Assembly (NCBI GenBank): GCA_027030245.1
Contig: JALVFE010000021.1
Location: forward strand, 350,247 to 414,246
Direction: 5' to 3'
Length of the DNA stretch: 64,000 bases
Source of the DNA: Melioribacteraceae bacterium
Lineage (GTDB): Bacteria; Bacteroidota; Ignavibacteria; Ignavibacteriales; Melioribacteraceae
This document shows, piece by piece, positions 1 through 64,000 of the stretch. The translations under genes and the position numbers were made by a program. Under the pieces are notes generated by a model. It saw nothing but the letters and a program-made list of their open reading frames with translations. It ran no database searches and was not told the DNA's origin. Every line of letters starts with the position of its first letter. Within the stretch, counting starts at the first letter, position 1.

Positions 1-1870
1 CTTTCGGTTTGCCTGTTGAACCGGAAGTGTATATAATATAAGCCAGACTTGACGAATGAATATTTATTTTTCCCGGGATACTGACATCTTCCGTTGAAAA
101 GTTATAAATATTCTCCAAAGTTAATACTTGTGTCTCGATCTCATCAAACAAAGAAGAATATTTATCATTTGTAATAATAATATTCGCTTGTGAGTCCGAA
201 ATTATATACTGCACCCTTTCCATTGGTGTCACGGGATCAATCGGAACAAAAGCCCCGCCGGCTTTCAGAGTTCCAAGCATAGCGGCTATCATTTCAACAG
301 ATTTATCAACATATAAAATAACCTTATCTTCCGCTTTGACACCCTTTTCAATCAGATAATGGGCGAAAATATCAGCCTTTCTTTTTAATTCTTTGTAAGT
401 CACTTCAATCCCGTTTATACCAACAGCAATATTATCGGGATATTTTTCAACTGTCTTTTCAAATTCCCGAACAATGTTTGTCGAATAATCCAGATCAATC
501 TTCAAACCTTGAACGGAACTAAACACTTTGCGCTCTTCTTCCGTTACATTCTTAATATCTTTATATTTTAAGTTCTTATTATTAACTATTTGCCTTGCTA
601 TTGCTTCAACATGCTTTAACATACGGCGGATGGTTCCGGGCAAAAACAAGGATGTATCGTAAGCAATTTCAAGCATTACCGGATTATTCGGAGAAGAAAC
701 GAAAGTAATCGGATAGTTTGTTTTTTCAAATGTTTTGACGTCGCTTATTTCAAAACTCATTTTTGTCGACGATAACTCGCTACTAACCGGATAATTTTCA
801 AAAACGAACAGCGTATCGAACAAATTTTGTTTTTGCGACAATCCGGCAAAGTTTTGAATTTCGTATAATGCCGACCATTCGTAGTCTTTTAATGGAATTT
901 GAGATCTGTGAAATTCCACAATCCAGTCTTCCAAAGGTTGAGCGGGATTTATCCTTGCCCTAATAGGTAAAGTGTTGATGAATAATCCCAACATTGTTTC
1001 AGAACCGGGTAATTCGGGCGACCTACCGGAAAATGTTGCTCCGAATATTACATCTTCTTCATTTGTGTATTTGGATATTAATATTCCCCAAACACTTTGC
1101 AAGAAACTACTTAAGGTTATCTTCTTTTCTTTTACGAATGAATTTATTTTTTCACTTAACTCTTTGGGAAGAACTAACTTTTCTTTTACATATTCGCCTT
1201 TTTCTTCCGGAGTTACATCATAATTTAATTTTGTCGGAGTGGAAAATCCTTCCAAATAATTTTGCCAGAATTTCTTTGCTTCATCTATATTTTTAGTTTT
1301 CAACCATTTAATGTAATCGTGATACGGTCTTTTTTTCGGTAACTCAGTTGTCGCTCCTTTCGCGGCTAATTCATAATATGTAAAAACTTCTTTTAACAAA
1401 ATCGGTAAAGACCAACCGTCGAGAAGCAAATGGTGATGGCTCCAGACAAACTTATATTTACCGTTATCTACTTTAATTAATTTGATTCTTATCAACGGAG
1501 CCTTTGAAAGATTAAACCCTTTTTTACGGTCTTCCTTCAATAAATCTGCAAATTTATTTTCAATTTCGGTTTCGGATTTATCGGTCCAATCAAGTATTTC
1601 TACAGGAACATCCACTTTTTTATGAACAACTTGAAGCATTTTGGATACGTTTTTATAAACAAACGAAGTTCTGAGAATAGAATTGTTTTCAACAACTTTT
1701 TGAATTGCAGATATTAACTTTTCCGTATCTATATCACCGGTGAAGGTAGCCGTCAGCTGTTCAAAATATTCTTCGGATCCGGGATTATAAATTGTATGGA
1801 ACAGCATTCCTTGCTGCATAGGTGATAATTGATATATTGCTTCGATATTTTGTTTTTTGTTAGATGCCAT
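1..1870 (-). CDS. NRPS, C-A module, truncated by window edge
   Basis: Partial nonribosomal peptide synthetase, last in the visible assembly line. From the ATG at 1868-1870 the minus strand reads MASNKKQNIEAIYQLSPMQQ and continues GMLFH. The LSPMQQGMLFH opening is typical of DCL-type condensation domains, which join a D-configured donor to an L-acceptor. The condensation motif HHLLLDG lies near residues 145-151. An adenylation domain starts near residue 450, and the reading frame leaves the window inside core motif A3 (YTSGSTGKPK, bases 1-35). The residues that set amino-acid specificity are therefore outside the window. The gene starts 32 bases after the stop of the upstream NRPS, whose last domain is an epimerase, so a DCL condensation domain is what colinear assembly predicts. 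The rest of the module and any thioesterase or reductase must lie to the left. The call is secure; only the full length is unknown. Confidence 0.95.
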   Translation of the reverse strand, partial: MASNKKQNIEAIYQLSPMQQGMLFHTIYNPGSEEYFEQLTATFTGDIDTEKLISAIQKVVENNSILRTSFVYKNVSKMLQVVHKKVDVPVEILDWTDKSETEIENKFADLLKEDRKKGFNLSKAPLIRIKLIKVDNGKYKFVWSHHHLLLDGWSLPILLKEVFTYYELAAKGATTELPKKRPYHDYIKWLKTKNIDEAKKFWQNYLEGFSTPTKLNYDVTPEEKGEYVKEKLVLPKELSEKINSFVKEKKITLSSFLQSVWGILISKYTNEEDVIFGATFSGRSPELPGSETMLGLFINTLPIRARINPAQPLEDWIVEFHRSQIPLKDYEWSALYEIQNFAGLSQKQNLFDTLFVFENYPVSSELSSTKMSFEISDVKTFEKTNYPITFVSSPNNPVMLEIAYDTSLFLPGTIRRMLKHVEAIARQIVNNKNLKYKDIKNVTEEERKVFSSVQGLKIDLDYSTNIVREFEKTVEKYPDNIAVGINGIEVTYKELKRKADIFAHYLIEKGVKAEDKVILYVDKSVEMIAAMLGTLKAGGAFVPIDPVTPMERVQYIISDSQANIIITNDKYSSLFDEIETQVLTLENIYNFSTEDVSIPGKINIHSSSLAYIIYTSGSTGKPK

Positions 1871-1902
1871 TTTTCTGCTTTTTTTGTGAAAAATTTATTC
1901 GA

Positions 1903-4900
1903 TTAATTATCTAACTCCATTAATAAATCGTCCAGATCGTCATCGGTAATATCCGCATCTTCAAAATCAACGGCCGAAATGTCTAATTCGGCACCCGATT
2001 TAACCGATTCTATTATCTGTAAGATATTTTCTTGAAATAAATTAGCTAATTTTTCAATAGTCTCCGGTTCATGATAATTTTTCGAATAATTAATATGTAG
2101 AATAAGCTCTCCATCCGCTATATTCCCCGTCACTTCCATTAAGTTTGGTCTTAAATTTTGAGGATTTCTCTCATCTCCCGCACTTTCTTCCGCTTTTTTG
2201 AATTTATTTTTCTCTTCTTCTTCACGGTTAAATACTCCCAAGTAATTAAACATAATCTCCGGTTCGGGAATATTATTCATTATTTCACGGACTTCCGGAT
2301 TGTTCGAGAGATATTTTAATACTCCAAATCCCATACCGTTATGCGGAATATTTCTCAATTGTTCTTTCACATATTTTAATGATCCGAGAACATCGGGAGC
2401 ATCCTTCAAATCAATTAATACGGGATAGGTTGAAGTAAACCAGCCCACCGTTCTTGAAATATCGACATCATCAAAAATATCTTCCCTACCGTGTCCTTCT
2501 AATCCTATAATATGTTTTCTCTTCCCATCCCACCGGGATAATGCTTCACCAAAAGCATTGAGCAATAATTCCAACATATTTGTGTTTAATTTCCGTGTAA
2601 CTTCTTGCAATACAATTTCCGTTTTTTCCGCCGGAATATTTATTACAACTTTTTCTTTACTTTCTTCGGTATTTTGACCTTTCTCAAAATCCGCCGGGAT
2701 TTTATAATACTCTTTGTTTTTACTTAAATTTTTCCAGAATTCAAGTTCATCAAGCCACAAATTATCGTTCGCCGATTTTATTAATTTCTCAGACCAATAT
2801 TTAAAAGAAGTTGTTTTTTCAGGTAACTTTACTTCCAATTCCCTTTTCAATAGTTCGTAAGCCGTTTGCAAATCTTCCAGAATTATTCTCCAGGAAACTC
2901 CATCAATTACCAAATGGTGAATAATTATCAACAATCTATCATTTTCTTCTTCGTTCAGTTTGAAATAAACTATTTTGAACAATGGACCTTTTTTAATATT
3001 TAAAGAACTCTGGTAAACGTTTGATTTTTCCGTAATGATTGCGGATATTTTACCGCTCTCAATCGCGGAAAGGTCTTCAACAACAAACGGCACATGCGAA
3101 TTCATCTCACTGAAAATTTGCCGATATCCGTTAGTGTCTTTTACATATCTCAATCTTAACACATCATGATGTTTCATAATTTCTTTTACGGCTTTAGCGA
3201 AAAGCTCCGTATTAATTTTCCCGGATACTTCCAACAAAATAGATTGATTCCAATGATTTGGATTTTTAAAGTTTTGCTCAAAAAACCATCGTTGAATTGG
3301 AGTTAACGGAACTTCACCGGAAATTAATCCTTGTTCGGCAACTACTTTCTTAGCTTTGTTTGCTAAATTTGCCAATCCTAAAATTGTTGGAGCCTCAAAT
3401 AAATTTTTAGGACTTAATTTCAATCCGGCCGCGTTAGCTTTAGCAATTACCTGTATTCCTAAAATAGAATCGCCTCCGAGCTCGAAGAAGTTATCAAGAA
3501 CTCCGATTTTATTGACTTGCAATACTTCTTTCCAAATTTCCAACAATATTTTTTCCGTTTTGCTTTCCGCTTCCACGAATTCGCTGGAAAGCACAAGATC
3601 ATCTTCAGTTGGAACAGGTAAGTTTCTACGGTCGATTTTTCCGTTAGGCGTTTTCGGTAATTCATCCAATTTAACGAAAACTGAAGGAATCATATAATCG
3701 GGTAGAATCTCGCTTAAGAAATTACGTAATTCTGCTCCATCCGTATTTTTATCTTTAACAACACTAAAATAACCGACCAATTTTTTAATGCCGGGTTTAT
3801 CTTCGCGTATTATAACCGCTGCATCATTTACGGAAGGATGTTTCTTAATGTTCTCTTCAATTTCACCCAGTTCAATTCTGAACCCTTTAAACTTAATCTG
3901 ATTATCGACGCGTCCTACAAATTTGATATTGCCATCCGGTTTGTAAAACGCCAAATCGCCGGTTTTATAAAGTCTTTCTCCGCCGTTTTTACTAAACGGA
4001 TTCGGAATGAACCTCTCGGCAGTTAAATCGGGTCTATTCAAATAACCACGCGCTTCACCTATAGATTCAATATAAACTTCTCCCGGAACACCAATCGGAC
4101 TCAGGTTCATGTTTTCATCAAGTATAAAAATCCGAGTGTTAGACATTGCCCTTCCGATCGGAGTTATTTCATCAGTGAAGATTTTTTCTTTTATTTCATA
4201 AATGGTCGAGCAAATCGTGGTTTCAGTCGGACCATAACCGTTCAAGATTAATATTTCCGGTACCTTATCATATATTCCGGATAGCGTCTTTAATTTAATC
4301 GGCTCAACTCCGACAAGCAGTTTTTGCAAATAAGAATCTTCACGATGATTTTCCAACCACTTGTCATATTCATCCAAAACAAACGGGGGTAAATACCCGC
4401 TGACCACTTTATGTTCACCGAGCCAACTAAAAAGCTGATCGTTTATCGCCCGTATTTCTTGTGGAACAATATGCAATTCGTTTCCGAAAATTAACGGGTA
4501 AAATATCTCATAAACCGATACATCAAAATTTAAACTTGTCCATAAACTACAAACACTTTCCCTAACCGGTTTGCGTCTGTCTGAGTCGTGTACGTGATTT
4601 ATCAAACCTTTATGGGTTTGCATAACACCTTTAGGTTTTCCGGTAGAACCCGAAGTATAAATTACGTAAGCCAAATTTTCCGGATATAATTTCAATTCCG
4701 GCTTTGTAAAATCAGTAAATACCGAACTGTCGTTATTGAAATCAACCGTCAACAGCTCAATCCCTTCTTTGCTGATTTTATTTTGAAGTTCGTTCTGGAC
4801 AAAAACAACTTTTACTTTACTGTCATCCAGCATATAAGAAATCCGTTTCTCCGGATATTCGGGATCGAGCGGAAGATACGCGGCACCGCTTTTTAATATT

Positions 4901-7900
4901 CCCATAAGCACCGCAATTGTATCTGTCGATGGATACATATATACGCCGACAATATCATCATGACCGATATTTTTGCTTATCAGATAATTTGCAACGGCGT
5001 TCGAGTATTTATCCAATTCACCGTAAGTAATTTTATTCCCGTTCCATTCAACGGCAATTCTCTCCGGATTTTCTTTAACTTTCTCCGAAAACAATTCATG
5101 GATTGTCTTGTTGTTAGGAAATTCGACTTCGGTATTATTCCATTCATTTAATAATTTTTGCTTTTCATAATTTGACACAAGCTCTATTTCCGAAACCTTT
5201 AGTCGTGGATTATCAAGCAACAGATTTAATAAATTTTTGAAATGTTCAATCATACGTTCGATTGTATCTTCATTAAAGAGACTTGTGTTATATTCGAAAT
5301 CGCATTGAATTCTGTTTTCAAATTCGGTTAATACAAAAGTTATATCAAATTTAGCAGTCTTCAAATCTACCGGCACAGGTTCCACAACAAATTCGTCACT
5401 TTCAATTTTTTGTAGCACGGATTGATTATAAACAAACATTACTTGGAACAACGGCGAATGACTCAATGAACGTTCAACATTTAATTCATCAACCAATTTT
5501 TCAAATGGTATTTCTTGATTCGATAAAGCTTCGAAGGTATTTCTTTTTATTTCTTCAATGATTTGAATAGCAGTTTTATCGGGTTCGATCAATGTTCTTA
5601 AAACCAACGTATTAACAAAAAATCCGATTATATTTTCCAGTTCTTTTCTTGTTCTTCCGGCAACCGGCGTTCCCACTAAAATATCATTGTTTCTCGCGTA
5701 TTTGCTCAACAGAATTTTAAATACCGTAAGCATAATTACAAACGGCGTAGATTTGGTTTCCGAACCGAACGTCTTAATTTTGTTAAAACTATTATAATCA
5801 ATTGCAAACCGTAATCTGCTTCCTTCTTGAGTTTGTAACGGTTTCCTTGGGAAATCGGTTGGCAATTCAAGCAAAGACGGAGCACCGGCTAATTTTGTTT
5901 TCCAATACTCAAGCTGTCTAAAATATGCATCGCTTTGCATCCATTCGCGTTGCCATTCGGAAAAGTCGGTATATTGGATTGATAACGGTTCAAGATCAAT
6001 CTCTTTACCTTTTGAAAGATTATCATAAACCGAAATTAATTCACGCACAAAAATTTGAATCGACCAACCGTCAGTAATAATGTGGTGCATGCAAGATAAA
6101 AAGTAATATTCTTCGTCACGTGTTTGGATAAGTCTGAATCTCACAAGCGGACCTTTGGCAAGATCAAACGGCTTAAGGGCTTCTTTCAATATAATTTCTT
6201 TTGTCATTGAATTTTTTATATTATTATCTAAGTCATTTAAATTCTTAAAGTTAAAATCTATTTCGTATTTATCCAGCACTACTTGCTTTGGTCTTCCTTC
6301 CGCCGAAGGGAAAACAGTTCTAAGCGAATGGTGTCTTTTTACCAAAATATCTATACTTTGCAAGAATAAATCAATATCCAGTAATTTTCCCTTAATGCGA
6401 ACGGTACCGGGAATGTTGTAAGTTGGACGACCGGGGTTGAGTTGTTCTAAAAACCATAATCTTTGTTGAGCAAAAGAAAGCGAAATTTCACGATGATCAT
6501 TAATTTCTTGTATTTCCAGTAAATTTTCTTTTACGTGCAGATCTTCTTCGCCATACCCGAAATATTTACTAATATCAACAGCTTTGTCATTTAAAAAATC
6601 ATTTTTATGATATTTTTTCCATCTGTCAATTACCTTTGGATTAATATTATTGTGTAAATAGAATTTAAAATCACCGACCATTTGAGATGTTTCTTTTACA
6701 GGCTCAGTCATTTTGTTCCCATGATAAGGTTTAATCATTTCTTCGTTATATTCAATCTCTAGAAATTCACAAATTTTTCTCATTTGGATATCAGGATTTA
6801 AAACCAGGTCTTCAAATTTCACCAAAAATTGTCTTTTGCCAGGAATATTCTTTAAGAAATTTAAAATGTTCTTGTGGGATACGGTCCAAATCATTTCCGC
6901 TAGTTCCCTTCTCCCAAAGTTATGCGCATAACGGAAAAAGTTTTGATCAAGATTGGCTTCTAAAAAAGAATAAACAGACGCGTACGGATTTCGAACAAGA
7001 TGAATGTACTTTGCATCTGTAAACCAATTTTCCATTCTATTTAAAATATTAATGTCCAATGAATAAGACGGAGTTTTATCCACTAATTTTCTCTCGCCCA
7101 ACCAATTTTGGATTATTTCATAAAATTCTTTGACACCAAGGTTCTGAGATTCGAATCGATTGATAATTTCTTCCGCTTCTTCTGCCGAACAATTCTTAAG
7201 CTCCATAACCACTCTAATCAATGATTCCAACCACAAAGAATAATTACCAGAAAGAGCTTCTTTCCTTTCGCGCAAGTCTGTATAAGAAAGTAAATCCAAT
7301 TCCGGTGGGGCAAAAAGATTTTCATTTCCCGCCATCATAACCCGTAACAGAGTGGAACCGGAACGCGGCGGTGACAGAATAAAAATTGCTTGGGGCAATT
7401 TATTTTGTTGTTTCGTCACCGGAACCGGCATAATAATTTTTTCAAATTCGTTAATATCGTTGTCTGTTATTTTTTTTGTGCTAAATTGAAATTTTTTGTC
7501 TATTAAATTCTGATTTGTTACATGGTCAAAATAAGCTCTTACTTTTTCGGGGAAATATTCATACGCATAAGTTATAAATTTTAATATGGTAGGTGCGAAA
7601 TTCAATGCTTTGCTTGGAATGTGTAAATTAAATTCTTTATTCAGTAAATCAATAAATTGTTGAGCTTTTTTTTCATTACCTCCCAACTCGAAAAAGTCAT
7701 CACCCGCAGAGATACTTTTTACACCAAGGATTTCCTCCCATTTTTGTATTAAATATTTTTCAAATTTTAACTCGATATTTTTATTTATTAAGTGAGAAGT
7801 ATCCTCTAGCAAATCTTTGTTTGATATATAATATTTTAAACTTTCAGCTAATTTAACTGCTTCATTGCTCAAATAATCATTTTCGGGCAACTTCTGCCAT

Positions 7901-10900
7901 TTATAAGCAATGTTCGCTTCAATTTGTTTATGTTCATGAAATTTCGGGTCGCCAACCATGTGTGATTCTGGATGAATACCATCGGTCATTCTTAACTTTT
8001 TATCTGCGTATGGATAAATCATATTTTCTTGGAACTGAATACCAAGAAATCCGGAAATGTTTTTCATACATTGTTTTGGATTTACGACTAAATTTTCAAA
8101 TTTAAGTGTATATCTTCTCTCTTCTGGAATATCTTTGAAGAATTCCAAAATATTTTGATTATTAATAATCCAAAACAGTTCGGCATTTTCCCGCTCGGAA
8201 AAACTGTTGTCGACACTGAATACTTCATTAAGTTTACTATTCAAATAAGATTGAATCATCGCCGAAGGATGACGGGTTATGTGAATGTATTTCACTTCGT
8301 CGAAATATAACTCTGCCCTTTTAAGAACCTCAAGGTTTGTAGCGTAAGTTGTGGTTTTGTCAACTAAAATTTTATCTCCAATCATTTCATCGAGTTTATA
8401 GTACAATTCTTGTATCGACATTCCGCTTTTTTCAAATTCACCGATAATCTCTTCAGCCTTTAAATAATCACAGTTATAAATTTGCATAATACCGCGCGTA
8501 AGACCTTCCGACCATCCTTTATCTCTTCCGGCAAATGCACGTTTTCTATCTTTTAAATTTTCAAATAAGAGAAGAGCCAATTCCGGCGGTGCAAATAATT
8601 TCTGATGACCGGCTAACATTACGCGTAAGAGCGTGGAACCCGAGCGGGGTGCCGATAAAATAAATACGGCTTTGCTCCCTTTTTTCTTCGGTAAAATCCG
8701 GGCATCCTGTTTTAAATAAGATTTAGCTTTTATTTTTTCCCGCATCAATCTAATCTTTTCCTCACCGATCGATGCTTTACGGTTACCGCTTTTTCGTACA
8801 GATATCGTTTTAATAAATTCGGAATTTTCTCCAAGTAATTTTGGTAAGGATTCAAAATAATTTGCTACGAGATACTGAGCATATTCTTCTATCGTTTGGT
8901 TATCGAATAAAGATACCACCCAAACCACTTTACCCAGTTTCTTTTGTAAGGTATTAATAAAAACAGCTGCTTTAAGCGAATCGCCCCCATATTCAAAAAA
9001 ATTGCAATCGGTTCCGATTTCATTAGTTTCCAAAACCTCTTTCCACATTTGCAAAAGAACTTCCTCGAGATGATTCGCCGGTTTTTTGTGTGCCTTCTTG
9101 TCTTCGCTGGATTTATCGGATATCGCAAGCAATTCGACTTTATCGATTTTTCCATGTTGGGTTAACGGAAATTCAACCAATTCAATAAACTTTGAGGGAA
9201 TCATATAACCGGGTAATTTATTCGCCAAGTATTCCCTTAAATTTGAACCATTTAATTTTACATCTCTTGATTTTATATAAAATGCCACCAGTGAATTTTG
9301 CCCGTCATTGTTTTTCTTTGGAAGAACTATCGCATCTTCAATTCCTTTATGTTGAGTTAAGATATTCTTTATTTCGCTTAACTCTATTCTGAATCCTCTA
9401 ATTTTTACTTGAGAATCAATTCTATCAATATATTCAATTGATTTGTCTGTTTGCATTCTAACACGGTCGCCGGTTCTGTAAATTCTTCCACCATGTTTAT
9501 TGCTGAATTTATCAGGTAAAAAAACTTTAGCCGTAATATCCGGTTTATTAAGGTAACCTCTTGCCAATCCGGTCCCGCTTATACAAAGTTCTCCCGGAAA
9601 TTTATATGGGACAGGATTTAGGGCTTTATCCAGAATAAAAGCGTTCAAACCCTTTACCGGTTTTCCAATTGGAATTTCTTTGAATTTCGCACATTCAATA
9701 TCCGTATTATTTAGTAAGTGGAACAATGAAACGATTGTTGTTTCCGTTGGACCATATGTATTTATTAACCGCACCTTTCCCCCGATAACCTTTAACCATT
9801 GAGCGGTCTTTATTGCATCGGCTTTTTCGCCGCCGATTATAACAATGCGTAAGGATGCGGGAAGGGATGTTTCCCCACTTACTATCTCCGGAACCAATTG
9901 GTGCCAATAAGCTGTCGGTAAATCAAGTACCGAAATATTTAATTCCCTAACAAAATCAAAAAATAATTTAGGCGAACTGATAACTGCTTCGGGACGGAGT
10001 ATTAACGTTGCCCCAATATTAAATGCATGAAAAATTTCTTCGGCAGCCGCATCGAAACTAATGGAAGCAAATTGTAAAAACCGGTCACTCTTACTAAAGC
10101 CGTATTCATTATATGTATTCAAAATATAGTTTACCACCGATTTATGAGAAACAGCCACACCTTTAGGATTACCGGTAGAACCGGAAGTGTAAATTATATA
10201 AGCAAGGTTCTCGTTAAAAATTTTTATTCCGGGATTTTTTTCATTTAATGCCTTAGAATCACCCGATAATATTTTACTAATATTCACAATGTTTCCACTG
10301 TATTCAGCATACCCGTCTTGAGTATCATTTGAAACAAGTAAAAGTTCCGCACCGGAATCTTCCAACATATAAAGCTTTCTTTTCCCCGGATAGTTAGGAT
10401 CAACTGGTAAATAAGCAGCGCCACTTTTCAACACACCGAGAATTGCAATAATCATTTCGGGTGATTTGTTAAAACTAATTGCGACTATCGATTCTGCTGT
10501 TATTCCGTTATCAATTAGATAATGTGCAAGTTTGTTAGCTTCGGTATTTAGTTCAATATAAGTTAAACTATGCTTTTCAAATTCCCCGTCTTCAGAATAT
10601 TCAACATATTCTAATGCCGTTTTATCAGGATATAGCGAAACTGTTTTCTCGAACATTTCTTGCAAGGTCAAATTACCGTCAGTTTCGATTTCCGGTGAAA
10701 TAATCTCATTTATGTATTTCCTTTCCTCCTCAGCATCTAACAATTTCAATTCGGAAATGGGAACAGTGGGATTTTCAACAGCATTTTTTAAAATGATTTT
10801 ATACCTTTTGATAAAATCATCAATTGTCTCTTCAAAAAACAAATCCGTATTGTAGCCAAGCAATCCCGTGAATCCATCGGGTGATTCTTCGATTGATAAA

Positions 10901-12177
10901 GTTATATCGAATTTAACATTCTTTGTTTCCACTTCACCGAATTCGAATTTCAAGCTCTCGGTAACAATTTCTTTTTTAGGTATATTTTGCATTACAAACA
11001 GTGTTTGAAAAAGCGGAGAACTTTCTTGAGACCTTTTAACCTTTAACGATTCGACAACTTTCTCAAAAGGTACATCTTTATTTGCAAATGCCTCTATCGA
11101 AAAACTATGAACTTGCTTAACAAGATCATTGAAATTTGGATCATCGGAAAAATTAGTTCTAAACACTAACGTATTGATAAAAAATCCGATTAAGTTTTGT
11201 AATTCGGGTTTATCCCTGTACGCAATAGGTACACCGACCGTCAGATCTTCTTGATTAGTATATCTGAAAAGCAATGATTTGAATGCTGAGAGTAAAACTA
11301 CAAACAATGTGGTTTTTCTCTCTTTTACAAAATCTTTAATTTTGTTCGAAAGTTCTTTTTCTATTAAAAAAGTTTTGTGTAAACCGTTGAAAGTTTGTTT
11401 CTCAGTATACGGTTTATCTATTGGTAAATTTAATTTAGAATTAATATTTTTTAATTGTTTTTTCCAAAATTTTAACTGTTCCGAAAATTTTCCTTTCTCG
11501 AAGTTCTCTTTTTGCCATTGGGCAAAATCTGCATATTGAATTTTCATTTGCGGCAGATTTATTTCTTCTTTACTCTCCAAAGTTTTGTAAACGGAAATAA
11601 CTTCATTCATAAAAACAGCAAGCGACCAACCATCCGCTGCAATATGATGGAAAGTAACAATCAAAATATGCTTCTCAGGATTTAGAGTAATAACAGAAGC
11701 ACGCACAGGGATTTCATTTGACAAATCAAATGGTTTTGAACCTTCTGCTAACGTAAATTTTTCGATTTTATCTTCTTCGTTTTCACCCGCTATATCTTCA
11801 ATTTTAATATTGTTTATAGATAGTTTAACATCAACCAAGACTTGTTGTTTAGGTGTGGTTTCAAAATCATAAACGGTTCTTAAAATTTCATGCCTTTCGA
11901 TAACCTTGTTTATGCTTTCTTCCAATAATAAAGGATCGAACTTTCCGGTAATTTTAACCGTTGCAGGCATATTATAAAAAGCACTTTCAGGATTCAGCTG
12001 ATGCAAAAACCATAATCGCTCTTGGGCAAAAGACATCGGATATTCATCTGTGTTTTCCCTTTGCGGTATTGATAGTATTTTCTGCTTCTGAGCAGATTTT
12101 TCCATCAATTTTTTTTCCAATATCGCACGTTGTTCGGGTGAAAGTTGTTCTAATTTTTTTTGAATGTCTTTTTTCAT
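1903..12177 (-). CDS. NRPS, C-A-T-ST-T*-ST-C-A-T-E, with two sulfotransferase domains
   Basis: Dimodular NRPS of 3424 residues. Approximate domains: C1 45-480 (HHIAADG); A1 500-1000; T1 1040-1110 (GGDS, Ser1067); sulfotransferase ST1 1165-1460; carrier-like T* 1465-1545; ST2 1590-1890; C2 1895-2330 (HHIITDG); A2 2345-2850; T2 2870-2935 (GGDS, Ser2904); epimerase 2945-3395 (HHLVIDG, EGHGRE). Both ST domains keep the PAPS 5'-phosphosulfate loop PRSGSTLL and the 3'-phosphate Arg-x7-Ser pair (RHPSAMIQS; RNPYASVYS). T* reads FFELGGNE, with Glu1502 where the phosphopantetheinylated Ser should be, so it should not carry substrate. By eye A1 gives pocket code DAEDIGTIVK, whose acidic positions suggest Lys or a related basic residue. 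A2 gives DVYYLGGICK, which I cannot assign. The gene lies 23 bases after the preceding NRPS gene. What the ST domains sulfonate is not shown by the sequence. Confidence 0.95.
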   Translation of the reverse strand: MKKDIQKKLEQLSPEQRAILEKKLMEKSAQKQKILSIPQRENTDEYPMSFAQERLWFLHQLNPESAFYNMPATVKITGKFDPLLLEESINKVIERHEILRTVYDFETTPKQQVLVDVKLSINNIKIEDIAGENEEDKIEKFTLAEGSKPFDLSNEIPVRASVITLNPEKHILIVTFHHIAADGWSLAVFMNEVISVYKTLESKEEINLPQMKIQYADFAQWQKENFEKGKFSEQLKFWKKQLKNINSKLNLPIDKPYTEKQTFNGLHKTFLIEKELSNKIKDFVKERKTTLFVVLLSAFKSLLFRYTNQEDLTVGVPIAYRDKPELQNLIGFFINTLVFRTNFSDDPNFNDLVKQVHSFSIEAFANKDVPFEKVVESLKVKRSQESSPLFQTLFVMQNIPKKEIVTESLKFEFGEVETKNVKFDITLSIEESPDGFTGLLGYNTDLFFEETIDDFIKRYKIILKNAVENPTVPISELKLLDAEEERKYINEIISPEIETDGNLTLQEMFEKTVSLYPDKTALEYVEYSEDGEFEKHSLTYIELNTEANKLAHYLIDNGITAESIVAISFNKSPEMIIAILGVLKSGAAYLPVDPNYPGKRKLYMLEDSGAELLLVSNDTQDGYAEYSGNIVNISKILSGDSKALNEKNPGIKIFNENLAYIIYTSGSTGNPKGVAVSHKSVVNYILNTYNEYGFSKSDRFLQFASISFDAAAEEIFHAFNIGATLILRPEAVISSPKLFFDFVRELNISVLDLPTAYWHQLVPEIVSGETSLPASLRIVIIGGEKADAIKTAQWLKVIGGKVRLINTYGPTETTIVSLFHLLNNTDIECAKFKEIPIGKPVKGLNAFILDKALNPVPYKFPGELCISGTGLARGYLNKPDITAKVFLPDKFSNKHGGRIYRTGDRVRMQTDKSIEYIDRIDSQVKIRGFRIELSEIKNILTQHKGIEDAIVLPKKNNDGQNSLVAFYIKSRDVKLNGSNLREYLANKLPGYMIPSKFIELVEFPLTQHGKIDKVELLAISDKSSEDKKAHKKPANHLEEVLLQMWKEVLETNEIGTDCNFFEYGGDSLKAAVFINTLQKKLGKVVWVVSLFDNQTIEEYAQYLVANYFESLPKLLGENSEFIKTISVRKSGNRKASIGEEKIRLMREKIKAKSYLKQDARILPKKKGSKAVFILSAPRSGSTLLRVMLAGHQKLFAPPELALLLFENLKDRKRAFAGRDKGWSEGLTRGIMQIYNCDYLKAEEIIGEFEKSGMSIQELYYKLDEMIGDKILVDKTTTYATNLEVLKRAELYFDEVKYIHITRHPSAMIQSYLNSKLNEVFSVDNSFSERENAELFWIINNQNILEFFKDIPEERRYTLKFENLVVNPKQCMKNISGFLGIQFQENMIYPYADKKLRMTDGIHPESHMVGDPKFHEHKQIEANIAYKWQKLPENDYLSNEAVKLAESLKYYISNKDLLEDTSHLINKNIELKFEKYLIQKWEEILGVKSISAGDDFFELGGNEKKAQQFIDLLNKEFNLHIPSKALNFAPTILKFITYAYEYFPEKVRAYFDHVTNQNLIDKKFQFSTKKITDNDINEFEKIIMPVPVTKQQNKLPQAIFILSPPRSGSTLLRVMMAGNENLFAPPELDLLSYTDLRERKEALSGNYSLWLESLIRVVMELKNCSAEEAEEIINRFESQNLGVKEFYEIIQNWLGERKLVDKTPSYSLDINILNRMENWFTDAKYIHLVRNPYASVYSFLEANLDQNFFRYAHNFGRRELAEMIWTVSHKNILNFLKNIPGKRQFLVKFEDLVLNPDIQMRKICEFLEIEYNEEMIKPYHGNKMTEPVKETSQMVGDFKFYLHNNINPKVIDRWKKYHKNDFLNDKAVDISKYFGYGEEDLHVKENLLEIQEINDHREISLSFAQQRLWFLEQLNPGRPTYNIPGTVRIKGKLLDIDLFLQSIDILVKRHHSLRTVFPSAEGRPKQVVLDKYEIDFNFKNLNDLDNNIKNSMTKEIILKEALKPFDLAKGPLVRFRLIQTRDEEYYFLSCMHHIITDGWSIQIFVRELISVYDNLSKGKEIDLEPLSIQYTDFSEWQREWMQSDAYFRQLEYWKTKLAGAPSLLELPTDFPRKPLQTQEGSRLRFAIDYNSFNKIKTFGSETKSTPFVIMLTVFKILLSKYARNNDILVGTPVAGRTRKELENIIGFFVNTLVLRTLIEPDKTAIQIIEEIKRNTFEALSNQEIPFEKLVDELNVERSLSHSPLFQVMFVYNQSVLQKIESDEFVVEPVPVDLKTAKFDITFVLTEFENRIQCDFEYNTSLFNEDTIERMIEHFKNLLNLLLDNPRLKVSEIELVSNYEKQKLLNEWNNTEVEFPNNKTIHELFSEKVKENPERIAVEWNGNKITYGELDKYSNAVANYLISKNIGHDDIVGVYMYPSTDTIAVLMGILKSGAAYLPLDPEYPEKRISYMLDDSKVKVVFVQNELQNKISKEGIELLTVDFNNDSSVFTDFTKPELKLYPENLAYVIYTSGSTGKPKGVMQTHKGLINHVHDSDRRKPVRESVCSLWTSLNFDVSVYEIFYPLIFGNELHIVPQEIRAINDQLFSWLGEHKVVSGYLPPFVLDEYDKWLENHREDSYLQKLLVGVEPIKLKTLSGIYDKVPEILILNGYGPTETTICSTIYEIKEKIFTDEITPIGRAMSNTRIFILDENMNLSPIGVPGEVYIESIGEARGYLNRPDLTAERFIPNPFSKNGGERLYKTGDLAFYKPDGNIKFVGRVDNQIKFKGFRIELGEIEENIKKHPSVNDAAVIIREDKPGIKKLVGYFSVVKDKNTDGAELRNFLSEILPDYMIPSVFVKLDELPKTPNGKIDRRNLPVPTEDDLVLSSEFVEAESKTEKILLEIWKEVLQVNKIGVLDNFFELGGDSILGIQVIAKANAAGLKLSPKNLFEAPTILGLANLANKAKKVVAEQGLISGEVPLTPIQRWFFEQNFKNPNHWNQSILLEVSGKINTELFAKAVKEIMKHHDVLRLRYVKDTNGYRQIFSEMNSHVPFVVEDLSAIESGKISAIITEKSNVYQSSLNIKKGPLFKIVYFKLNEEENDRLLIIIHHLVIDGVSWRIILEDLQTAYELLKRELEVKLPEKTTSFKYWSEKLIKSANDNLWLDELEFWKNLSKNKEYYKIPADFEKGQNTEESKEKVVINIPAEKTEIVLQEVTRKLNTNMLELLLNAFGEALSRWDGKRKHIIGLEGHGREDIFDDVDISRTVGWFTSTYPVLIDLKDAPDVLGSLKYVKEQLRNIPHNGMGFGVLKYLSNNPEVREIMNNIPEPEIMFNYLGVFNREEEEKNKFKKAEESAGDERNPQNLRPNLMEVTGNIADGELILHINYSKNYHEPETIEKLANLFQENILQIIESVKSGAELDISAVDFEDADITDDDLDDLLMELDN

Positions 12178-12200
12178 TTCTTCTTCAGTTGCAATTAATT

Positions 12201-15200
12201 TTAATTATTTGTTTTATCAGAATCTTGCCCTAATTCTTCTGGGGATATGCCGGTTATTTCATTTAACAATGCTTCCAATTCATCATCCTCTTCATCCAAC
12301 AATTGAGCTTCCAAAACAGCCTTCGCAATTCCATCAACCGTTGGATTTTCAAATAAAGATTTAATGGAAATCTCCACGTTAAATTCCTCGTTAATTTTGG
12401 AAATTACGTGCATTGCGAGCATGGAATGACCTCCAAGCTCAAAAAAGTTATCAAACACACCTACTTTTTCCACACCCAATATCTCAGTTACAATTTTAGT
12501 GATCGCTTCTTCCATGGGTGTGCGCGGCATCACAAATTCCGTCTTAATTTTTCTCCGGATGTTTTCAATTTCAGGTAAGGAATTTTTATCAATCTTTCCG
12601 GAAGGTAATTTCGGGAATTCATCCAACTGCATAATCACAGCCGGAACCATGTAAGCCGGTAGTTTTGTTGAGAGATAATCAATTATTTCCGCTTCGTCAA
12701 TATTCTCATCAGATAAAATATATGCAGCCAAAAATTTATTATTGGAATCACCGGCAGCAATAACCAAAGCATCTTTAATTGAATCTATTTCACGTAATGT
12801 TTGCTCGATTTCACCAAGCTCTATTCTGAATCCCCTTATTTTTACTTGTGAATCGATCCTTCCTAAAAATTCATAATCACCTTCTTCCCTAATTCTTGCC
12901 ATGTCTCCCGTTTTGTAATAACGGACATTAGTTCCATCTGCCAAATTCTTATAAACAAATTTTTCTTCGGTCAGTTCACGTCTTCTGTAATAACCGTCGG
13001 CTATAATACCGCTTATACATAATTCTCCCGGAAAGCCTTTCGGCAAAATATTTCCGTTTTTATCCAATACATAAAAGCTTCTTCCTAGCAGTGGTTTACC
13101 AATAGGAATTCTGTATTTATTCGAATCGCTTTGTTTCACTAAATATGTGGATGCAGTGATAACGGTTTCAGTCGGACCGTAAGCATTTAGTAACCTGACA
13201 TTTTTCATTTTGGAATCATTCCACTTACTCACAAAATCGCTTTTCATTTCATCACCACCGGCGATGAACAATCTTACTAAATCGTCCGGCGCAGAATCGG
13301 GATGCTCGTACCAGAATTTTGTAAGTTCTTCCCAAACAACTGTCGGCGGGTTAACTACCGTAATTTTATGTTGCTTTATCTGTTCGGTGAATTCTTTTGG
13401 CGTCCAAAGTTTATCATCGCGCAAAATTACTTGTGCGCCGGTTAGCAAGGGAACCAAAATCTGTTCTATTGACGCATCAAAAACAAATGCCGCAAATTGC
13501 AGAACCACATCGTTCTTTGTTGTTCCGAAGTTTTCTTTTACGGAAAAATAATGTTTAACGAAACTTCCGTGATTTATTACCGTTCCTTTAGGTTTTCCGG
13601 TCGACCCGGAAGTGTAAATCATATACGCCGCATCTTCCGGTTTTATTTCTGGGAATTGTGTTCCGTTGCTTGTAACTTGGTTCCCGCCAATAGAGTTCAC
13701 ATTAATTTTCGTAATGTGTTCCGGTAATTTTCCGCTATAGTCATCCGAAGTTAAAACAACTTTGGTTTCCGAATCTTTTAAGATGTAGTCCAATCTTTCG
13801 TCCGGATATTCAACATCCAAAGGCAAATAAACTCCGCCGGCTTTTAATATTCCAATAAATGCCGCGATGTAATCGATCGACCGGTTTAAGTAAACACCAA
13901 CGGTTTCGCCTTTTTTAATGTTTTGCTTAAGTAATAACCTGGCGAGCGCATCAGAAGATTCTTCCAGTTTTCCAAAAGTTATACTTTCATTTCCGCAAGT
14001 AATTGCCGTCTTATCTATATTTTCACCGGCAGCTTCTCTAAATAATGCCGGTATCGATGACTGCTCAATTTCCAAACTTTCATTCAAAGTAATCGAACCG
14101 TGTTCTAACACTTCGTCTTCTCTCAACAACGGAATACTATCGATTGTTGCGTCACTATCTTCCGTAAAACTTCGCAGAATATTTTTATAGACTCTAATTA
14201 ATTGTTTGATTGTGAACGATTCGAATAAATCGGTATTGTATTCAAATTTACCTTTAAGCTTGTTGTCTGTTTCCGTAATGGACATAACCAAATCAAATTT
14301 TGTTGTACCGGTATCAATTTCCAAAGGCTCAAATATCACGTTTTCCAATTCCAGCTTTGCAACCGGCGCATTATTCAATACAAACATGGCTTGGAACAGA
14401 GCTGTTCTGCTGATATCCCTTTCGATATTGAGTTTTTCGACAATTGTTTCAAACGGTATATCTTGATTTTCGTATGCTTCAAGGGCAATTTTCTTAATTT
14501 GTTGCAAGTAATTTTTCACCGTTTCGTTTCCGTCAATCTGCGAACGCAATACTAACGTATTGATAAAAAATCCAATTAAGTTTTCAATCTCCGCTCTGTT
14601 TCTGTTGGCAATCGGCGTTCCGATATTAATATCTTCTTGATTCGTATACCGGTAAAGCAAAACATAAAATGCGGCAATGAGAACCATAAAAAGAGTTACA
14701 TCATTTTTCTTAGCAAGATTCACAAGCGAAGCATAAAGATTTTCATCAATTTCAAAAAGTTCGAAAGAACCGTTAAAAGTTTGGGTTTGCGGTCGCGGTT
14801 TATCCGTAATAATATCCAGAACCGTATTACAGTTTTTTAATTGATTTAACCAATAATCAATTTGCTTATCAAAAGCGCCGCTCTCAAGTCTGTTTTTCTG
14901 CCAAATCGCAAAGTCCGCATATTGAATTGTTAAATCCGGTTGAGATTTAACCTTACCGGAAACAAAATTTTGATAGTTATCAATCAACTCTTTTACAAAA
15001 ATTCCGGTAGACCAATTATCCGAAACGATGTGATGCATCGGCAATAAAACAATAAATTCATCGTCACCGGTTTTGATAATTGTCAAGCGTAACAAAGGAC
15101 CGTTTACCAAATCAAACGGTTTTGTGCTTTCTTCAATGATAATATTTTTTAATTCTTGCTCATTGTTAATTTGAATTTCGATATAATTACTTTTTATATT

Positions 15201-15551
15201 TAATTTTTCATGTATATTTTGTTTAACTTCACCGTTTTCCGAAAGGAAAGTTGTTCTTAATACTTCATGCCTTTCGATAATTTTATTTACTGACGTTTCG
15301 AGCGCATCCGGATTCAAGTTCCCTTTAACTTTTACGCCCATCGGGATAACGTATAAAGGACTGCCCGGTTCGAACTGTTCGAGAAACCATAATCTCTGTT
15401 GAGCGAAAGAAACCGGTAAGATTTTTTCATCCGTATTTCTTGGTAAGATTATCAAGTCGTCAATATCTACACCTTTTTGTTTCAGTAAAGCTCTAACAGC
15501 TTTCTGCTTTTCCACGGATAATTTCGAATAATTTTTTACTAATTCATTCAT
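12201..15551 (-). CDS. NRPS, single C-A-T module
   Basis: Monomodular NRPS of 1116 residues that adds one amino acid to the chain delivered by the upstream PKS. The condensation domain (about 30-470) opens SFAQQRLWFLEQF, the LCL-type form, and its active motif is HHIVSDN, keeping both His and Asp but with Asn for the usual final Gly. The adenylation domain (about 490-985) has YTSGSTGKPKG near 652 and the C-terminal lysine motif SGKIDK. My reading of its pocket is DAENFAAITK, which I cannot tie to a known amino acid. The carrier domain (about 1000-1075) has GGHS near 1037. The tail is acidic and helical (EEDDELEALLNEI), a possible docking element. The ATG is 2 bases from the stop of the upstream PKS gene, so translation is probably coupled. 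Confidence 0.94.
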   Translation of the reverse strand: MNELVKNYSKLSVEKQKAVRALLKQKGVDIDDLIILPRNTDEKILPVSFAQQRLWFLEQFEPGSPLYVIPMGVKVKGNLNPDALETSVNKIIERHEVLRTTFLSENGEVKQNIHEKLNIKSNYIEIQINNEQELKNIIIEESTKPFDLVNGPLLRLTIIKTGDDEFIVLLPMHHIVSDNWSTGIFVKELIDNYQNFVSGKVKSQPDLTIQYADFAIWQKNRLESGAFDKQIDYWLNQLKNCNTVLDIITDKPRPQTQTFNGSFELFEIDENLYASLVNLAKKNDVTLFMVLIAAFYVLLYRYTNQEDINIGTPIANRNRAEIENLIGFFINTLVLRSQIDGNETVKNYLQQIKKIALEAYENQDIPFETIVEKLNIERDISRTALFQAMFVLNNAPVAKLELENVIFEPLEIDTGTTKFDLVMSITETDNKLKGKFEYNTDLFESFTIKQLIRVYKNILRSFTEDSDATIDSIPLLREDEVLEHGSITLNESLEIEQSSIPALFREAAGENIDKTAITCGNESITFGKLEESSDALARLLLKQNIKKGETVGVYLNRSIDYIAAFIGILKAGGVYLPLDVEYPDERLDYILKDSETKVVLTSDDYSGKLPEHITKINVNSIGGNQVTSNGTQFPEIKPEDAAYMIYTSGSTGKPKGTVINHGSFVKHYFSVKENFGTTKNDVVLQFAAFVFDASIEQILVPLLTGAQVILRDDKLWTPKEFTEQIKQHKITVVNPPTVVWEELTKFWYEHPDSAPDDLVRLFIAGGDEMKSDFVSKWNDSKMKNVRLLNAYGPTETVITASTYLVKQSDSNKYRIPIGKPLLGRSFYVLDKNGNILPKGFPGELCISGIIADGYYRRRELTEEKFVYKNLADGTNVRYYKTGDMARIREEGDYEFLGRIDSQVKIRGFRIELGEIEQTLREIDSIKDALVIAAGDSNNKFLAAYILSDENIDEAEIIDYLSTKLPAYMVPAVIMQLDEFPKLPSGKIDKNSLPEIENIRRKIKTEFVMPRTPMEEAITKIVTEILGVEKVGVFDNFFELGGHSMLAMHVISKINEEFNVEISIKSLFENPTVDGIAKAVLEAQLLDEEDDELEALLNEITGISPEELGQDSDKTNN

Positions 15552-15553
15552 GG

Positions 15554-18500
15554 TTATTTATCATTACCGGATTTATTATTCAATAATTTCTGAATTTCTT
15601 CTTCTGATAAATTTTCAACTTGCGATATAACATCGTCCAAAATATTAAGTGTTTCTTCCGATTTGGTTTTTTCTTTTTCGATTATTTCCGCTACACCGGA
15701 AATTGTCGGGTCATCGAACAATAATTGCAGTGGTAACTCGACTTTGAATTTTTCACGTAATTCGGAAACCAGTTGTGTGCCTGTCAAAGAATTACCTCCC
15801 AAATCGAAAAAGTTATCGTATAAACCGATTTTTTCTATTCCCAAAAGTTTTTGCCAAACTACCAGAATTTCTTTTTCCAATTCCGTTTCCGGTTCTTTAT
15901 ACGGAGTTTGAATATTGGGTCGCTCATGCAATACTTCCGGTTCATCCGATTTTTCTGCCGCTTCACCGGCACCGGCAAAAGATTCTTCAATTCTGTAATT
16001 CAAATCTCCGGTAGAGATTATTACTCTTCCTGAATAATCTGTGTTTATTATTCTGTCAAGTAACTTCACCGCTTTGCCTGGAACAACAGAATATTTTGAT
16101 AAACCGGTTTTGTCCATGATTTCATTGCCGTTGAATTTCCATGTATCCCAATCTATACTTATCCATTTGGTTTTCGTTTCGATGTTATCGATAAAAATAT
16201 CCATAAAATTGTTTGCGGCAGTATATAACGAAAGTCCGATACCGCCGAGCTCAACACTGATGGAAGATTGTAAAGCAATAAAATCTATGTCTCTGTTTAC
16301 CGTCTCGGCATAAATGTTTAACAACCCGTCTACTTTTGCGGAAAGATTTTCTTTGATTTTTTCATCGTTAATATCATTGATTAATGTAAATGCTTTTTCG
16401 CCTGTTAAACCCGCAGAGTGAAAAATGCCGTTGATACTTCCGAATTTTTCTTCGACATAATTCAATGTTTCTTTGAGTTCGCCTGCATTTTCAACATTGC
16501 ATTTTTTAATTACTATGCTTTTACCCGGCTGATTAAGTTTTTTCAATAATTCAATTTTATCCGCATCAATATTTCCATTCGATTTTATGATTTCATCTAT
16601 ATTATTTGTTCCGTCTAAATTCTTTCGTGTAGTCAGAACGATATTAGCATCATAATTTTCACTTAAATGCCGTGCAATTTCCAAACCGATTTTCCCTAAT
16701 CCACCTATGATTAAATAAGTCCCGTTTTTCTTTATAACTTTATTACCGTCGACTTTCTCCAAATCGTTGAGCATTTGATTCTCAAGTGTCCATAACCGTT
16801 TATTTCTTATGGCAAATGTTTTACCCTGCTCGACAGCGGTGTTTAGAATTATCTCTACATTTTTATTATTTATAACATCCAAATCATAATGATAACAACT
16901 TATATTTCTAAATTCTTGATTAACTGATTTAATTACACCGGAAACCAACGAACCGCTTAAATTCGGCTTTTCATTACCTAATACTTCAAACAGGTCACGG
17001 GTTATTACTCCGATATTAATTCCGGATTTTTCATTCTTTGATACTTTCCGGAGAAAATCGATGAAGCCGTTCAATTCCTTATATAAAATTTCCAGGTTCG
17101 CATCCGTTACATTAATTTCATTATCTACAATGAATAAGATTTTATCGTAATCTTTACCATTAAGATTAATTTCTTTGTTTTCTTTAATATTAATATGTTC
17201 GATATTTAAGTTATTGTTTACGCCAAAAGAATCGAAATCGATTAAATTCGAATTTCCCGACATTGTTAAAATCAAACATGATTTAACTTCTGACAATTTC
17301 CCGGGTAAATAAGTAACTTGTTTCCAAACCGGCGCATAAACCCAATCAAATTCGTTACCGGATTTTTTATTAATTCGTCTGTCGGTTTTCTTTTTGATAT
17401 TAAGCCAATATCGTTTTTTGTCATAAGAATATGTCGGTAACGAAACTTTCAAGCGGTATTCGTCTTTGTAGAACTCCTTCCAATTAATCTCGGCGCCATA
17501 CAACCACAATTGCCCAAGCGCAGAAAGAAATACAGCTTCATCGTTAAGATTTTCTTTCGGATGCCGCATACTCGAAACAACTTTTACTTTCGTACCGGCT
17601 GCAGTATTATTTTTAACCAAAGTTGTAAGAACCGTTCCGGGACCAACTTCCAGCAAAACATAATCCGGGTTTTGCAATAATTCATTTATACCATCCGAAA
17701 ATCTCACTGTATATCTCAAATGCTTGGAATAGTATGAAAGATCGGTTGCTTCATATTCTTGGATAATCCTTCCGCTAACATTTGAGTAGTATGGAATTTG
17801 CGGAGCGGACAATCCGGTTTGAGCAACGGCATTTGTAAATTCATCAAGTATCGGTTCCATCATCTTCGAATGAAACGCATGCGAAGTTTTTAATTTTGTA
17901 AATCTTATTCCCTTCTCTTCCAATACTTTCTCAAATTGTTCGATAGCTTCGAAGGTTCCGGAAACAGCTGTAAGATTCGTTGCGTTCAATGCAGCAATCG
18001 ATATTTCATCATCTATTAAATTTCTAACCGTATCTTCACCGGCATTTACGCTTAACATTGCACCGGCGGGAAGAGATTGCATCAACTTACCGCGCAAAGC
18101 TACAATTTTCAGTGCATCTTTTAAGTTCATTACTCCGGAAATACAAGCCGCAACGTATTCCCCGATACTGTGCCCAATCATTACCGACGGGACAATGCCT
18201 AATGAAATGTATAGTTGAGCCAATGCGTATTCAACAGTAAAAAGCGCAACTTGAGTTATTTCTGTTTGATTAATCCTTTCGCGGGCTATATCTGCATATT
18301 CATTTGAAGGAAATAAAATCTTCCTTAAATCCAAATTGATAATCGGTTCAAGAATTCCGGCACATTCATCAACATACTTTTTAAACACAGGTTCGTTTTC
18401 GTAAATATCTTTTCCCATATTTATGTATTGAGAACCTTGACCGCTAAACATGAAAACGTATTCCGGTTTAGAATCGGGATTTGATAATTTTGAAGAAAGA

Positions 18501-20071
18501 ATTTTTTTATAATTTAAATTAATCAAATCATCCGCCGCTCCGCTTAAACTATCGGTTACCAAAATATTCCGGTATTCAAAATGTTTCCTTCCCGTCTGTA
18601 ACGTATACGCTATATCGGCAAGATTATCACTCTTATTGTCTTTAAGAAATTCGCCCAACTGTTTTGTATTTCGTTCCAAGGCACCTGCGGTTTTACCCGA
18701 AACAGTAAGCAGCTTAAACGGTTTTGAACTTTCTGAAGATTTTAATTGCGGAGCTTCTTCAAGTATTACATGGGCGTTCGTTCCGCCGATACCGAAAGAA
18801 CTTACCGCTGCACGCAATGGCTCTTTATCGCCTTCCCATTTTCTCAATTCCGTATTAACGTAAAACGGACTGTTGGCAAAATCTATTTTTGGATTCGGAT
18901 TATTAAAATTGATCGACGGCACCAATGTTTTATTCTTAAGGCACAAAGCGGTTTTTATCAAACCTGTAACTCCCGCAGCCGTATCCAAATGCCCAATATT
19001 AGATTTAACCGAACCGATTGCGCAATAGGATTTTTTACCGGTGTATTCCCTATAAGCTTGAGTTAAAGCTTCGATTTCAATCGGATCGCCAAGTTCGGTG
19101 CCTGTTCCGTGTGTTTCTATATACGAAATAGTTTCGGGATGAACGTTAGCAACAGCAAGAGCAGAGTTTATAACCTCAATCTGTCCGTTAACACCCGGTG
19201 CGGTATATCCTACGCGCAAACCTCCATCGTTATTGTACGCCGAGCCTTTTATAATTGCGTAAATGTGATCACCGTCTTCAATTGCATCTGCCAATCTTTT
19301 AAGCACCACAACCCCAACACCATTGCTGGCAACGGTTCCGTTGGCTTTCTCGTCGAAAGGTTTGCAGTGTCCGTCCGGCGATAAAATCATTCCTTCTTGA
19401 TAAAGGTAACCGGATTTTTCCGGGAATGAAATGGTTACTCCGCCGGCAAGAGCCATATCGCATTGATAGTTTAGCAAGTTCATGCATGCAATGTGCGTAG
19501 CAACCAAGGAAGTAGAGCATGCCGTTTGGACATCCATGCTGGGTCCGCGTAAATTCAATTTATAGGAAATCCGGGTAGTTAAAAAATCTTTATCGTTCGC
19601 TATTGAAAGCTGATAACCTTCTGAAGAGCTTACAAAACCTTCGTTGGCTTGAATGAACGATAACAAATACGTATTCATTCCGACACCGCCGAACATCCCG
19701 ATCAACCCTTTATATTTATCTGGAACATAACCGGCATCTTCCAGTGCATTCCAAGATGTTTCAAGAAACAATCTGTGTTGCGGGTCCAATATTTCCGCTT
19801 CACGCGGGTAAAAGCCGAAAAACGATGCATCGAATTTGTCGGCGTCTTCTACAACACCTTTTGCTTTAACGTAATCCGGATTGTTCAAAAGTTCTTCATC
19901 GATTCCGCTTTCCGATAATTCTTCGTCGTCAAAAAAAGAAATAGTTTCTTTACCTTGGACCAAATTTTCCCAAAACTCTTTTACGTTTTTAGCACCCGGA
20001 AATTTCCCCGCCATTCCTATTATCGCAATTTCAAACCCATCGTATTTATCGATTATTTCTCTGTTACTCAT
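15554..20071 (-). CDS. Type I PKS, KS-AT-KR-ACP
   Basis: Polyketide synthase of 1505 residues adding one C2 unit and reducing the beta-keto group to a hydroxyl. The KS (about 10-430) has active-site Cys near 182 in QTACSTS rather than DTACSSS; this variant is common in KS domains that take peptidyl chains from an NRPS, which matches its place after a C-A-T module. The AT (about 545-860) has GHSIGE near 633 and HAFHS, the malonyl-CoA signature. The KR (about 1110-1380) has the nucleotide loop GGLGKIG and Tyr in LYTAANN; it lacks the LDD motif of B-type KRs, reading LTG instead. The ACP (about 1395-1465) has GGNS. No DH or ER is present. The start codon overlaps the upstream gene's stop by 4 bases. 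The acidic C-terminus (LDDVISQVENLSEEEI) looks like a docking helix. Confidence 0.95.
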   Translation of the reverse strand: MSNREIIDKYDGFEIAIIGMAGKFPGAKNVKEFWENLVQGKETISFFDDEELSESGIDEELLNNPDYVKAKGVVEDADKFDASFFGFYPREAEILDPQHRLFLETSWNALEDAGYVPDKYKGLIGMFGGVGMNTYLLSFIQANEGFVSSSEGYQLSIANDKDFLTTRISYKLNLRGPSMDVQTACSTSLVATHIACMNLLNYQCDMALAGGVTISFPEKSGYLYQEGMILSPDGHCKPFDEKANGTVASNGVGVVVLKRLADAIEDGDHIYAIIKGSAYNNDGGLRVGYTAPGVNGQIEVINSALAVANVHPETISYIETHGTGTELGDPIEIEALTQAYREYTGKKSYCAIGSVKSNIGHLDTAAGVTGLIKTALCLKNKTLVPSINFNNPNPKIDFANSPFYVNTELRKWEGDKEPLRAAVSSFGIGGTNAHVILEEAPQLKSSESSKPFKLLTVSGKTAGALERNTKQLGEFLKDNKSDNLADIAYTLQTGRKHFEYRNILVTDSLSGAADDLINLNYKKILSSKLSNPDSKPEYVFMFSGQGSQYINMGKDIYENEPVFKKYVDECAGILEPIINLDLRKILFPSNEYADIARERINQTEITQVALFTVEYALAQLYISLGIVPSVMIGHSIGEYVAACISGVMNLKDALKIVALRGKLMQSLPAGAMLSVNAGEDTVRNLIDDEISIAALNATNLTAVSGTFEAIEQFEKVLEEKGIRFTKLKTSHAFHSKMMEPILDEFTNAVAQTGLSAPQIPYYSNVSGRIIQEYEATDLSYYSKHLRYTVRFSDGINELLQNPDYVLLEVGPGTVLTTLVKNNTAAGTKVKVVSSMRHPKENLNDEAVFLSALGQLWLYGAEINWKEFYKDEYRLKVSLPTYSYDKKRYWLNIKKKTDRRINKKSGNEFDWVYAPVWKQVTYLPGKLSEVKSCLILTMSGNSNLIDFDSFGVNNNLNIEHINIKENKEINLNGKDYDKILFIVDNEINVTDANLEILYKELNGFIDFLRKVSKNEKSGINIGVITRDLFEVLGNEKPNLSGSLVSGVIKSVNQEFRNISCYHYDLDVINNKNVEIILNTAVEQGKTFAIRNKRLWTLENQMLNDLEKVDGNKVIKKNGTYLIIGGLGKIGLEIARHLSENYDANIVLTTRKNLDGTNNIDEIIKSNGNIDADKIELLKKLNQPGKSIVIKKCNVENAGELKETLNYVEEKFGSINGIFHSAGLTGEKAFTLINDINDEKIKENLSAKVDGLLNIYAETVNRDIDFIALQSSISVELGGIGLSLYTAANNFMDIFIDNIETKTKWISIDWDTWKFNGNEIMDKTGLSKYSVVPGKAVKLLDRIINTDYSGRVIISTGDLNYRIEESFAGAGEAAEKSDEPEVLHERPNIQTPYKEPETELEKEILVVWQKLLGIEKIGLYDNFFDLGGNSLTGTQLVSELREKFKVELPLQLLFDDPTISGVAEIIEKEKTKSEETLNILDDVISQVENLSEEEIQKLLNNKSGNDK

Positions 20072-23000
20072 TTTGTCTTGCCTCTCATTTTCATTCTTTC
20101 CCGTTGAAGCGCCAAATTCATCTTTTGCTTATTGGCTCTGTCGATTTTTTTATCTTTTTCTTCCAATGATGTATCGCCGTTAGTTAAATAATTTGCAAAT
20201 GATGATACAGTCGGGTATTTGAATAAATCAACTACCGATAATTCTTTATCGAAAATCTCTTTCACTTTATTTTGAACTTGAATTACATTTAACGAATGTC
20301 CGCCCAATTCAAAAAAGTTATCCGTGCTACCGATTTTCTCGACACCCAAAATCTCTTGCCAGATTTCCGCAACTCTTTGTTCCGTTTCGTTAGCCGGTTT
20401 AACAAATTGTTTAGTAGCAGAATCAACCGAAGGTTTCGGTAAGGCATTTTTATCAACTTTACCGTTAGGCGTTAACGGAAACTCATGTAATTCAATGAAG
20501 AAACCGGGTATCATATATTCGGGAAGAAAATCTCTCAAAAAGTTTTTTAAGTTAATTTCATCGCCGTTAGCTTGTTTATTTCTTATATAATATGCCACTA
20601 ATCTTTGACTTTCCGAAGAACCGTTGGTTGCAATTACATAAGCTTGTGCAATAAGCGGATGCGAAGTAATTTTTTCCTCTATCTCGCCAAGTTCGATTCT
20701 AAAGCCTCTGAATTTAACTTGATTATCGATTCTGCCCAGAAATTCAATATCGCCGACAGAATTATATTTACCTAAATCACCCGTGGCGTACATTCTTCTT
20801 CCCTTCTCATTCGAGAAAGGATCGGGAATAAATTTTTCCGCGGTCAAGTCGGGTTTGTTTCCATACCCCCTTGCCAATGTAATCCCGCTTATATAAATTT
20901 CACCGGGCACACCGACAGGACATAATTGTAAATTCTTATCAAGGATGTAAACATTCACATTATTCAACGGTTTCCCTATTGGCAACGACGTTTCAAATGT
21001 ATGACTTTTAACTTCGTATGTGGTTGTACATACCGTAGCTTCGGTAGGTCCGTAAGCATTAATGAATGTCCGGTTGTTACCCCATTTTTTCGGTATGTCG
21101 GTTGTACAAAGTTCACCTGCGGAAATCAAGACTTTCAAATCATTTAAATCATCTGCCGGTAAGACTTTCAAAACAGATGGCGGTAAAGTACAATTAGTTA
21201 TTTTTTCATTTCGCAATTTATTAACAAGTGCAATGCCAGAGATAATTTCTTCAGAGCCCGTCAAATGTAATTCCGCACCACTTAAGAGCGCGGTAAAAAT
21301 TTCCGAAACGGAAGCGTCAAAACTAAACGATGCAAATTGAAGTATTCTGCTTTCTTCTTTGATTTTAAATTTCTCAATCATTTCTTTTGCAGAATTACAA
21401 AGCGATAAATGAGTTAATTGAACCCCTTTGGGTTTACCCGTAGAACCCGAAGTATAAATTACATAAGCCAAATTCTCCGCATGTATGGTTCTGCCCGGAT
21501 TTTCAACCGAATAGTTTTCTATTGTTTCTTGTATTTGGTCTAATAGAATTTTATTAGTCCCGTTAGAAGGAATCTTTTCACATAATTTGCTGTCGGTTAT
21601 TAAATATCTGATTCCGGAATCATTAATTATGTATTTGATTCTTTCAACCGGATATTCGCAATCTATTGGAAGATATGCCGCACCGGCTTTTATTATTGCA
21701 AGCAGTGAAATTATTTGCTCAATCGATCTGTTCAAACATATTCCGATTATTTCATCCCGTCCGATTCCCGCTTCCAATAAATAATTTGCGAGACGATTAA
21801 CTTTTTCATTTAATTCTTTGTATGTCAATGTTTTAGAATTAAAAGTAACCGCTGTTTTATCATTCGAATATTCAGCTTGTTTATTAAACCATTCTACAAC
21901 ATTAGTATATTTCGATAATTTTTCCTTTTTGTTGTTCCATTCATTTAGAATAATATGCTTTTCTTGGTCCGTAAGAATATCAATATTTTTAATTTTAATA
22001 TCCGGTGTTTCAACAATATTTTGAAATATTCTCACAAAATGCTTTAGCATTCTGTTCACCGTTGAATTTTCGAACAACTTGACGTTATAAGTTATTGATG
22101 CACCGAACCCATCGGCTGTTTCCGCCATCATCAATGAAATATCGAAAGGTGACTTCATGTCGTCAACGGTTATTGATTCAACCGGCAAACCGCCCAAGTT
22201 CATTGTCATTCCGTCTTTTCCGATTGCAAAACCGGAAAGCCCTTCCTCAGCCAAGAGATGAGCCTGTTGATAAATGAACATAACTTGGAACAAAGGAGAA
22301 CGGCTTGGATCACGGCGAATTTTAAGTTTATCAACCAATAAATTGACCGGATAATCTTGATGCGCTATCGCGTTAATAACTTTTTCGCGGGTTTCGTTTA
22401 CAAAATCAGTAAAGGATTTCAGCCCGTCAATTTTGCTTCTTACGGGAACGGGGTTTACAAAATAACCTACAATGTTTTCCAATTCGGGAATTGTTCTGCC
22501 GGTTGTCGGCGTTCCTACAATTATATCATTTTGTCCGGAATATTTATTAAGCAAAATATTAAAAGCGGAAAGCAGAACAACAAAATCAGTTGTGTTTAAC
22601 TTTTTGCTTAGTTCTTTGATTTTTGCAGATAATTCACGATCGAGAATAATTGTTTCCGTTTTACCTTCAAATGACTGAACCGGCGGACGGGATTTATCCA
22701 ACGGTAATGAAAGCACCGGAATTTCACCGCTCAATTCCGACTTCCAATAATCCAGCAGTTTTTCTCCGTATTCTCCGTCTATCAATTCTTTTTGCCATTC
22801 CACAAAATCCGTATATTTAATTTTGCTTAACGGTAGATCGGCGTTTTCCAATCCGGAATTGTAGAATTGCCCGACTTCATAAACAATTATTGCTTGTGAC
22901 CACATATCAACAACAATGTGGTGAGCTACCAATTGCAGAACAAAATCTTGCTCACCTAACTTATATAAGTAAACTTTAAAGAGCGGCCCGTTTTCCAAAT

Positions 23001-26000
23001 CGAAAACTTGATTTGCATTCCGGTTCAATTCATCTTTGATATCATCGGGTGTTTTATTTATGCGCTCTTCAGTCTTGAAATAAATTTCGTAATTGTTTCG
23101 TATTAATTGTACAGGTTCGCCGTTCTTATACGAAAAAGTTGCCCGTAGTTGCGGATGACGTTTCACAACTTCAATTAATGACTTTTTCAATAAATCCAAA
23201 TCGATTTCCGTTTTAACCCGAACTGCATAAGCAGGATTAAAAATACTGTCCGGCGACATTTGATGCTGGAACCACATTGCTTTTTGTCCGTATGACAGAG
23301 GGAATTTTCCGCTTGAAGTTTCGCTGATTTTTACCGGCGGATATTTTCCAACAGAACCGGCAGAAAGTTTTTCGGATAAATATTCAGCCAACTCAACCGA
23401 ACTTGGACCTTCGATTAATTTCGAAACCGGAATTTCCACACCTAAAGCATTTTGCAACTTAGCTCTTAATTCCATGGCAACAATCGAATCCAAACCAAGA
23501 TTATTAATCGATTGGTTTACATTAACATTTTCGGGCTGCAATCTTAAAACATGTGCAACAGTATTTTTAAGATAATTTACCAGCGCCGATTTCCTTTTTT
23601 CATCGTCGCCAGAATTTAATTCTTCAATCAATTCTTTTTGGTCGAATTCTGTTTGAGGCGGCTCTTCAACTATTATATCTGCCTTTTTAGTTTTCGGCGT
23701 ATCTATCTTTTTCTCAAGATCATCAAACCAATAACGTTCTTTCAAAAATGCATAAGTAGGAACACGGACAAAATTTCTTTTGTAATCACTGTCGAACAAC
23801 GACCAATTAATTTCATATCCCGAATTGTAAAGCATTCCCAAACTGTTTAATAACTCTTGCCAAGCCGGAATGTTCTTCCTAAGCGATGAGAGCCAAAGTG
23901 CATCTTCCGTATCTATAAATCTCTTAGCCATTCCCGTCAAAACCGGGTTTGGTCCGATTTCAATAAACACGTTGCAGTTCAACTCCTTCAGTACTTGCAT
24001 TCCCGGTTCAAATAAAACGGCATTTCGAATATGATCTTTCCAATAACGGGCAGAGAAAATTCCTTCACCGGAAATTATTTTTCCGTTAAGATTAGAAACA
24101 ATGGGAATCTTTGACTTTTCGAAATTTATTTCCTTTATTATTTGTTCAAATTCATCTAAAATAGGTTCCATAAGCGGAGAATGGAAAGCATGGGATACAA
24201 CAAGTTTCTTTGAAATTATATTTTTAGAATTAAATATATCAATAACTTTATCAATTGTTTCGGTCTTACCAGAGATAACTATATTATTCGGACCGTTAAC
24301 CGCTGCTATGGAAATTTCTTGTTCGAAATCTTTAATTAAACCGTTAACCGTTTCGAAGTCGGAAAACACCGCTGCCATTGCTCCGGTTTTAGGTAACGAT
24401 TGCATCAATCTTCCGCGCGCTTCTATAAATTTCAATCCGTCTTCCAGGGTCATGGCTTCGGAAATAACGGCTGCGACAACTTCCCCAACGCTATGCCCTA
24501 TTAAATAATCGGGCGTAATACCCCATGAAATCCATAATTTTGCGAGTGCATATTCAATTACGAACAAGGCAATCTGTGTAAATCTTGTTTCGTTGATTAA
24601 TTCAGCCTTCGCAAAATCGTTGAAAATTATTCCCGTAACGGATTGACCAATCATTCCATTCACAATGCTTTCGCATTCGTCTACATATTTTTTAAACGTA
24701 GGCGAAGTTTCGTAAAGCTCTTTTCCCATTCCGAAATATTGAGAGCCTTGTCCCGTAAATAAAAATGCAATTTTATAATTTCTCTTGGTATTTACCGGTA
24801 ACGAAGCAATTAAGCTTTGTTGGTTATTTATAAGGTCCTTCAATTTACTTACTGCATCTTCATTGTTTCCGGCAACGATAAAAGTGCGTTTATCGAAATG
24901 TTCCTTAAATCCGTTTTGACTGTAACAGACATCGGCAAAATTCAAGTCAGGTTTTTCGGATAAGAACTTTACATACTTTTCAGCCAAACCCGTTACACTG
25001 TCTTTGTCTTTCGCAGAAAGAGTAAGTAAATGGAAATTCCGATCAATATCGTTTTTTTGAATTTCGAGCTCAGGATACTCTTCTAAAATTATATGCGCAT
25101 TCGTACCGCCGAATCCGAAAGAACTTACACCCGCAATTCTTTTTCTATCCGATTCCCATTTGATTTTTTCGGTTTGAATCACAAACGGTAATTCGTCAAT
25201 CGGTATATGCGGATTTATTTTGGTTAAGTGTAATGTTTTCGGAATAAATTTATGTTTTAACATTAATACTGTTTTTATTAATCCCGCAATACCCGCTGCA
25301 GCTTCCAAATGCCCGATATTACTTTTAACCGCACCGAGATAACAAGGATTTTCTTTAGTGCGGTTTTCCATTACCATGCCTAACGCTTCTATTTCTATTG
25401 GGTCGCCAAGGATTGTACCTGTTCCGTGTGTTTCAACGTATTGAATATCTTCGGGTTTTAATTTTGCATTTTTCAAAGCATCGAGTATTACGCTTTTTTG
25501 AGCAAAACTGTTGGGTGCAGTCAGTCCGTTGCTTTTACCGTCTTGATTAATTGCGCTTCCCCTAATTACGGATAAAATTTTGTCTCCATCCCTAACGGCA
25601 TCGGAAAGTCTTTTTAATACAACGACACCGCAACCTTCGCCCCTAACGTAACCATCGGCATCGGCACTAAAAGTTTTGCATCTTCCCGTCGGAGACATCA
25701 TGTGAGCTTGGGAAAACGTTATGGTTAATTCCGGAGATAAAATTAAGTTAACCCCGCCGGCAACCGCATAATCCGATTCTTTATTTCTCAAGCTCTGTAT
25801 TGCCATGTGAACGGTAACGAGCGAAGACGAACAAGCCGTATCCACCGATATACTTGGACCTCTGAAATCGAATAAATATGAAATCCTGTTCGCCGCAATA
25901 CTGAATGCGTTCCCGGAACCTGTATAAGCGTCAATTCTTCTGATTTCTCCGTCTTGAATTTTTGTGTAATCATTATTGCTGATTCCAATAAACACACCGG

Positions 26001-26451
26001 TTTTAGTTCGTTTTAACGAACTCGGTTTAATCCCCGCATTTTCTAAAGCTTTCCATACATTTTCCAAAAGCAGTCTTTGTTGAGGATCCATTTTCATTGC
26101 TTCGCGCGGGGAGATACCGAAAAACTTAGTATCAAATTTATCTACGTCATCAACAAATCCGCCGTAACGTGTTACCATTTTGCCGGTTTTGGCAGGCTCG
26201 GGATCATAGTATTCATCAACATCCCATCTGTCTTTCGGCACTTCGGTTATTACATCAACACCTTCTTCCAAAAGTTTCAGGTATTCATCGCAATCGTTTG
26301 CTCCGGGAAATTTACAGCTCATCCCAACAACAGCTATGGGTTCGTGTTTTTCTTTTTCCAGCTTTTCCAATTTCCGGCGCATCTCTTCAACCGCCAACAA
26401 AGCTCTTTTTAACGGAGATAAATTTTCAATCTTATTTTTCTTCTCAGTCAT
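20068..26451 (-). CDS. Hybrid PKS-NRPS, KS-AT-ACP-C-A-T
   Basis: Hybrid synthase of 2127 residues: one unreduced malonyl extension, then one amino acid. Residues 1-35 form a charged helix (LSPLKRALLAVEEMRRKLE), a typical N-terminal docking coiled coil. KS about 36-465 (DTACSSS near 205); AT about 575-880 (GHSVGE near 653, HAFHS, hence malonyl); ACP about 955-1035 (GLDS near 987). C about 1060-1490 has HHIVVDM, keeping the catalytic His but with Met for the final Gly. A about 1510-2010 (YTSGSTGKPKG near 1668) gives pocket code DASTIAAVCK by eye. That differs from the PheA code DAWTIAAVCK mainly by Trp to Ser and resembles a known Tyr code, so Tyr (or Phe) is predicted. T about 2020-2090 has GGHS. 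There is no KR, so the beta-keto group should remain. The gene starts 1 base after the FAAL-PKS stop and overlaps the next gene by 4. Confidence 0.95.
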   Translation of the reverse strand: MTEKKNKIENLSPLKRALLAVEEMRRKLEKLEKEKHEPIAVVGMSCKFPGANDCDEYLKLLEEGVDVITEVPKDRWDVDEYYDPEPAKTGKMVTRYGGFVDDVDKFDTKFFGISPREAMKMDPQQRLLLENVWKALENAGIKPSSLKRTKTGVFIGISNNDYTKIQDGEIRRIDAYTGSGNAFSIAANRISYLFDFRGPSISVDTACSSSLVTVHMAIQSLRNKESDYAVAGGVNLILSPELTITFSQAHMMSPTGRCKTFSADADGYVRGEGCGVVVLKRLSDAVRDGDKILSVIRGSAINQDGKSNGLTAPNSFAQKSVILDALKNAKLKPEDIQYVETHGTGTILGDPIEIEALGMVMENRTKENPCYLGAVKSNIGHLEAAAGIAGLIKTVLMLKHKFIPKTLHLTKINPHIPIDELPFVIQTEKIKWESDRKRIAGVSSFGFGGTNAHIILEEYPELEIQKNDIDRNFHLLTLSAKDKDSVTGLAEKYVKFLSEKPDLNFADVCYSQNGFKEHFDKRTFIVAGNNEDAVSKLKDLINNQQSLIASLPVNTKRNYKIAFLFTGQGSQYFGMGKELYETSPTFKKYVDECESIVNGMIGQSVTGIIFNDFAKAELINETRFTQIALFVIEYALAKLWISWGITPDYLIGHSVGEVVAAVISEAMTLEDGLKFIEARGRLMQSLPKTGAMAAVFSDFETVNGLIKDFEQEISIAAVNGPNNIVISGKTETIDKVIDIFNSKNIISKKLVVSHAFHSPLMEPILDEFEQIIKEINFEKSKIPIVSNLNGKIISGEGIFSARYWKDHIRNAVLFEPGMQVLKELNCNVFIEIGPNPVLTGMAKRFIDTEDALWLSSLRKNIPAWQELLNSLGMLYNSGYEINWSLFDSDYKRNFVRVPTYAFLKERYWFDDLEKKIDTPKTKKADIIVEEPPQTEFDQKELIEELNSGDDEKRKSALVNYLKNTVAHVLRLQPENVNVNQSINNLGLDSIVAMELRAKLQNALGVEIPVSKLIEGPSSVELAEYLSEKLSAGSVGKYPPVKISETSSGKFPLSYGQKAMWFQHQMSPDSIFNPAYAVRVKTEIDLDLLKKSLIEVVKRHPQLRATFSYKNGEPVQLIRNNYEIYFKTEERINKTPDDIKDELNRNANQVFDLENGPLFKVYLYKLGEQDFVLQLVAHHIVVDMWSQAIIVYEVGQFYNSGLENADLPLSKIKYTDFVEWQKELIDGEYGEKLLDYWKSELSGEIPVLSLPLDKSRPPVQSFEGKTETIILDRELSAKIKELSKKLNTTDFVVLLSAFNILLNKYSGQNDIIVGTPTTGRTIPELENIVGYFVNPVPVRSKIDGLKSFTDFVNETREKVINAIAHQDYPVNLLVDKLKIRRDPSRSPLFQVMFIYQQAHLLAEEGLSGFAIGKDGMTMNLGGLPVESITVDDMKSPFDISLMMAETADGFGASITYNVKLFENSTVNRMLKHFVRIFQNIVETPDIKIKNIDILTDQEKHIILNEWNNKKEKLSKYTNVVEWFNKQAEYSNDKTAVTFNSKTLTYKELNEKVNRLANYLLEAGIGRDEIIGICLNRSIEQIISLLAIIKAGAAYLPIDCEYPVERIKYIINDSGIRYLITDSKLCEKIPSNGTNKILLDQIQETIENYSVENPGRTIHAENLAYVIYTSGSTGKPKGVQLTHLSLCNSAKEMIEKFKIKEESRILQFASFSFDASVSEIFTALLSGAELHLTGSEEIISGIALVNKLRNEKITNCTLPPSVLKVLPADDLNDLKVLISAGELCTTDIPKKWGNNRTFINAYGPTEATVCTTTYEVKSHTFETSLPIGKPLNNVNVYILDKNLQLCPVGVPGEIYISGITLARGYGNKPDLTAEKFIPDPFSNEKGRRMYATGDLGKYNSVGDIEFLGRIDNQVKFRGFRIELGEIEEKITSHPLIAQAYVIATNGSSESQRLVAYYIRNKQANGDEINLKNFLRDFLPEYMIPGFFIELHEFPLTPNGKVDKNALPKPSVDSATKQFVKPANETEQRVAEIWQEILGVEKIGSTDNFFELGGHSLNVIQVQNKVKEIFDKELSVVDLFKYPTVSSFANYLTNGDTSLEEKDKKIDRANKQKMNLALQRERMKMRGKTK

Positions 26452-26452
26452 T

Positions 26453-29400
26453 TTATTCTTCGTTGTTTTGTTCGTCTAATTTTTTAAGTAGCAAAGCTTC
26501 CACTTCTTCATCGCTCATGTTTTCCAGTTCGTCTATTACATCGTCAAGCGATTCATCTTCAACAATTTCACCGGTTTCAATCTCATCCGGTTTATCTTCG
26601 AATTTCAAGATGTCACTAACCAAATGTTCACCAATAGCATCGATCGAGGGATAATTAAAAACCAAAGTAGCTGGAAGTTTTTTCCCGATTGCTTTGTCTA
26701 TTGTGTTTTTCAATTCGATTGCCATTAGTGAATCGAGTCCCATTTCATTAAGATTTTTAGAAGTATCCAACGGGAATTCGGGATCCAAGCCTAAAACTCT
26801 GATTGTCTGCGACTTCAGAAAATCAACGACTTTTTCTTTTCTATTTTCTGGTTCCATAGAAGAAAGCTCAATAACCAATTGCGGAACTTCTTTCTCCTCG
26901 CTTTCCCCTTCGAACTCAGCAAAATCAGAGATAAAAGATTTAATGTTTTCTTCACCCAGAGTATTTATCAATTTTTTCCAATCAATTTTGAAAGCACCGA
27001 TTTGGTCATAATCATTATTCAAAATCACATCCAACAATCTGATGCCAACATCCGGGGTTACGGAGATAAAGCCAAGATTATTTTTATTACCTCCCGCAAG
27101 GTTTGCAGTCATACCCAAAGATTCCCACGGACCCCAATTGATACTAATCGCATTAATTCCGTTCTGTTTCAGATGTTTTGCAAATCCGTCTAAAAATGCA
27201 TTTGCAACAGCGTAGTTCGATTGCCCCGCCGAACCAAGAAGCGAAGCGACCGAAGAGAAAAACAAAACAAAGTCAAGCTCTTTTTTATCAACGGCGTTAA
27301 GTAAATTAACGGCTCCTCCAATTTTGGGCGAAAGAACTTTTGCAAATTTTTCTCCGGATTGCTGCATGATGATTCCGTCATCCAAAACACCTGCGGCATG
27401 AATGATACCTCTGACCGGTTTATTAATTTCCTTTAGTAAATTCTTTAACTTTTCTACCGATGTTTCATCGGAAACATCACCGAAGAATTGATAAATACTA
27501 ACCCCGGTCAGTTCTTTTAATTTATCTTTAACCGGTTGGTTTGGTTCGCTTCGACCGATAAGAACAATATTGCCGGCGCCCCTGTAGGTTAACCAATCCA
27601 TCACTATTTGTCCCAAAGCGCCGAAACCGCCTGAAATAACATAAATGCCATCCCGCTCAATAGTTACCGGCTCTTTCTCAGTTCCGGCACCGGATTGGTT
27701 TACCCTGATAACAATTTTACCGATATGTTTAGTTTGCGCCATAAATCTGAACGCCGAGATTGCTTCGGAAACCGGATAAACTTTTTTAGTTAACGGAGTA
27801 AGTTGTTTTTGTTCAAATAAAGGAACTAATTCCTCCAACAATTCTCTAACAACTAGCGGTTGATTTTCCGACATGTCGTCTAATGCAATTATATGATACT
27901 TAACATCGGGGCGGAATTTATTCACTTCTTCATGCGTCCAAATATTCACTTTTCCGATTTCCAGAAATGTTCCGTTTTTGTTCAATACGGATAAACCTTT
28001 TTCTATGAATTCACCCGAAAGCGAATTAAGAATTACATCAACACCGGCACCGTTTGTAATTTTTTTAATCTCTTCGGCAAACTCGGTGGTTCTCGAATTC
28101 ATTATGTGTTTGAGTCCCAATTCCCTCAAGAAATTTCGCTTCTCATCACTTCCGGCAGTTGCAAATATTTCCGCTCCTACCATTTTACATAATTGTATTG
28201 CGGCTTGGCCAACGCCGCCGCTTGCCGCATGAATGAGAACCTTATCGCCTTCTTTAATATTTGCCAATTTAATTAACGCATGATACGCAGTAAGAAAAGT
28301 AATAGGAACGGTTGCAGCATCTTCGAATTCAAGATTATCCGGAAGTTTATGAACCAGCGCAGATTTAGTAACAACGTATTTTGAGAAACTGCCGGGAGCA
28401 ATACCGAAAACTTTATCTCCCGGTTTGTAATTCGTTACATTATTACCGATCCTCGTAACGATACCCGAACACTCGCCGCCAAGATTACCGGCATCGCCCG
28501 GGTAAAGGTTAAGTGCGTTCATTACATCCCGGAAATTCAATCCCGCAGCCATTACTTTAATCTCCAGTTCGTCATTTCGCGGAGCTGGTCTCTCAACGGG
28601 AACAAATTTTATATTATCGAGCACACCTTTATCTTTTATTTCCAATCGCATATTACCGGATGATTGATTTTCCAAATCCTCACCCGCTTCTTCGAATTCG
28701 GCTTTTCTAAGTTTTGCCGTGAATTTTTCACCTTGTCTGTAAGCAACTCTATCTTCATTTTCATTCAATGGGAAATCACGAACAAACGCATCCAGACTAT
28801 TCTCATCCAAATCAATAAGAACACTGTTAAATTCAGGGTGTTCTAACATCAGTACTTGTCCAAAACCCCAAACCGATGTAGCCAAAGGATTTACATCTTC
28901 ATTGTCATTAACTTTCACTGCGTTGTCCGTAATTATCATTAACTTTAGCGGATTAGTTATTCCACCGGTAATTAATCCTTTTAAGATGTTGAGCAGTTTT
29001 CCCGCTAAATTATTTTCAATTTTAAGTAATTCAGCAGAAACAAGCGAATCGGAAAAACCGCTATTTGTCGTATCAACAATAATATCCAAAGGTTTTGAAT
29101 CCGACTCATGCAAAACTTTAGCTAAAAATACTCCAACATTTTCGGACGAGCTTAAATCCACATGGAATTCGTTCCCGTTAATCTCTTCGAATCCGTTTCC
29201 CGCAAATGCAGTCGTTACATTGAATTTTGCATCTTTTAATTTTTCAATCAGTTCTTTCGTTTTACTATTCCGGTTAACACTAAACAAAATAACAGAATGT
29301 TCGTTTTCAGAGTTTTCGTTTCCGGTCTGATTGCTTTCCGCTTCAATCCATTCCACATTGTACAACCATTCGGATAAATTAATTTTGAATTGAACTGGAA

Positions 29401-32400
29401 GGTTTTCCCGTTGAATCTTTAATATTTTGAAACCTTTTAAGAAACCAATCTGCTTTTTGTTTTCGTCGATTAAAATAACATCGAAGGTAAATCCGTTTTC
29501 CGATTTATCAATTAATTTAGATTTGGAAAATAATTTCCCAACGGCTTTATCTGTCAACCAAAATTCATCAACACCAACGGGTAAATAAACCGAATCGTTA
29601 ATCAATTTATTATTGCCGTTGCCTATTATTGCCGCAGAAGATTGTAATGCAGAATCCAATATCGCCGGATGAACCGGGTAATCAGACAAATCATTAAGAA
29701 TATCTTCCGCAATTTGTATTTCCGCGATTACCTCGTTATTATTCGATTTAATATTTTGAATTCCTCTGAAAGCCTCTCCATAATTTAATCCGTTATCCGA
29801 CAGTGATTTGTAAAAACTCTCTTTCTTGAACTCATCCGGCTTGAACTCAATTCCGTTGTTGTCATAAACATTTTCAACAATGTTGTTCAACTTGGTATTT
29901 AATTTTCCGGTTACGTTAAGTATCCATTCTTGCTCTACACCGTTATTTTGAATTGATGTAGTAAAAACTTTAAATTCCGTTTCGCTGCCCTTCAGCTCTT
30001 CCAAAACAATTTGCAGTTTTATTTTATTCTGCGGCATAACCGGTAGGATATTTGTAAGACTAATATCACGGAATGAAAACATCTGTTTTCCGAAAGCATT
30101 TTCGGCTGCGGAATAAACCGTGATAAGATATGCCGTTGCTGGGAATACAGGCACATTAAATATTTTATGATCTTCCAGCCATTTTAAATTATCCAGCGAT
30201 ACAATGGTTTCATAAATGTGTTGTTTGATAATAGGCGAAGTCACCTTTCTGTGCAGAAGCGGATTAATCACATTTTCTTGAAGTAAAGCTGTACCATTGT
30301 TTTTTCCCGGAAAATTTTTTTTCGCCGATGTATCAACCCAATAGCGTGAACGTTGAAATGCGTATGTCGGTAGATTAAGTTTATTTCTATTATAATCACT
30401 CTCAAACTTTTTCCAATCTATATTCAACCCATTAACATAAAGCTCCGCAACCGATGAAAGAATCGTTGACCAATCGTCATTTTCCTTTTTCAACGACGGC
30501 AACCATAACGCTTCATAATCGGGGAATGCGGCACGAGCCATACTCAACAACGAAGGATGAGGTCCTACTTCAATAAATATCTTGAATCCCGAATCTACCA
30601 AAGATTTTATGCCGTCATAATAATTCACTGCACTTCTGATATGCTTCGTCCAATAGTTACTGTCTTGAATCTCTTCCTCTCCGATAAATTTCCCGGTGAT
30701 ATTTGAAATAATTGGAATGTTCGGACGATTGAACTTAACATCACTAATGGAATTATTGAACTCATCGAGTATCGGATCCATTAATGCAGAATGGAATGCA
30801 TGAGAAGTTTTAATTTTTACTATTTTGATATTTTTATTTTTAGCCTTTTCAAGTACTTTTTCAACCAACTCAGTTTGACCTGAAATCACCGTGTTAGCCG
30901 GTCCATTAATTCCCGCTATCGAAACCTTTTCGCCAAATTCACTAATTAATTCCGATACTTCTTCAACGTTTGAAAATACAACCGCCATTATTCCGTTTTG
31001 AGGAAGGCTTTGCATAAGTTTACCACGCACGGCAACAATTTTAAGCGCATCTTCCAAAGATATTACTCCCGAATAACATGCAGCAGTTATTTCACCTATA
31101 CTGTGTCCAATAACCGCTTCGGGGGTAATGCCCCACGATTCCCATAACTTTGCTACTGCATATTCTATGGCAAATAAAGCAGGTTGTGTATATTTTGTTT
31201 GATGAATCTCTTCCGGCTTTCTATCTGATGAATAAAGTAATTCCGTTAAATTGATATCAAATTTTTCCGAAAGAATTCCGTTACACAAATCAATAGTTTT
31301 CTTGAATGCAGGGTGGGTTTCATATAAAACCTTGCCCATTTCAAAATATTGGGCACCTTGACCCGTAAATAAAAATACTGTTTTGCCATTTAGATTTTCT
31401 CCGGAAATCTTTACATTCGGATCCGGCGCACCATTGGTAAAATTCCGTAAAGATTCTTTCAATGCGGTAGTCGAAGAAACCACAGCAGCCAATCTGGTAC
31501 CAAAATGTTTTCTGCCCGTATTAACGGTATAACAAATATCACCAATCGATTCAGTGTCGTCGTTATTAAGATAATCTGCATATTTGTCAGCCAAATCTTT
31601 TAAGGCTCCGGAGTTATAACCCGAAAGCGTAAATAAGTGCGCTGTCCGGTCAACCTTATTTTCTTTTTTAATTTTAACCGGTGCTTCTTGTAAAATAATA
31701 TGAGCATTGGTTCCGCCAAATCCATACGAACTTACACCTGCGGTTCTCTTTTTCCCGTTTACCTCCCACGGAGTAGTTTCCGTAGGAATATTAAATGGTA
31801 ATTTATCAATCGGGATATGCGGATTAATCTTCTTGAAATTAATATGTTTAGGAATTGTAGCGTGCTGTAACGAAAGAGCCGTTTTAATAATGCCCGCTAT
31901 ACCGGCGGCAGACTCTGTATGTCCGATATTCGTTTTAACCGAACCAATAAATAAAGGATTCCCTTTTGTTCTCTTTTCAAAAACTTCCGCAAGCCCTTGA
32001 ACTTCGATGGGGTCACCGAGAATCGTGCCTGTTCCGTGCGCTTCCACATAGTCGATTTCATCATGAGACATACCGGCATCATCTAAAGCCTTGCGAATAA
32101 CTTTAACCTGCGCTTGTTTATTCGGTGCCGTTATACCGTTACTTTTTCCATCTTGGTTAACCGCACTGCCTTTTATAACCGCAATGATATTGTCATTATC
32201 TTTAATTGCATCGGAAAGCCTTTTTAACACAATGATTCCGCAACCTTCGCTTCTTATATAACCATCGGCATTTGCATCAAACGTTTTACAACTTCCGGTA
32301 GGCGACAACATTTTGGCTTGTGAAAAAGCGATATTAATGTCCGGGGTTAAAATCATATTTACGCCGCCCGCTATTGCCATATCGGATTCTCCGTTTTGCA

Positions 32401-35074
32401 AACTTTTACAAGCAAGGTGCACGGATACCAAAGAGGAAGAACAAGCCGTATCAAGTGCAACACTTGGACCTTGTAAATCCAAAGTATAGGAAACCCTGTT
32501 TGCCGCAACACTAAACGCATTACCCGTGCCGGAATAGGCATCGAGGTTTTGCGGGAAACCCCTTTGAAAGCTGGTATAATCCATATTACTTATTCCAAGA
32601 AAAACCCCGGTTTTCGATCCCGCGATTTCGTCGGGATTAATTGCAGCGTCTTCCAAAGCTTCCCAAACCGTTTCAAGTACAACGCGCTGTTGTGGGTCTA
32701 TCTTTACCGATTCCCGGGGTGATATACCAAAGAAGTGAGGATCGAACATATCGAAATTTTTAAGGAAACCGCCTTTCTTCGTTATCATTTTACCAGGTTG
32801 TGTTCCCGTAGGATCATAATATTTTTCAACGTCCCATCTTTCTTCCGGGATATCAATTATCCCGCTCTTTCCTTCCGCAAGCATATTCCAAAATTCTTCT
32901 TTGGTTTCTGCCTCGGGGAACCTTAAACCTATTCCGATTATTGCAACCGGTTCTTTCTCCTTAACCGTTCCTTTTATCTTATTTTCTTCTTCCGTGCCTT
33001 TTTCATCGTGTAAGTTCATTAAATAACCGCTTAACTTCTTTATCGTCGGATACTCCCACAATAAAGTAGGAGAAAGTTCAACGTCAAATTGATTTTCGAG
33101 ATCTCCGACAAGTTTAACGGCCTTCGTCGAATCTATTCCAAAATTTGCAAAGGGTTCATCCGGATCGATAGAATTTTTACTTACAGACAGAGTTTCTGCC
33201 AATTTGGAGATCAACCAACTTTCAATTGCCTTTCTGTCTTTCGTGGAAACTCCGGAAGTTCCAATTAAACTTTCCGGTTTTTCCTTCTTTTCTGTAATTA
33301 TTGAATCGCCCAATTTCCATTCGGCAATAACCTCAAGTTCGTTGTTAAGGTAAGCCTTTTTTGTTGCCCTTCGTTGAATTTTGCCGCTTGACGTTTTAAA
33401 AATTGTTTTCGGTTGAATCAAGACAACGGCGTAGGTTTGAATATTATGGTTCTCGGAGACAGCCGAAATAATGTCTTTTATAACACTTTGCCAATCAACA
33501 TTTTTCTTCGCACGGGCTTCATGAACAACTACCAGTCTTTCTTTATTATCTACTTCTACCGAAAAAACGGCTCCGCTTGAAGGACGTAGTAATTTGTTTG
33601 CTCTTTCGACCGTTAATTCTATATCTTGCGGATAGTGGTTAGTACCGTCAATAATTATCATATCTTTGAGTCTGCCTGTAACATACAACTCACCCTCAAG
33701 TAAAAACCCCAAATCGCCGGTTCTTAAAAAAGGTCCTTCGTTCGTGTTGGAGGTATAAGCGTTAAATATTTCATTTGTAACTTGTTTATTCTCCCAATAA
33801 CCTTTCGCTACATTTTTTCCCTTTACCCAAATTTCCCCTATTTCATTCTCACTTAATTTTTCTAAAGTATCGGGATTCACAATCGCTATTTCTTCTTCCA
33901 AAAGCTTGGTTCCGCAACCTATAAATTTTTGTGCGTCTGCGTCGTTATCTTCTATTTCAATTTTATTTTGACGAAGGGCGTATTTATTTAATTTACATTC
34001 TTTGGGAATTTCTTCTCTGTTAACGCCGGATACAATCAATGTTGCTTCAGCAAGTCCGTAACAAGGATAAAATGCGCTTTTCTTAAATCCCGCCGGGGCA
34101 AAAGTATTGCTGAATTCATCAATTGTAACCGCACGTACTGGTTCTGCTCCGCTAAAAGCCACTTCCCAATTACTTAAGTCAAGTTTTTCAACTTTGGAAG
34201 GGGTAGCCGATTTAATACATAAATCATAAGCGAAATTAGGTCCGCCGCTTACTACAGGTTTATCTTTGACGTCCGAGATAATTTGCAACCAACGAAGCGG
34301 TCTTTTCAAAAAATATACGGGAGACATTAACGTTGTATGAAAACCGCTGAATAAAGGTTGAAGTATTCCTCCAATCAATCCCATGTCATGATAAATCGGA
34401 AGCCAGATAACACCTTCGTGTTCTTTGTATAAACCAAAACCGTCTTTGATCATAACCGAATTGTACAAAAGGTTTTCATGAGTAATAATAACGCCTTTTG
34501 GGGATCCTGTTGAACCGGATGTATATTGCAGATAAGCTATATCATTCGAATGTATATCCGGTAAAGCCAAACTACCAAGGTTTTCATCATAAATATCGGT
34601 TGCCAACCATTCTATGCTTCCAAGTGAGAACTCGTCTTCCACACTTAATATTTCACTTAACTGGGAATCGTTTTTCCACACTTCAACTTGTTCAAGAACG
34701 TCTTTTGTTGTTAACGCAATTTTTGCTTTTGAATCTTTAATAATCGATTGAAGCCGTGGAAGAGTCTTTTTCAATCTAGGCGGATCCGGCGGGTAAACCG
34801 GTACGGCAATAACTCCCGCATACAAACACCCGAAATAACCGCATATGTAATCCAATCCCGGTGGGTACAACAAGAGAGCACGTTCTTTTGATAGTTTCTT
34901 TTCTAATAATCTTGCCGCAATTACCTTCGCTCTTCTGTCTAATTCCGCATAGCTGATTACATCTTGGGTTCCATCGTCATTCAAAAATGTAAATGCTTTA
35001 GCATCTCCGAGAGTATGCGAACGGTTTAACAGAAGTTCGACCAAAGTTTTTTCGTTATAAAATTTATTTTCCAT
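26453..35074 (-). CDS. Loading/extension PKS, FAAL-ACP-KS-AT-DH-ER-KR-ACP
   Basis: First megasynthase of the line, 2873 residues. The N-terminal fatty acyl-AMP ligase (about 1-590) has QYTSGSTGSPKG and the FAAL-typical WLPIYHDMGLIGG. It should activate a free fatty acid as acyl-AMP and load the adjacent ACP (GIDS near 648). A fully reducing PKS module follows: KS about 680-1100 (DTACSSS near 875); AT about 1215-1520 (GHSIGE near 1323, HAFHS, malonyl); DH about 1590-1860 with His in EDHKIFN near 1636 and HPAILDSALQ near 1804; ER about 2150-2450 (LNFRDV, HAASGGVGQ); KR about 2475-2660 (SGGFGALG, SNYAVANAF, and LDD, the B-type marker); ACP about 2745-2820 (GLDS). The DH motif has Asn where HxxxGxxxxP has Gly, but both catalytic residues remain. 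The starter acid should thus be lengthened by a saturated C2 unit. The gene lies 28 bases after the CheW-like gene. Confidence 0.95.
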   Translation of the reverse strand: MENKFYNEKTLVELLLNRSHTLGDAKAFTFLNDDGTQDVISYAELDRRAKVIAARLLEKKLSKERALLLYPPGLDYICGYFGCLYAGVIAVPVYPPDPPRLKKTLPRLQSIIKDSKAKIALTTKDVLEQVEVWKNDSQLSEILSVEDEFSLGSIEWLATDIYDENLGSLALPDIHSNDIAYLQYTSGSTGSPKGVIITHENLLYNSVMIKDGFGLYKEHEGVIWLPIYHDMGLIGGILQPLFSGFHTTLMSPVYFLKRPLRWLQIISDVKDKPVVSGGPNFAYDLCIKSATPSKVEKLDLSNWEVAFSGAEPVRAVTIDEFSNTFAPAGFKKSAFYPCYGLAEATLIVSGVNREEIPKECKLNKYALRQNKIEIEDNDADAQKFIGCGTKLLEEEIAIVNPDTLEKLSENEIGEIWVKGKNVAKGYWENKQVTNEIFNAYTSNTNEGPFLRTGDLGFLLEGELYVTGRLKDMIIIDGTNHYPQDIELTVERANKLLRPSSGAVFSVEVDNKERLVVVHEARAKKNVDWQSVIKDIISAVSENHNIQTYAVVLIQPKTIFKTSSGKIQRRATKKAYLNNELEVIAEWKLGDSIITEKKEKPESLIGTSGVSTKDRKAIESWLISKLAETLSVSKNSIDPDEPFANFGIDSTKAVKLVGDLENQFDVELSPTLLWEYPTIKKLSGYLMNLHDEKGTEEENKIKGTVKEKEPVAIIGIGLRFPEAETKEEFWNMLAEGKSGIIDIPEERWDVEKYYDPTGTQPGKMITKKGGFLKNFDMFDPHFFGISPRESVKIDPQQRVVLETVWEALEDAAINPDEIAGSKTGVFLGISNMDYTSFQRGFPQNLDAYSGTGNAFSVAANRVSYTLDLQGPSVALDTACSSSLVSVHLACKSLQNGESDMAIAGGVNMILTPDINIAFSQAKMLSPTGSCKTFDANADGYIRSEGCGIIVLKRLSDAIKDNDNIIAVIKGSAVNQDGKSNGITAPNKQAQVKVIRKALDDAGMSHDEIDYVEAHGTGTILGDPIEVQGLAEVFEKRTKGNPLFIGSVKTNIGHTESAAGIAGIIKTALSLQHATIPKHINFKKINPHIPIDKLPFNIPTETTPWEVNGKKRTAGVSSYGFGGTNAHIILQEAPVKIKKENKVDRTAHLFTLSGYNSGALKDLADKYADYLNNDDTESIGDICYTVNTGRKHFGTRLAAVVSSTTALKESLRNFTNGAPDPNVKISGENLNGKTVFLFTGQGAQYFEMGKVLYETHPAFKKTIDLCNGILSEKFDINLTELLYSSDRKPEEIHQTKYTQPALFAIEYAVAKLWESWGITPEAVIGHSIGEITAACYSGVISLEDALKIVAVRGKLMQSLPQNGIMAVVFSNVEEVSELISEFGEKVSIAGINGPANTVISGQTELVEKVLEKAKNKNIKIVKIKTSHAFHSALMDPILDEFNNSISDVKFNRPNIPIISNITGKFIGEEEIQDSNYWTKHIRSAVNYYDGIKSLVDSGFKIFIEVGPHPSLLSMARAAFPDYEALWLPSLKKENDDWSTILSSVAELYVNGLNIDWKKFESDYNRNKLNLPTYAFQRSRYWVDTSAKKNFPGKNNGTALLQENVINPLLHRKVTSPIIKQHIYETIVSLDNLKWLEDHKIFNVPVFPATAYLITVYSAAENAFGKQMFSFRDISLTNILPVMPQNKIKLQIVLEELKGSETEFKVFTTSIQNNGVEQEWILNVTGKLNTKLNNIVENVYDNNGIEFKPDEFKKESFYKSLSDNGLNYGEAFRGIQNIKSNNNEVIAEIQIAEDILNDLSDYPVHPAILDSALQSSAAIIGNGNNKLINDSVYLPVGVDEFWLTDKAVGKLFSKSKLIDKSENGFTFDVILIDENKKQIGFLKGFKILKIQRENLPVQFKINLSEWLYNVEWIEAESNQTGNENSENEHSVILFSVNRNSKTKELIEKLKDAKFNVTTAFAGNGFEEINGNEFHVDLSSSENVGVFLAKVLHESDSKPLDIIVDTTNSGFSDSLVSAELLKIENNLAGKLLNILKGLITGGITNPLKLMIITDNAVKVNDNEDVNPLATSVWGFGQVLMLEHPEFNSVLIDLDENSLDAFVRDFPLNENEDRVAYRQGEKFTAKLRKAEFEEAGEDLENQSSGNMRLEIKDKGVLDNIKFVPVERPAPRNDELEIKVMAAGLNFRDVMNALNLYPGDAGNLGGECSGIVTRIGNNVTNYKPGDKVFGIAPGSFSKYVVTKSALVHKLPDNLEFEDAATVPITFLTAYHALIKLANIKEGDKVLIHAASGGVGQAAIQLCKMVGAEIFATAGSDEKRNFLRELGLKHIMNSRTTEFAEEIKKITNGAGVDVILNSLSGEFIEKGLSVLNKNGTFLEIGKVNIWTHEEVNKFRPDVKYHIIALDDMSENQPLVVRELLEELVPLFEQKQLTPLTKKVYPVSEAISAFRFMAQTKHIGKIVIRVNQSGAGTEKEPVTIERDGIYVISGGFGALGQIVMDWLTYRGAGNIVLIGRSEPNQPVKDKLKELTGVSIYQFFGDVSDETSVEKLKNLLKEINKPVRGIIHAAGVLDDGIIMQQSGEKFAKVLSPKIGGAVNLLNAVDKKELDFVLFFSSVASLLGSAGQSNYAVANAFLDGFAKHLKQNGINAISINWGPWESLGMTANLAGGNKNNLGFISVTPDVGIRLLDVILNNDYDQIGAFKIDWKKLINTLGEENIKSFISDFAEFEGESEEKEVPQLVIELSSMEPENRKEKVVDFLKSQTIRVLGLDPEFPLDTSKNLNEMGLDSLMAIELKNTIDKAIGKKLPATLVFNYPSIDAIGEHLVSDILKFEDKPDEIETGEIVEDESLDDVIDELENMSDEEVEALLLKKLDEQNNEE

Positions 35075-35102
35075 TTGCTGCTCTTTTTTGTCAATTTAAA
35101 TT

Positions 35103-35555
35103 TTATTCGTGAACTATTATTTTATTGTTTTTCAAGTTCACGGTTTTCAAGATGTTATCAATATCCAATAACAAATATTCGTTTCCCTCAATTTCCAATA
35201 TGTTATCACAAAATGGGATTCCCTTACCATGGGCAGACGTGTAAATGTGTTTGGAATTCCCGTTCAAATTGATAATTTCAACAACTTCGTCAACGATAAT
35301 TCCATACGAAAACCCTTCTTTTTCACCTACAAGTATCCTGCTTTCTTTTACAATTTCTTTGGGAACCAAATCCAAAAGCTCGTAAAGGTTCAACAGCTGA
35401 ACTTCGGACGTTCCGTATTTGAAGGCATTAAAATCATCTTCCAAAAAGAAATTGCTGGGTAAGAAATCTTTAGCTTTTAGGATCAGCGGGACACTTTCCA
35501 TATCAACCGCAAAAATTTGGTCGGATAGTTTGAACGTAATAATATTTTTAATCAT
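35103..35555 (-). CDS. CheW-like domain protein at head of PKS/NRPS operon
   Basis: Single-domain CheW-like protein of 150 residues. CheW domains normally couple chemoreceptors to the CheA kinase at the membrane. The signature strand is visible near residues 73-96 (ILVGEKEG, YGIIVDEVVEII), followed by the hydrophobic C-terminal half (LEIEGNEYLLLDIDNIL). The start codon is preceded by a purine-rich AAGAAGTGAG. No CheA, receptor, CheY or CheR/B is in the window, so this is not a chemotaxis operon. The gene is 28 bases from the first megasynthase gene, on the same strand, and just downstream of a sigma-54 promoter candidate, so it is probably co-transcribed with the synthases. It may act in a sensory complex controlling the cluster or localise components, but that is inference. 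Family assignment is fairly firm; role unknown. Confidence 0.8.
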   Translation of the reverse strand: MIKNIITFKLSDQIFAVDMESVPLILKAKDFLPSNFFLEDDFNAFKYGTSEVQLLNLYELLDLVPKEIVKESRILVGEKEGFSYGIIVDEVVEIINLNGNSKHIYTSAHGKGIPFCDNILEIEGNEYLLLDIDNILKTVNLKNNKIIVHE

Positions 35556-35590
35556 AACTCACTTCTTATTTTTTTGCCTAAGGGCAAGGG

Positions 35591-35605
35591 GCAATAATTG
35601 TTCCA
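35591..35605 (-). promoter_or_regulatory. Sigma-54 (-24/-12) promoter candidate for PKS/NRPS operon
   Basis: The minus strand reads TGGAACAATTATTGC. Against the sigma-54 consensus TGGCAC-N5-TTGC the invariant GG and GC are present with exact spacing and there is one mismatch (C to A at the fourth base). Predicted transcription start is near 35579, about 24 bases before the CheW-like ATG. A sigma-54-dependent activator gene ends 121 bases upstream on the same strand. The site is read by eye and no expression data are implied. Confidence 0.6.
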
Positions 35606-35656
35606 ATAAAAAATGTGCTGTTTTCGTTGATTTTTGAGGGGAAAAGAAATGAATCC

Positions 35657-35725
35657 GTTAAAAAACTTAACTAACCGTAAAGAAATTTAACTAATAAGAT
35701 AATTATTCGTAAGAAGGTTAAATTT
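35657..35725 (-). promoter_or_regulatory. Possible activator-binding repeats upstream of sigma-54 site
   Basis: This segment between the response-regulator gene and the sigma-54 site holds repeated GTTAA/TTAAC elements: an inverted pair GTTAA-N5-TTAAC at 35657-35671; a direct repeat TTAACTAA at 35667-35674 and 35687-35694, exactly 20 bases apart; and a perfect 9-base inverted repeat AAATTTAAC/GTTAAATTT at 35683-35691 and 35717-35725. A similar ACTAACTTAACC lies at 37190-37201 upstream of the regulator gene. The spacing to the promoter suits enhancer sites of an NtrC-type activator. All are AT-rich, so chance is a real alternative. Confidence 0.35.
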
Positions 35726-35726
35726 T

Positions 35727-37085
35727 TTACCCAATCTTATTTTCGATCAGATTATATTTTTCCAGTTTGCTGTATAATGTGGGTTTGGAGATTCCAAGTA
35801 TTTGAATTGCCTTTTGTTTATCACCGTTAACTTTTTCCAAAACATACTTGATATGCCGTTTTTCCACTTCTTCCAGACTTAAAAGTTCTTCCGCAGGCGG
35901 CGTGTCTTTTGTTTTATTATTTTTTCTCAATAAAATATTTTCCTTCACAAGAACGTCACTGCTGGAAAGTACAACGGCTTGCAACAAAATGTTTTCCAGC
36001 TCACGAACATTACCCGGCCAGTCATATTCTTGCAACAATTCCATTACTTCCATTGGGATTTTCATTACGTTTTTATGTAGTTCTTTATTGATTTTCTTTA
36101 GGAAATGAACTACAAGCAACGGAATATCTTCCTTTCTTTCGCGCAACGGAGGAAGATTAATTGTAAAAACTTTAAGGCGATAATATAAATCTTCCCTGAA
36201 CTGCCCGGCTTCAACTAGTTTCTCCAAATCCCTGTTACTTGCCGCAATAATCCGTGCTTTCATAGGCAACGTGTATTCACCGCCGACTTTCTCAAATTCG
36301 CGTTCTTGTAAAACCCTTAGCAGTTTGGCTTGCAAATCCAAAGACATTTCCGAAATTTCATCCAAAAAAATCGTTCCTTCCCGCGCCAGTTCGAATTTTC
36401 CTTTCTTATCTTTAATTGCGCCGGTGAAAGCTCCTTTTACGTGACCGAACAATTCGCTTTCGAGTAATTCACGTGATAGAGCCGTACAGTTTACAGCAAC
36501 AAACGGTTGATCTTTAGAAACTCCGTTGTAATGTATAACTTTAGCTATAAGTTCTTTTCCTGTACCGCTTTCTCCTTGTATTAAAACGGATACTTTGTTG
36601 GAGGAGAGTTGACCGATATTTTTGAAAATCTCGCGCATTGCGGGAGTTCTTCCGATCAAACTGTTATCGAGTTGATATTCCAAAAAATCTTCTGAAATGT
36701 AAGCTTCCAATTGTTGACTAACTGATTGTATTTTAAGAGCGCGGTTTATCTTAATTTTCAATTGTTCCATGTCAATCGGTTTTTGCATATAGTCGAAGGC
36801 GCCCTTTTGCATGGCTTTGATGATGGAAGACATATCGTAATAAGCAGTGAAGAGAATGACCTGAATGTACGGATCGTAATTTTTGACTTTCTCGAGAACT
36901 TGAATTCCGTTCATATCCGGCATAATCAAATCACAGATGATTAAATCCGGACTGTATTTCTCGACGGCTTTCAATCCTTTTGCCCCGTTTTCCGCCAGAA
37001 ATACTTTATGTCCCAATTCTTTTAAATTTACATTCAGTATTTCGCGGACTTGCTCGTCATCATCTATGATCAGTAATTTTGCCAT
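35727..37085 (-). CDS. Sigma-54-dependent response regulator (NtrC family)
   Basis: Transcriptional activator of 452 residues with the classic three-domain layout. The receiver domain (1-120) has the acidic pair IIDDDE and phospho-acceptor Asp in ICDLIMPDMNG. The AAA+ domain (about 140-375) has Walker A GESGTGKE, the sigma-54 contact loop GAFTGA and the arginine-containing DLYYRL segment. The C-terminal Fis-type helix-turn-helix (about 410-450) includes QKAIQILGISKPTLYSKL. When phosphorylated it should use ATP to open sigma-54 promoters. No partner histidine kinase is encoded nearby, so the kinase is an orphan elsewhere or beyond view. Its position directly upstream of a sigma-54 site and the CheW-PKS-NRPS genes suggests it controls that operon; this is inference from position. 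Confidence 0.95.
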   Translation of the reverse strand: MAKLLIIDDDEQVREILNVNLKELGHKVFLAENGAKGLKAVEKYSPDLIICDLIMPDMNGIQVLEKVKNYDPYIQVILFTAYYDMSSIIKAMQKGAFDYMQKPIDMEQLKIKINRALKIQSVSQQLEAYISEDFLEYQLDNSLIGRTPAMREIFKNIGQLSSNKVSVLIQGESGTGKELIAKVIHYNGVSKDQPFVAVNCTALSRELLESELFGHVKGAFTGAIKDKKGKFELAREGTIFLDEISEMSLDLQAKLLRVLQEREFEKVGGEYTLPMKARIIAASNRDLEKLVEAGQFREDLYYRLKVFTINLPPLRERKEDIPLLVVHFLKKINKELHKNVMKIPMEVMELLQEYDWPGNVRELENILLQAVVLSSSDVLVKENILLRKNNKTKDTPPAEELLSLEEVEKRHIKYVLEKVNGDKQKAIQILGISKPTLYSKLEKYNLIENKIG

Positions 37086-37274
37086 TTTGAAGTATGTGCT
37101 TATTGCAATTAAAGTAAAATATTACGCTCTTTTTACAACCGAAAGTTAAAAATCTTTTCAATTAAACACTATTTTCAAAACGGAATAAGACTAACTTAAC
37201 CCATCTATATTCCAAAAATAAAATAGTGGAAAGTTATCAGCCCAATGTGATAAAGAGCAATTTACCGAAAAAAA

Positions 37275-38957
37275 CTAAAATTTTTCCGACAACAATTTCA
37301 GGTTTTTATGCGAATCAAATCCCAAATCGACCGAAAGTATTTTTCTACCCGCATCCAAAAGAGCTTGACGGTCGCCAAGCGCCTGAGATCTCAAAAGAAT
37401 ATCGAACGTAATAGATGAATTCCCGGTGCCTAATTCATCGGGAATCGGAAGATTTTTATCCGGTTCATACATAAATTGTAAGAAAATTCCTTTTCCTGCA
37501 TCGCCTTTGTGTAATTGTCCCGTAGAATGTAAAAATCTGGGTCCGAAACCCACAGTACAAACATAGCCGTATTTCTTTGTAATTGCGGTTCGAATCCTCT
37601 GAAGTAAATCGTAATTTTCTTTATCCGGTGTTACAAATGCTTGTATTGCCAAGTAAGCCGGCGGGTTTTCCAAGGCGTTTTTTTGCTCAATAAAATTTGT
37701 TAAAATTTCCGAAATATTATTCCCATCCGTACCGCCGAAAAATTTAATTCCTTCCGACGAAACAAAATCGGGTTGCGGTTCCGGTAATTTACCCGTTTCG
37801 GAATACTTACGAATGGTTTCCCTTGCGGCAGCTTTAGCCGATTCAACGTTCGGTTGGTCGAACGGTTGGATTTTCAACGCCCAACCGGCAACCGCAGTTG
37901 CAAATTCCCAAGCGAAAAATTCTCCACCCAAATCATAATCATTTTCCAGATTAAAAATGAAATAGGGGAAATTTTTTGTTTTCAAACCGTCTATTACGTT
38001 ATTTAACGAATCGTCTTCGCTGTATTTGATAATCACAAAGAATCTGTCATTTGAGTATTCGTCTAAACCCAAAACCGGTTCATCTACAACCGGTAAAATC
38101 CCTTTTCCTTCTTTACCTGTACTTTCCGCAATTAATTGTTCCGCCCAAGCTTGAAAGTATTTTAACTCATTTGATGTGATAAATGTTAACTTATCCACAC
38201 CCAATTCTGCCAAACCGCCCATAAAAGCGCCAAATAAAGCGATAAAATTTGCGTTTTGTTTGGAAACTTCAGCTTTCTTTCCTGCATTATCCAAAATTTT
38301 CCGGATATCGATACCAACCAAAGATGCAGGTACAAGTCCGAAATACGACAAAGCAGAAAATCTTCCCCCGATATCGGGAGCATTCAAAAAAACTTTTCTA
38401 AATCCAAAATCTTTCGCCAACTTTTCCAGCTTGCTCCCGGGATCGGTAATTGCGACAAAATGATTTGCGGCTTTTTCTTCACCAAAACGGTTTTTAAGCA
38501 AATTAAAGAAGAATTTCATCAACGATAAAGTTTCTACCGTACCGCCGGATTTTGTTGATACGATGAATAAACTCTTCTCAAAATCCAAATTTCCGGCAAA
38601 TTTTTCGATATAAACCGGATCCGTTGTATCCAAAACAGATAAATCGGGATAATTCTCTTTCACACCGAAAGTTAAGCGGAAAACTTCGGGAGCAAGACTT
38701 GATCCGCCCATTCCGAGTAATACAACATTTTCGAATCCATCACGGAGCACGCTTTCCGTAAAATCATTAATTTCATCCAATTTCGGAATCATGTTTTCCG
38801 GCAAATCAAGCCAACCCAACCGGTTTGAAATTTCATCCGGATTGTCCTTCCATACGGTAAAATCCCTTTTCCAAATCCTTTCGACTACTTTATGAAATAA
38901 AAGTTCGTCTTTAACAGCGGAAAGCTGATGTTCGAAAGCACCGAGATGAAATTCCAT
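37275..38957 (-). CDS. pgi: Glucose-6-phosphate isomerase
   Basis: Interconverts glucose 6-phosphate and fructose 6-phosphate in the cytoplasm. The 560-residue protein shows the sugar-isomerase fold: LLGMGGSSLAPEV near residue 100 and the phosphate-binding STKSGGT near 157. A long C-terminal part contains GFGPRFLHSTGQLHKG, as in the isomerase half of bifunctional transaldolase/phosphoglucose isomerase proteins. It starts 1 base after the transaldolase stop, so the two are co-translated but not fused here. Substrate flow fits: transaldolase yields fructose 6-phosphate, which this enzyme isomerises. Confidence 0.93.
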   Translation of the reverse strand: MEFHLGAFEHQLSAVKDELLFHKVVERIWKRDFTVWKDNPDEISNRLGWLDLPENMIPKLDEINDFTESVLRDGFENVVLLGMGGSSLAPEVFRLTFGVKENYPDLSVLDTTDPVYIEKFAGNLDFEKSLFIVSTKSGGTVETLSLMKFFFNLLKNRFGEEKAANHFVAITDPGSKLEKLAKDFGFRKVFLNAPDIGGRFSALSYFGLVPASLVGIDIRKILDNAGKKAEVSKQNANFIALFGAFMGGLAELGVDKLTFITSNELKYFQAWAEQLIAESTGKEGKGILPVVDEPVLGLDEYSNDRFFVIIKYSEDDSLNNVIDGLKTKNFPYFIFNLENDYDLGGEFFAWEFATAVAGWALKIQPFDQPNVESAKAAARETIRKYSETGKLPEPQPDFVSSEGIKFFGGTDGNNISEILTNFIEQKNALENPPAYLAIQAFVTPDKENYDLLQRIRTAITKKYGYVCTVGFGPRFLHSTGQLHKGDAGKGIFLQFMYEPDKNLPIPDELGTGNSSITFDILLRSQALGDRQALLDAGRKILSVDLGFDSHKNLKLLSEKF

Positions 38958-38958
38958 T

Positions 38959-40053
38959 TTAGCTCACTTTTGTCTGTTCAATTTTTGCTTGAATACTCTC
39001 TAATATTTTTTGGTATGAATCGGCAAATGCTTTTACTCCGTCCACTTGCAGTTGGTTAGTAACTTCGTTCAAGTCTATACCCGCTTCGGCAATTTTCCGT
39101 AAGTGCTCTTTCGATTCTTCCAAGTTTTCGTAAATTGTTTTTCTTACCACGCCGTGATCCAAAAATTTCTCAAGCGTTGCGGGCGGAACCGTATTAATCG
39201 TATTGTGACCAATTAAATTATCTATATACATTGTATCGGGGTAATCGGGATTTTTTGTGCTTGTACTTGCCCAAAGTAATTGTTGGGTTCTTGCGCCTTT
39301 ATCTATTAATTTTTGCCATTCATCCCCGGAAAATATTTTTAAAAATTCCTGGTAAACGGTTTTTGCATAAGCAATGGCTGTTTTACCTTTCAATTCGGGT
39401 CTGCCTTTTTCGTCTAATATTTTATCTACGTAAGTATCCAATCTACTGACGAAAAACGAAGCCACAGATTCAACGCAGCACAATGTTCCTTTACGTTCAT
39501 CGAGTTTTGTAATTCCGTCTTTGAAACTTTGAACGACTTCCAGATAATTATCTATGTTAAAAATCAAAGTAACATTTACGTTAATTCCCGAAGCAATCAA
39601 TTCCGTTACCGCAGGCAAGCCTTCTTTGGTTGCCGGAACTTTGATCATCACATTGGGTTTATTTAATTTTTGGAACAATCTTTTCCCTTCGGCAATTGTT
39701 CCTTCGGTATCGTGCGCAAGGTTCGGATCGACTTCAATACTTACGTATCCGTCTATTCTATGTGTATTTTCGAAAACCGGCATGAAAAGGTCGGCAGCAA
39801 TTGAAATATCTTTAAGCGCGATTTCTTCGTAAATTTCTTTTGGTGTTTTGCCTTCCGCAACCAGCTTGTTAAAATCTTCATCGTAAATATCACTTCCGTT
39901 TATTGCTTTTTCGAAAATCGAAGGATTCGAAGTCATTCCGCGCAAACCCATATCGATAAGCCTTTGCAATTCGCCGTTTAAGAGAATATCCCTACGGATG
40001 AAATCGTACCAAATTGATTGACCAAGGGTTGCAAGTTCTTCAAGTTTAGTCAT
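38959..40053 (-). CDS. tal: Transaldolase
   Basis: Pentose-phosphate enzyme transferring a dihydroxyacetone unit from sedoheptulose 7-phosphate to glyceraldehyde 3-phosphate through a Schiff-base lysine. The 364-residue sequence has GMTSNPSIFEKAI near residue 38, the Schiff-base segment MIKVPATKEGLPA near 137, and NVTLIFNIDNYLEV. The length and the N-terminal form (TKLEELATLGQSIWYD) match the larger transaldolases that are often fused to an isomerase. The adjacent gene is the isomerase, separated by a stop codon and one base. A roughly 120-base gap without obvious features lies upstream. Confidence 0.95.
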   Translation of the reverse strand: MTKLEELATLGQSIWYDFIRRDILLNGELQRLIDMGLRGMTSNPSIFEKAINGSDIYDEDFNKLVAEGKTPKEIYEEIALKDISIAADLFMPVFENTHRIDGYVSIEVDPNLAHDTEGTIAEGKRLFQKLNKPNVMIKVPATKEGLPAVTELIASGINVNVTLIFNIDNYLEVVQSFKDGITKLDERKGTLCCVESVASFFVSRLDTYVDKILDEKGRPELKGKTAIAYAKTVYQEFLKIFSGDEWQKLIDKGARTQQLLWASTSTKNPDYPDTMYIDNLIGHNTINTVPPATLEKFLDHGVVRKTIYENLEESKEHLRKIAEAGIDLNEVTNQLQVDGVKAFADSYQKILESIQAKIEQTKVS

Positions 40054-40173
40054 TTGTTCTCCAGCTTTCTTACTTGTTAAAGTTTTTCTGTTTCGGAATA
40101 ATTAATAATCGAAACCCCAAAAATAAATTAAAGACAAAATTATGAAAATTCGGTATGAACAAAAAGTAGTAAA

Positions 40174-42729
40174 TTAACAATTTTTGCAAGCTGAAAATTC
40201 GGAAAACCGAAACCGGCGAAACGATTGAAGCCCTTTTTTCCAATCTTCGGCAGGATGTATTTGAACCGATTTATCTTTGTAAAGAATATTATCCGGATCG
40301 GCTTTTGGCAATGAACCGAATGACAGAACTTGAGTGGGACAATTTACGATACAAGCGGAACAGCGTACACATTCAACATCGTTCATCGGAATACCTTTGT
40401 TTGCGTAATTCATCACATCAATTCCCATGTGGCAAACTTTCGTACAAATATTACACGATATACATTTTTTCTTTTCCGAAAATATCCTGTATTTCGTAAA
40501 ACGCGCGTAGATGTGCATCAATGCGGCAAGCGGGCAACCGAAACGGCACCAAACCCTTCCGCTTAAAAAGAAATAAACGCCGAGACCTAAAACGCCGGCG
40601 AAAATTATATCAATTGCCAAGTAATAAAATACGTGTAAAAAATCCGCCGTGTAATTTACTTGCTCGTTAATTACCGGAATTTCAATGTTATACAATACTG
40701 CAATTAACTTTAGACCCGTTACGATAAATGCCGCAACAAGAATCCACTGACCGATATTTTCCCATCGCTTAGGTTTTTCACCATGTAAAGCACGGGTTCT
40801 GTAATCGTCTCCAAGAGTTTCTGCTAGAGCGCCGCAAGAACAAATCCAGCCGCAATATGCTCCTTTTCCCCATTTGTAAACAATCAACGGAATTATGACA
40901 AAGGTTTGCACAATACTGAAAACAAACCAGAAAGTTGTTATGTTACCGTCGTATAAATTAGCAAAATTAAGCGGCCAAGCTAAAATGAAACCGTAAGCGC
41001 GCCAGTAACTTGGTGTTGCTCCTTCCCAATTTCCGGTGGGGAAAACCTGCTGTAAAATAAATCCGTCAGGTGAACCTAATGCACCTATTTTGCCCAAATA
41101 CGGTAAAATAAATTCCGGCAACAAAAACAACGGAAAAATCTGAATCAGAATAAGCGTTGTTGTCTGGTAAATTATGTATTTTGTGGGGCGGACTTTCATC
41201 CGGCGCAGACCAAATATCAAAATTGTAAGAGAATATAAGCCTGTATAGTAAAATCCTTGCGATTTCCCGAAAAGACTTAATCCGAAATATTTTTCCCCGA
41301 AATACACAACCGGCATAAAAATCGCAACAAATATAAAATATAAATACTTAAATGTATTCCAATTAAACTTAATGTTTTTTGCGTTTGTTTTGATGAATTT
41401 TACAAGCAAGTAAATTCCCATTAAAACAAAAAGAATAAATGCGAAATAAGCAATCAAAGCATTGATGTATTTGGTTACGTTCCATACGTGAACTTCACCG
41501 GAAAACAATATCGAAAAGATTTTGCCGGGCAAAGAAAAAAATCTTCCCCAGAATTCCACACTAAACAAGGAAGAGAACATTGCTGAAAAACTTCCGGTTT
41601 TACCGAACACGTAAGAATAAAGTTCGGCGCTGCTTTTACCGAAATAAACTATTGCTGAAAAAAGGAGAAGCGCAGCAAACATTAATTTCGAAGTTGTTCC
41701 CAACTCCCCTTCCATCTTAATGCCGCTACGCTTGAAAAAATCCACCGGTAATTCATTACCAATCATTACATATACAAGTGAATTGGGTAAGATAATTTCC
41801 TTATTATCTTTACCGGATAAAATAACCGAATCTTCTCTGATTTCTTTTACGGTTGTTTCGAACAAAACTTTAATTTTACCTTCTTCTACCAAACGGTTTA
41901 ATTTTTCCAAATTGCCTTGCTTGGGTCGTGAGAAAGAAGATTTGCGGTAAGAAATTGTTGTGCTTTTAGCATATTCGGCAACGGCAATTGCCGTTTCAAG
42001 AGCGTTATCGCCTCCGCCCACAACAAGAACGTCGTGCCCCTCCGCTTCTGCGGGATCGAACAAACGGTTAAATACTTTGGGCAAATCTTCACCTGGAACT
42101 TTTAACTTTCGCGAACTGCCCGATTTCCCAGTTGCTATTATTACTCTTAATGCTTTATAAGATTTATCTTTTGAAATTATTTCAAAATATTTTCCCTGTT
42201 TTTTTATTTCATCTACTTTTATTCCTTCTTCAATCGGCAGTTGGGTGTTTTGCAGTTGACGGTTTAATTCTTCCAGCAAAGATTCTTTTATTCCGTCACT
42301 GATTTTAATATCGGAATGTTGCTCGTAATCCGTTGGTTCGGCAAAAATAGGTTTGCCTTTCGGGAAATTAATTATGGTATTAAATTTTTTGGAAGCTTCG
42401 AGTATTACAAAATTCAAACCGTACTTTTGGGCTTTAATTCCCGCCGCTACTCCGGCTGGTCCCGCTCCGATTATGACAACGTCGTAAATATCATTACCGG
42501 ATTTATTTTCCCTCTCCTTACGGAAATCCTGAAGAGACATTAGGTATTCAACTATTTTAGTTCCGCTTTCCGCAGCTAACTTAAGCAAAGGTATACCCGT
42601 TAAATCTCCAACGATATAAATACCTTTTACGGAAGTCTCGCCGTTTTCGTCTATAACCGGATATTTTTCAACATCGCCGGTAGGAACGTCTTTTTGTAAC
42701 CACTCAAAATATTTTTTAATAAGTCCCAT
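40174..42729 (-). CDS. Flavoprotein fused to NosR-like membrane polyferredoxin
   Basis: Fusion of 851 residues. The N-terminal 330 or so are a two-dinucleotide-domain flavoprotein: FAD loop GAGPAGVAAG near 87 and NAD(P)H loop GGGDNALETA near 220. There is no thioredoxin-reductase CxxC. The strand GIYIVGDLTG, which in this fold normally closes the FAD domain at the C-terminal end, instead lies near residue 37, before the FAD loop, suggesting circular permutation. Residues 345-700 hold many hydrophobic segments. The NosR/NapH-type motifs CGWICSCGA and CRFGCPLAA follow, then two 4Fe-4S motifs (CISCNICTKVCHMG, CVRCSACIVNCPT). The protein should pass electrons between NAD(P)H, flavin and a membrane or periplasmic partner; the partner is unknown. 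It lies 8 bases after the barrel-like gene at 42738-43610. Confidence 0.85.
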   Translation of the reverse strand: MGLIKKYFEWLQKDVPTGDVEKYPVIDENGETSVKGIYIVGDLTGIPLLKLAAESGTKIVEYLMSLQDFRKERENKSGNDIYDVVIIGAGPAGVAAGIKAQKYGLNFVILEASKKFNTIINFPKGKPIFAEPTDYEQHSDIKISDGIKESLLEELNRQLQNTQLPIEEGIKVDEIKKQGKYFEIISKDKSYKALRVIIATGKSGSSRKLKVPGEDLPKVFNRLFDPAEAEGHDVLVVGGGDNALETAIAVAEYAKSTTISYRKSSFSRPKQGNLEKLNRLVEEGKIKVLFETTVKEIREDSVILSGKDNKEIILPNSLVYVMIGNELPVDFFKRSGIKMEGELGTTSKLMFAALLLFSAIVYFGKSSAELYSYVFGKTGSFSAMFSSLFSVEFWGRFFSLPGKIFSILFSGEVHVWNVTKYINALIAYFAFILFVLMGIYLLVKFIKTNAKNIKFNWNTFKYLYFIFVAIFMPVVYFGEKYFGLSLFGKSQGFYYTGLYSLTILIFGLRRMKVRPTKYIIYQTTTLILIQIFPLFLLPEFILPYLGKIGALGSPDGFILQQVFPTGNWEGATPSYWRAYGFILAWPLNFANLYDGNITTFWFVFSIVQTFVIIPLIVYKWGKGAYCGWICSCGALAETLGDDYRTRALHGEKPKRWENIGQWILVAAFIVTGLKLIAVLYNIEIPVINEQVNYTADFLHVFYYLAIDIIFAGVLGLGVYFFLSGRVWCRFGCPLAALMHIYARFTKYRIFSEKKKCISCNICTKVCHMGIDVMNYANKGIPMNDVECVRCSACIVNCPTQVLSFGSLPKADPDNILYKDKSVQIHPAEDWKKGLQSFRRFRFSEFSACKNC

Positions 42730-42737
42730 AATTCCGT

Positions 42738-43610
42738 TTAGTTAATAAATCTTAAACCAAGGTTGAATGTGCTTCCCGCACCGGAATTTTTCCCCAAGTA
42801 AAATTTTGTTATCAAGCCTTCAAGCTCAAGAAAATCAAACAGCTGGTATTTAATTCCGCCTCCGATGTGAAAATAATATGCAACGCCGCCATTGTAAAAT
42901 CTTGTGGATATTTCATGCATTCCGTAAAACGAAAGTTTCTCCGTCTGGTAATAACTTAAAAATGCCTTAATTGGAAAATCGAAAAGGTTGTTACCGTTAA
43001 AATTTCTGTTAATCCGTATCCACGTATCGAACTCAAGGAAAAGCGAATAGTCTTCCGCAAAGTGTTTATCGTAAAAAAATTGATTCAGTAAAATATAGCT
43101 GTCGTATTCCACAAACGGAGAATTTGCCGAACCTTCCAAACCGGTAACAACGGGAAAAAGCAAAGTTGTTTGTAACGTTACTTCGCCAAGGAAACCGCTT
43201 ACGGGAAAAGGATAGAATTTAACTTTCGGACCGATGTGACTAACAACGGTTCTCGAATTTGGTGAATTAGAAAAATTAAATACCGAAAATGGAGAAGAGT
43301 TTTTCGTATCCGTTCTTGCGGATTTCAACCATAATTCCAATCCCAGATTAACATCCGAATTAATTCCATATAAAAAAGAGACCAATCCGGTAAAATAATT
43401 GCTTCGTGTATTTGTTTCCGTTAGATTCGAACCGTCGTCGAAATAAGAAGTTTGAGTATAAAGATTGTTAAATAACTTCAGTTCAAATTCGCCTTTATGA
43501 AACAGAACCGACGGAGTGTAACTTTGCAGAATAATTTCATCATCGGAATTTTGTGCGTAGATAACCGTTGAAAATAGAATAGTTAATAAGACCAATTTAT
43601 ATTTAATCAT
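42738..43610 (-). CDS. Predicted outer-membrane beta-barrel protein
   Basis: Protein of 290 residues with a signal peptide (KLVLLTILFSTVIYAQN, predicted cleavage before Gln20). The mature part is rich in alternating aromatic/polar strands (SVLFHKGEFELKLFNNLYTQ, YFHIGGGIKYQLF, FNLGLRFIN), as in outer-membrane barrels. I recognise no specific family. It is followed at 8 bases by the flavoprotein-polyferredoxin gene and preceded by the DUF547 gene at 12 bases, so the three probably form one operon. Function unknown. Confidence 0.7.
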   Translation of the reverse strand: MIKYKLVLLTILFSTVIYAQNSDDEIILQSYTPSVLFHKGEFELKLFNNLYTQTSYFDDGSNLTETNTRSNYFTGLVSFLYGINSDVNLGLELWLKSARTDTKNSSPFSVFNFSNSPNSRTVVSHIGPKVKFYPFPVSGFLGEVTLQTTLLFPVVTGLEGSANSPFVEYDSYILLNQFFYDKHFAEDYSLFLEFDTWIRINRNFNGNNLFDFPIKAFLSYYQTEKLSFYGMHEISTRFYNGGVAYYFHIGGGIKYQLFDFLELEGLITKFYLGKNSGAGSTFNLGLRFIN

Positions 43611-43622
43611 AGTGTTTTCTTT

Positions 43623-44348
43623 CTATTGCTTGTTTAATCGCCAATTGTATTTGATAAATTTTATTTCCACATCGTTTTTTTCCAAGAATTTCCTGTCGCT
43701 TTCGTTAATATACTTTTTTACAAAATTCAAAACAGATCCGTGCTTTGCTGAAAAGTATTTGTCGAACCATTTAAATATTTCGGAAAGGTAAAGTGTTTTA
43801 TTTTCTTTATCCAAACGGTTTTTATATTTATCATTCACGAAATTTCTTGCATTGGTTTGCAACTGTTCGTAAACCGTGGAAGGCTTGTAAGTTTCTTGCA
43901 AAAGTTTGGGACAACTTACCGCACCACATACCAAACCGAAATGAGAGAGAACCGGTTCAATTTTCAGAACGTGCTCGTATTCCAATTCATTCAAAGTAAG
44001 TTCCTCGCCGGCAAGTTCGAATTCCACATCGTCGAAAAAACCCCGCACTTCCATCGGAGATTTTATTCCTGGATGATCGATAACATTTTTAATTACAAAA
44101 GCATTGTACGCATTTATCAAAAAAGAAAGCTTTTCATTTTTATCAAACTCTGAAATTTTAGCGGTAGCAAGTTGTTTAAGATACCCGCCGAATTCCTCAC
44201 TTCCGGCAAAACCTTTATAATTAACCAACCCTTTTTCGTTTACGTTTTCTTTTAGTAATTTCTCAAAAACAGAATGATCGAAGGATTGAGCAAAATTACT
44301 AACTCCCGTAATAATTATTAAAATTACCGGCAAAATTACTTTATTCAT
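43623..44348 (-). CDS. DUF547-domain secreted protein
   Basis: Protein of about 241 residues with a signal peptide (VILPVILIIITGVSNFAQ) and a DUF547 domain, seen in LSFLINAYNAFVIKNVI near residue 91 and GLVCGAVSCPKLL near 137. DUF547 proteins are widespread in Bacteroidota and marine bacteria; their biochemistry is not settled. I chose the ATG at 44346-44348 rather than the TTG one codon before. It is probably first in a three-gene run with the barrel-like protein and the polyferredoxin fusion. The 248 bases upstream contain no gene I can support. Confidence 0.85.
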   Translation of the reverse strand: MNKVILPVILIIITGVSNFAQSFDHSVFEKLLKENVNEKGLVNYKGFAGSEEFGGYLKQLATAKISEFDKNEKLSFLINAYNAFVIKNVIDHPGIKSPMEVRGFFDDVEFELAGEELTLNELEYEHVLKIEPVLSHFGLVCGAVSCPKLLQETYKPSTVYEQLQTNARNFVNDKYKNRLDKENKTLYLSEIFKWFDKYFSAKHGSVLNFVKKYINESDRKFLEKNDVEIKFIKYNWRLNKQ

Positions 44349-44599
44349 CAAATTCCCCGAATTAATTTCTTTTATAATAATAAAATTCTATCACAAATTA
44401 ATAACAATTTCTTAACCAAAGAGTAACTTATTTGACAAAATTCATCTTATCCGTAACCTTTGGAGACATTATACGCTTTTGTACTACTTAATAGATTAAT
44501 CGATTTTTCTAGATATTATTGAGCAGTAAGAATGGAACCGGCTACACAAAATTAATCGAAGAAGAACTAACGGTTTTCGATAAGATTTTAATTATTACT

Positions 44600-45448
44600 T
44601 TACAGATAAGATTTAATCAAACTCATTGTCTGTTCGTAATAAGTTCCGCCGAACAAATTAAGATGATTAAGAATATGATAAAGTTTATAAATATTTTCCC
44701 TTTCTTTATATCCGTTCTGGAGCGGAAGAGCTTCGTGGTAAGCAGAATAAAAATCATCGTCGAAACCGCCGAAAATTTTCGTCATTGCCAAATCGGCTTC
44801 GCGGTGACCGTAATACACTGCGGGATCGATCAACACGGGATTTCCGTATTCATCAATCATGTAATTTCCGCCCCACAAATCCCCGTGAAGTAAAGACGGT
44901 CGTTCAACTATATCGTCGAGAATTTCATGAATCCGGTTTTCAAGTTGAGAAAACGCTTTGCTCAATTCGCCGGTTGCGTAGCCGTTCTTTTCCGCTAACC
45001 GGAATTGAAACATCAATCTGTTATCCCAATAAAAAGTTGCCCAGTCGGTGCATTGCGGTTGGTTTATTTGTTCGTTGGAACCGATAAAATTATCCTCGTA
45101 AAAACCGAACAAATCATTTTCGTATTTATGTAAATCAGCCAGTTGCCTTCCGAACTCTTCCGAAAACGATTTACCTTTACTGCCTTGCGTAATATACTCG
45201 ACGAGCAAAAAATCATCGGCAACGGAAATTACATCCGGTACTCTAATTGCCTCGGCTTTTTTCAGTTCAATTAAACCGTTCGCTTCGGTCCGGTGAATTC
45301 TTTTATTATCGTATTGCTTCAACAAATAAACTTTACCCGATTCCGTTTGTATTTTTTTCGAATTTGCAATACATCCACCGCCCAAAGGACTTTCGGATAA
45401 TATTTTCTCTTGCAGTATATCTTCCAATTTATTTTTGATTTCATTCAT
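44600..45448 (-). CDS. Fructosamine/ketosamine kinase family protein
   Basis: Kinase of 282 residues of the fructosamine-3-kinase family, which phosphorylates sugar adducts on lysines so that they fall off (protein deglycation); bacterial members often prefer ribulosamines or erythrulosamines. Seen: PLGGGCIANS near residue 21 (nucleotide loop), LLHGDLWGGNY near 187 (catalytic loop), VLIDPAVYYGHREADLAM near 207 (metal-binding DPA and following helix). The gene overlaps the phosphatase gene by 8 bases, and phosphatases of that type can remove the 5-phosphate from ribulosamine 5-phosphates, so the two probably act in sequence. Family is clear; the exact substrate is not. Confidence 0.9.
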   Translation of the reverse strand: MNEIKNKLEDILQEKILSESPLGGGCIANSKKIQTESGKVYLLKQYDNKRIHRTEANGLIELKKAEAIRVPDVISVADDFLLVEYITQGSKGKSFSEEFGRQLADLHKYENDLFGFYEDNFIGSNEQINQPQCTDWATFYWDNRLMFQFRLAEKNGYATGELSKAFSQLENRIHEILDDIVERPSLLHGDLWGGNYMIDEYGNPVLIDPAVYYGHREADLAMTKIFGGFDDDFYSAYHEALPLQNGYKERENIYKLYHILNHLNLFGGTYYEQTMSLIKSYL

Positions 45449-45917
45449 TTTCAGCGTCTTCTTTTATTTTAGTGATTAGACCTTTTACCGAATCTTCGAG
45501 AATATCCAAAACCAATTCGAAACCTTCGCTTCCGCCGTAATAAGGATCGGGCACTTCATCGTAACCGTTAGACGAGTAGTCGGTCATCATTGAAATTTTG
45601 TGTTTATAATTTCCCGCAGTATCCAAATTCAAAATATCTTGATAGTTACTTTTATCCATTGCAATTATATAATCGAATTTTTCAAGATCATCAACGGTTA
45701 TTCTTCTGGCTATGCTTGTTAACTTATAACCGCGTTTATTCGCATGTTCTTGCATACGTTCGTCGGCACTTTCCCCTTCGTGATATGCTATAGTTCCGGC
45801 AGAATCGCAGGAAATCTTTTCCGTCAGACCTTCCGTTTTTATAAAATGATTCATCACGGCTTCCGCAGAAGGCGAACGGCAAATATTTCCCATACAAACA
45901 AACAAAACTTTCTTCAT
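45441..45917 (-). CDS. Low-molecular-weight protein tyrosine phosphatase family
   Basis: Cytoplasmic phosphatase of 158 residues. The P-loop VCMGNICRSPSAE (residues 6-18) has the nucleophilic Cys and the Arg, and the general-acid loop is DPYYGG near 124. Start chosen at ATG 45917 after AAAAGG. Although named for tyrosine phosphatase activity, members beside fructosamine-kinase homologues are thought to dephosphorylate protein-bound ribulosamine 5-phosphate, priming the kinase step. The 8-base overlap with the kinase gene supports that role here. A tyrosine phosphatase acting on polysaccharide regulation is the alternative, but no tyrosine kinase or export genes are nearby. Confidence 0.92.
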   Translation of the reverse strand: MKKVLFVCMGNICRSPSAEAVMNHFIKTEGLTEKISCDSAGTIAYHEGESADERMQEHANKRGYKLTSIARRITVDDLEKFDYIIAMDKSNYQDILNLDTAGNYKHKISMMTDYSSNGYDEVPDPYYGGSEGFELVLDILEDSVKGLITKIKEDAENE

Positions 45918-45986
45918 ACAATAACCTTTTAAAATTGGTTTGTAAAATAAATATTTTGATGTTAAAAAAGAAATTGCGTGTGCGGT

Positions 45987-47186
45987 TTAGTAGGTCCAGT
46001 TAACCGTTTGAAGAACGGAATCTTCAATTTCGTATTCGAACGGTAACATGTCGGCCAATTTTTCAAACGACCAATATCCGAAAGTTTCAATTGCAAATTC
46101 GTCGAAGAAGTGTCCTTTGCCATCTAACAATACTGATAGTTTATGGAGTTTAATCCACGAAGTTTGATAACCGGGCGGTCGATTGTAAAAACCGAGAAGT
46201 TCAAGATAACCTTCCTCTTCCCATTCCCTGTTGTATGTTATTTGTAAATAATTAGAGAATGATAAAGTGTAATAATTTTTATCGGGTGTTTTCGCAACTA
46301 TTTTAGAAACGTCTACCGGATATATTATAGGTTTTATAACCGATTTCCACGGTAAATCAGTGCAAGACAAAACCGTAAATCCATTGTCGGTCAATTTTGA
46401 GTTTAACCTTTTAGAAACCAACGAAGCCAGAGTATCGTCGATTGATAAAGAAGAGTCTTGTTCATCTAAGTAATTATATTGTTCGATTAACACACGCAAG
46501 AAATGCGTTAAAGAACCGCAGTAAGCTGTTAATCTGTTTTCTTTATAAATTTGTGCATCCGATTCATTTGCCGGTTGCATTTCTTCAAAATAAGGTTGCC
46601 CTGAAAACTTGGTTGTATATCCGTTAGTTTCAAAAAAATCCATGAAATATTTTAATTTATAGCCGAGACCATAATTCAATATTATCAAAGGAGTATTGCA
46701 ATTTGCTTTTAACCATCCGTTTTCCGTTTTGCTAAATTCAATTGAATACGGATTGACAATTTCGCATTGCTGAGCAAGAAAACCGGTTCCTAATAATTGC
46801 TTTTTGAACAATTCGTAATTTTCTTCCCAATCTTCATCTTCATTCTCTTCCACTGTTACTGCGGGCAACTGATATATTTTGGGTTTAAGTTTAACGTTAA
46901 AATTCAAATGTTTTAATTGAGTAATTTTAATTTTTCTTTTTTCGGCATGATAATTTACGTGTGAAAAAACAAGATAAAATATTCCGGGCGGGATGTTATT
47001 TATGGAAAACTTTCCTTCTTTATTTGTTGAAGAACCCAACATTGTTTTCAAAAGATATACGTTTACGTTTTTTACCGGTTTGCCGGTTTCAAGGTCGGTT
47101 ACCGTTCCCTCGATTTTCGATTGTGCGGAAACGACGGAAAAAATAAGAAACCAAAGAAATATTGCCGTTAAAACCCAAGGTTTCAT
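45987..47186 (-). CDS. CarboxypepD_reg-like secreted protein
   Basis: Envelope protein of 399 residues. It has a signal peptide (WVLTAIFLWFLIFSVVSAQ) and a carboxypeptidase-regulatory-like beta-sandwich at about 25-105 (GTVTDLETGKPVKNVNVYLL, NKEGKFSINNIPPG). The remaining 290 or so residues resemble the C-terminal parts of similar Bacteroidota proteins but I cannot name the family. The domain is usual in TonB-linked outer-membrane proteins, but no receptor barrel or plug is present. The start lies 1 base after the stop-side end of the lipoprotein gene region (47188), so it follows that gene closely in one operon. Function unknown. Confidence 0.75.
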   Translation of the reverse strand: MKPWVLTAIFLWFLIFSVVSAQSKIEGTVTDLETGKPVKNVNVYLLKTMLGSSTNKEGKFSINNIPPGIFYLVFSHVNYHAEKRKIKITQLKHLNFNVKLKPKIYQLPAVTVEENEDEDWEENYELFKKQLLGTGFLAQQCEIVNPYSIEFSKTENGWLKANCNTPLIILNYGLGYKLKYFMDFFETNGYTTKFSGQPYFEEMQPANESDAQIYKENRLTAYCGSLTHFLRVLIEQYNYLDEQDSSLSIDDTLASLVSKRLNSKLTDNGFTVLSCTDLPWKSVIKPIIYPVDVSKIVAKTPDKNYYTLSFSNYLQITYNREWEEEGYLELLGFYNRPPGYQTSWIKLHKLSVLLDGKGHFFDEFAIETFGYWSFEKLADMLPFEYEIEDSVLQTVNWTY

Positions 47187-47187
47187 T

Positions 47188-47739
47188 TTAAAATATTGTT
47201 GTATCTGAGTTATCTGTTTTAATTTTTTTTACGCGCACGGATTTTATTTTAAACGGATTAATCATATACATTTCGTTTTCCGGTATAACTACTTCCCGTG
47301 TGGAAAGCCATTTCTCAACTTCGGGTTCGTCTTCTTTGTAAACAATCCAAAGCGAACCGTCGGAAAGTTTAATTATTCCGTTATCCTTATCATAATCTTG
47401 TATGTAATTCAAATAACCGTACTGGTATCTGAAATTATCCGTACCGGCAACCGCACTGTGCGAAACTCTGATTTTTGTCCCGTTCAAATACATGTACCCG
47501 GTCTCCACAAGACTTTCGAGAACAAAGAAAACTTCCGTAAGATTTACTGCAATAATAATACGGTTCGCTATCCATACCGATCCGTCGGTAAGAGTAATAA
47601 CACGGCGGTTTACTTCGTGAATCGTTCCTTTGAAAAACCGGACTTCCCTAATTAAATCTTTGTACGTTTCGGTTGCGGGAGAACAGTATTGTAATAAAAG
47701 CATTAAGGATAAAAGGACGGTAAATATCTTTTTTTTCAT
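47188..47739 (-). CDS. Hypothetical lipoprotein
   Basis: About 183 residues from ATG 47739, which follows GGAGCAAAA; the longer reading from 47838 lacks such a site and would put 33 residues before the signal sequence. The N-terminus is a lipoprotein signal: KKK, hydrophobic stretch, then LLQYC with Cys as the likely lipidated residue. The body has two similar short units, ITLTDGSVWIANR and IKLSDGSLWIVYK, suggesting an internal duplication of a small beta fold. No family recognised. It lies 1 base upstream of the CarboxypepD_reg-like gene and is divergent from the AlaX-like gene. Confidence 0.7.
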   Translation of the reverse strand: MKKKIFTVLLSLMLLLQYCSPATETYKDLIREVRFFKGTIHEVNRRVITLTDGSVWIANRIIIAVNLTEVFFVLESLVETGYMYLNGTKIRVSHSAVAGTDNFRYQYGYLNYIQDYDKDNGIIKLSDGSLWIVYKEDEPEVEKWLSTREVVIPENEMYMINPFKIKSVRVKKIKTDNSDTTIF

Positions 47740-47863
47740 TTTTGCTCCGGGGAAATTCGCTCCCGTGATTTTAATATGAAAATAAAAATTGCAATAACAA
47801 ATTGCAACGGATAAATTTGTGAATGTTTTATTTATCATTCACCGTAAAACTCCGGAGAAAAAT

Positions 47864-48304
47864 ATGCCAAAAGAATATGACCCGCGAATGCATTCCGCCG
47901 AACACATACTGAACCAAACTATGGTAAGAATGTTTAATACCGGCAGGTCGTTCAGAGCTCACATAGAAAAGAAAAAATCAAAGTGCGATTACCGTTTCAA
48001 CAGAAATCTAACCGAAGATGAAATAAGAAAATTAGAAAATAAAGTAAACGAAGTGATCGGTAAGAACTTACAGGTTAAAGAAGAATTTTATACATTGGAA
48101 GAAGCGAAAACATTCGTAGATACTTCAAAACTTCCTCCAAACGTTGGCGAAAAAATACGGATAATTAAAATCGGTGATTACGATGCCTGTCCTTGCATCG
48201 GGCAACACGTTTCGGAAACCGGTGAAATAGGTCGCTTTAAAATCGTATCCACGGATTATAACGACGGAGTATTACGGATAAGATTTAAATTGGGATCTAT
48301 TTAA
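47864..48304 (+). CDS. AlaX-like tRNA-editing domain protein
   Basis: Stand-alone second additional domain (SAD) of the alanyl/threonyl-tRNA synthetase editing type, 146 residues from ATG 47864 (preceded by CGGAGAAAAAT). The metal ligands are visible as HSAEH near residue 10 and CPCIGQHV near 103. Such proteins usually hydrolyse mischarged tRNA. An upstream in-frame ATG at 47819 would add 15 residues but lacks a ribosome site. Apparently monocistronic, facing the small membrane protein gene with an 8-base tail overlap. Which amino acid it edits cannot be told. Confidence 0.85.
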   Translation: MPKEYDPRMHSAEHILNQTMVRMFNTGRSFRAHIEKKKSKCDYRFNRNLTEDEIRKLENKVNEVIGKNLQVKEEFYTLEEAKTFVDTSKLPPNVGEKIRIIKIGDYDACPCIGQHVSETGEIGRFKIVSTDYNDGVLRIRFKLGSI

Positions 48305-48515
48305 TTTCGACTTTTTTAAAATCTATTTTTTTAAAGTTATCCACAAATTCCGATTTCGATCCATAACATGAATGTGAAGAAGAACCGTCAGATGCACAAT
48401 GCCCGCCGCCGCAACAACTGTTTTCTTTTTGTTTGTATTTACTGAAATGTAACGACAATCCCATTACCACGGTTGCGAGAGCGAAAAACACTATTACTGC
48501 GATAATTTGTTCCAT
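48297..48515 (-). CDS. Small Cys-rich membrane protein, NqrM-like candidate
   Basis: Protein of 72 residues with one N-terminal membrane helix (IIAVIVFFALATVVMGL) and a cysteine cluster CCGGGHC...HSC near 34-50. NqrM is a protein of this size and layout (one helix, conserved Cys) needed to install iron in Na+-NQR, and is normally next to apbE downstream of nqrF. Here the gene follows apbE by 11 bases in the same direction. The residue pattern is not an exact match to NqrM as I remember it, so the alternative is another small Cys-rich membrane protein. It overlaps the end of the convergent AlaX-like gene by 8 bases. Confidence 0.6.
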   Translation of the reverse strand: MEQIIAVIVFFALATVVMGLSLHFSKYKQKENSCCGGGHCASDGSSSHSCYGSKSEFVDNFKKIDFKKVEIK

Positions 48516-48526
48516 TATATATTTTC

Positions 48527-49570
48527 CTAATTAAATTCTTCGATTAATTTTTTGAAACCGGGAGTACTTTTTTCAACATATTTTCCATTTTCGTGTATAA
48601 ACATAATTACCGGAAAGTTATGTTTCAAGGCAAAACGGAATCCCTCTTCGGGTCCCAAAACAAGCAAAGCGGTTGCCCAACCGTCGGCTGTTGCGCACGA
48701 AGGATCCACAACGCTAACCGATACCAAATTATGTGTTACGGGTCTACCGGTTCTTGGATCTATTGTGTGTGAAAACCTCTTTCCGTTAATTTCGAAATAA
48801 TTATAATAATCGCCCGAAGTAGCCATTGATAAATTAAACAATTTTACAATTTTACTTATTTTATTTGAACCGTCGGGGTATTGAATTCCGATTTTCCAAA
48901 AATCACTTTTATTTTTCTTTCCTTTAGTGCGTACTTCCCCGCCGATTTCTACCATATAAGCCGTAAATCCATTATCGTCCAAAAATCCGGCTACTTTATC
49001 AACTCCGTAGCCTTTCGCTATTGAAGATAAATCTACGTAAATTTTCTCATTCCGCTTTTTAACTGAATACGGATTTTCTTTTATTAAAATATTTTTGTAA
49101 CCAACATTTTTTAATCTTTCCTTAATTTCCTTTTCGGAAGGAATTTGTTCCCTCCTATTTTCGGGACCGAACCCCCACAAATTGACCAATGGTCCGACTG
49201 TTATATCGTACGCACCGTTCGTCATTTTAGAAATCTCAAGAGCTTTGCGCAACACAGTATAAAAATCTTTCGATATGGCAAACCAAGTTGTATCTTTGAA
49301 TTGATTAAACCTTGAAATTTCCGAGGAATCAATATACGTGGACATTTCCAGATTAATTAAACGTAAGAGACTATCAATTTGGGCGTGAATTGTTTTATAA
49401 TTTTTTCCTTCCGGCTTAACCAGTTTAATTTGATAAGTTGTGCCCATCGTTGTACCGTTTAGTACAACCACGTTCGATTCATTCGAAGGAGAACAAGAGA
49501 AGATACCGAAAAGTAAGATAATCCAACTTAAGGAAAAGCGGACGTACTTTAATAAGTTTTTTTCTTCCAT
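48527..49570 (-). CDS. apbE: ApbE, FAD:protein FMN transferase
   Basis: Periplasm-facing lipoprotein of 347 residues that attaches FMN from FAD to threonines of target proteins such as NqrB and NqrC. Signal peptide ends LLFGIFSC with lipobox Cys. Domain motifs: GTTMGTTYQIKL near 40, AYDITVGPLVNLWGFG near 120, SSIAKGYGVDKVA near 184, EIGGEVRTKG near 208, SHTIDPRTGRPV near 268. I chose ATG 49570 over the TTG two codons earlier. It overlaps the end of the CBS-protein gene. Its place just downstream of nqrA-F fits flavinylation of the two Nqr subunits. Confidence 0.95.
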   Translation of the reverse strand: MEEKNLLKYVRFSLSWIILLFGIFSCSPSNESNVVVLNGTTMGTTYQIKLVKPEGKNYKTIHAQIDSLLRLINLEMSTYIDSSEISRFNQFKDTTWFAISKDFYTVLRKALEISKMTNGAYDITVGPLVNLWGFGPENRREQIPSEKEIKERLKNVGYKNILIKENPYSVKKRNEKIYVDLSSIAKGYGVDKVAGFLDDNGFTAYMVEIGGEVRTKGKKNKSDFWKIGIQYPDGSNKISKIVKLFNLSMATSGDYYNYFEINGKRFSHTIDPRTGRPVTHNLVSVSVVDPSCATADGWATALLVLGPEEGFRFALKHNFPVIMFIHENGKYVEKSTPGFKKLIEEFN

Positions 49571-50016
49571 TTCCAATCTTCGTAATAACGCCAGCTTACC
49601 ATTTGATTAAGCCGTTCTATCTCTTTGGTTTTCTCGATTAACATTGCCTTATTCACGTCGCCCGCAGAAAGCAGTCCGATAAATTTTCCGTTTTTTTCAA
49701 TCAACAAATGTCTTAATCTCATACCTAAAAATTTATCTAACAATTGATATAATGAATCCGTATGCGGGGCATAGCGTAATCCGGTAATCATATAATCTTT
49801 AATCTTTGCCGTTCTCGGATTAAAATTTTCGTCCATAACATTTCTCATTAAATCGCGTTCCGTCCAAATTCCAACGTATTCATCACCGTCTTTTACCAGA
49901 ATGGCGCCGATGTTTTTACTTAACATCGTTTTAAGAGCATTATATATTGTATCTTCGGGTGAAACCGATATTATTTCGTGACCTTTTTTTTCAAGAATTT
50001 CACCGGCCGTTAGCAT
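49549..50016 (-). CDS. CBS-domain protein
   Basis: Protein of 155 residues made of a pair of CBS motifs (about 1-65 and 70-130; ISVSPEDTIYNALKTM, GIWTERDLMRNV, GLLSAGDVNKAM), a module that senses adenosine nucleotides. There is no attached enzyme. A strong ribosome site (GGGAGG) precedes ATG 50016. It lies 86 bases after nqrF and overlaps apbE, so it is probably part of the Nqr transcription unit; a regulatory role there is only inference. Confidence 0.88.
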   Translation of the reverse strand: MLTAGEILEKKGHEIISVSPEDTIYNALKTMLSKNIGAILVKDGDEYVGIWTERDLMRNVMDENFNPRTAKIKDYMITGLRYAPHTDSLYQLLDKFLGMRLRHLLIEKNGKFIGLLSAGDVNKAMLIEKTKEIERLNQMVSWRYYEDWKWKKKTY

Positions 50017-50062
50017 ACTACCTCCCTTGGCTAATGTTTAATTTTAAGTTGGATTTACTTGC

Positions 50063-50086
50063 TATATTTTATTTTTGTAAAATATA
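50063..50086. repeat. Perfect AT-only inverted repeat after nqrF
   Basis: TATATTTTA (50063-50071) and TAAAATATA (50078-50086) form a 9-base perfect inverted repeat with a 6-base loop, 17 bases after the nqrF stop. It could slow polymerase at the operon junction, but a stem with no G-C pair and no T-tract is a poor terminator. Confidence 0.3.
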
Positions 50087-50102
50087 ACAAACTTTCTACG
50101 TA

Positions 50103-51338
50103 TTAGCCACCAAAATCGTCAAATAAAATATTATCCCGTTCTACGCCTAAATCGTCTAACATTTTAGTAACTGCGCTAAGCATTAAAGGAGGACCGCAGA
50201 TATAGTATTCACAATCTTCCGGAGCCGGGTGGTCTTTCAGATAATTGTCGTACAATACTTGATGAATAAAGCCGGTATATCCTGTCCAATTATCTTCGGG
50301 AAGAGGATCGGATAAAGCTAAAAACCATTTAAAGTTTGAATTTTCTTCTTGAAGTTTGTTAAAATCTTCAACGTAAAATGCTTCTCTAAGACTTCTGGCA
50401 CCGTACCAAAAAGTCATTTTCCTTTTTGTATGAACACGTTTAAGTTGATCGAAAATCATTGATCTCATAGGAGCCATACCCGCGCCGCCGCCGATGAAGA
50501 CCATTTCCGCATCGGTATCTTTAACGAAAAACTCACCGTAAGGTCCGGATATTGTGACTTTGTCCCCCGGTTTCAAGCTGAAAATATAAGAGGACATTTG
50601 ACCCGGAGGTGCATCCGGTTTGTTAGGTGGCGGAGTGGCGATTCTAACATTCAACATGATTATTCCCTTTTCCAAGGGATAATTTGCCATGGAATAAGCC
50701 CTGACGATCGGTTCGTCAACTTTCGAAATGTAACGCCATAAATTATATTTATCCCAATCGGGACGGTATTGTTCATCGATATCAAAATCGGAATATTTTA
50801 CTACATGAGGCGGAGCTTCAATTTGAATATAACCGCCTGCTCTAAAGTCAACATTCTCTCCTTCGGGAAGTTGCAAAACAAGTTCTTTGATAAACGTAGC
50901 AACATTTTTATTCGACTTGACAGTGCACTCCCATTTTTTAATTTCGAAAACTTCGGGAGGAATTTCCAATTTCAAATTATGTTTAACGGCAACCTGGCAA
51001 GAAAGACGGTAATGTTCCCGTACTTCTTTTCTGTTCAATTTACCCAACTCAGTGGGTAAAACGTCGCCGCCGCCTTCCAAAACTTTAACTTTACATTCGC
51101 CGCAAGTACCTTGTCCCCCGCAAGCCGAAGGCAAATAGATTTGATTATCCGCCAAGACAAAAAGAAGTTTTCCGCCTATCGGCACTTCCAATTGTAAATC
51201 GGGATTTTCGTTTATATCGATTTTCACATTCCCCGACGGAACCAATTTCGACTTGGCAAATAGAATTACCAATACGAGCAAAAGAACAATAAGCGTAAAC
51301 ATTATTACGCCCAAAACTATTAAGCTTAATCCACTCAT
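50103..51338 (-). CDS. nqrF: Na+-translocating NADH:quinone reductase subunit F
   Basis: NADH-oxidising subunit of Na+-NQR, 411 residues. An N-terminal membrane helix (about 5-28) is followed by a plant-type 2Fe-2S domain ([10 protein letters not shown] near 73, fourth Cys near 113), then FAD domain (RAYSMANYP near 214) and NAD-binding domain ([13 protein letters not shown] near 280, CGPPLM near 380). Ends FDDFGG, as usual for NqrF. Last of the six nqr genes, 12 bases after nqrE. Confidence 0.97.
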
Positions 51339-51350
51339 AAAAATTTATCC

Positions 51351-51962
51351 TTACAATTGAATTCCAGAAAACAGCATAAACGCCATTGCCATTAATCCGA
51401 CAGTAATAAACGTAATTCCCAATCCCCTTAATCCTTTGGGAACATTACTGTATTTCATTTTATATCTTACACCGGCAAGCGCAATAATTGCAAGCGCCCA
51501 ACCTATACCGCTTCCCAAACCGAATACCACGCTTTCCATAAAAGTATAGTCGCGCTCAACTATAAAAAGCGAACCGCCCAAAATAGCACAGTTAACTGTA
51601 ATTAACGGAAGAAATATTCCTAACGCATTGTAAAGCGAAGGGACGAACCTGTCCAACGTCATTTCCAAAATTTGAACCATTGCGGCAATAACACCGATAT
51701 AAGTCAACAAACCCAAAAACGTTAAATCAACGTTCGGAAGTCCCGCCCAGCTTAATGCTCCTTTAACAAGAACGTTTTTATAAATCAAGTTATTAACGGG
51801 AACGGTGATAGCCTGAACTACAATTACTGCCAGACCCAAACCAACAGCGGTTTCCACTTTTTTCGATAACGCCAAAAACGTGCACATTCCAAGAAAGAAT
51901 GCCAACGCCATATTTTCCACAAAAATCGATTTTATAAACAAGCTTAAATAATGTTCAAACAT
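51351..51962 (-). CDS. nqrE: Na+-translocating NADH:quinone reductase subunit E
   Basis: Integral membrane subunit, 203 residues with six predicted helices and normal family length. Seen: [32 protein letters not shown] (with the Cys that helps bind the intramembrane iron centre), [13 protein letters not shown]. Paralogous to nqrD, which precedes it by 1 base. Works with NqrD to move electrons and Na+ across the inner membrane. Confidence 0.97.
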
Positions 51963-51963
51963 T

Positions 51964-52584
51964 TTAATATTCCTCTACTTGTTCGGGTTTCCAGGTTCTA
52001 ACCGCCCAAATAATTAATCCGATAATAAAAAATGCGCTCGGCGATAACAAAAATAATCCGTTCGGATTGTACCACCCGCCTTCTGTTGTTAATTTTAAAA
52101 TCGATATTCCGAAAAATTTTCCGGAACCGATTAACTCGCGTAAAAATCCTACGGTTAATAAAATAAATGCATATCCCATACCGTTGCCGATTCCGTCTAA
52201 GAAACTTAAAACCGGCGGGTTTTTTAGAGCAAAAGCTTCCGCACGACCCATGATTATACAGTTGGTTATAATCAATCCGACGTAAACGGAAAGCTGTTTA
52301 CTAATGTCGTAAGCGTAAGCTCTTATCAGTTGATCGGCAATAATAACGAGAGACGCTATAATAGTCATCTCAACGATGATTCTGATACTACTCGGTACCT
52401 GCTTTCTGATAAGGCTCACAGAGAAATTGGAAATGGCGGTAACAAAAGTTACGGCTAATGCCATCACCAATGCCGTTTCGAGTTTAGCGGTAACCGCAAG
52501 AGCCGAGCATATACCCAAGATTTGCAGTGCAATCGGGTTATTATCAAAAATCGGATCTAATAAGACTTTTTTATACTTGCTCAT
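51964..52584 (-). CDS. nqrD: Na+-translocating NADH:quinone reductase subunit D
   Basis: Membrane subunit of 206 residues, six helices. Seen: [49 protein letters not shown], all characteristic of NqrD/RnfE. The TNCI cysteine is a ligand of the membrane iron cofactor. Overlaps the nqrC stop by 14 bases, suggesting translational coupling. Confidence 0.97.
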
Positions 52585-53380
52585 TTTTCATTCCTCTAAG
52601 AGTTCTAAGGAAGTGACCGTAACCTTCTTCGCTCAACCAGAATCTTACAAGATTATTCACGCCGCGTGTTGTGAGCGTTGCACCCGAAAGCCCATCAATC
52701 GTATGATTTGCTTCCGGACTCGACGGATCGACTTTACCTTTGATTACTTTAATAATCGGTTGCCAATTATCGTTAAAAGCTTGTTTCCCTTTCCACAATT
52801 GTTTCCAGCGCGGGTTGTCCACTTCCCCGCCCAAGCCGGGGGTTTCTCCGTGTTCGTAAAATGTAATTCCGCTTATTGTTTTTAAATCCTTATCCAAAGC
52901 AATAAATCCGTAAAGCGTAGACCACAAACCTTTCCCGTAAATTGGAAGAATGTATTTGGAAACGTTACCGTCTTTATCCATTACCTTGTAAACTAACATG
53001 TATTTCGGTTTCTTTTTAATTCTCGCTATATCTTTCTCCGGCGGAATAGGTGTAACCAAATCGGGATTGCTTATAATTTTTTTCAAATCAAAGTTTTCCG
53101 GCATCAATTCTTTGGTATATTGATCTTCCGGAACAACTTCGCCGGTTTCAAGGTTTATCAATTCGGTTTTAATTTTTTTGTGATAAACTTCTTTAATTTC
53201 TTCGGAATTTCCTTCAGGCTTTAGATCGGCTGCTTCCAAAATATTTTCAATTTTATCCAGCTTTTTGTTTTCTTCTTGTTTTTCGCTTAAAGCAACCGTA
53301 GCCGAAGAGACAAAAACCGAACAAACCAAACAAACTCCAAGCGCCACGCCAATCGTTTTCTTTGCACTATCAGACGACAT
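52571..53380 (-). CDS. nqrC: Na+-translocating NADH:quinone reductase subunit C
   Basis: FMN-carrying subunit of 269 residues from ATG 53380, which follows AGGAGG; the longer reading from 53428 lacks a good site and overlaps nqrB more. One N-terminal helix ([19 protein letters not shown]) anchors a periplasmic domain. The flavinylation motif is DGLSGATLT near residue 232, whose Thr should receive FMN from Apb[12 protein letters not shown] is the other conserved segment. Overlaps nqrB by 11 bases. Confidence 0.96.
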
Positions 53381-54575
53381 TTTTTGCAAGCCTCCTTTTA
53401 ATATTAACATTGACGAATATTTTATCAATTATCGGTGCGAACACGTTACCGAATAAAATTGCAAGCATCATACCTTCGGGATAAGCGGGATTTATCACAC
53501 GTACCAGAACTACCATAATACCGATTAATAAACCGTAAAAATATTTTCCGCCGTTTGTCATTGCTGCGGTAACCGGATCGGTTGCCATAAATACCATTCC
53601 GAATGCAAATCCGCCTAACACGAAATGCCAAATCGGGCTGACCTGAAACATCGGATTCGTATCGCTTCCGATAAGGTTAAGAGTTAATGACATAAACACC
53701 ATTCCGCCTAAAACGCTTAACATTATTCTCCAAGAACCGATGCCGGTAGCAATTAAAATGACCGCACCGATTAAAATTGCCAATGTGGAAGTTTCTCCCA
53801 TTGAGCCGGGAATAAAACCGTAAAAGGCATCCGCCCAAGAATAACCGGCAGTGTGAAGACTTCCTTCCGCAAATTTTGCCAACGGGGTCGCTTTGCTGAT
53901 ACCGTCAACGGCAAGCCAAACTTTATCACCGGAGATTTGCGCCGGATATGCAAAGAACAGAAACGCTCTTCCGGTTAATGCGGGATTCAAAATGTTCATT
54001 CCCACACCTCCGAAAACTTCTTTGCCGAGTACAACCCCGAATGAAATCCCTACGGCAACTTGCCAAAGCGGAATTGTAGGCGGGAGAATCATCGGGAAAA
54101 GTAAACTTGTTACTAAAAAACCTTCGCTGATTTCATGTTTCCGTATAATGGCAAAAAGGACTTCCCAAAAACCGCCGAAAATCAAAGCCACAATATAAAC
54201 GGGTAAAAAGTAAAAAGCTCCGTGAATAAAGTTCGCCCAGAAACTGCCGGGATCGAACGGCACGCCGAGCGAATGTAGCAATCCCGCTTGCCATGTTCCG
54301 GGATTTTCTATATTCATTTGTGAAATTACAAGATTAGCCTGTAAACCCGTATTGTAAAAAGCAAACAATACGGCAGGGATAAGTGCAACAACCACTGTAA
54401 TCATTGTTCTTTTTAAATCGAGAGCATCCCTTACGTGAGAGGGATTTTTAGTTACTTCTCCCGAAGTAAAAAGAAAAGTTTCCGTAGCTTCAAAAAGCGG
54501 GTAAAATTTTTCGAATTTTCCGCCTTTCTTAAAATTCTTTTCCTGAGATTCGAAAAAGTCTCTTAAAAACTTCAC
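53370..54575 (-). CDS. nqrB: Na+-translocating NADH:quinone reductase subunit B
   Basis: Main membrane subunit, 401 residues, with about ten helices; binds riboflavin and a covalent FMN and forms part of the Na+ path and quinone site. The ApbE target here reads [10 protein letters not shown] near 230: Asp, Ser, Ala and acceptor Thr match the Dxx(S/T)xAT pattern, but the usual Gly (or Ser) before Ala is Lys. Shares one base with the nqrA stop. Confidence 0.96.
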
Positions 54576-55924
54576 TATTCTTCCTTTTGAATTATGTTTA
54601 AATTTTCCCTTAAAATAACACCATAATCGTTTTTAGAAGGACTGACGAAAGTGCACAACGCAACGTCTTCTTCGTCCAACTCAAGAGCCCCCAGATTTTC
54701 CGCTTCTTCAATATCTTTAACAGCCAACGCGCGGAAGAGAAATGTAGGCAGAATATCCAGCGGCATTACTTTTTCGTAACTTCCTATCGGGATTATCGGT
54801 CTAACGGCGCCGTTAAGCGAAGAGGAAAGATCGAACTTTTTATTCGGAAACAGTGCGGAAATTAATACGGGTTTAACGGAGAATAAATCCGCGCCTAAAG
54901 TTAACCACCCGAGAAATTTCTTTTCGTTACCTTCGCGGATAACGGAAACTTGCCTGTGGTATCTTCCCAAATATTTTTCCACATCCTTTGCAAGCCTTCC
55001 AGAAAGAACGGAGCCAGAAATAATTCTGTTGTTTTCACCCTCAATCTCGGAATCCATTAATTCAAATAAATCAGCGCCCATTCTTGTTTTTACTAATCTC
55101 GGTTTCTTTACTCTGGGACCCGCGATTGAAATAGTCCTTTCCACGTTTAACTTTCCCGTAGTGAACAATTCACCAATCATCGCTACGTCTTGCGCCGCAA
55201 TATGCCAGACTTTTTTGTGTAACGAAACCGGATCGAGAAAATGAATATGTGTTCCAACTAAACCGGCAGGATGCGGTCCCTCAAATTCCTCAACACATAA
55301 ATTTGGTAAATCTATTACCGGTATTGATTCATCCGGACTTTTGCAAAGAAACAATTTCCCTTCCGTAAGTTTGGAAATTATTTTAAGTCCGTTTTTAAAA
55401 TGTTCTTCCTTCCCTTCCAACACTTTCGAAACCTTGGGTGCATGAGGTTCCGTATCCATTGCGGTAACAAAAATGGAATGAGGGGAATTTTCGGGATTAG
55501 CAACATTGCTGAAAGGTCTTGCCCGCAGCGAAACCCAAGCTCCCGATTCTATTAATTCCTCCTTAATTTCTTCAACGCTTAACCCTTCCAGCTCGCTCTC
55601 AGAGTAGGATTTGAATGTGATCTCTTCGTTACCTTCCAATTCAAATACCAGCGAAAGGAATCTGCGTTTTTCGCCTCTGTTTATTTCTATTACCGTTCCG
55701 GAACCCGGCGCCGTGTATTTGATACCCGGAGTTTTTTTATCGGTAAATACAACTTGACCTTTCTTAACTTTATCCCCGACTTGAACCAACATTGTGGGTT
55801 TCATTCCGTTGAAATCCCTTCCCAATATGGCAATTCGGGAAACGGAATTACCTTGAGATATAGTTTGTTCCGGTTCACCCAACAGCGGTAAATCGAGACC
55901 TTTTTTAATTTTAGTTAAACCCAT
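54575..55924 (-). CDS. nqrA: Na+-translocating NADH:quinone reductase subunit A
   Basis: Soluble subunit of 449 residues, first of the operon. Starts [16 protein letters not shown], the standard NqrA opening; I chose ATG 55924 over the GTG three codons earlier. Other conserved segments: [25 protein letters not shown] near 57, [12 protein letters not shown] near 156, [10 protein letters not shown] near 230. About 240 bases separate it from the divergent aminotransferase gene, which should hold both promoters; I could not pick out boxes with confidence. Confidence 0.96.
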
Positions 55925-56168
55925 ACCGTTCACTTTTATACAATTATAAATAATTTAATTTGCTTATTAAAGAATTGAAAAGAAAAGAAATTTTTGGCAT
56001 CTTTTATTTGATTATTGTGTAAAAAAAGACAACGTTCGAAAATTAACTTTCACAAACTTACGAGATTGTTTTTGCAAGTTCAACGATTTTTTCAAAATTT
56101 TTTATACAAATTTATCTTATTTTTCCGGTGAGAAACTTAATTATCATATCAATATCCCGGAAAAGTTT

Positions 56169-57641
56169 ATGACGGACTTAGAAAAGTATTTCACTCAATT
56201 TCGTAATAACATTATCGGTATTGATCAATATTTCGAAACACCATTCGGCGAAAAAAAAATTGTTTATGCTGATTGGGTTGCCAGCGGCAGGCTTTACAAA
56301 CCTATCGAAGATTTAATTAGTAACACATTCGGTAATTTTGTCGGGAATACTCACTCGGAATCCAGCGTAACGGGAACGGTAATGACCAAAGCTTATCACC
56401 GGGCGCGGGATATTATTAAAAATCACGTAAACGCCAACGAGAATGATGTTTTAATTACCGCCGGATTCGGAATGACTACCGTTATAAATAAATTTCAAAG
56501 AATACTCGGTTTACGTTATCCCGAACAATTCGAAAAATATATCGATATTCCCGAAGAAGACGTTCCGGTTGTGTTTATTACCCACATGGAACACCATTCA
56601 AACCAAACAAGCTGGCTTGAAACGATTTGCGATTGTGAAATTATTCAACCCGACGAAAACGGAATGGTTGATTATGAATATTTTGCCGGGTTGCTCGATA
56701 AATATAAAAACAGAAAACTTAAAATAGGTTCATTTACTGCTGCATCGAACGTTACGGGAATTAGTCCGGATTACCACAAACTTGCCCGAATGATGCACGA
56801 AAACGGCGGATTATGTTTCGTGGATTTTTCCGCAGCCGCTCCTTACGTGAATATTGATATGCATCCCGAAAACCCCGACGAAAAACTTGACGCTATCTTT
56901 TTTTCCCCGCATAAGTTTTTGGGCGGTCCCGGTTCTTCGGGAGTTTTGGTATTCGATTCCGCTTTATATAATAGAAAGATTCCCGATCATCCGGGCGGCG
57001 GAACAGTTGATTGGACAAACCCGTGGGGAAAGCACAAATACATCGACGATATCGAATTACGCGAAGACGGCGGAACTCCCGGATTCTTACAAGCAATCAA
57101 ATCCGCATTAAGTATTGAACTGAAAGAGAAAATGGGCGTTGAGAATATTCTCGCCCGGGAAGAAGAGTTATTGGAAATTGCTTATAAAGAATTTGATTCG
57201 ATTCCCGAAATACATTTATTGGCAAACGAAGAAAGAAAACGGCTTGGTGTTTTATCTTTTTATTTCGAAGATATACATTACAATCTTGTTGTAAAACTCT
57301 TAAACGATCGGTACGGCGTGCAAGTACGGGGCGGTTGCTCATGCGCGGGCACTTACGGTCATTATTTACTTCATGTTGATCCGACACGCTCGAAAAGAAT
57401 AACGGATAAAATCAATCAAGGCGATCTTTCCGAAAAACCGGGCTGGGTTCGTTTATCGTTGCATCCTACAATGACTGACGAAGAACTGCTTTATATCACT
57501 CAAGCGATTAAAGAAATTGCCAAACACGGAAAAGAATGGGGTGAAGATTACGAATATTCTCCGAGAACTAACGAATTCAGACATAAAAATGATAAACCGG
57601 TTGATGAAATGATTGGGCTTTGGTTTTCTGCGGTACGTTAA
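56169..57641 (+). CDS. Class V aminotransferase / cysteine desulfurase-like
   Basis: PLP enzyme of 490 residues, longer than SufS (about 410). Seen: HSESSVTGTVMTKAYH near 57, HMEHHSNQTSW near 137 with the aspartate-type PLP pocket, FVDFSAAAPYV near 217, PLP lysine in FFSPHKFLGGPGSSG near 243, and RGGCSCAGTYGHYLL near 390 with a Cys where desulfurases carry the persulfide. It could supply sulfur or act on another cysteine-like substrate. No suf or isc genes are nearby, so its partner is unknown. Transcribed alone, divergent from nqrA and convergent with the HisH-like gene, whose stop abuts its own. Confidence 0.88.
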   Translation: MTDLEKYFTQFRNNIIGIDQYFETPFGEKKIVYADWVASGRLYKPIEDLISNTFGNFVGNTHSESSVTGTVMTKAYHRARDIIKNHVNANENDVLITAGFGMTTVINKFQRILGLRYPEQFEKYIDIPEEDVPVVFITHMEHHSNQTSWLETICDCEIIQPDENGMVDYEYFAGLLDKYKNRKLKIGSFTAASNVTGISPDYHKLARMMHENGGLCFVDFSAAAPYVNIDMHPENPDEKLDAIFFSPHKFLGGPGSSGVLVFDSALYNRKIPDHPGGGTVDWTNPWGKHKYIDDIELREDGGTPGFLQAIKSALSIELKEKMGVENILAREEELLEIAYKEFDSIPEIHLLANEERKRLGVLSFYFEDIHYNLVVKLLNDRYGVQVRGGCSCAGTYGHYLLHVDPTRSKRITDKINQGDLSEKPGWVRLSLHPTMTDEELLYITQAIKEIAKHGKEWGEDYEYSPRTNEFRHKNDKPVDEMIGLWFSAVR

Positions 57642-58232
57642 TCAAATTAGCTCGCAAAAATTTTTTAATACCATTTCCCCGTTTTTGCCCGATTCTTCGG
57701 GTTTGAAAAGAATACTGTAAACATTTTCGTATTCCAACGAACTGCTGATGATATTATTTTTCAACTCGATTGTAGTAGTGGTGAATTCGTTTTCCAAAAC
57801 AACGCAATGAAAATTAAAATAAAACTCTTGATTAAAATCTACGTTCGCAAATAATTTACTTTCTTTTTTCAACTTTATTTTTGATCGGAAAGGATTGAAT
57901 TCCGCCAAATTATATTTTTTACAATCTTCGGTGTTTAACGGGAAAAATCCCAAACCGACCTTTTCCATCCCGATGATATTTTCGCAACAAAGCATCATGC
58001 CCATATTTATGCCTAAAATCGGTTTTTTTAGCATTTTAAGCATGCTGAACAGATTCATTAAGTGTAATTTTTTTATTACTTGAATTGCATCCTTACCGTC
58101 GGGAAGAATGATTTTACTCGCTTTTAATAAATCGGTTTCGCTGAAGGAAACTTTGTGTTCTATATTTAAATTTTGCAGAATACCTGAAATTTTGCTTGCT
58201 TCGTCTCTGTCATAATTTAAAATTAAAACCAT
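57642..58232 (-). CDS. HisH-like amidotransferase, catalytic residues lost
   Basis: Protein of 196 residues with the size and strand order of HisH, the glutaminase subunit of imidazole glycerol phosphate synthase (start VLILNYDRDEASKI; KVGLGFFPLN; end EESGKNGEMVLKNFCELI). The nucleophile elbow, GICLGMQ in HisH, reads GINMGMM here, so the Cys is Asn. The catalytic His of FHPE is Lys in FKPEES; only the Glu remains. It should not hydrolyse glutamine. No his genes are nearby. A binding or regulatory role, or use of free ammonia by a partner, are possibilities. Tail-to-tail with the aminotransferase gene, divergent from the 65-residue gene. Confidence 0.7.
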   Translation of the reverse strand: MVLILNYDRDEASKISGILQNLNIEHKVSFSETDLLKASKIILPDGKDAIQVIKKLHLMNLFSMLKMLKKPILGINMGMMLCCENIIGMEKVGLGFFPLNTEDCKKYNLAEFNPFRSKIKLKKESKLFANVDFNQEFYFNFHCVVLENEFTTTTIELKNNIISSSLEYENVYSILFKPEESGKNGEMVLKNFCELI

Positions 58233-58362
58233 ACCCCTACCAAAAAAAAATTATTTTCCATATATTAATATAAAATATTTTATTAAATTAACGGACAATA
58301 AAATCGCATTTTGGGATTAATTAATTTCCTTACAATAATTATCACTAACAAAAGGTATACTA

Positions 58363-58560
58363 ATGGCAGACGAAGAAAAAAAAGGCGCAAAAATTGGCGA
58401 ATTTAAGGGTAACCCCGTAATATCTTTACCTGTTGGCGGCAGCGACCGGTATCCGTTTACATTCGGACTTTCCAAAGCGAAAGCAATTTTAGAGTATATT
58501 GATGATATTAGAAAATTCGTGGAAGAGCACGATTCCAAAAAAGAAGAATCAAACGGTTAA
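58363..58560 (+). CDS. Small hypothetical protein
   Basis: Protein of 65 residues with a charged N-terminus (MADEEKKGAKIGEFKG), a central NPVISLPVGG segment and a C-terminal helix (FGLSKAKAILEYIDDIRKF). No signal peptide or membrane helix. AAAAGG precedes the ATG by 9 bases. I do not recognise a family. The ordered composition and the clean intergenic start argue that it is real. It ends 1 base before the convergent FKBP gene. Confidence 0.65.
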   Translation: MADEEKKGAKIGEFKGNPVISLPVGGSDRYPFTFGLSKAKAILEYIDDIRKFVEEHDSKKEESNG

Positions 58561-58561
58561 A

Positions 58562-59005
58562 TCAAGGATTTATTACTTCTAATACTTCGATTTCATAAAC
58601 CAGGGTTTTCCCCGCAAGGGGATGGTTTGCGTCGAATGTAATTTTGTCATCCGATATTTCTTTTACACGGAATTGAATCGGCTCGCCTATTTCTTGCGGT
58701 ATATAAATTTCTTCCCCGATGTGCGGAACAAATTCGGGTGGCAATTTACCCCTCTCTATCTCAACGACCAATTCTTTTAACCTCGGACCGTAACCTTTAT
58801 CGGCAGTGACTTTAATTCTTTTTTTAGCTCCCACTCTCATGGAAATCAACGATTCTTCAACACCGGGAACAACATCTCCCTCGCCGATTTTTACGGTCAG
58901 AGGATTTTCTTCCGTATTCGATTGAAATACCGTACCGTCTTCCAGAATCCCTGTAAGTTTTATTTTAACTGTATTCCCTCTTCTAACGCGGATTTCTTTA
59001 TTCAT
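58562..59005 (-). CDS. FKBP-type peptidyl-prolyl isomerase, SlyD-like
   Basis: Cytoplasmic peptidyl-prolyl isomerase/chaperone of 147 residues. FKBP half-domains flank an inserted flap as in SlyD: VKIKLTGILEDGTVFQS near 13, GEGDVVPGVEESL near 42, insert about 70-120, DANHPLAGKTLVYEIEVLEV at the end. There is no His-rich metal-binding tail such as E. coli SlyD has. Monocistronic, convergent with the 65-residue gene. Confidence 0.92.
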   Translation of the reverse strand: MNKEIRVRRGNTVKIKLTGILEDGTVFQSNTEENPLTVKIGEGDVVPGVEESLISMRVGAKKRIKVTADKGYGPRLKELVVEIERGKLPPEFVPHIGEEIYIPQEIGEPIQFRVKEISDDKITFDANHPLAGKTLVYEIEVLEVINP

Positions 59006-59218
59006 AAGTAAATAAAAAATTATGGGTAAGTGTATTGTAAGATAAGTAAATTTTATAAAATAGAAAAATTCGTTCCCACAAAGTTCGCAATAAAATATTT
59101 ATTAAAGTTTAATCTAATAATATTTTATAAATTTATTTACGATTTATAGTATAAAACAATTGCTTTTTTTGAAAACATATATTAAGTTACGAATATCCTT
59201 TTATAACCGGAGGTAGTT

Positions 59219-60604
59219 ATGAAACGCTTTCTAATTCCTCTATTGGTTTTATCATCGGCAATACTGTTTGCCCAAAACGAACATGCCGAGTACATCGAAG
59301 GACCTTACAAAACACCCCAGGACGTAACAAACGGATGCTTGGAATGCCATGAAGAGGTTGCCGCCGATATCATGCACACAAGCCACTGGACGTGGTTAGG
59401 TCCGGAATTCGAAACCCCCGAAGGAACCAAGAGGCTCGGTAAAAAAAACATGATTAATAATTTTTGCATCGCCGTTCCTTCAAATTGGCCACGTTGTACA
59501 AGCTGTCATATTGGTTACGGATGGAAAGATGAAAATTTCGATTTTTCCAAAGCGGAAAATATCGACTGTTTGATTTGCCACGACAGAACAGGGACTTACA
59601 AAAAAATTCCGACCGGAGCCGGAGCGCCTGTAAAAGGTCTTGATTTACTTAAAATTGCACGAGGGGTCGGAATGCCCACGCGTGCCAATTGCGGAATTTG
59701 CCATTTCGACGGCGGAGGAGGAACCGGAGTTAAACACGGCGATATGGATGACTCGCTTTACAATCCTTCTACGGAACTTGACGTGCATATGGGCGGAGAA
59801 GATTTTGATTGCACCGAATGCCATATTACCGAAAATCACCAAATAGCAGGCGCAAGCCATAGCTCAATGGCAGCCGGTAAAAATCATATTTCTTGCGATA
59901 ATCCGGATTGCCACGACAAAGATCCGCATGAGAAAAAAATATTAAATAAACATTCAGATGCGGTGGCATGCGAAACATGCCATATTCCTACATTTGCCCG
60001 GGGTCTGCCTACAAAAGTTTGGTGGGATTGGTCGGATGCCGGTAAAAATCTGGAAGATAAAAAGGACGAATACGGTAAATCCACTTTCCATAAGAAAAAA
60101 GGTTCGTTTGTTTGGAAGAAAAACGTTAAACCGGAATATGCTTGGTATAACGGTAAAGCGGATTATTATATGCTTGGCGATAAGATTGATCCAACAAAAG
60201 TTGTGATGTTAAATAATCCGGAAGGAGATATCACCGATCCTAAAGCTAAAATTGCTCCATTCAAAGTAATGAGAGGCAAACAGCCGTACGATCCCGTTTA
60301 CAAATATCTCGTTGTTCCCCACCTTTTCGGGAAAGACGGCTTTTGGAAAACATTTGATTGGAATGCTTCAAGTGCAATAGGAATGAAAGCAGTAGGACTT
60401 GATTATTCCGGTACGATCGATTTTGTAGAAACAGCGATGTATTGGCCCATAAACCATACGGTTATGCCTGCAGACAAAGCATTAAAGTGCACCCAATGCC
60501 ACGGTTGGAAAGGCAATAAAGTACTTGATTGGAAAGCGTTGGGATATTCCGGCGATCCGATGAAAAGAAGCGTAAAGAAAAAAAGGGATTTGTTAAAAAA
60601 ATAG
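59219..60604 (+). CDS. Octaheme cytochrome c, tetrathionate reductase family
   Basis: Secreted multiheme cytochrome of 461 residues with signal peptide (FLIPLLVLSSAILFAQ). Eight c-heme sites can be counted: CLECH, CTSCH, CLICH, CGICH, CTECH, CDNPDCH (a CX4CH site), CETCH and CTQCH. Number, length and the CX4CH site fit the octaheme tetrathionate reductase (OTR) family, which in vitro also reduces nitrite and hydroxylamine. No electron-donating quinol dehydrogenase gene is adjacent, and a physiological substrate cannot be inferred. AACCGGAGGTAGTT precedes the ATG, a strong ribosome site. Monocistronic, after a 213-base gap. Confidence 0.9.
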   Translation: MKRFLIPLLVLSSAILFAQNEHAEYIEGPYKTPQDVTNGCLECHEEVAADIMHTSHWTWLGPEFETPEGTKRLGKKNMINNFCIAVPSNWPRCTSCHIGYGWKDENFDFSKAENIDCLICHDRTGTYKKIPTGAGAPVKGLDLLKIARGVGMPTRANCGICHFDGGGGTGVKHGDMDDSLYNPSTELDVHMGGEDFDCTECHITENHQIAGASHSSMAAGKNHISCDNPDCHDKDPHEKKILNKHSDAVACETCHIPTFARGLPTKVWWDWSDAGKNLEDKKDEYGKSTFHKKKGSFVWKKNVKPEYAWYNGKADYYMLGDKIDPTKVVMLNNPEGDITDPKAKIAPFKVMRGKQPYDPVYKYLVVPHLFGKDGFWKTFDWNASSAIGMKAVGLDYSGTIDFVETAMYWPINHTVMPADKALKCTQCHGWKGNKVLDWKALGYSGDPMKRSVKKKRDLLKK

Positions 60605-60721
60605 TTAACGAAATAAATTTTTATTTATTAAGGTTCGGGAGCTGTTAAATTGTTATCCAGTTAGTCTCGGCGGTTTGTTTTTAATCTTTGTAAATTACTA
60701 CGAATTTACGAATCAAAAATT

Positions 60722-60755
60722 ATTGTAAGGGGCGAAAATTTGCGCCTTTTACAAT
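60722..60755. repeat. 13-bp hairpin, REP-like
   Basis: ATTGTAAGGGGCG (60722-60734) can pair with CGCCTTTTACAAT (60743-60755) over all 13 positions, two of them G-U in the plus-strand RNA, around an 8-base loop. It lies 117 bases after the octaheme cytochrome stop and could act as its terminator, but no T-tract follows. Confidence 0.6.
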
Positions 60756-60806
60756 TTCCGGATTGGGATTTGTAATTTGTTATTTGTTAGCCGCGAATTC
60801 GCTAAT

Positions 60807-60840
60807 AAAAAAAATTTCGGGGACGAAGATTTTCGTCCCC
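60807..60840 (-). terminator. Hairpin plus T8, possible terminator of LD-carboxypeptidase gene
   Basis: GGGGACGAA (60819-60827) and TTCGTCCCC (60832-60840) form a perfect 9-bp stem with a 4-base loop. On the minus strand it is followed after four bases by eight T (60814-60807), the form of an intrinsic terminator. It lies about 255 bases past the stop of the minus-strand gene ending at 61095. Its core resembles the neighbouring hairpin, so a dispersed repeat used as terminator is likely. Confidence 0.45.
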
Positions 60841-61094
60841 TACGTCTCACGTCTTTCGTTTTACGTTTCACGTTTTGGATTTGAAATATCCTTCCTTTGT
60901 GTTCTCTGTGGTTAAAAAAAATCACAGATTATTCACAGAATAATTGGGATTTGTTTTTGGAATTTTTTTGTCATACTCTCCGCCTGCGGTGCCAAGCACG
61001 ACACTTTTGAGTGAGCCTTTTTTATTAAAAACCGTTTAACATTTTCGCTATTCGGCAAATGGCAAATACTTCGAAAATAGAAAGGATTAATTTT

Positions 61095-62036
61095 TCAAAC
61101 GACCGCGTTTTCGGTAATTTCGATAAATTCCCGGGATGCATTAATTTTGCAATTTAATCCGAAAGGGATTGTAATGGTTTGCGGGATATGTCCGTGCTTG
61201 ATGTTGTACATTACCGGAATTTTTAATTTCCCGAAATAATCCGCAATTACTTCGTTGAGGGTCAATGTGCTTTTAGTCTCGTCGGTTTCGTAACAATCCA
61301 CAAATCTTCCCAGCATAATTCCGTTTACCTGCTCAAATACTTTTGCCAGCCGCAGATGATTGAACATTCTATCGATTTTATATGGTTGCTCTCCAATTTC
61401 TTCTATTAATAAGATATTATTTTTCACGGAAGGCATAAATTCGGTACCCAAAACTGTGGTAAACAGAGCTAAATTTCCGCCGATAATTCTGCCTTCTCCC
61501 CTGCCTTTTCTGAGCACGTAAAATTTTTCATCGCCGGGATTTTTTAATTTACCGATTTTCTTTTCCGATGTAATTGTTCTCCAAAACACCTCTTCCGTAA
61601 AAGAATCCACTTTATCATGAAAATCGACCGCTAACATTGGTCCGGCAAACGTAACCAAACCGGTTTTCTTTAAAATAGCCATTTGCATGACAGTAAGATC
61701 GCTATACCCGACGAAAATTTTAGGGTTTTTCCTTATTAAAGAATAATCGAGTTTATCGAGCAATCTGCCGGAACCATAACCCCCGCGGACGGCAATAATT
61801 GCCTTTACCTCTTTATCGGCAAACATAGAATGAAAATCTTCCAACCGTTCGGAATCTTCGCCGGCTAAATATCCTTTTACTTTTGTCACGTGTTTACCTA
61901 CTTTTACGCGGTAACCAAGACTTTCCAAATATTGTACACCTTTTTCTATTCTCGATGCATCTGAAGGTGATGAGGCGGGCGAAATAATTCCGATTACATC
62001 GCCTTGTTTGAGCTTTTTCGGTTTGATAATTTTCAT
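61095..62036 (-). CDS. LD-carboxypeptidase family (peptidase S66)
   Basis: Serine carboxypeptidase of about 313 residues, S66 family (LdcA/MccF), which cuts the D-Ala from tetrapeptides in murein recycling; some relatives cleave microcin C-like peptides. Seen: GDVIGIISPASSPSD near 12, IAVRGGYGSGRLLDKLDY near 77, nucleophile Ser in FVGYSDLT near 105, and IGGNLALFTTVLGTEF near 190 with the conserved Asn. Start set at ATG 62036; seven more codons back to a TTG are possible, and neither has a clear ribosome site. Monocistronic. Confidence 0.92.
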   Translation of the reverse strand: MKIIKPKKLKQGDVIGIISPASSPSDASRIEKGVQYLESLGYRVKVGKHVTKVKGYLAGEDSERLEDFHSMFADKEVKAIIAVRGGYGSGRLLDKLDYSLIRKNPKIFVGYSDLTVMQMAILKKTGLVTFAGPMLAVDFHDKVDSFTEEVFWRTITSEKKIGKLKNPGDEKFYVLRKGRGEGRIIGGNLALFTTVLGTEFMPSVKNNILLIEEIGEQPYKIDRMFNHLRLAKVFEQVNGIMLGRFVDCYETDETKSTLTLNEVIADYFGKLKIPVMYNIKHGHIPQTITIPFGLNCKINASREFIEITENAVV

Positions 62037-62378
62037 AAGCACAACTATTATGAACAAGAATTGTCGAATATAATAAATCCGTTAAATCATTGCAAAAAAA
62101 ATCTGAATTTCAATGGATTTTCATGAAAGGTACCTACATTAATTTATTGTTTTATAATATCTTATATCATTTACTTAATATAGAGTTTTAAGAAGATTTT
62201 ATATTTTCTTGTATTACATTGGGTTACGAGGGATAAACAACAATGGAATAAAAAATGATTCTAATAATCCAGATAAAACACCGCTAACCTTCTTAAATAA
62301 AAGAAGTTACAGATATTATCCAAAGTAAATTACCGGCTGTTCCGGTTATTTATCGGAATTATATTGTGATAGCTCTAT
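62037..62378. other. Intergenic region, nothing recognised
   Basis: About 340 very AT-rich bases between two minus-strand genes. It must hold the promoter of the LD-carboxypeptidase gene, but I see no convincing boxes, hairpin, RNA gene or open reading frame of note. Confidence 0.5.
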
Positions 62379-63191
62379 TCAATTCACTATCAGCTTTTCC
62401 CTTCCCCATTCTTTTAGCTTTTGTTTGATAAATTCCAATACTTTCTGGTGCTGTGCGCTTCCAGAGCCTTCAACTTTCATGGGTTCACCAAATGCAAAAT
62501 AAACGGTTTTTGACGGGTCGAGTTTTCCGATGTCTTTAATAATCTTTCCGTTCGGCCAGGCATCGGTAGCTAAAGCAATTGGAATTACGGGAACATTGTT
62601 TCTCTTTGCCAGCTTAATTCCCATAGTATTAAACGATGACGAATCGAGGAATGGTGTTCGCGTTTTTTGGGGAAAAACCACGATTGATCTGCCGTCTTCC
62701 AGCCTCTTTTTCCCTTCGTCCATTACCAACTTAAAATCTTCCCTCGGGTTTGTTCTTCCCACAATAATCGGATAGCGTGCGGCTGCAATAGGTCCGAACA
62801 ATGGGAAATCCACTAACTCCTTTTTAATGATAAAAATAACAGGTTTAACGGGTTGAATTATTCCGGGCAAAACCAGAGTTTCCAGAGTGCTCATGTGGTT
62901 TCCGATAAAAATAACCGGACCATCGATTTTCCGCAAGTTACCCATCCCGGTAATATCGAATTTCAATCCGGCTTCTTCCAAATTCCTCATAATTTCCAGT
63001 GATGACCCTACCCAATTGTAACGGTCGTAAATACCTTTTTTTACCTTTTTGTTTGAATACAATACCACACGCAACAAATTCCGGTAAAAATAAAAAGAGG
63101 GAGAGACAACCCTTTTATGCCGTTTTTCATCGGTTTTATAGGAATCGTTTTTAGCAATTATTTCGGGATATCCGCTAAGTTTCTCTAACAT
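62379..63191 (-). CDS. PlsC-like 1-acyl-glycerol-phosphate acyltransferase, HX4E type
   Basis: Acyltransferase of 270 residues in the lysophosphatidate acyltransferase fold, expected at the inner membrane. The catalytic motif, NHX4D in most members, reads NHMSTLE near 118, with Glu for Asp. The substrate-binding FPEGTR reads FPQKTR near 175. Other blocks are normal (FIGNHMSTLETLVLPG, VPVIPIALATDAW). I believe a subfamily with HX4E and FPQ exists in several phyla, so this is likely a functional variant rather than a dead enzyme, acting on a phospholipid or other acyl acceptor. It lies just downstream of the tRNA operon terminator. Confidence 0.85.
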   Translation of the reverse strand: MLEKLSGYPEIIAKNDSYKTDEKRHKRVVSPSFYFYRNLLRVVLYSNKKVKKGIYDRYNWVGSSLEIMRNLEEAGLKFDITGMGNLRKIDGPVIFIGNHMSTLETLVLPGIIQPVKPVIFIIKKELVDFPLFGPIAAARYPIIVGRTNPREDFKLVMDEGKKRLEDGRSIVVFPQKTRTPFLDSSSFNTMGIKLAKRNNVPVIPIALATDAWPNGKIIKDIGKLDPSKTVYFAFGEPMKVEGSGSAQHQKVLEFIKQKLKEWGREKLIVN

Positions 63192-63225
63192 TTTTATCTC
63201 AATGAAATTATATCGTACACTAATT

Positions 63226-63281
63226 TAAAAAGAAAAAGGACTGAACGAAAGAAGAAATTTTCTTAATTCGAACAGTCCTTT
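63226..63281 (-). terminator. Intrinsic terminator of tRNA operon
   Basis: On the minus strand just after tRNA-Glu, AAAGGACTG pairs with CAGTCCTTT (63235-63243 with 63273-63281), a 9-bp stem with a smaller AAGAA/TTCTT hairpin inside the loop, followed by the T-rich TTTTTCTTTTT. This is a standard Rho-independent form placed 1 base past the last tRNA. Confidence 0.75.
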
Positions 63282-63282
63282 G

Positions 63283-63354
63283 TGACCCCAAGGGGATTCG
63301 AACCCCTATTACCGCCGTGAAAGGGCGAGGTCCTAACCATTAGACGATGGGGCC
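63283..63354 (-). tRNA. tRNA-Glu(TTC)
   Basis: Full cloverleaf on the minus strand: acceptor GGCCCCA/TGGGGTC, anticodon loop CTTTCAC with anticodon TTC, T arm GGTTCGAATCC. The CCA end is not encoded. Fourth and last tRNA of the operon. Confidence 0.96.
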
Positions 63355-63366
63355 AAAACTTTTCCG

Positions 63367-63441
63367 GGTGAGCGATGGGATTTGAACCCACGACCTTCTG
63401 GGCCACAACCAGACGCTCTAACCAGCTGAGCTACGCCCACC
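63367..63441 (-). tRNA. tRNA-His(GTG)
   Basis: Cloverleaf on the minus strand with acceptor GTGGGCG/CGCTCAC, the extra G at -1 opposite C73 that marks tRNA-His, anticodon loop TTGTGGC (GTG) and T loop TTCAAAT. Third in the operon. Confidence 0.96.
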
Positions 63442-63554
63442 ATTTCAAAACCAATACGACAAACAACTAACTTAATTTAGCCCACAAATATAAACAGAAA
63501 ATTCAAAAATAAAAAACGGAAGAACGTCTGTTTTTACCCATTGCCGGATTTTTG

Positions 63555-63628
63555 TACGCCAGAGTGGACTCGAACCACTAACCTACGGCTTAGAAGGCCG
63601 TTGCTCTATCCGATTGAGCTACTGGCGC
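63555..63628 (-). tRNA. tRNA-Arg(TCT)
   Basis: Cloverleaf on the minus strand with acceptor GCGCCAG/CTGGCGT, anticodon stem ACGGC/GCCGT around CTTCTAA (anticodon TCT) and T loop TTCGAGT. Reads AGA/AGG codons. Second in the operon; 113 bases separate it from tRNA-His. Confidence 0.95.
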
Positions 63629-63683
63629 ATCTTTATTTCGCAATAAACAAAGAACTAAGAAAAATTTCAAGTTAAATTTCTCG

Positions 63684-63758
63684 TCGGGGCGGCAGGATTC
63701 GAACCTGCGACCTCCTGCTCCCAAAGCAGGCGCGCTAACCGGACTACGCTACGCCCCG
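63684..63758 (-). tRNA. tRNA-Pro(TGG)
   Basis: Cloverleaf on the minus strand with acceptor CGGGGCG/CGCCCCG, anticodon stem CCTGC/GCAGG around TTTGGGA (anticodon TGG), T loop TTCGAAT. First tRNA of the operon. Confidence 0.96.
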
Positions 63759-63816
63759 GTCGACCAATACAAAATTTCCGCCTGCTTCGTGCAAGCACTT
63801 TCAAAAAAGAATTACA

Positions 63817-63845
63817 AAGTTATTATATTCATTTTATAATGTCAA
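63817..63845 (-). promoter_or_regulatory. Sigma-70-type promoter for tRNA operon
   Basis: On the minus strand a perfect -35 box TTGACA (63845-63840) is followed after 17 bases by TAACTT (63822-63817), a four-of-six -10 box. Transcription would start near 63810, about 50 bases before tRNA-Pro. No gene is seen between here and the window end at 64000. Confidence 0.5.
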
Positions 63846-64000
63846 TTTTCCTAGTAAATATTAATGTAATTTGCACTGCTGTCCAAAACAAATTGGGAAA
63901 ATCGGAAAAGAGCTTAAATTGGACAGATTTCCTTACGAAACAGAAAGTAACCCTATAAAAGTTAGAATAATGAAAGTTGTTTAGAGTATTGATCGTAATA

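What the first reader, a model, noticed from the sequence alone, without database searches (positions are those of the whole stretch)
7500..8990. Duplicated carrier-sulfotransferase unit with a carrier that has lost its serine
In the 3424-residue NRPS, [T1-ST1] is followed directly by [T*-ST2]. The two ST domains share long motifs (PRSGSTLLRVM, LFAPPEL), so the pair looks like an internal duplication of a carrier-sulfotransferase didomain. T* keeps the carrier fold but its GGxS is GGNE (Glu1502, codon 7672-7674), so it cannot be phosphopantetheinylated. Both ST domains retain PAPS-binding residues. Two STs serving one working carrier, separated by a pseudo-carrier spacer, is a layout I do not know from described synthetases. 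It could sulfate two groups on one intermediate, or one ST could have become structural.
Basis: partly seen in the sequence, partly recalled or inferred. Interest (0 to 1): 0.85.

Follow-up and report, generated by a model that had tools for sequence, protein, structure and literature searches.

The report
Dead carrier fused to second sulfotransferase
A bacterial peptide-building enzyme has a second sulfate-adding domain joined to a carrier domain that lacks its attachment serine, a pairing also found in other bacteria, and this second domain likely adds sulfate to the product while it hangs on the neighbouring working carrier.

Summary
The order T1-ST1-T*-ST2 is real, and T* has Glu1502 (GAA, 7672-7674) where carriers have serine. 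"Internal duplication" is wrong: ST1 and ST2 lie in different clades and holding them together is rejected (AU p = 2e-124); the second unit comes from another lineage. Five listed relatives share the order, and all six T* have Glu or Asp at the serine (316 of 322 carriers examined have Ser; these six do not). ST2 is not decaying: at 55 near-invariant sulfotransferase positions each of the six deviates at 0-1, and its identity between orthologues (70.5%) is close to ST1's (74.9%), whereas T* has drifted (55% against 77% for T1). A second group of 14 listed synthetases, one from cultured Caldithrix abyssi, reads C-A-T-T*-ST, and all 14 second carriers lack serine. There the only working carrier in the protein is the one before T*, so a dead carrier between a working carrier and an ST is a recurrent arrangement. 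I infer that ST2 sulfates the chain on T1 across T*. A same-genus relative has T1-ST1 without T*-ST2, probably by loss, so the unit looks like a dispensable tailoring step. Chemistry and product are untested.

The parts
1903..12177 (-). N5, NRPS of 3424 aa, C-A-T1-ST1-T*-ST2-C-A-T-E
9130..10653 (-). A1, adenylation domain, code DAEDIGTIV (nine positions read by alignment; substrate not assigned)
8872..9084 (-). T1, working-type carrier (GGDS)
7825..8676 (-). ST1, sulfotransferase domain, same clade as the ST of N7
7576..7767 (-). T*, serine-less carrier (GGNE)
7672..7674 (-). codon GAA, Glu1502, at the phosphopantetheine attachment site of T*
6547..7401 (-). ST2, sulfotransferase domain of another lineage than ST1, conserved residues intact
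5149..6489 (-). C2, condensation domain that would take the chain from T1
   Evidence: role inferred
12201..15551 (-). N4, C-A-T synthetase directly upstream in the line; its best hits among the proteins held are the 14 C-A-T-T*-ST proteins

Best explanation
T*-ST2 is a sulfotransferase unit of a different lineage from ST1 whose own carrier lacks the attachment serine, and ST2 is predicted to sulfate the chain held by the upstream carrier T1, with T* likely serving only as a carrier-shaped spacer or dock. Shown: the domain order; no serine in any of the six T*; different ancestry of ST1 and ST2; intact conserved residues in ST2; a second group (C-A-T-T*-ST) in which the only serine-bearing carrier next to the ST lies before a dead one. 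Inferred: the arm of T1 visits ST1 and then, past T*, ST2; the chain is sulfated at a second site; C2 takes it from T1. Inferred origin: a [C-A-T-ST1] block was recombined onto a [T-ST2-C-A-T-E] synthetase; the stranded second carrier, with no A domain of its own, then lost its serine so that it would not compete with T1, while ST2 stayed under selection. Whether the sulfate stays in the product or is a leaving group is open.
For: 316 of 322 carriers have Ser, the six T* have E, E, E, D, E, D. ST2 deviates at 0-1 of 55 near-invariant columns in each of six rows, mean of 158 other STs 0.83. Mean pairwise identity: ST2 70.5%, ST1 74.9%, T1 76.9%, T* 55.3%. ST2 model matches CurM and OLS ST, TM 0.91 and 0.92 by target length. 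14 of 14 C-A-T-T*-ST proteins have a serine-less T* and STs with 1-3 deviations of 55. ST1 and ST2 in different clades. P0047 has the other N5 domains without T*-ST2 and its ST nests among the ST1s; the same layout is read in same-genus DNA, L042. PAPS supply is plausible: APS kinase in the genome.
Against: No activity, substrate or product is shown. Two tandem relatives keep Ser in the second carrier (L038, L039), so loss of the serine is not needed for the layout. P0047 does without T*-ST2, so ST2 is dispensable there. ST2 has Lys or Arg where CurM and ST1 have His, and although that position varies widely in the family its role here is unknown. Near-invariant residues could also be kept for folding. 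The four-domain model is too weak to show reach from T1 to ST2 (pTM 0.44).
Confidence: 0.52

Rival explanations
1. T*-ST2 is the scar of a module swap: it keeps spacing between ST1 and C2, or is vestigial, and ST1 alone does the sulfation.
For: T* is drifting (55.3% identity); P0047 and L042 show that the line exists without T*-ST2; ST1 stands behind A domains of one code type in all rows read, so it alone could be the cognate enzyme.
Against: ST2 keeps the near-invariant ST residues in six of six rows and is more conserved than C2, A2 and E; in the 14 C-A-T-T*-ST proteins the only ST of the protein sits on a dead carrier and is intact.
Confidence: 0.25
2. ST2 is active but works on a carrier of another protein in the line (for example N4 or N6), or on a free substrate, and T* only holds it in place.
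For: In-trans sulfation of a carrier-bound residue is described for SulN of sulfazecin (PMC11298585, passages); N4's listed homologues bear the T*-ST unit at their own C-terminus, so the unit may have moved from the N4 step to N5.
Against: N5's ST2 and the N4-type units fall in different clades in the best tree, although one clade is not rejected (p = 0.067); T1 is by far the nearest working carrier.
Confidence: 0.17
3. T-ST was duplicated inside N5 and the second copy decayed.
For: Shared motifs and adjacent position.
Against: AU p = 2e-124 against one clade; the same separation; many motif residues are family-wide.
Confidence: 0.01

Closest known systems
AerB/DysB of suomilide, varlaxin and dysinosin, and the Planktothrix oci cyanopeptolin synthetase (PMC10143770, PMC6520454, PMC2533009; passages seen)
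   Same: A carrier followed by an ST inside an NRPS; in AerB the next module adds an amino acid that is epimerised, as in C-A-T-ST-C-A-T-E; sulfate stays in the product (glycerate sulfate)
   Different: One ST, with its own working carrier, in a glycerate loading module; no serine-less carrier and no second ST described in the passages seen
Activating sulfotransferases of CurM and olefin synthase (4gbm, 4gox)
   Same: Nearest solved structures of ST1 and ST2
   Different: There ACP-ST-TE at the end of a line makes a terminal alkene (PMC3903477, passages); here C follows and no TE is next to the ST
C-A-T-T*-ST synthetases (14 listed proteins, e.g. P0254 of Caldithrix abyssi DSM 13497), uncharacterised
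   Same: Serine-less carrier joined to the front of an intact ST, behind a working-type carrier
   Different: No ST between the working carrier and T*; T*-ST closes the protein; separate clade in the best tree
SulN/SulM of sulfazecin (PMC11298585, passages)
   Same: Sulfation of a residue while bound to a PCP, from PAPS
   Different: Separate enzyme acting in trans, N-sulfonation, no pseudo-carrier in the passages seen

Membership tests
Peptidyl carrier protein (T domain), for T* | Carrier sequence and fold | tested here: met
   Third PP-binding stretch of N5 in Pfam; PDB NRPS carriers at E 6e-11; helices 5-18, 36-50, 56-60, 65-75 in the model
Peptidyl carrier protein (T domain), for T* | Attachment serine (GGxS) | tested here: not met
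   Glu1502; six of six T* acidic
CurM/OLS-type activating sulfotransferase, for ST2 | Sequence and fold of the family | tested here: met
   4gbm E 1e-62; TM 0.91 and 0.92 by target length
CurM/OLS-type activating sulfotransferase, for ST2 | Near-invariant residues, including the PRSGST loop and the PPEL Glu (Glu base: recalled from the abstract of a paper not held) | tested here: met
   0-1 deviations of 55 columns per row in six rows
CurM/OLS-type activating sulfotransferase, for ST2 | ACP-ST-TE tridomain at the end of a line | tested here: not met
   T*-ST2 is followed by C-A-T-E
CurM/OLS-type activating sulfotransferase, for ST2 | Sulfates a beta-hydroxyacyl thioester and leads to elimination | not testable with these tools
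   needs enzyme assay
NRPS T-ST tailoring module (AerB/DysB/oci type) | A working carrier directly before the ST | tested here: not met
   met for ST1 and N7's ST, not for ST2
NRPS T-ST tailoring module (AerB/DysB/oci type) | Sulfated residue in the product | not testable with these tools
   needs culture or expression and mass spectrometry
Serine-less carrier-ST unit of the C-A-T-T*-ST proteins | Serine-less carrier before an intact ST, behind a serine-bearing carrier | tested here: met
Serine-less carrier-ST unit of the C-A-T-T*-ST proteins | Common descent of the unit | tested here: inconclusive
   separate in the best tree; one clade p = 0.067 with 4 of the 6 N5-type rows
Internal duplicate of T1-ST1 | ST1 and ST2 units nearest relatives of each other | tested here: not met
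   AU p = 2e-124

The most novel reading that the evidence does not exclude
Serine-less carriers joined to sulfotransferases are a domain class of their own, evolved at least twice: non-catalytic carrier-shaped adaptors that hold a tailoring enzyme in the pose a loaded carrier would give it, so that another carrier's cargo can be handed across. The acidic residue that mostly replaces the serine (6 of 6 in the window's group, 10 of 14 in the other, and in the extra copy P0122: 17 of 21) may stand in for the phosphate of the missing arm.
Probability: 0.2. Interest if true: 0.75.

Novelty: new variant of a known kind. Interest (0 to 1): 0.56.

Why it matters
Carrier-ST modules are known, but an intact ST fused to a carrier that has lost its serine breaks the working rule that a tailoring domain acts on the carrier beside it. 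Two groups of synthetases (6 and 14 listed proteins) and a relative without the unit make the question directly testable: does an ST reach over a dead carrier to the working one, and does the dead carrier matter? The answer would change how products are predicted from domain order and would show a natural way to add a tailoring step without adding a competing carrier.

Tried and rejected
Internal duplication of T-ST: rejected (the same test did not finish). ST2 dead because of His to Lys/Arg: set aside, since that position is His in only 87 of 170 STs and many STs with intact carriers lack it. One origin of all T-ST-T-ST proteins: first units as one clade rejected (p = 2e-52), L038/L039's four units as one clade rejected (p = 1.5e-5), second units as one clade rejected in the 39-row tree (p = 0.007) but not in the larger quick tree (p = 0.24). 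One origin of both serine-less groups: p = 0.067; N5 second units with L060: p = 0.36, 0.22 and 0.09; undecided. My first count of the attachment column read the wrong column and was redone. The acidic residue as a strict rule fails: two Pro and two Lys among the 14. Substrate of code DAEDIGTIV: no paper found that prints it; not assigned. The four-domain model was not used (pTM 0.44).

Limits of the counts: only the best 120 of 915, 419 and 1098 proteins are listed, so counts are of listed proteins. One ST of 170 was left out of the tree for shortness. ST2 identity was measured over residues 1592-1850, ST1 over 1168-1452, and C2, A2, T2 and E over 10 instead of 15 pairs because P0003 is cut. 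The 120 short proteins were looked over for the serine, not tallied. The 39-row and 48-row trees use chosen subsets, the latter 4 of the 6 N5-type proteins.
Full report
WHAT IS THERE. The window is G000:C21:350247-414246. N5 (1903-12177, -) is a 3424-aa NRPS, C-A-T1-ST1-T*-ST2-C-A-T-E. The last condensation-type domain is called E from its place after the last T and its HHxxxDxxSW-type motif (recalled). T* has GGNE; Glu1502 is codon 7672-7674. N5 is one of nine synthetase genes of a line that runs out of the window: N1 (AMP-binding, carrier, KS-AT-DH-ER-KR, carrier), N2 (KS-AT-T-C-A-T), N3 (KS-AT-KR-T), N4 (C-A-T), N5, N6 (C-A-T-C-A-T), N7 (C-A-T-ST-C-A-T-E), N8 (C-A-T-C-A-T), N9 (four C-A-T and a TE), followed by a standalone ST, an MFS transporter, a thioesterase and a PPTase. 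An APS kinase lies elsewhere in the genome (E 1.7e-74).

RELATIVES WITH THE SAME ORDER. Of the 120 listed homologues of residues 1110-1890 (915 found), six, the query included, have T-ST-T-ST; P0003 is cut in the next C. At the attachment site 316 of 322 carriers (120 listed proteins plus the line's other synthetases) have Ser, and the six T* have E, E, E, D, E, D. From a Ser codon, Asp or Glu needs at least two base changes, so one chance step does not give it. T* drifts (mean identity 55.3% against 76.9% for T1), while ST2 (70.5%) is held almost as tightly as ST1 (74.9%) and more tightly than C2 (61.3%), A2 (57.8%) and E (56.8%). At 55 ST columns that are at least 95% conserved in 158 other STs, the six ST2s deviate at 0-1 each; ST1s at 2-3 each; the others at 0.83 on average.

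NOT A DUPLICATION. In the ST tree (169 rows) and the T-ST trees ST1 sits with N7's ST, P0119, P0071, P0098 and P0047, whose A domains before the ST all read DAED[IL]GT[IV]V. ST2 sits inside the large C-A-T-ST-C-A-T-E group. Holding ST1 and ST2 units together costs 156 log units (p = 2e-124). P0107 resembles the presumed recipient: serine kept, C2 50%, A2 71%, T2 91%, E 65% identical to N5. P0047 has the N5 domains but no T*-ST2; its ST groups with P0005 (96/92) and its linker after ST resembles the one after ST2 in P0005. L042, from same-genus genome G006, has the same T-ST-C order in DNA and the same T motif. The simplest reading is one gain and a later loss.

TWO MORE TANDEMS. L039 changes frame between its second T and its ST. 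Their A1 codes read DVWHISLID and DFWNIGMVH, which I recall as Ser and Thr codes. In the family search 11 of 79 genomes had any match and 3 (G000, G008, G032) the tandem; in 395 genomes drawn from the phylum 2 had a match at E 1e-60 or better, so the unit is rare.

THE SECOND SERINE-LESS GROUP. Among 113 proteins new (120 listed of 1098), 14 are C-A-T-T*-ST and all 14 T* lack Ser (E 9, P 2, K 2, D 1). Of the other 137 T's, 136 have Ser and one is cut at the protein's end. One of the 14, P0254, is named Caldithrix abyssi DSM 13497; a search of that organism's genome paper for six NRPS-related terms found none in the main text (PMC5317091). The 14 form one clade (99/97), keep their ST residues (1-3 deviations of 55), all read DAENIGAIT like N4 of this window, and are N4's best hits (42-47% over about 1100 aa; next best 40%). 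L060 (P0122) is one more copy, cut by a contig end: T-T*(GGDE)-ST, stop, then a gene starting with C-A. In these proteins the only serine-bearing carrier next to the ST is the one before T*; if the ST acts in cis, working carrier, dead carrier, ST is a working order. That is the strongest argument that ST2 of N5 can serve T1. Whether the two groups share an origin is undecided (p = 0.067).

MECHANISM (inferred). T1 is loaded by A1; ST1 acts first, as ST1-clade STs follow one A-code type; the arm then reaches ST2; C2 takes the chain from T1. T* remains as a spacer or dock and was silenced because it has no A domain and would idle in front of C2. The acceptor groups are unknown; N3's KR would leave a beta-hydroxyl upstream in the chain (Pfam KR). 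In dysinosin-type lines the sulfate stays in the product (PMC10143770, PMC6520454, passages); in CurM/OLS it is a leaving group (PMC3903477, passages). I cannot decide between these. Weak support for a working ST2: three same-genus genomes each have three T-ST units, arranged differently (G000; G006 and G008); the fourth same-genus genome, G007, had only weak matches of carrier length.

STRUCTURE. T*-ST2 (22 rows): pLDDT 87.4, pTM 0.83; best PDB matches 4gbm and 4gox, TM 0.91 and 0.92 by target length. The four-domain model is weak (pTM 0.44).

LITERATURE. Searches of the open library for ST domains in NRPSs and for inactive carriers gave single carrier-ST modules and no serine-less carrier joined to an ST in the listings and passages seen. 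The main CurM ST paper is not held; that it proposes a glutamate base is recalled.

Noticed in passing
L006:6476-15403 (G000:C21:336776-345703), outside the window: N7, a 2975-aa C-A-T-ST-C-A-T-E synthetase of the same line; its first A code (DAEDIGTVV) nearly equals N5's.
   Followed up: partly
L007:5462-6544 (G000:C21:315762-316844): A standalone 360-aa sulfotransferase at the end of the line, next to an MFS transporter, a thioesterase and a PPTase.
   Followed up: no
P0049, P0050: T-C-A-T-ST-ST: two STs in direct tandem with no carrier between; the first STs pair and the second STs pair in the tree, all four in one clade, as expected of a true ST duplication.
   Followed up: no
P0150, P0164, P0237 (Thiothrix nivea) and similar: Standalone carrier-ST proteins of about 430 aa are common among the short homologues; what loads them is unknown.
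   Followed up: no
P0341, P0342, P0347, P0348, P0350 (Planktothrix agardhii): Cyanobacterial synthetases with a carrier-ST unit 41% identical to T*-ST2, possibly the sulfated-peptide synthetases of the aeruginosin/cyanopeptolin kind (not checked).
   Followed up: no
G000, G006 and G008 each have three T-ST units, arranged differently (two in one protein in G000 and G008, separate proteins in G006).
   Followed up: partly
window 48527-55933: Genes of a Na+-translocating NADH:quinone reductase type (NqrA, an NqrB/RnfD-like subunit, an FAD/2Fe-2S reductase) with an ApbE protein, beside the biosynthetic line.
   Followed up: no
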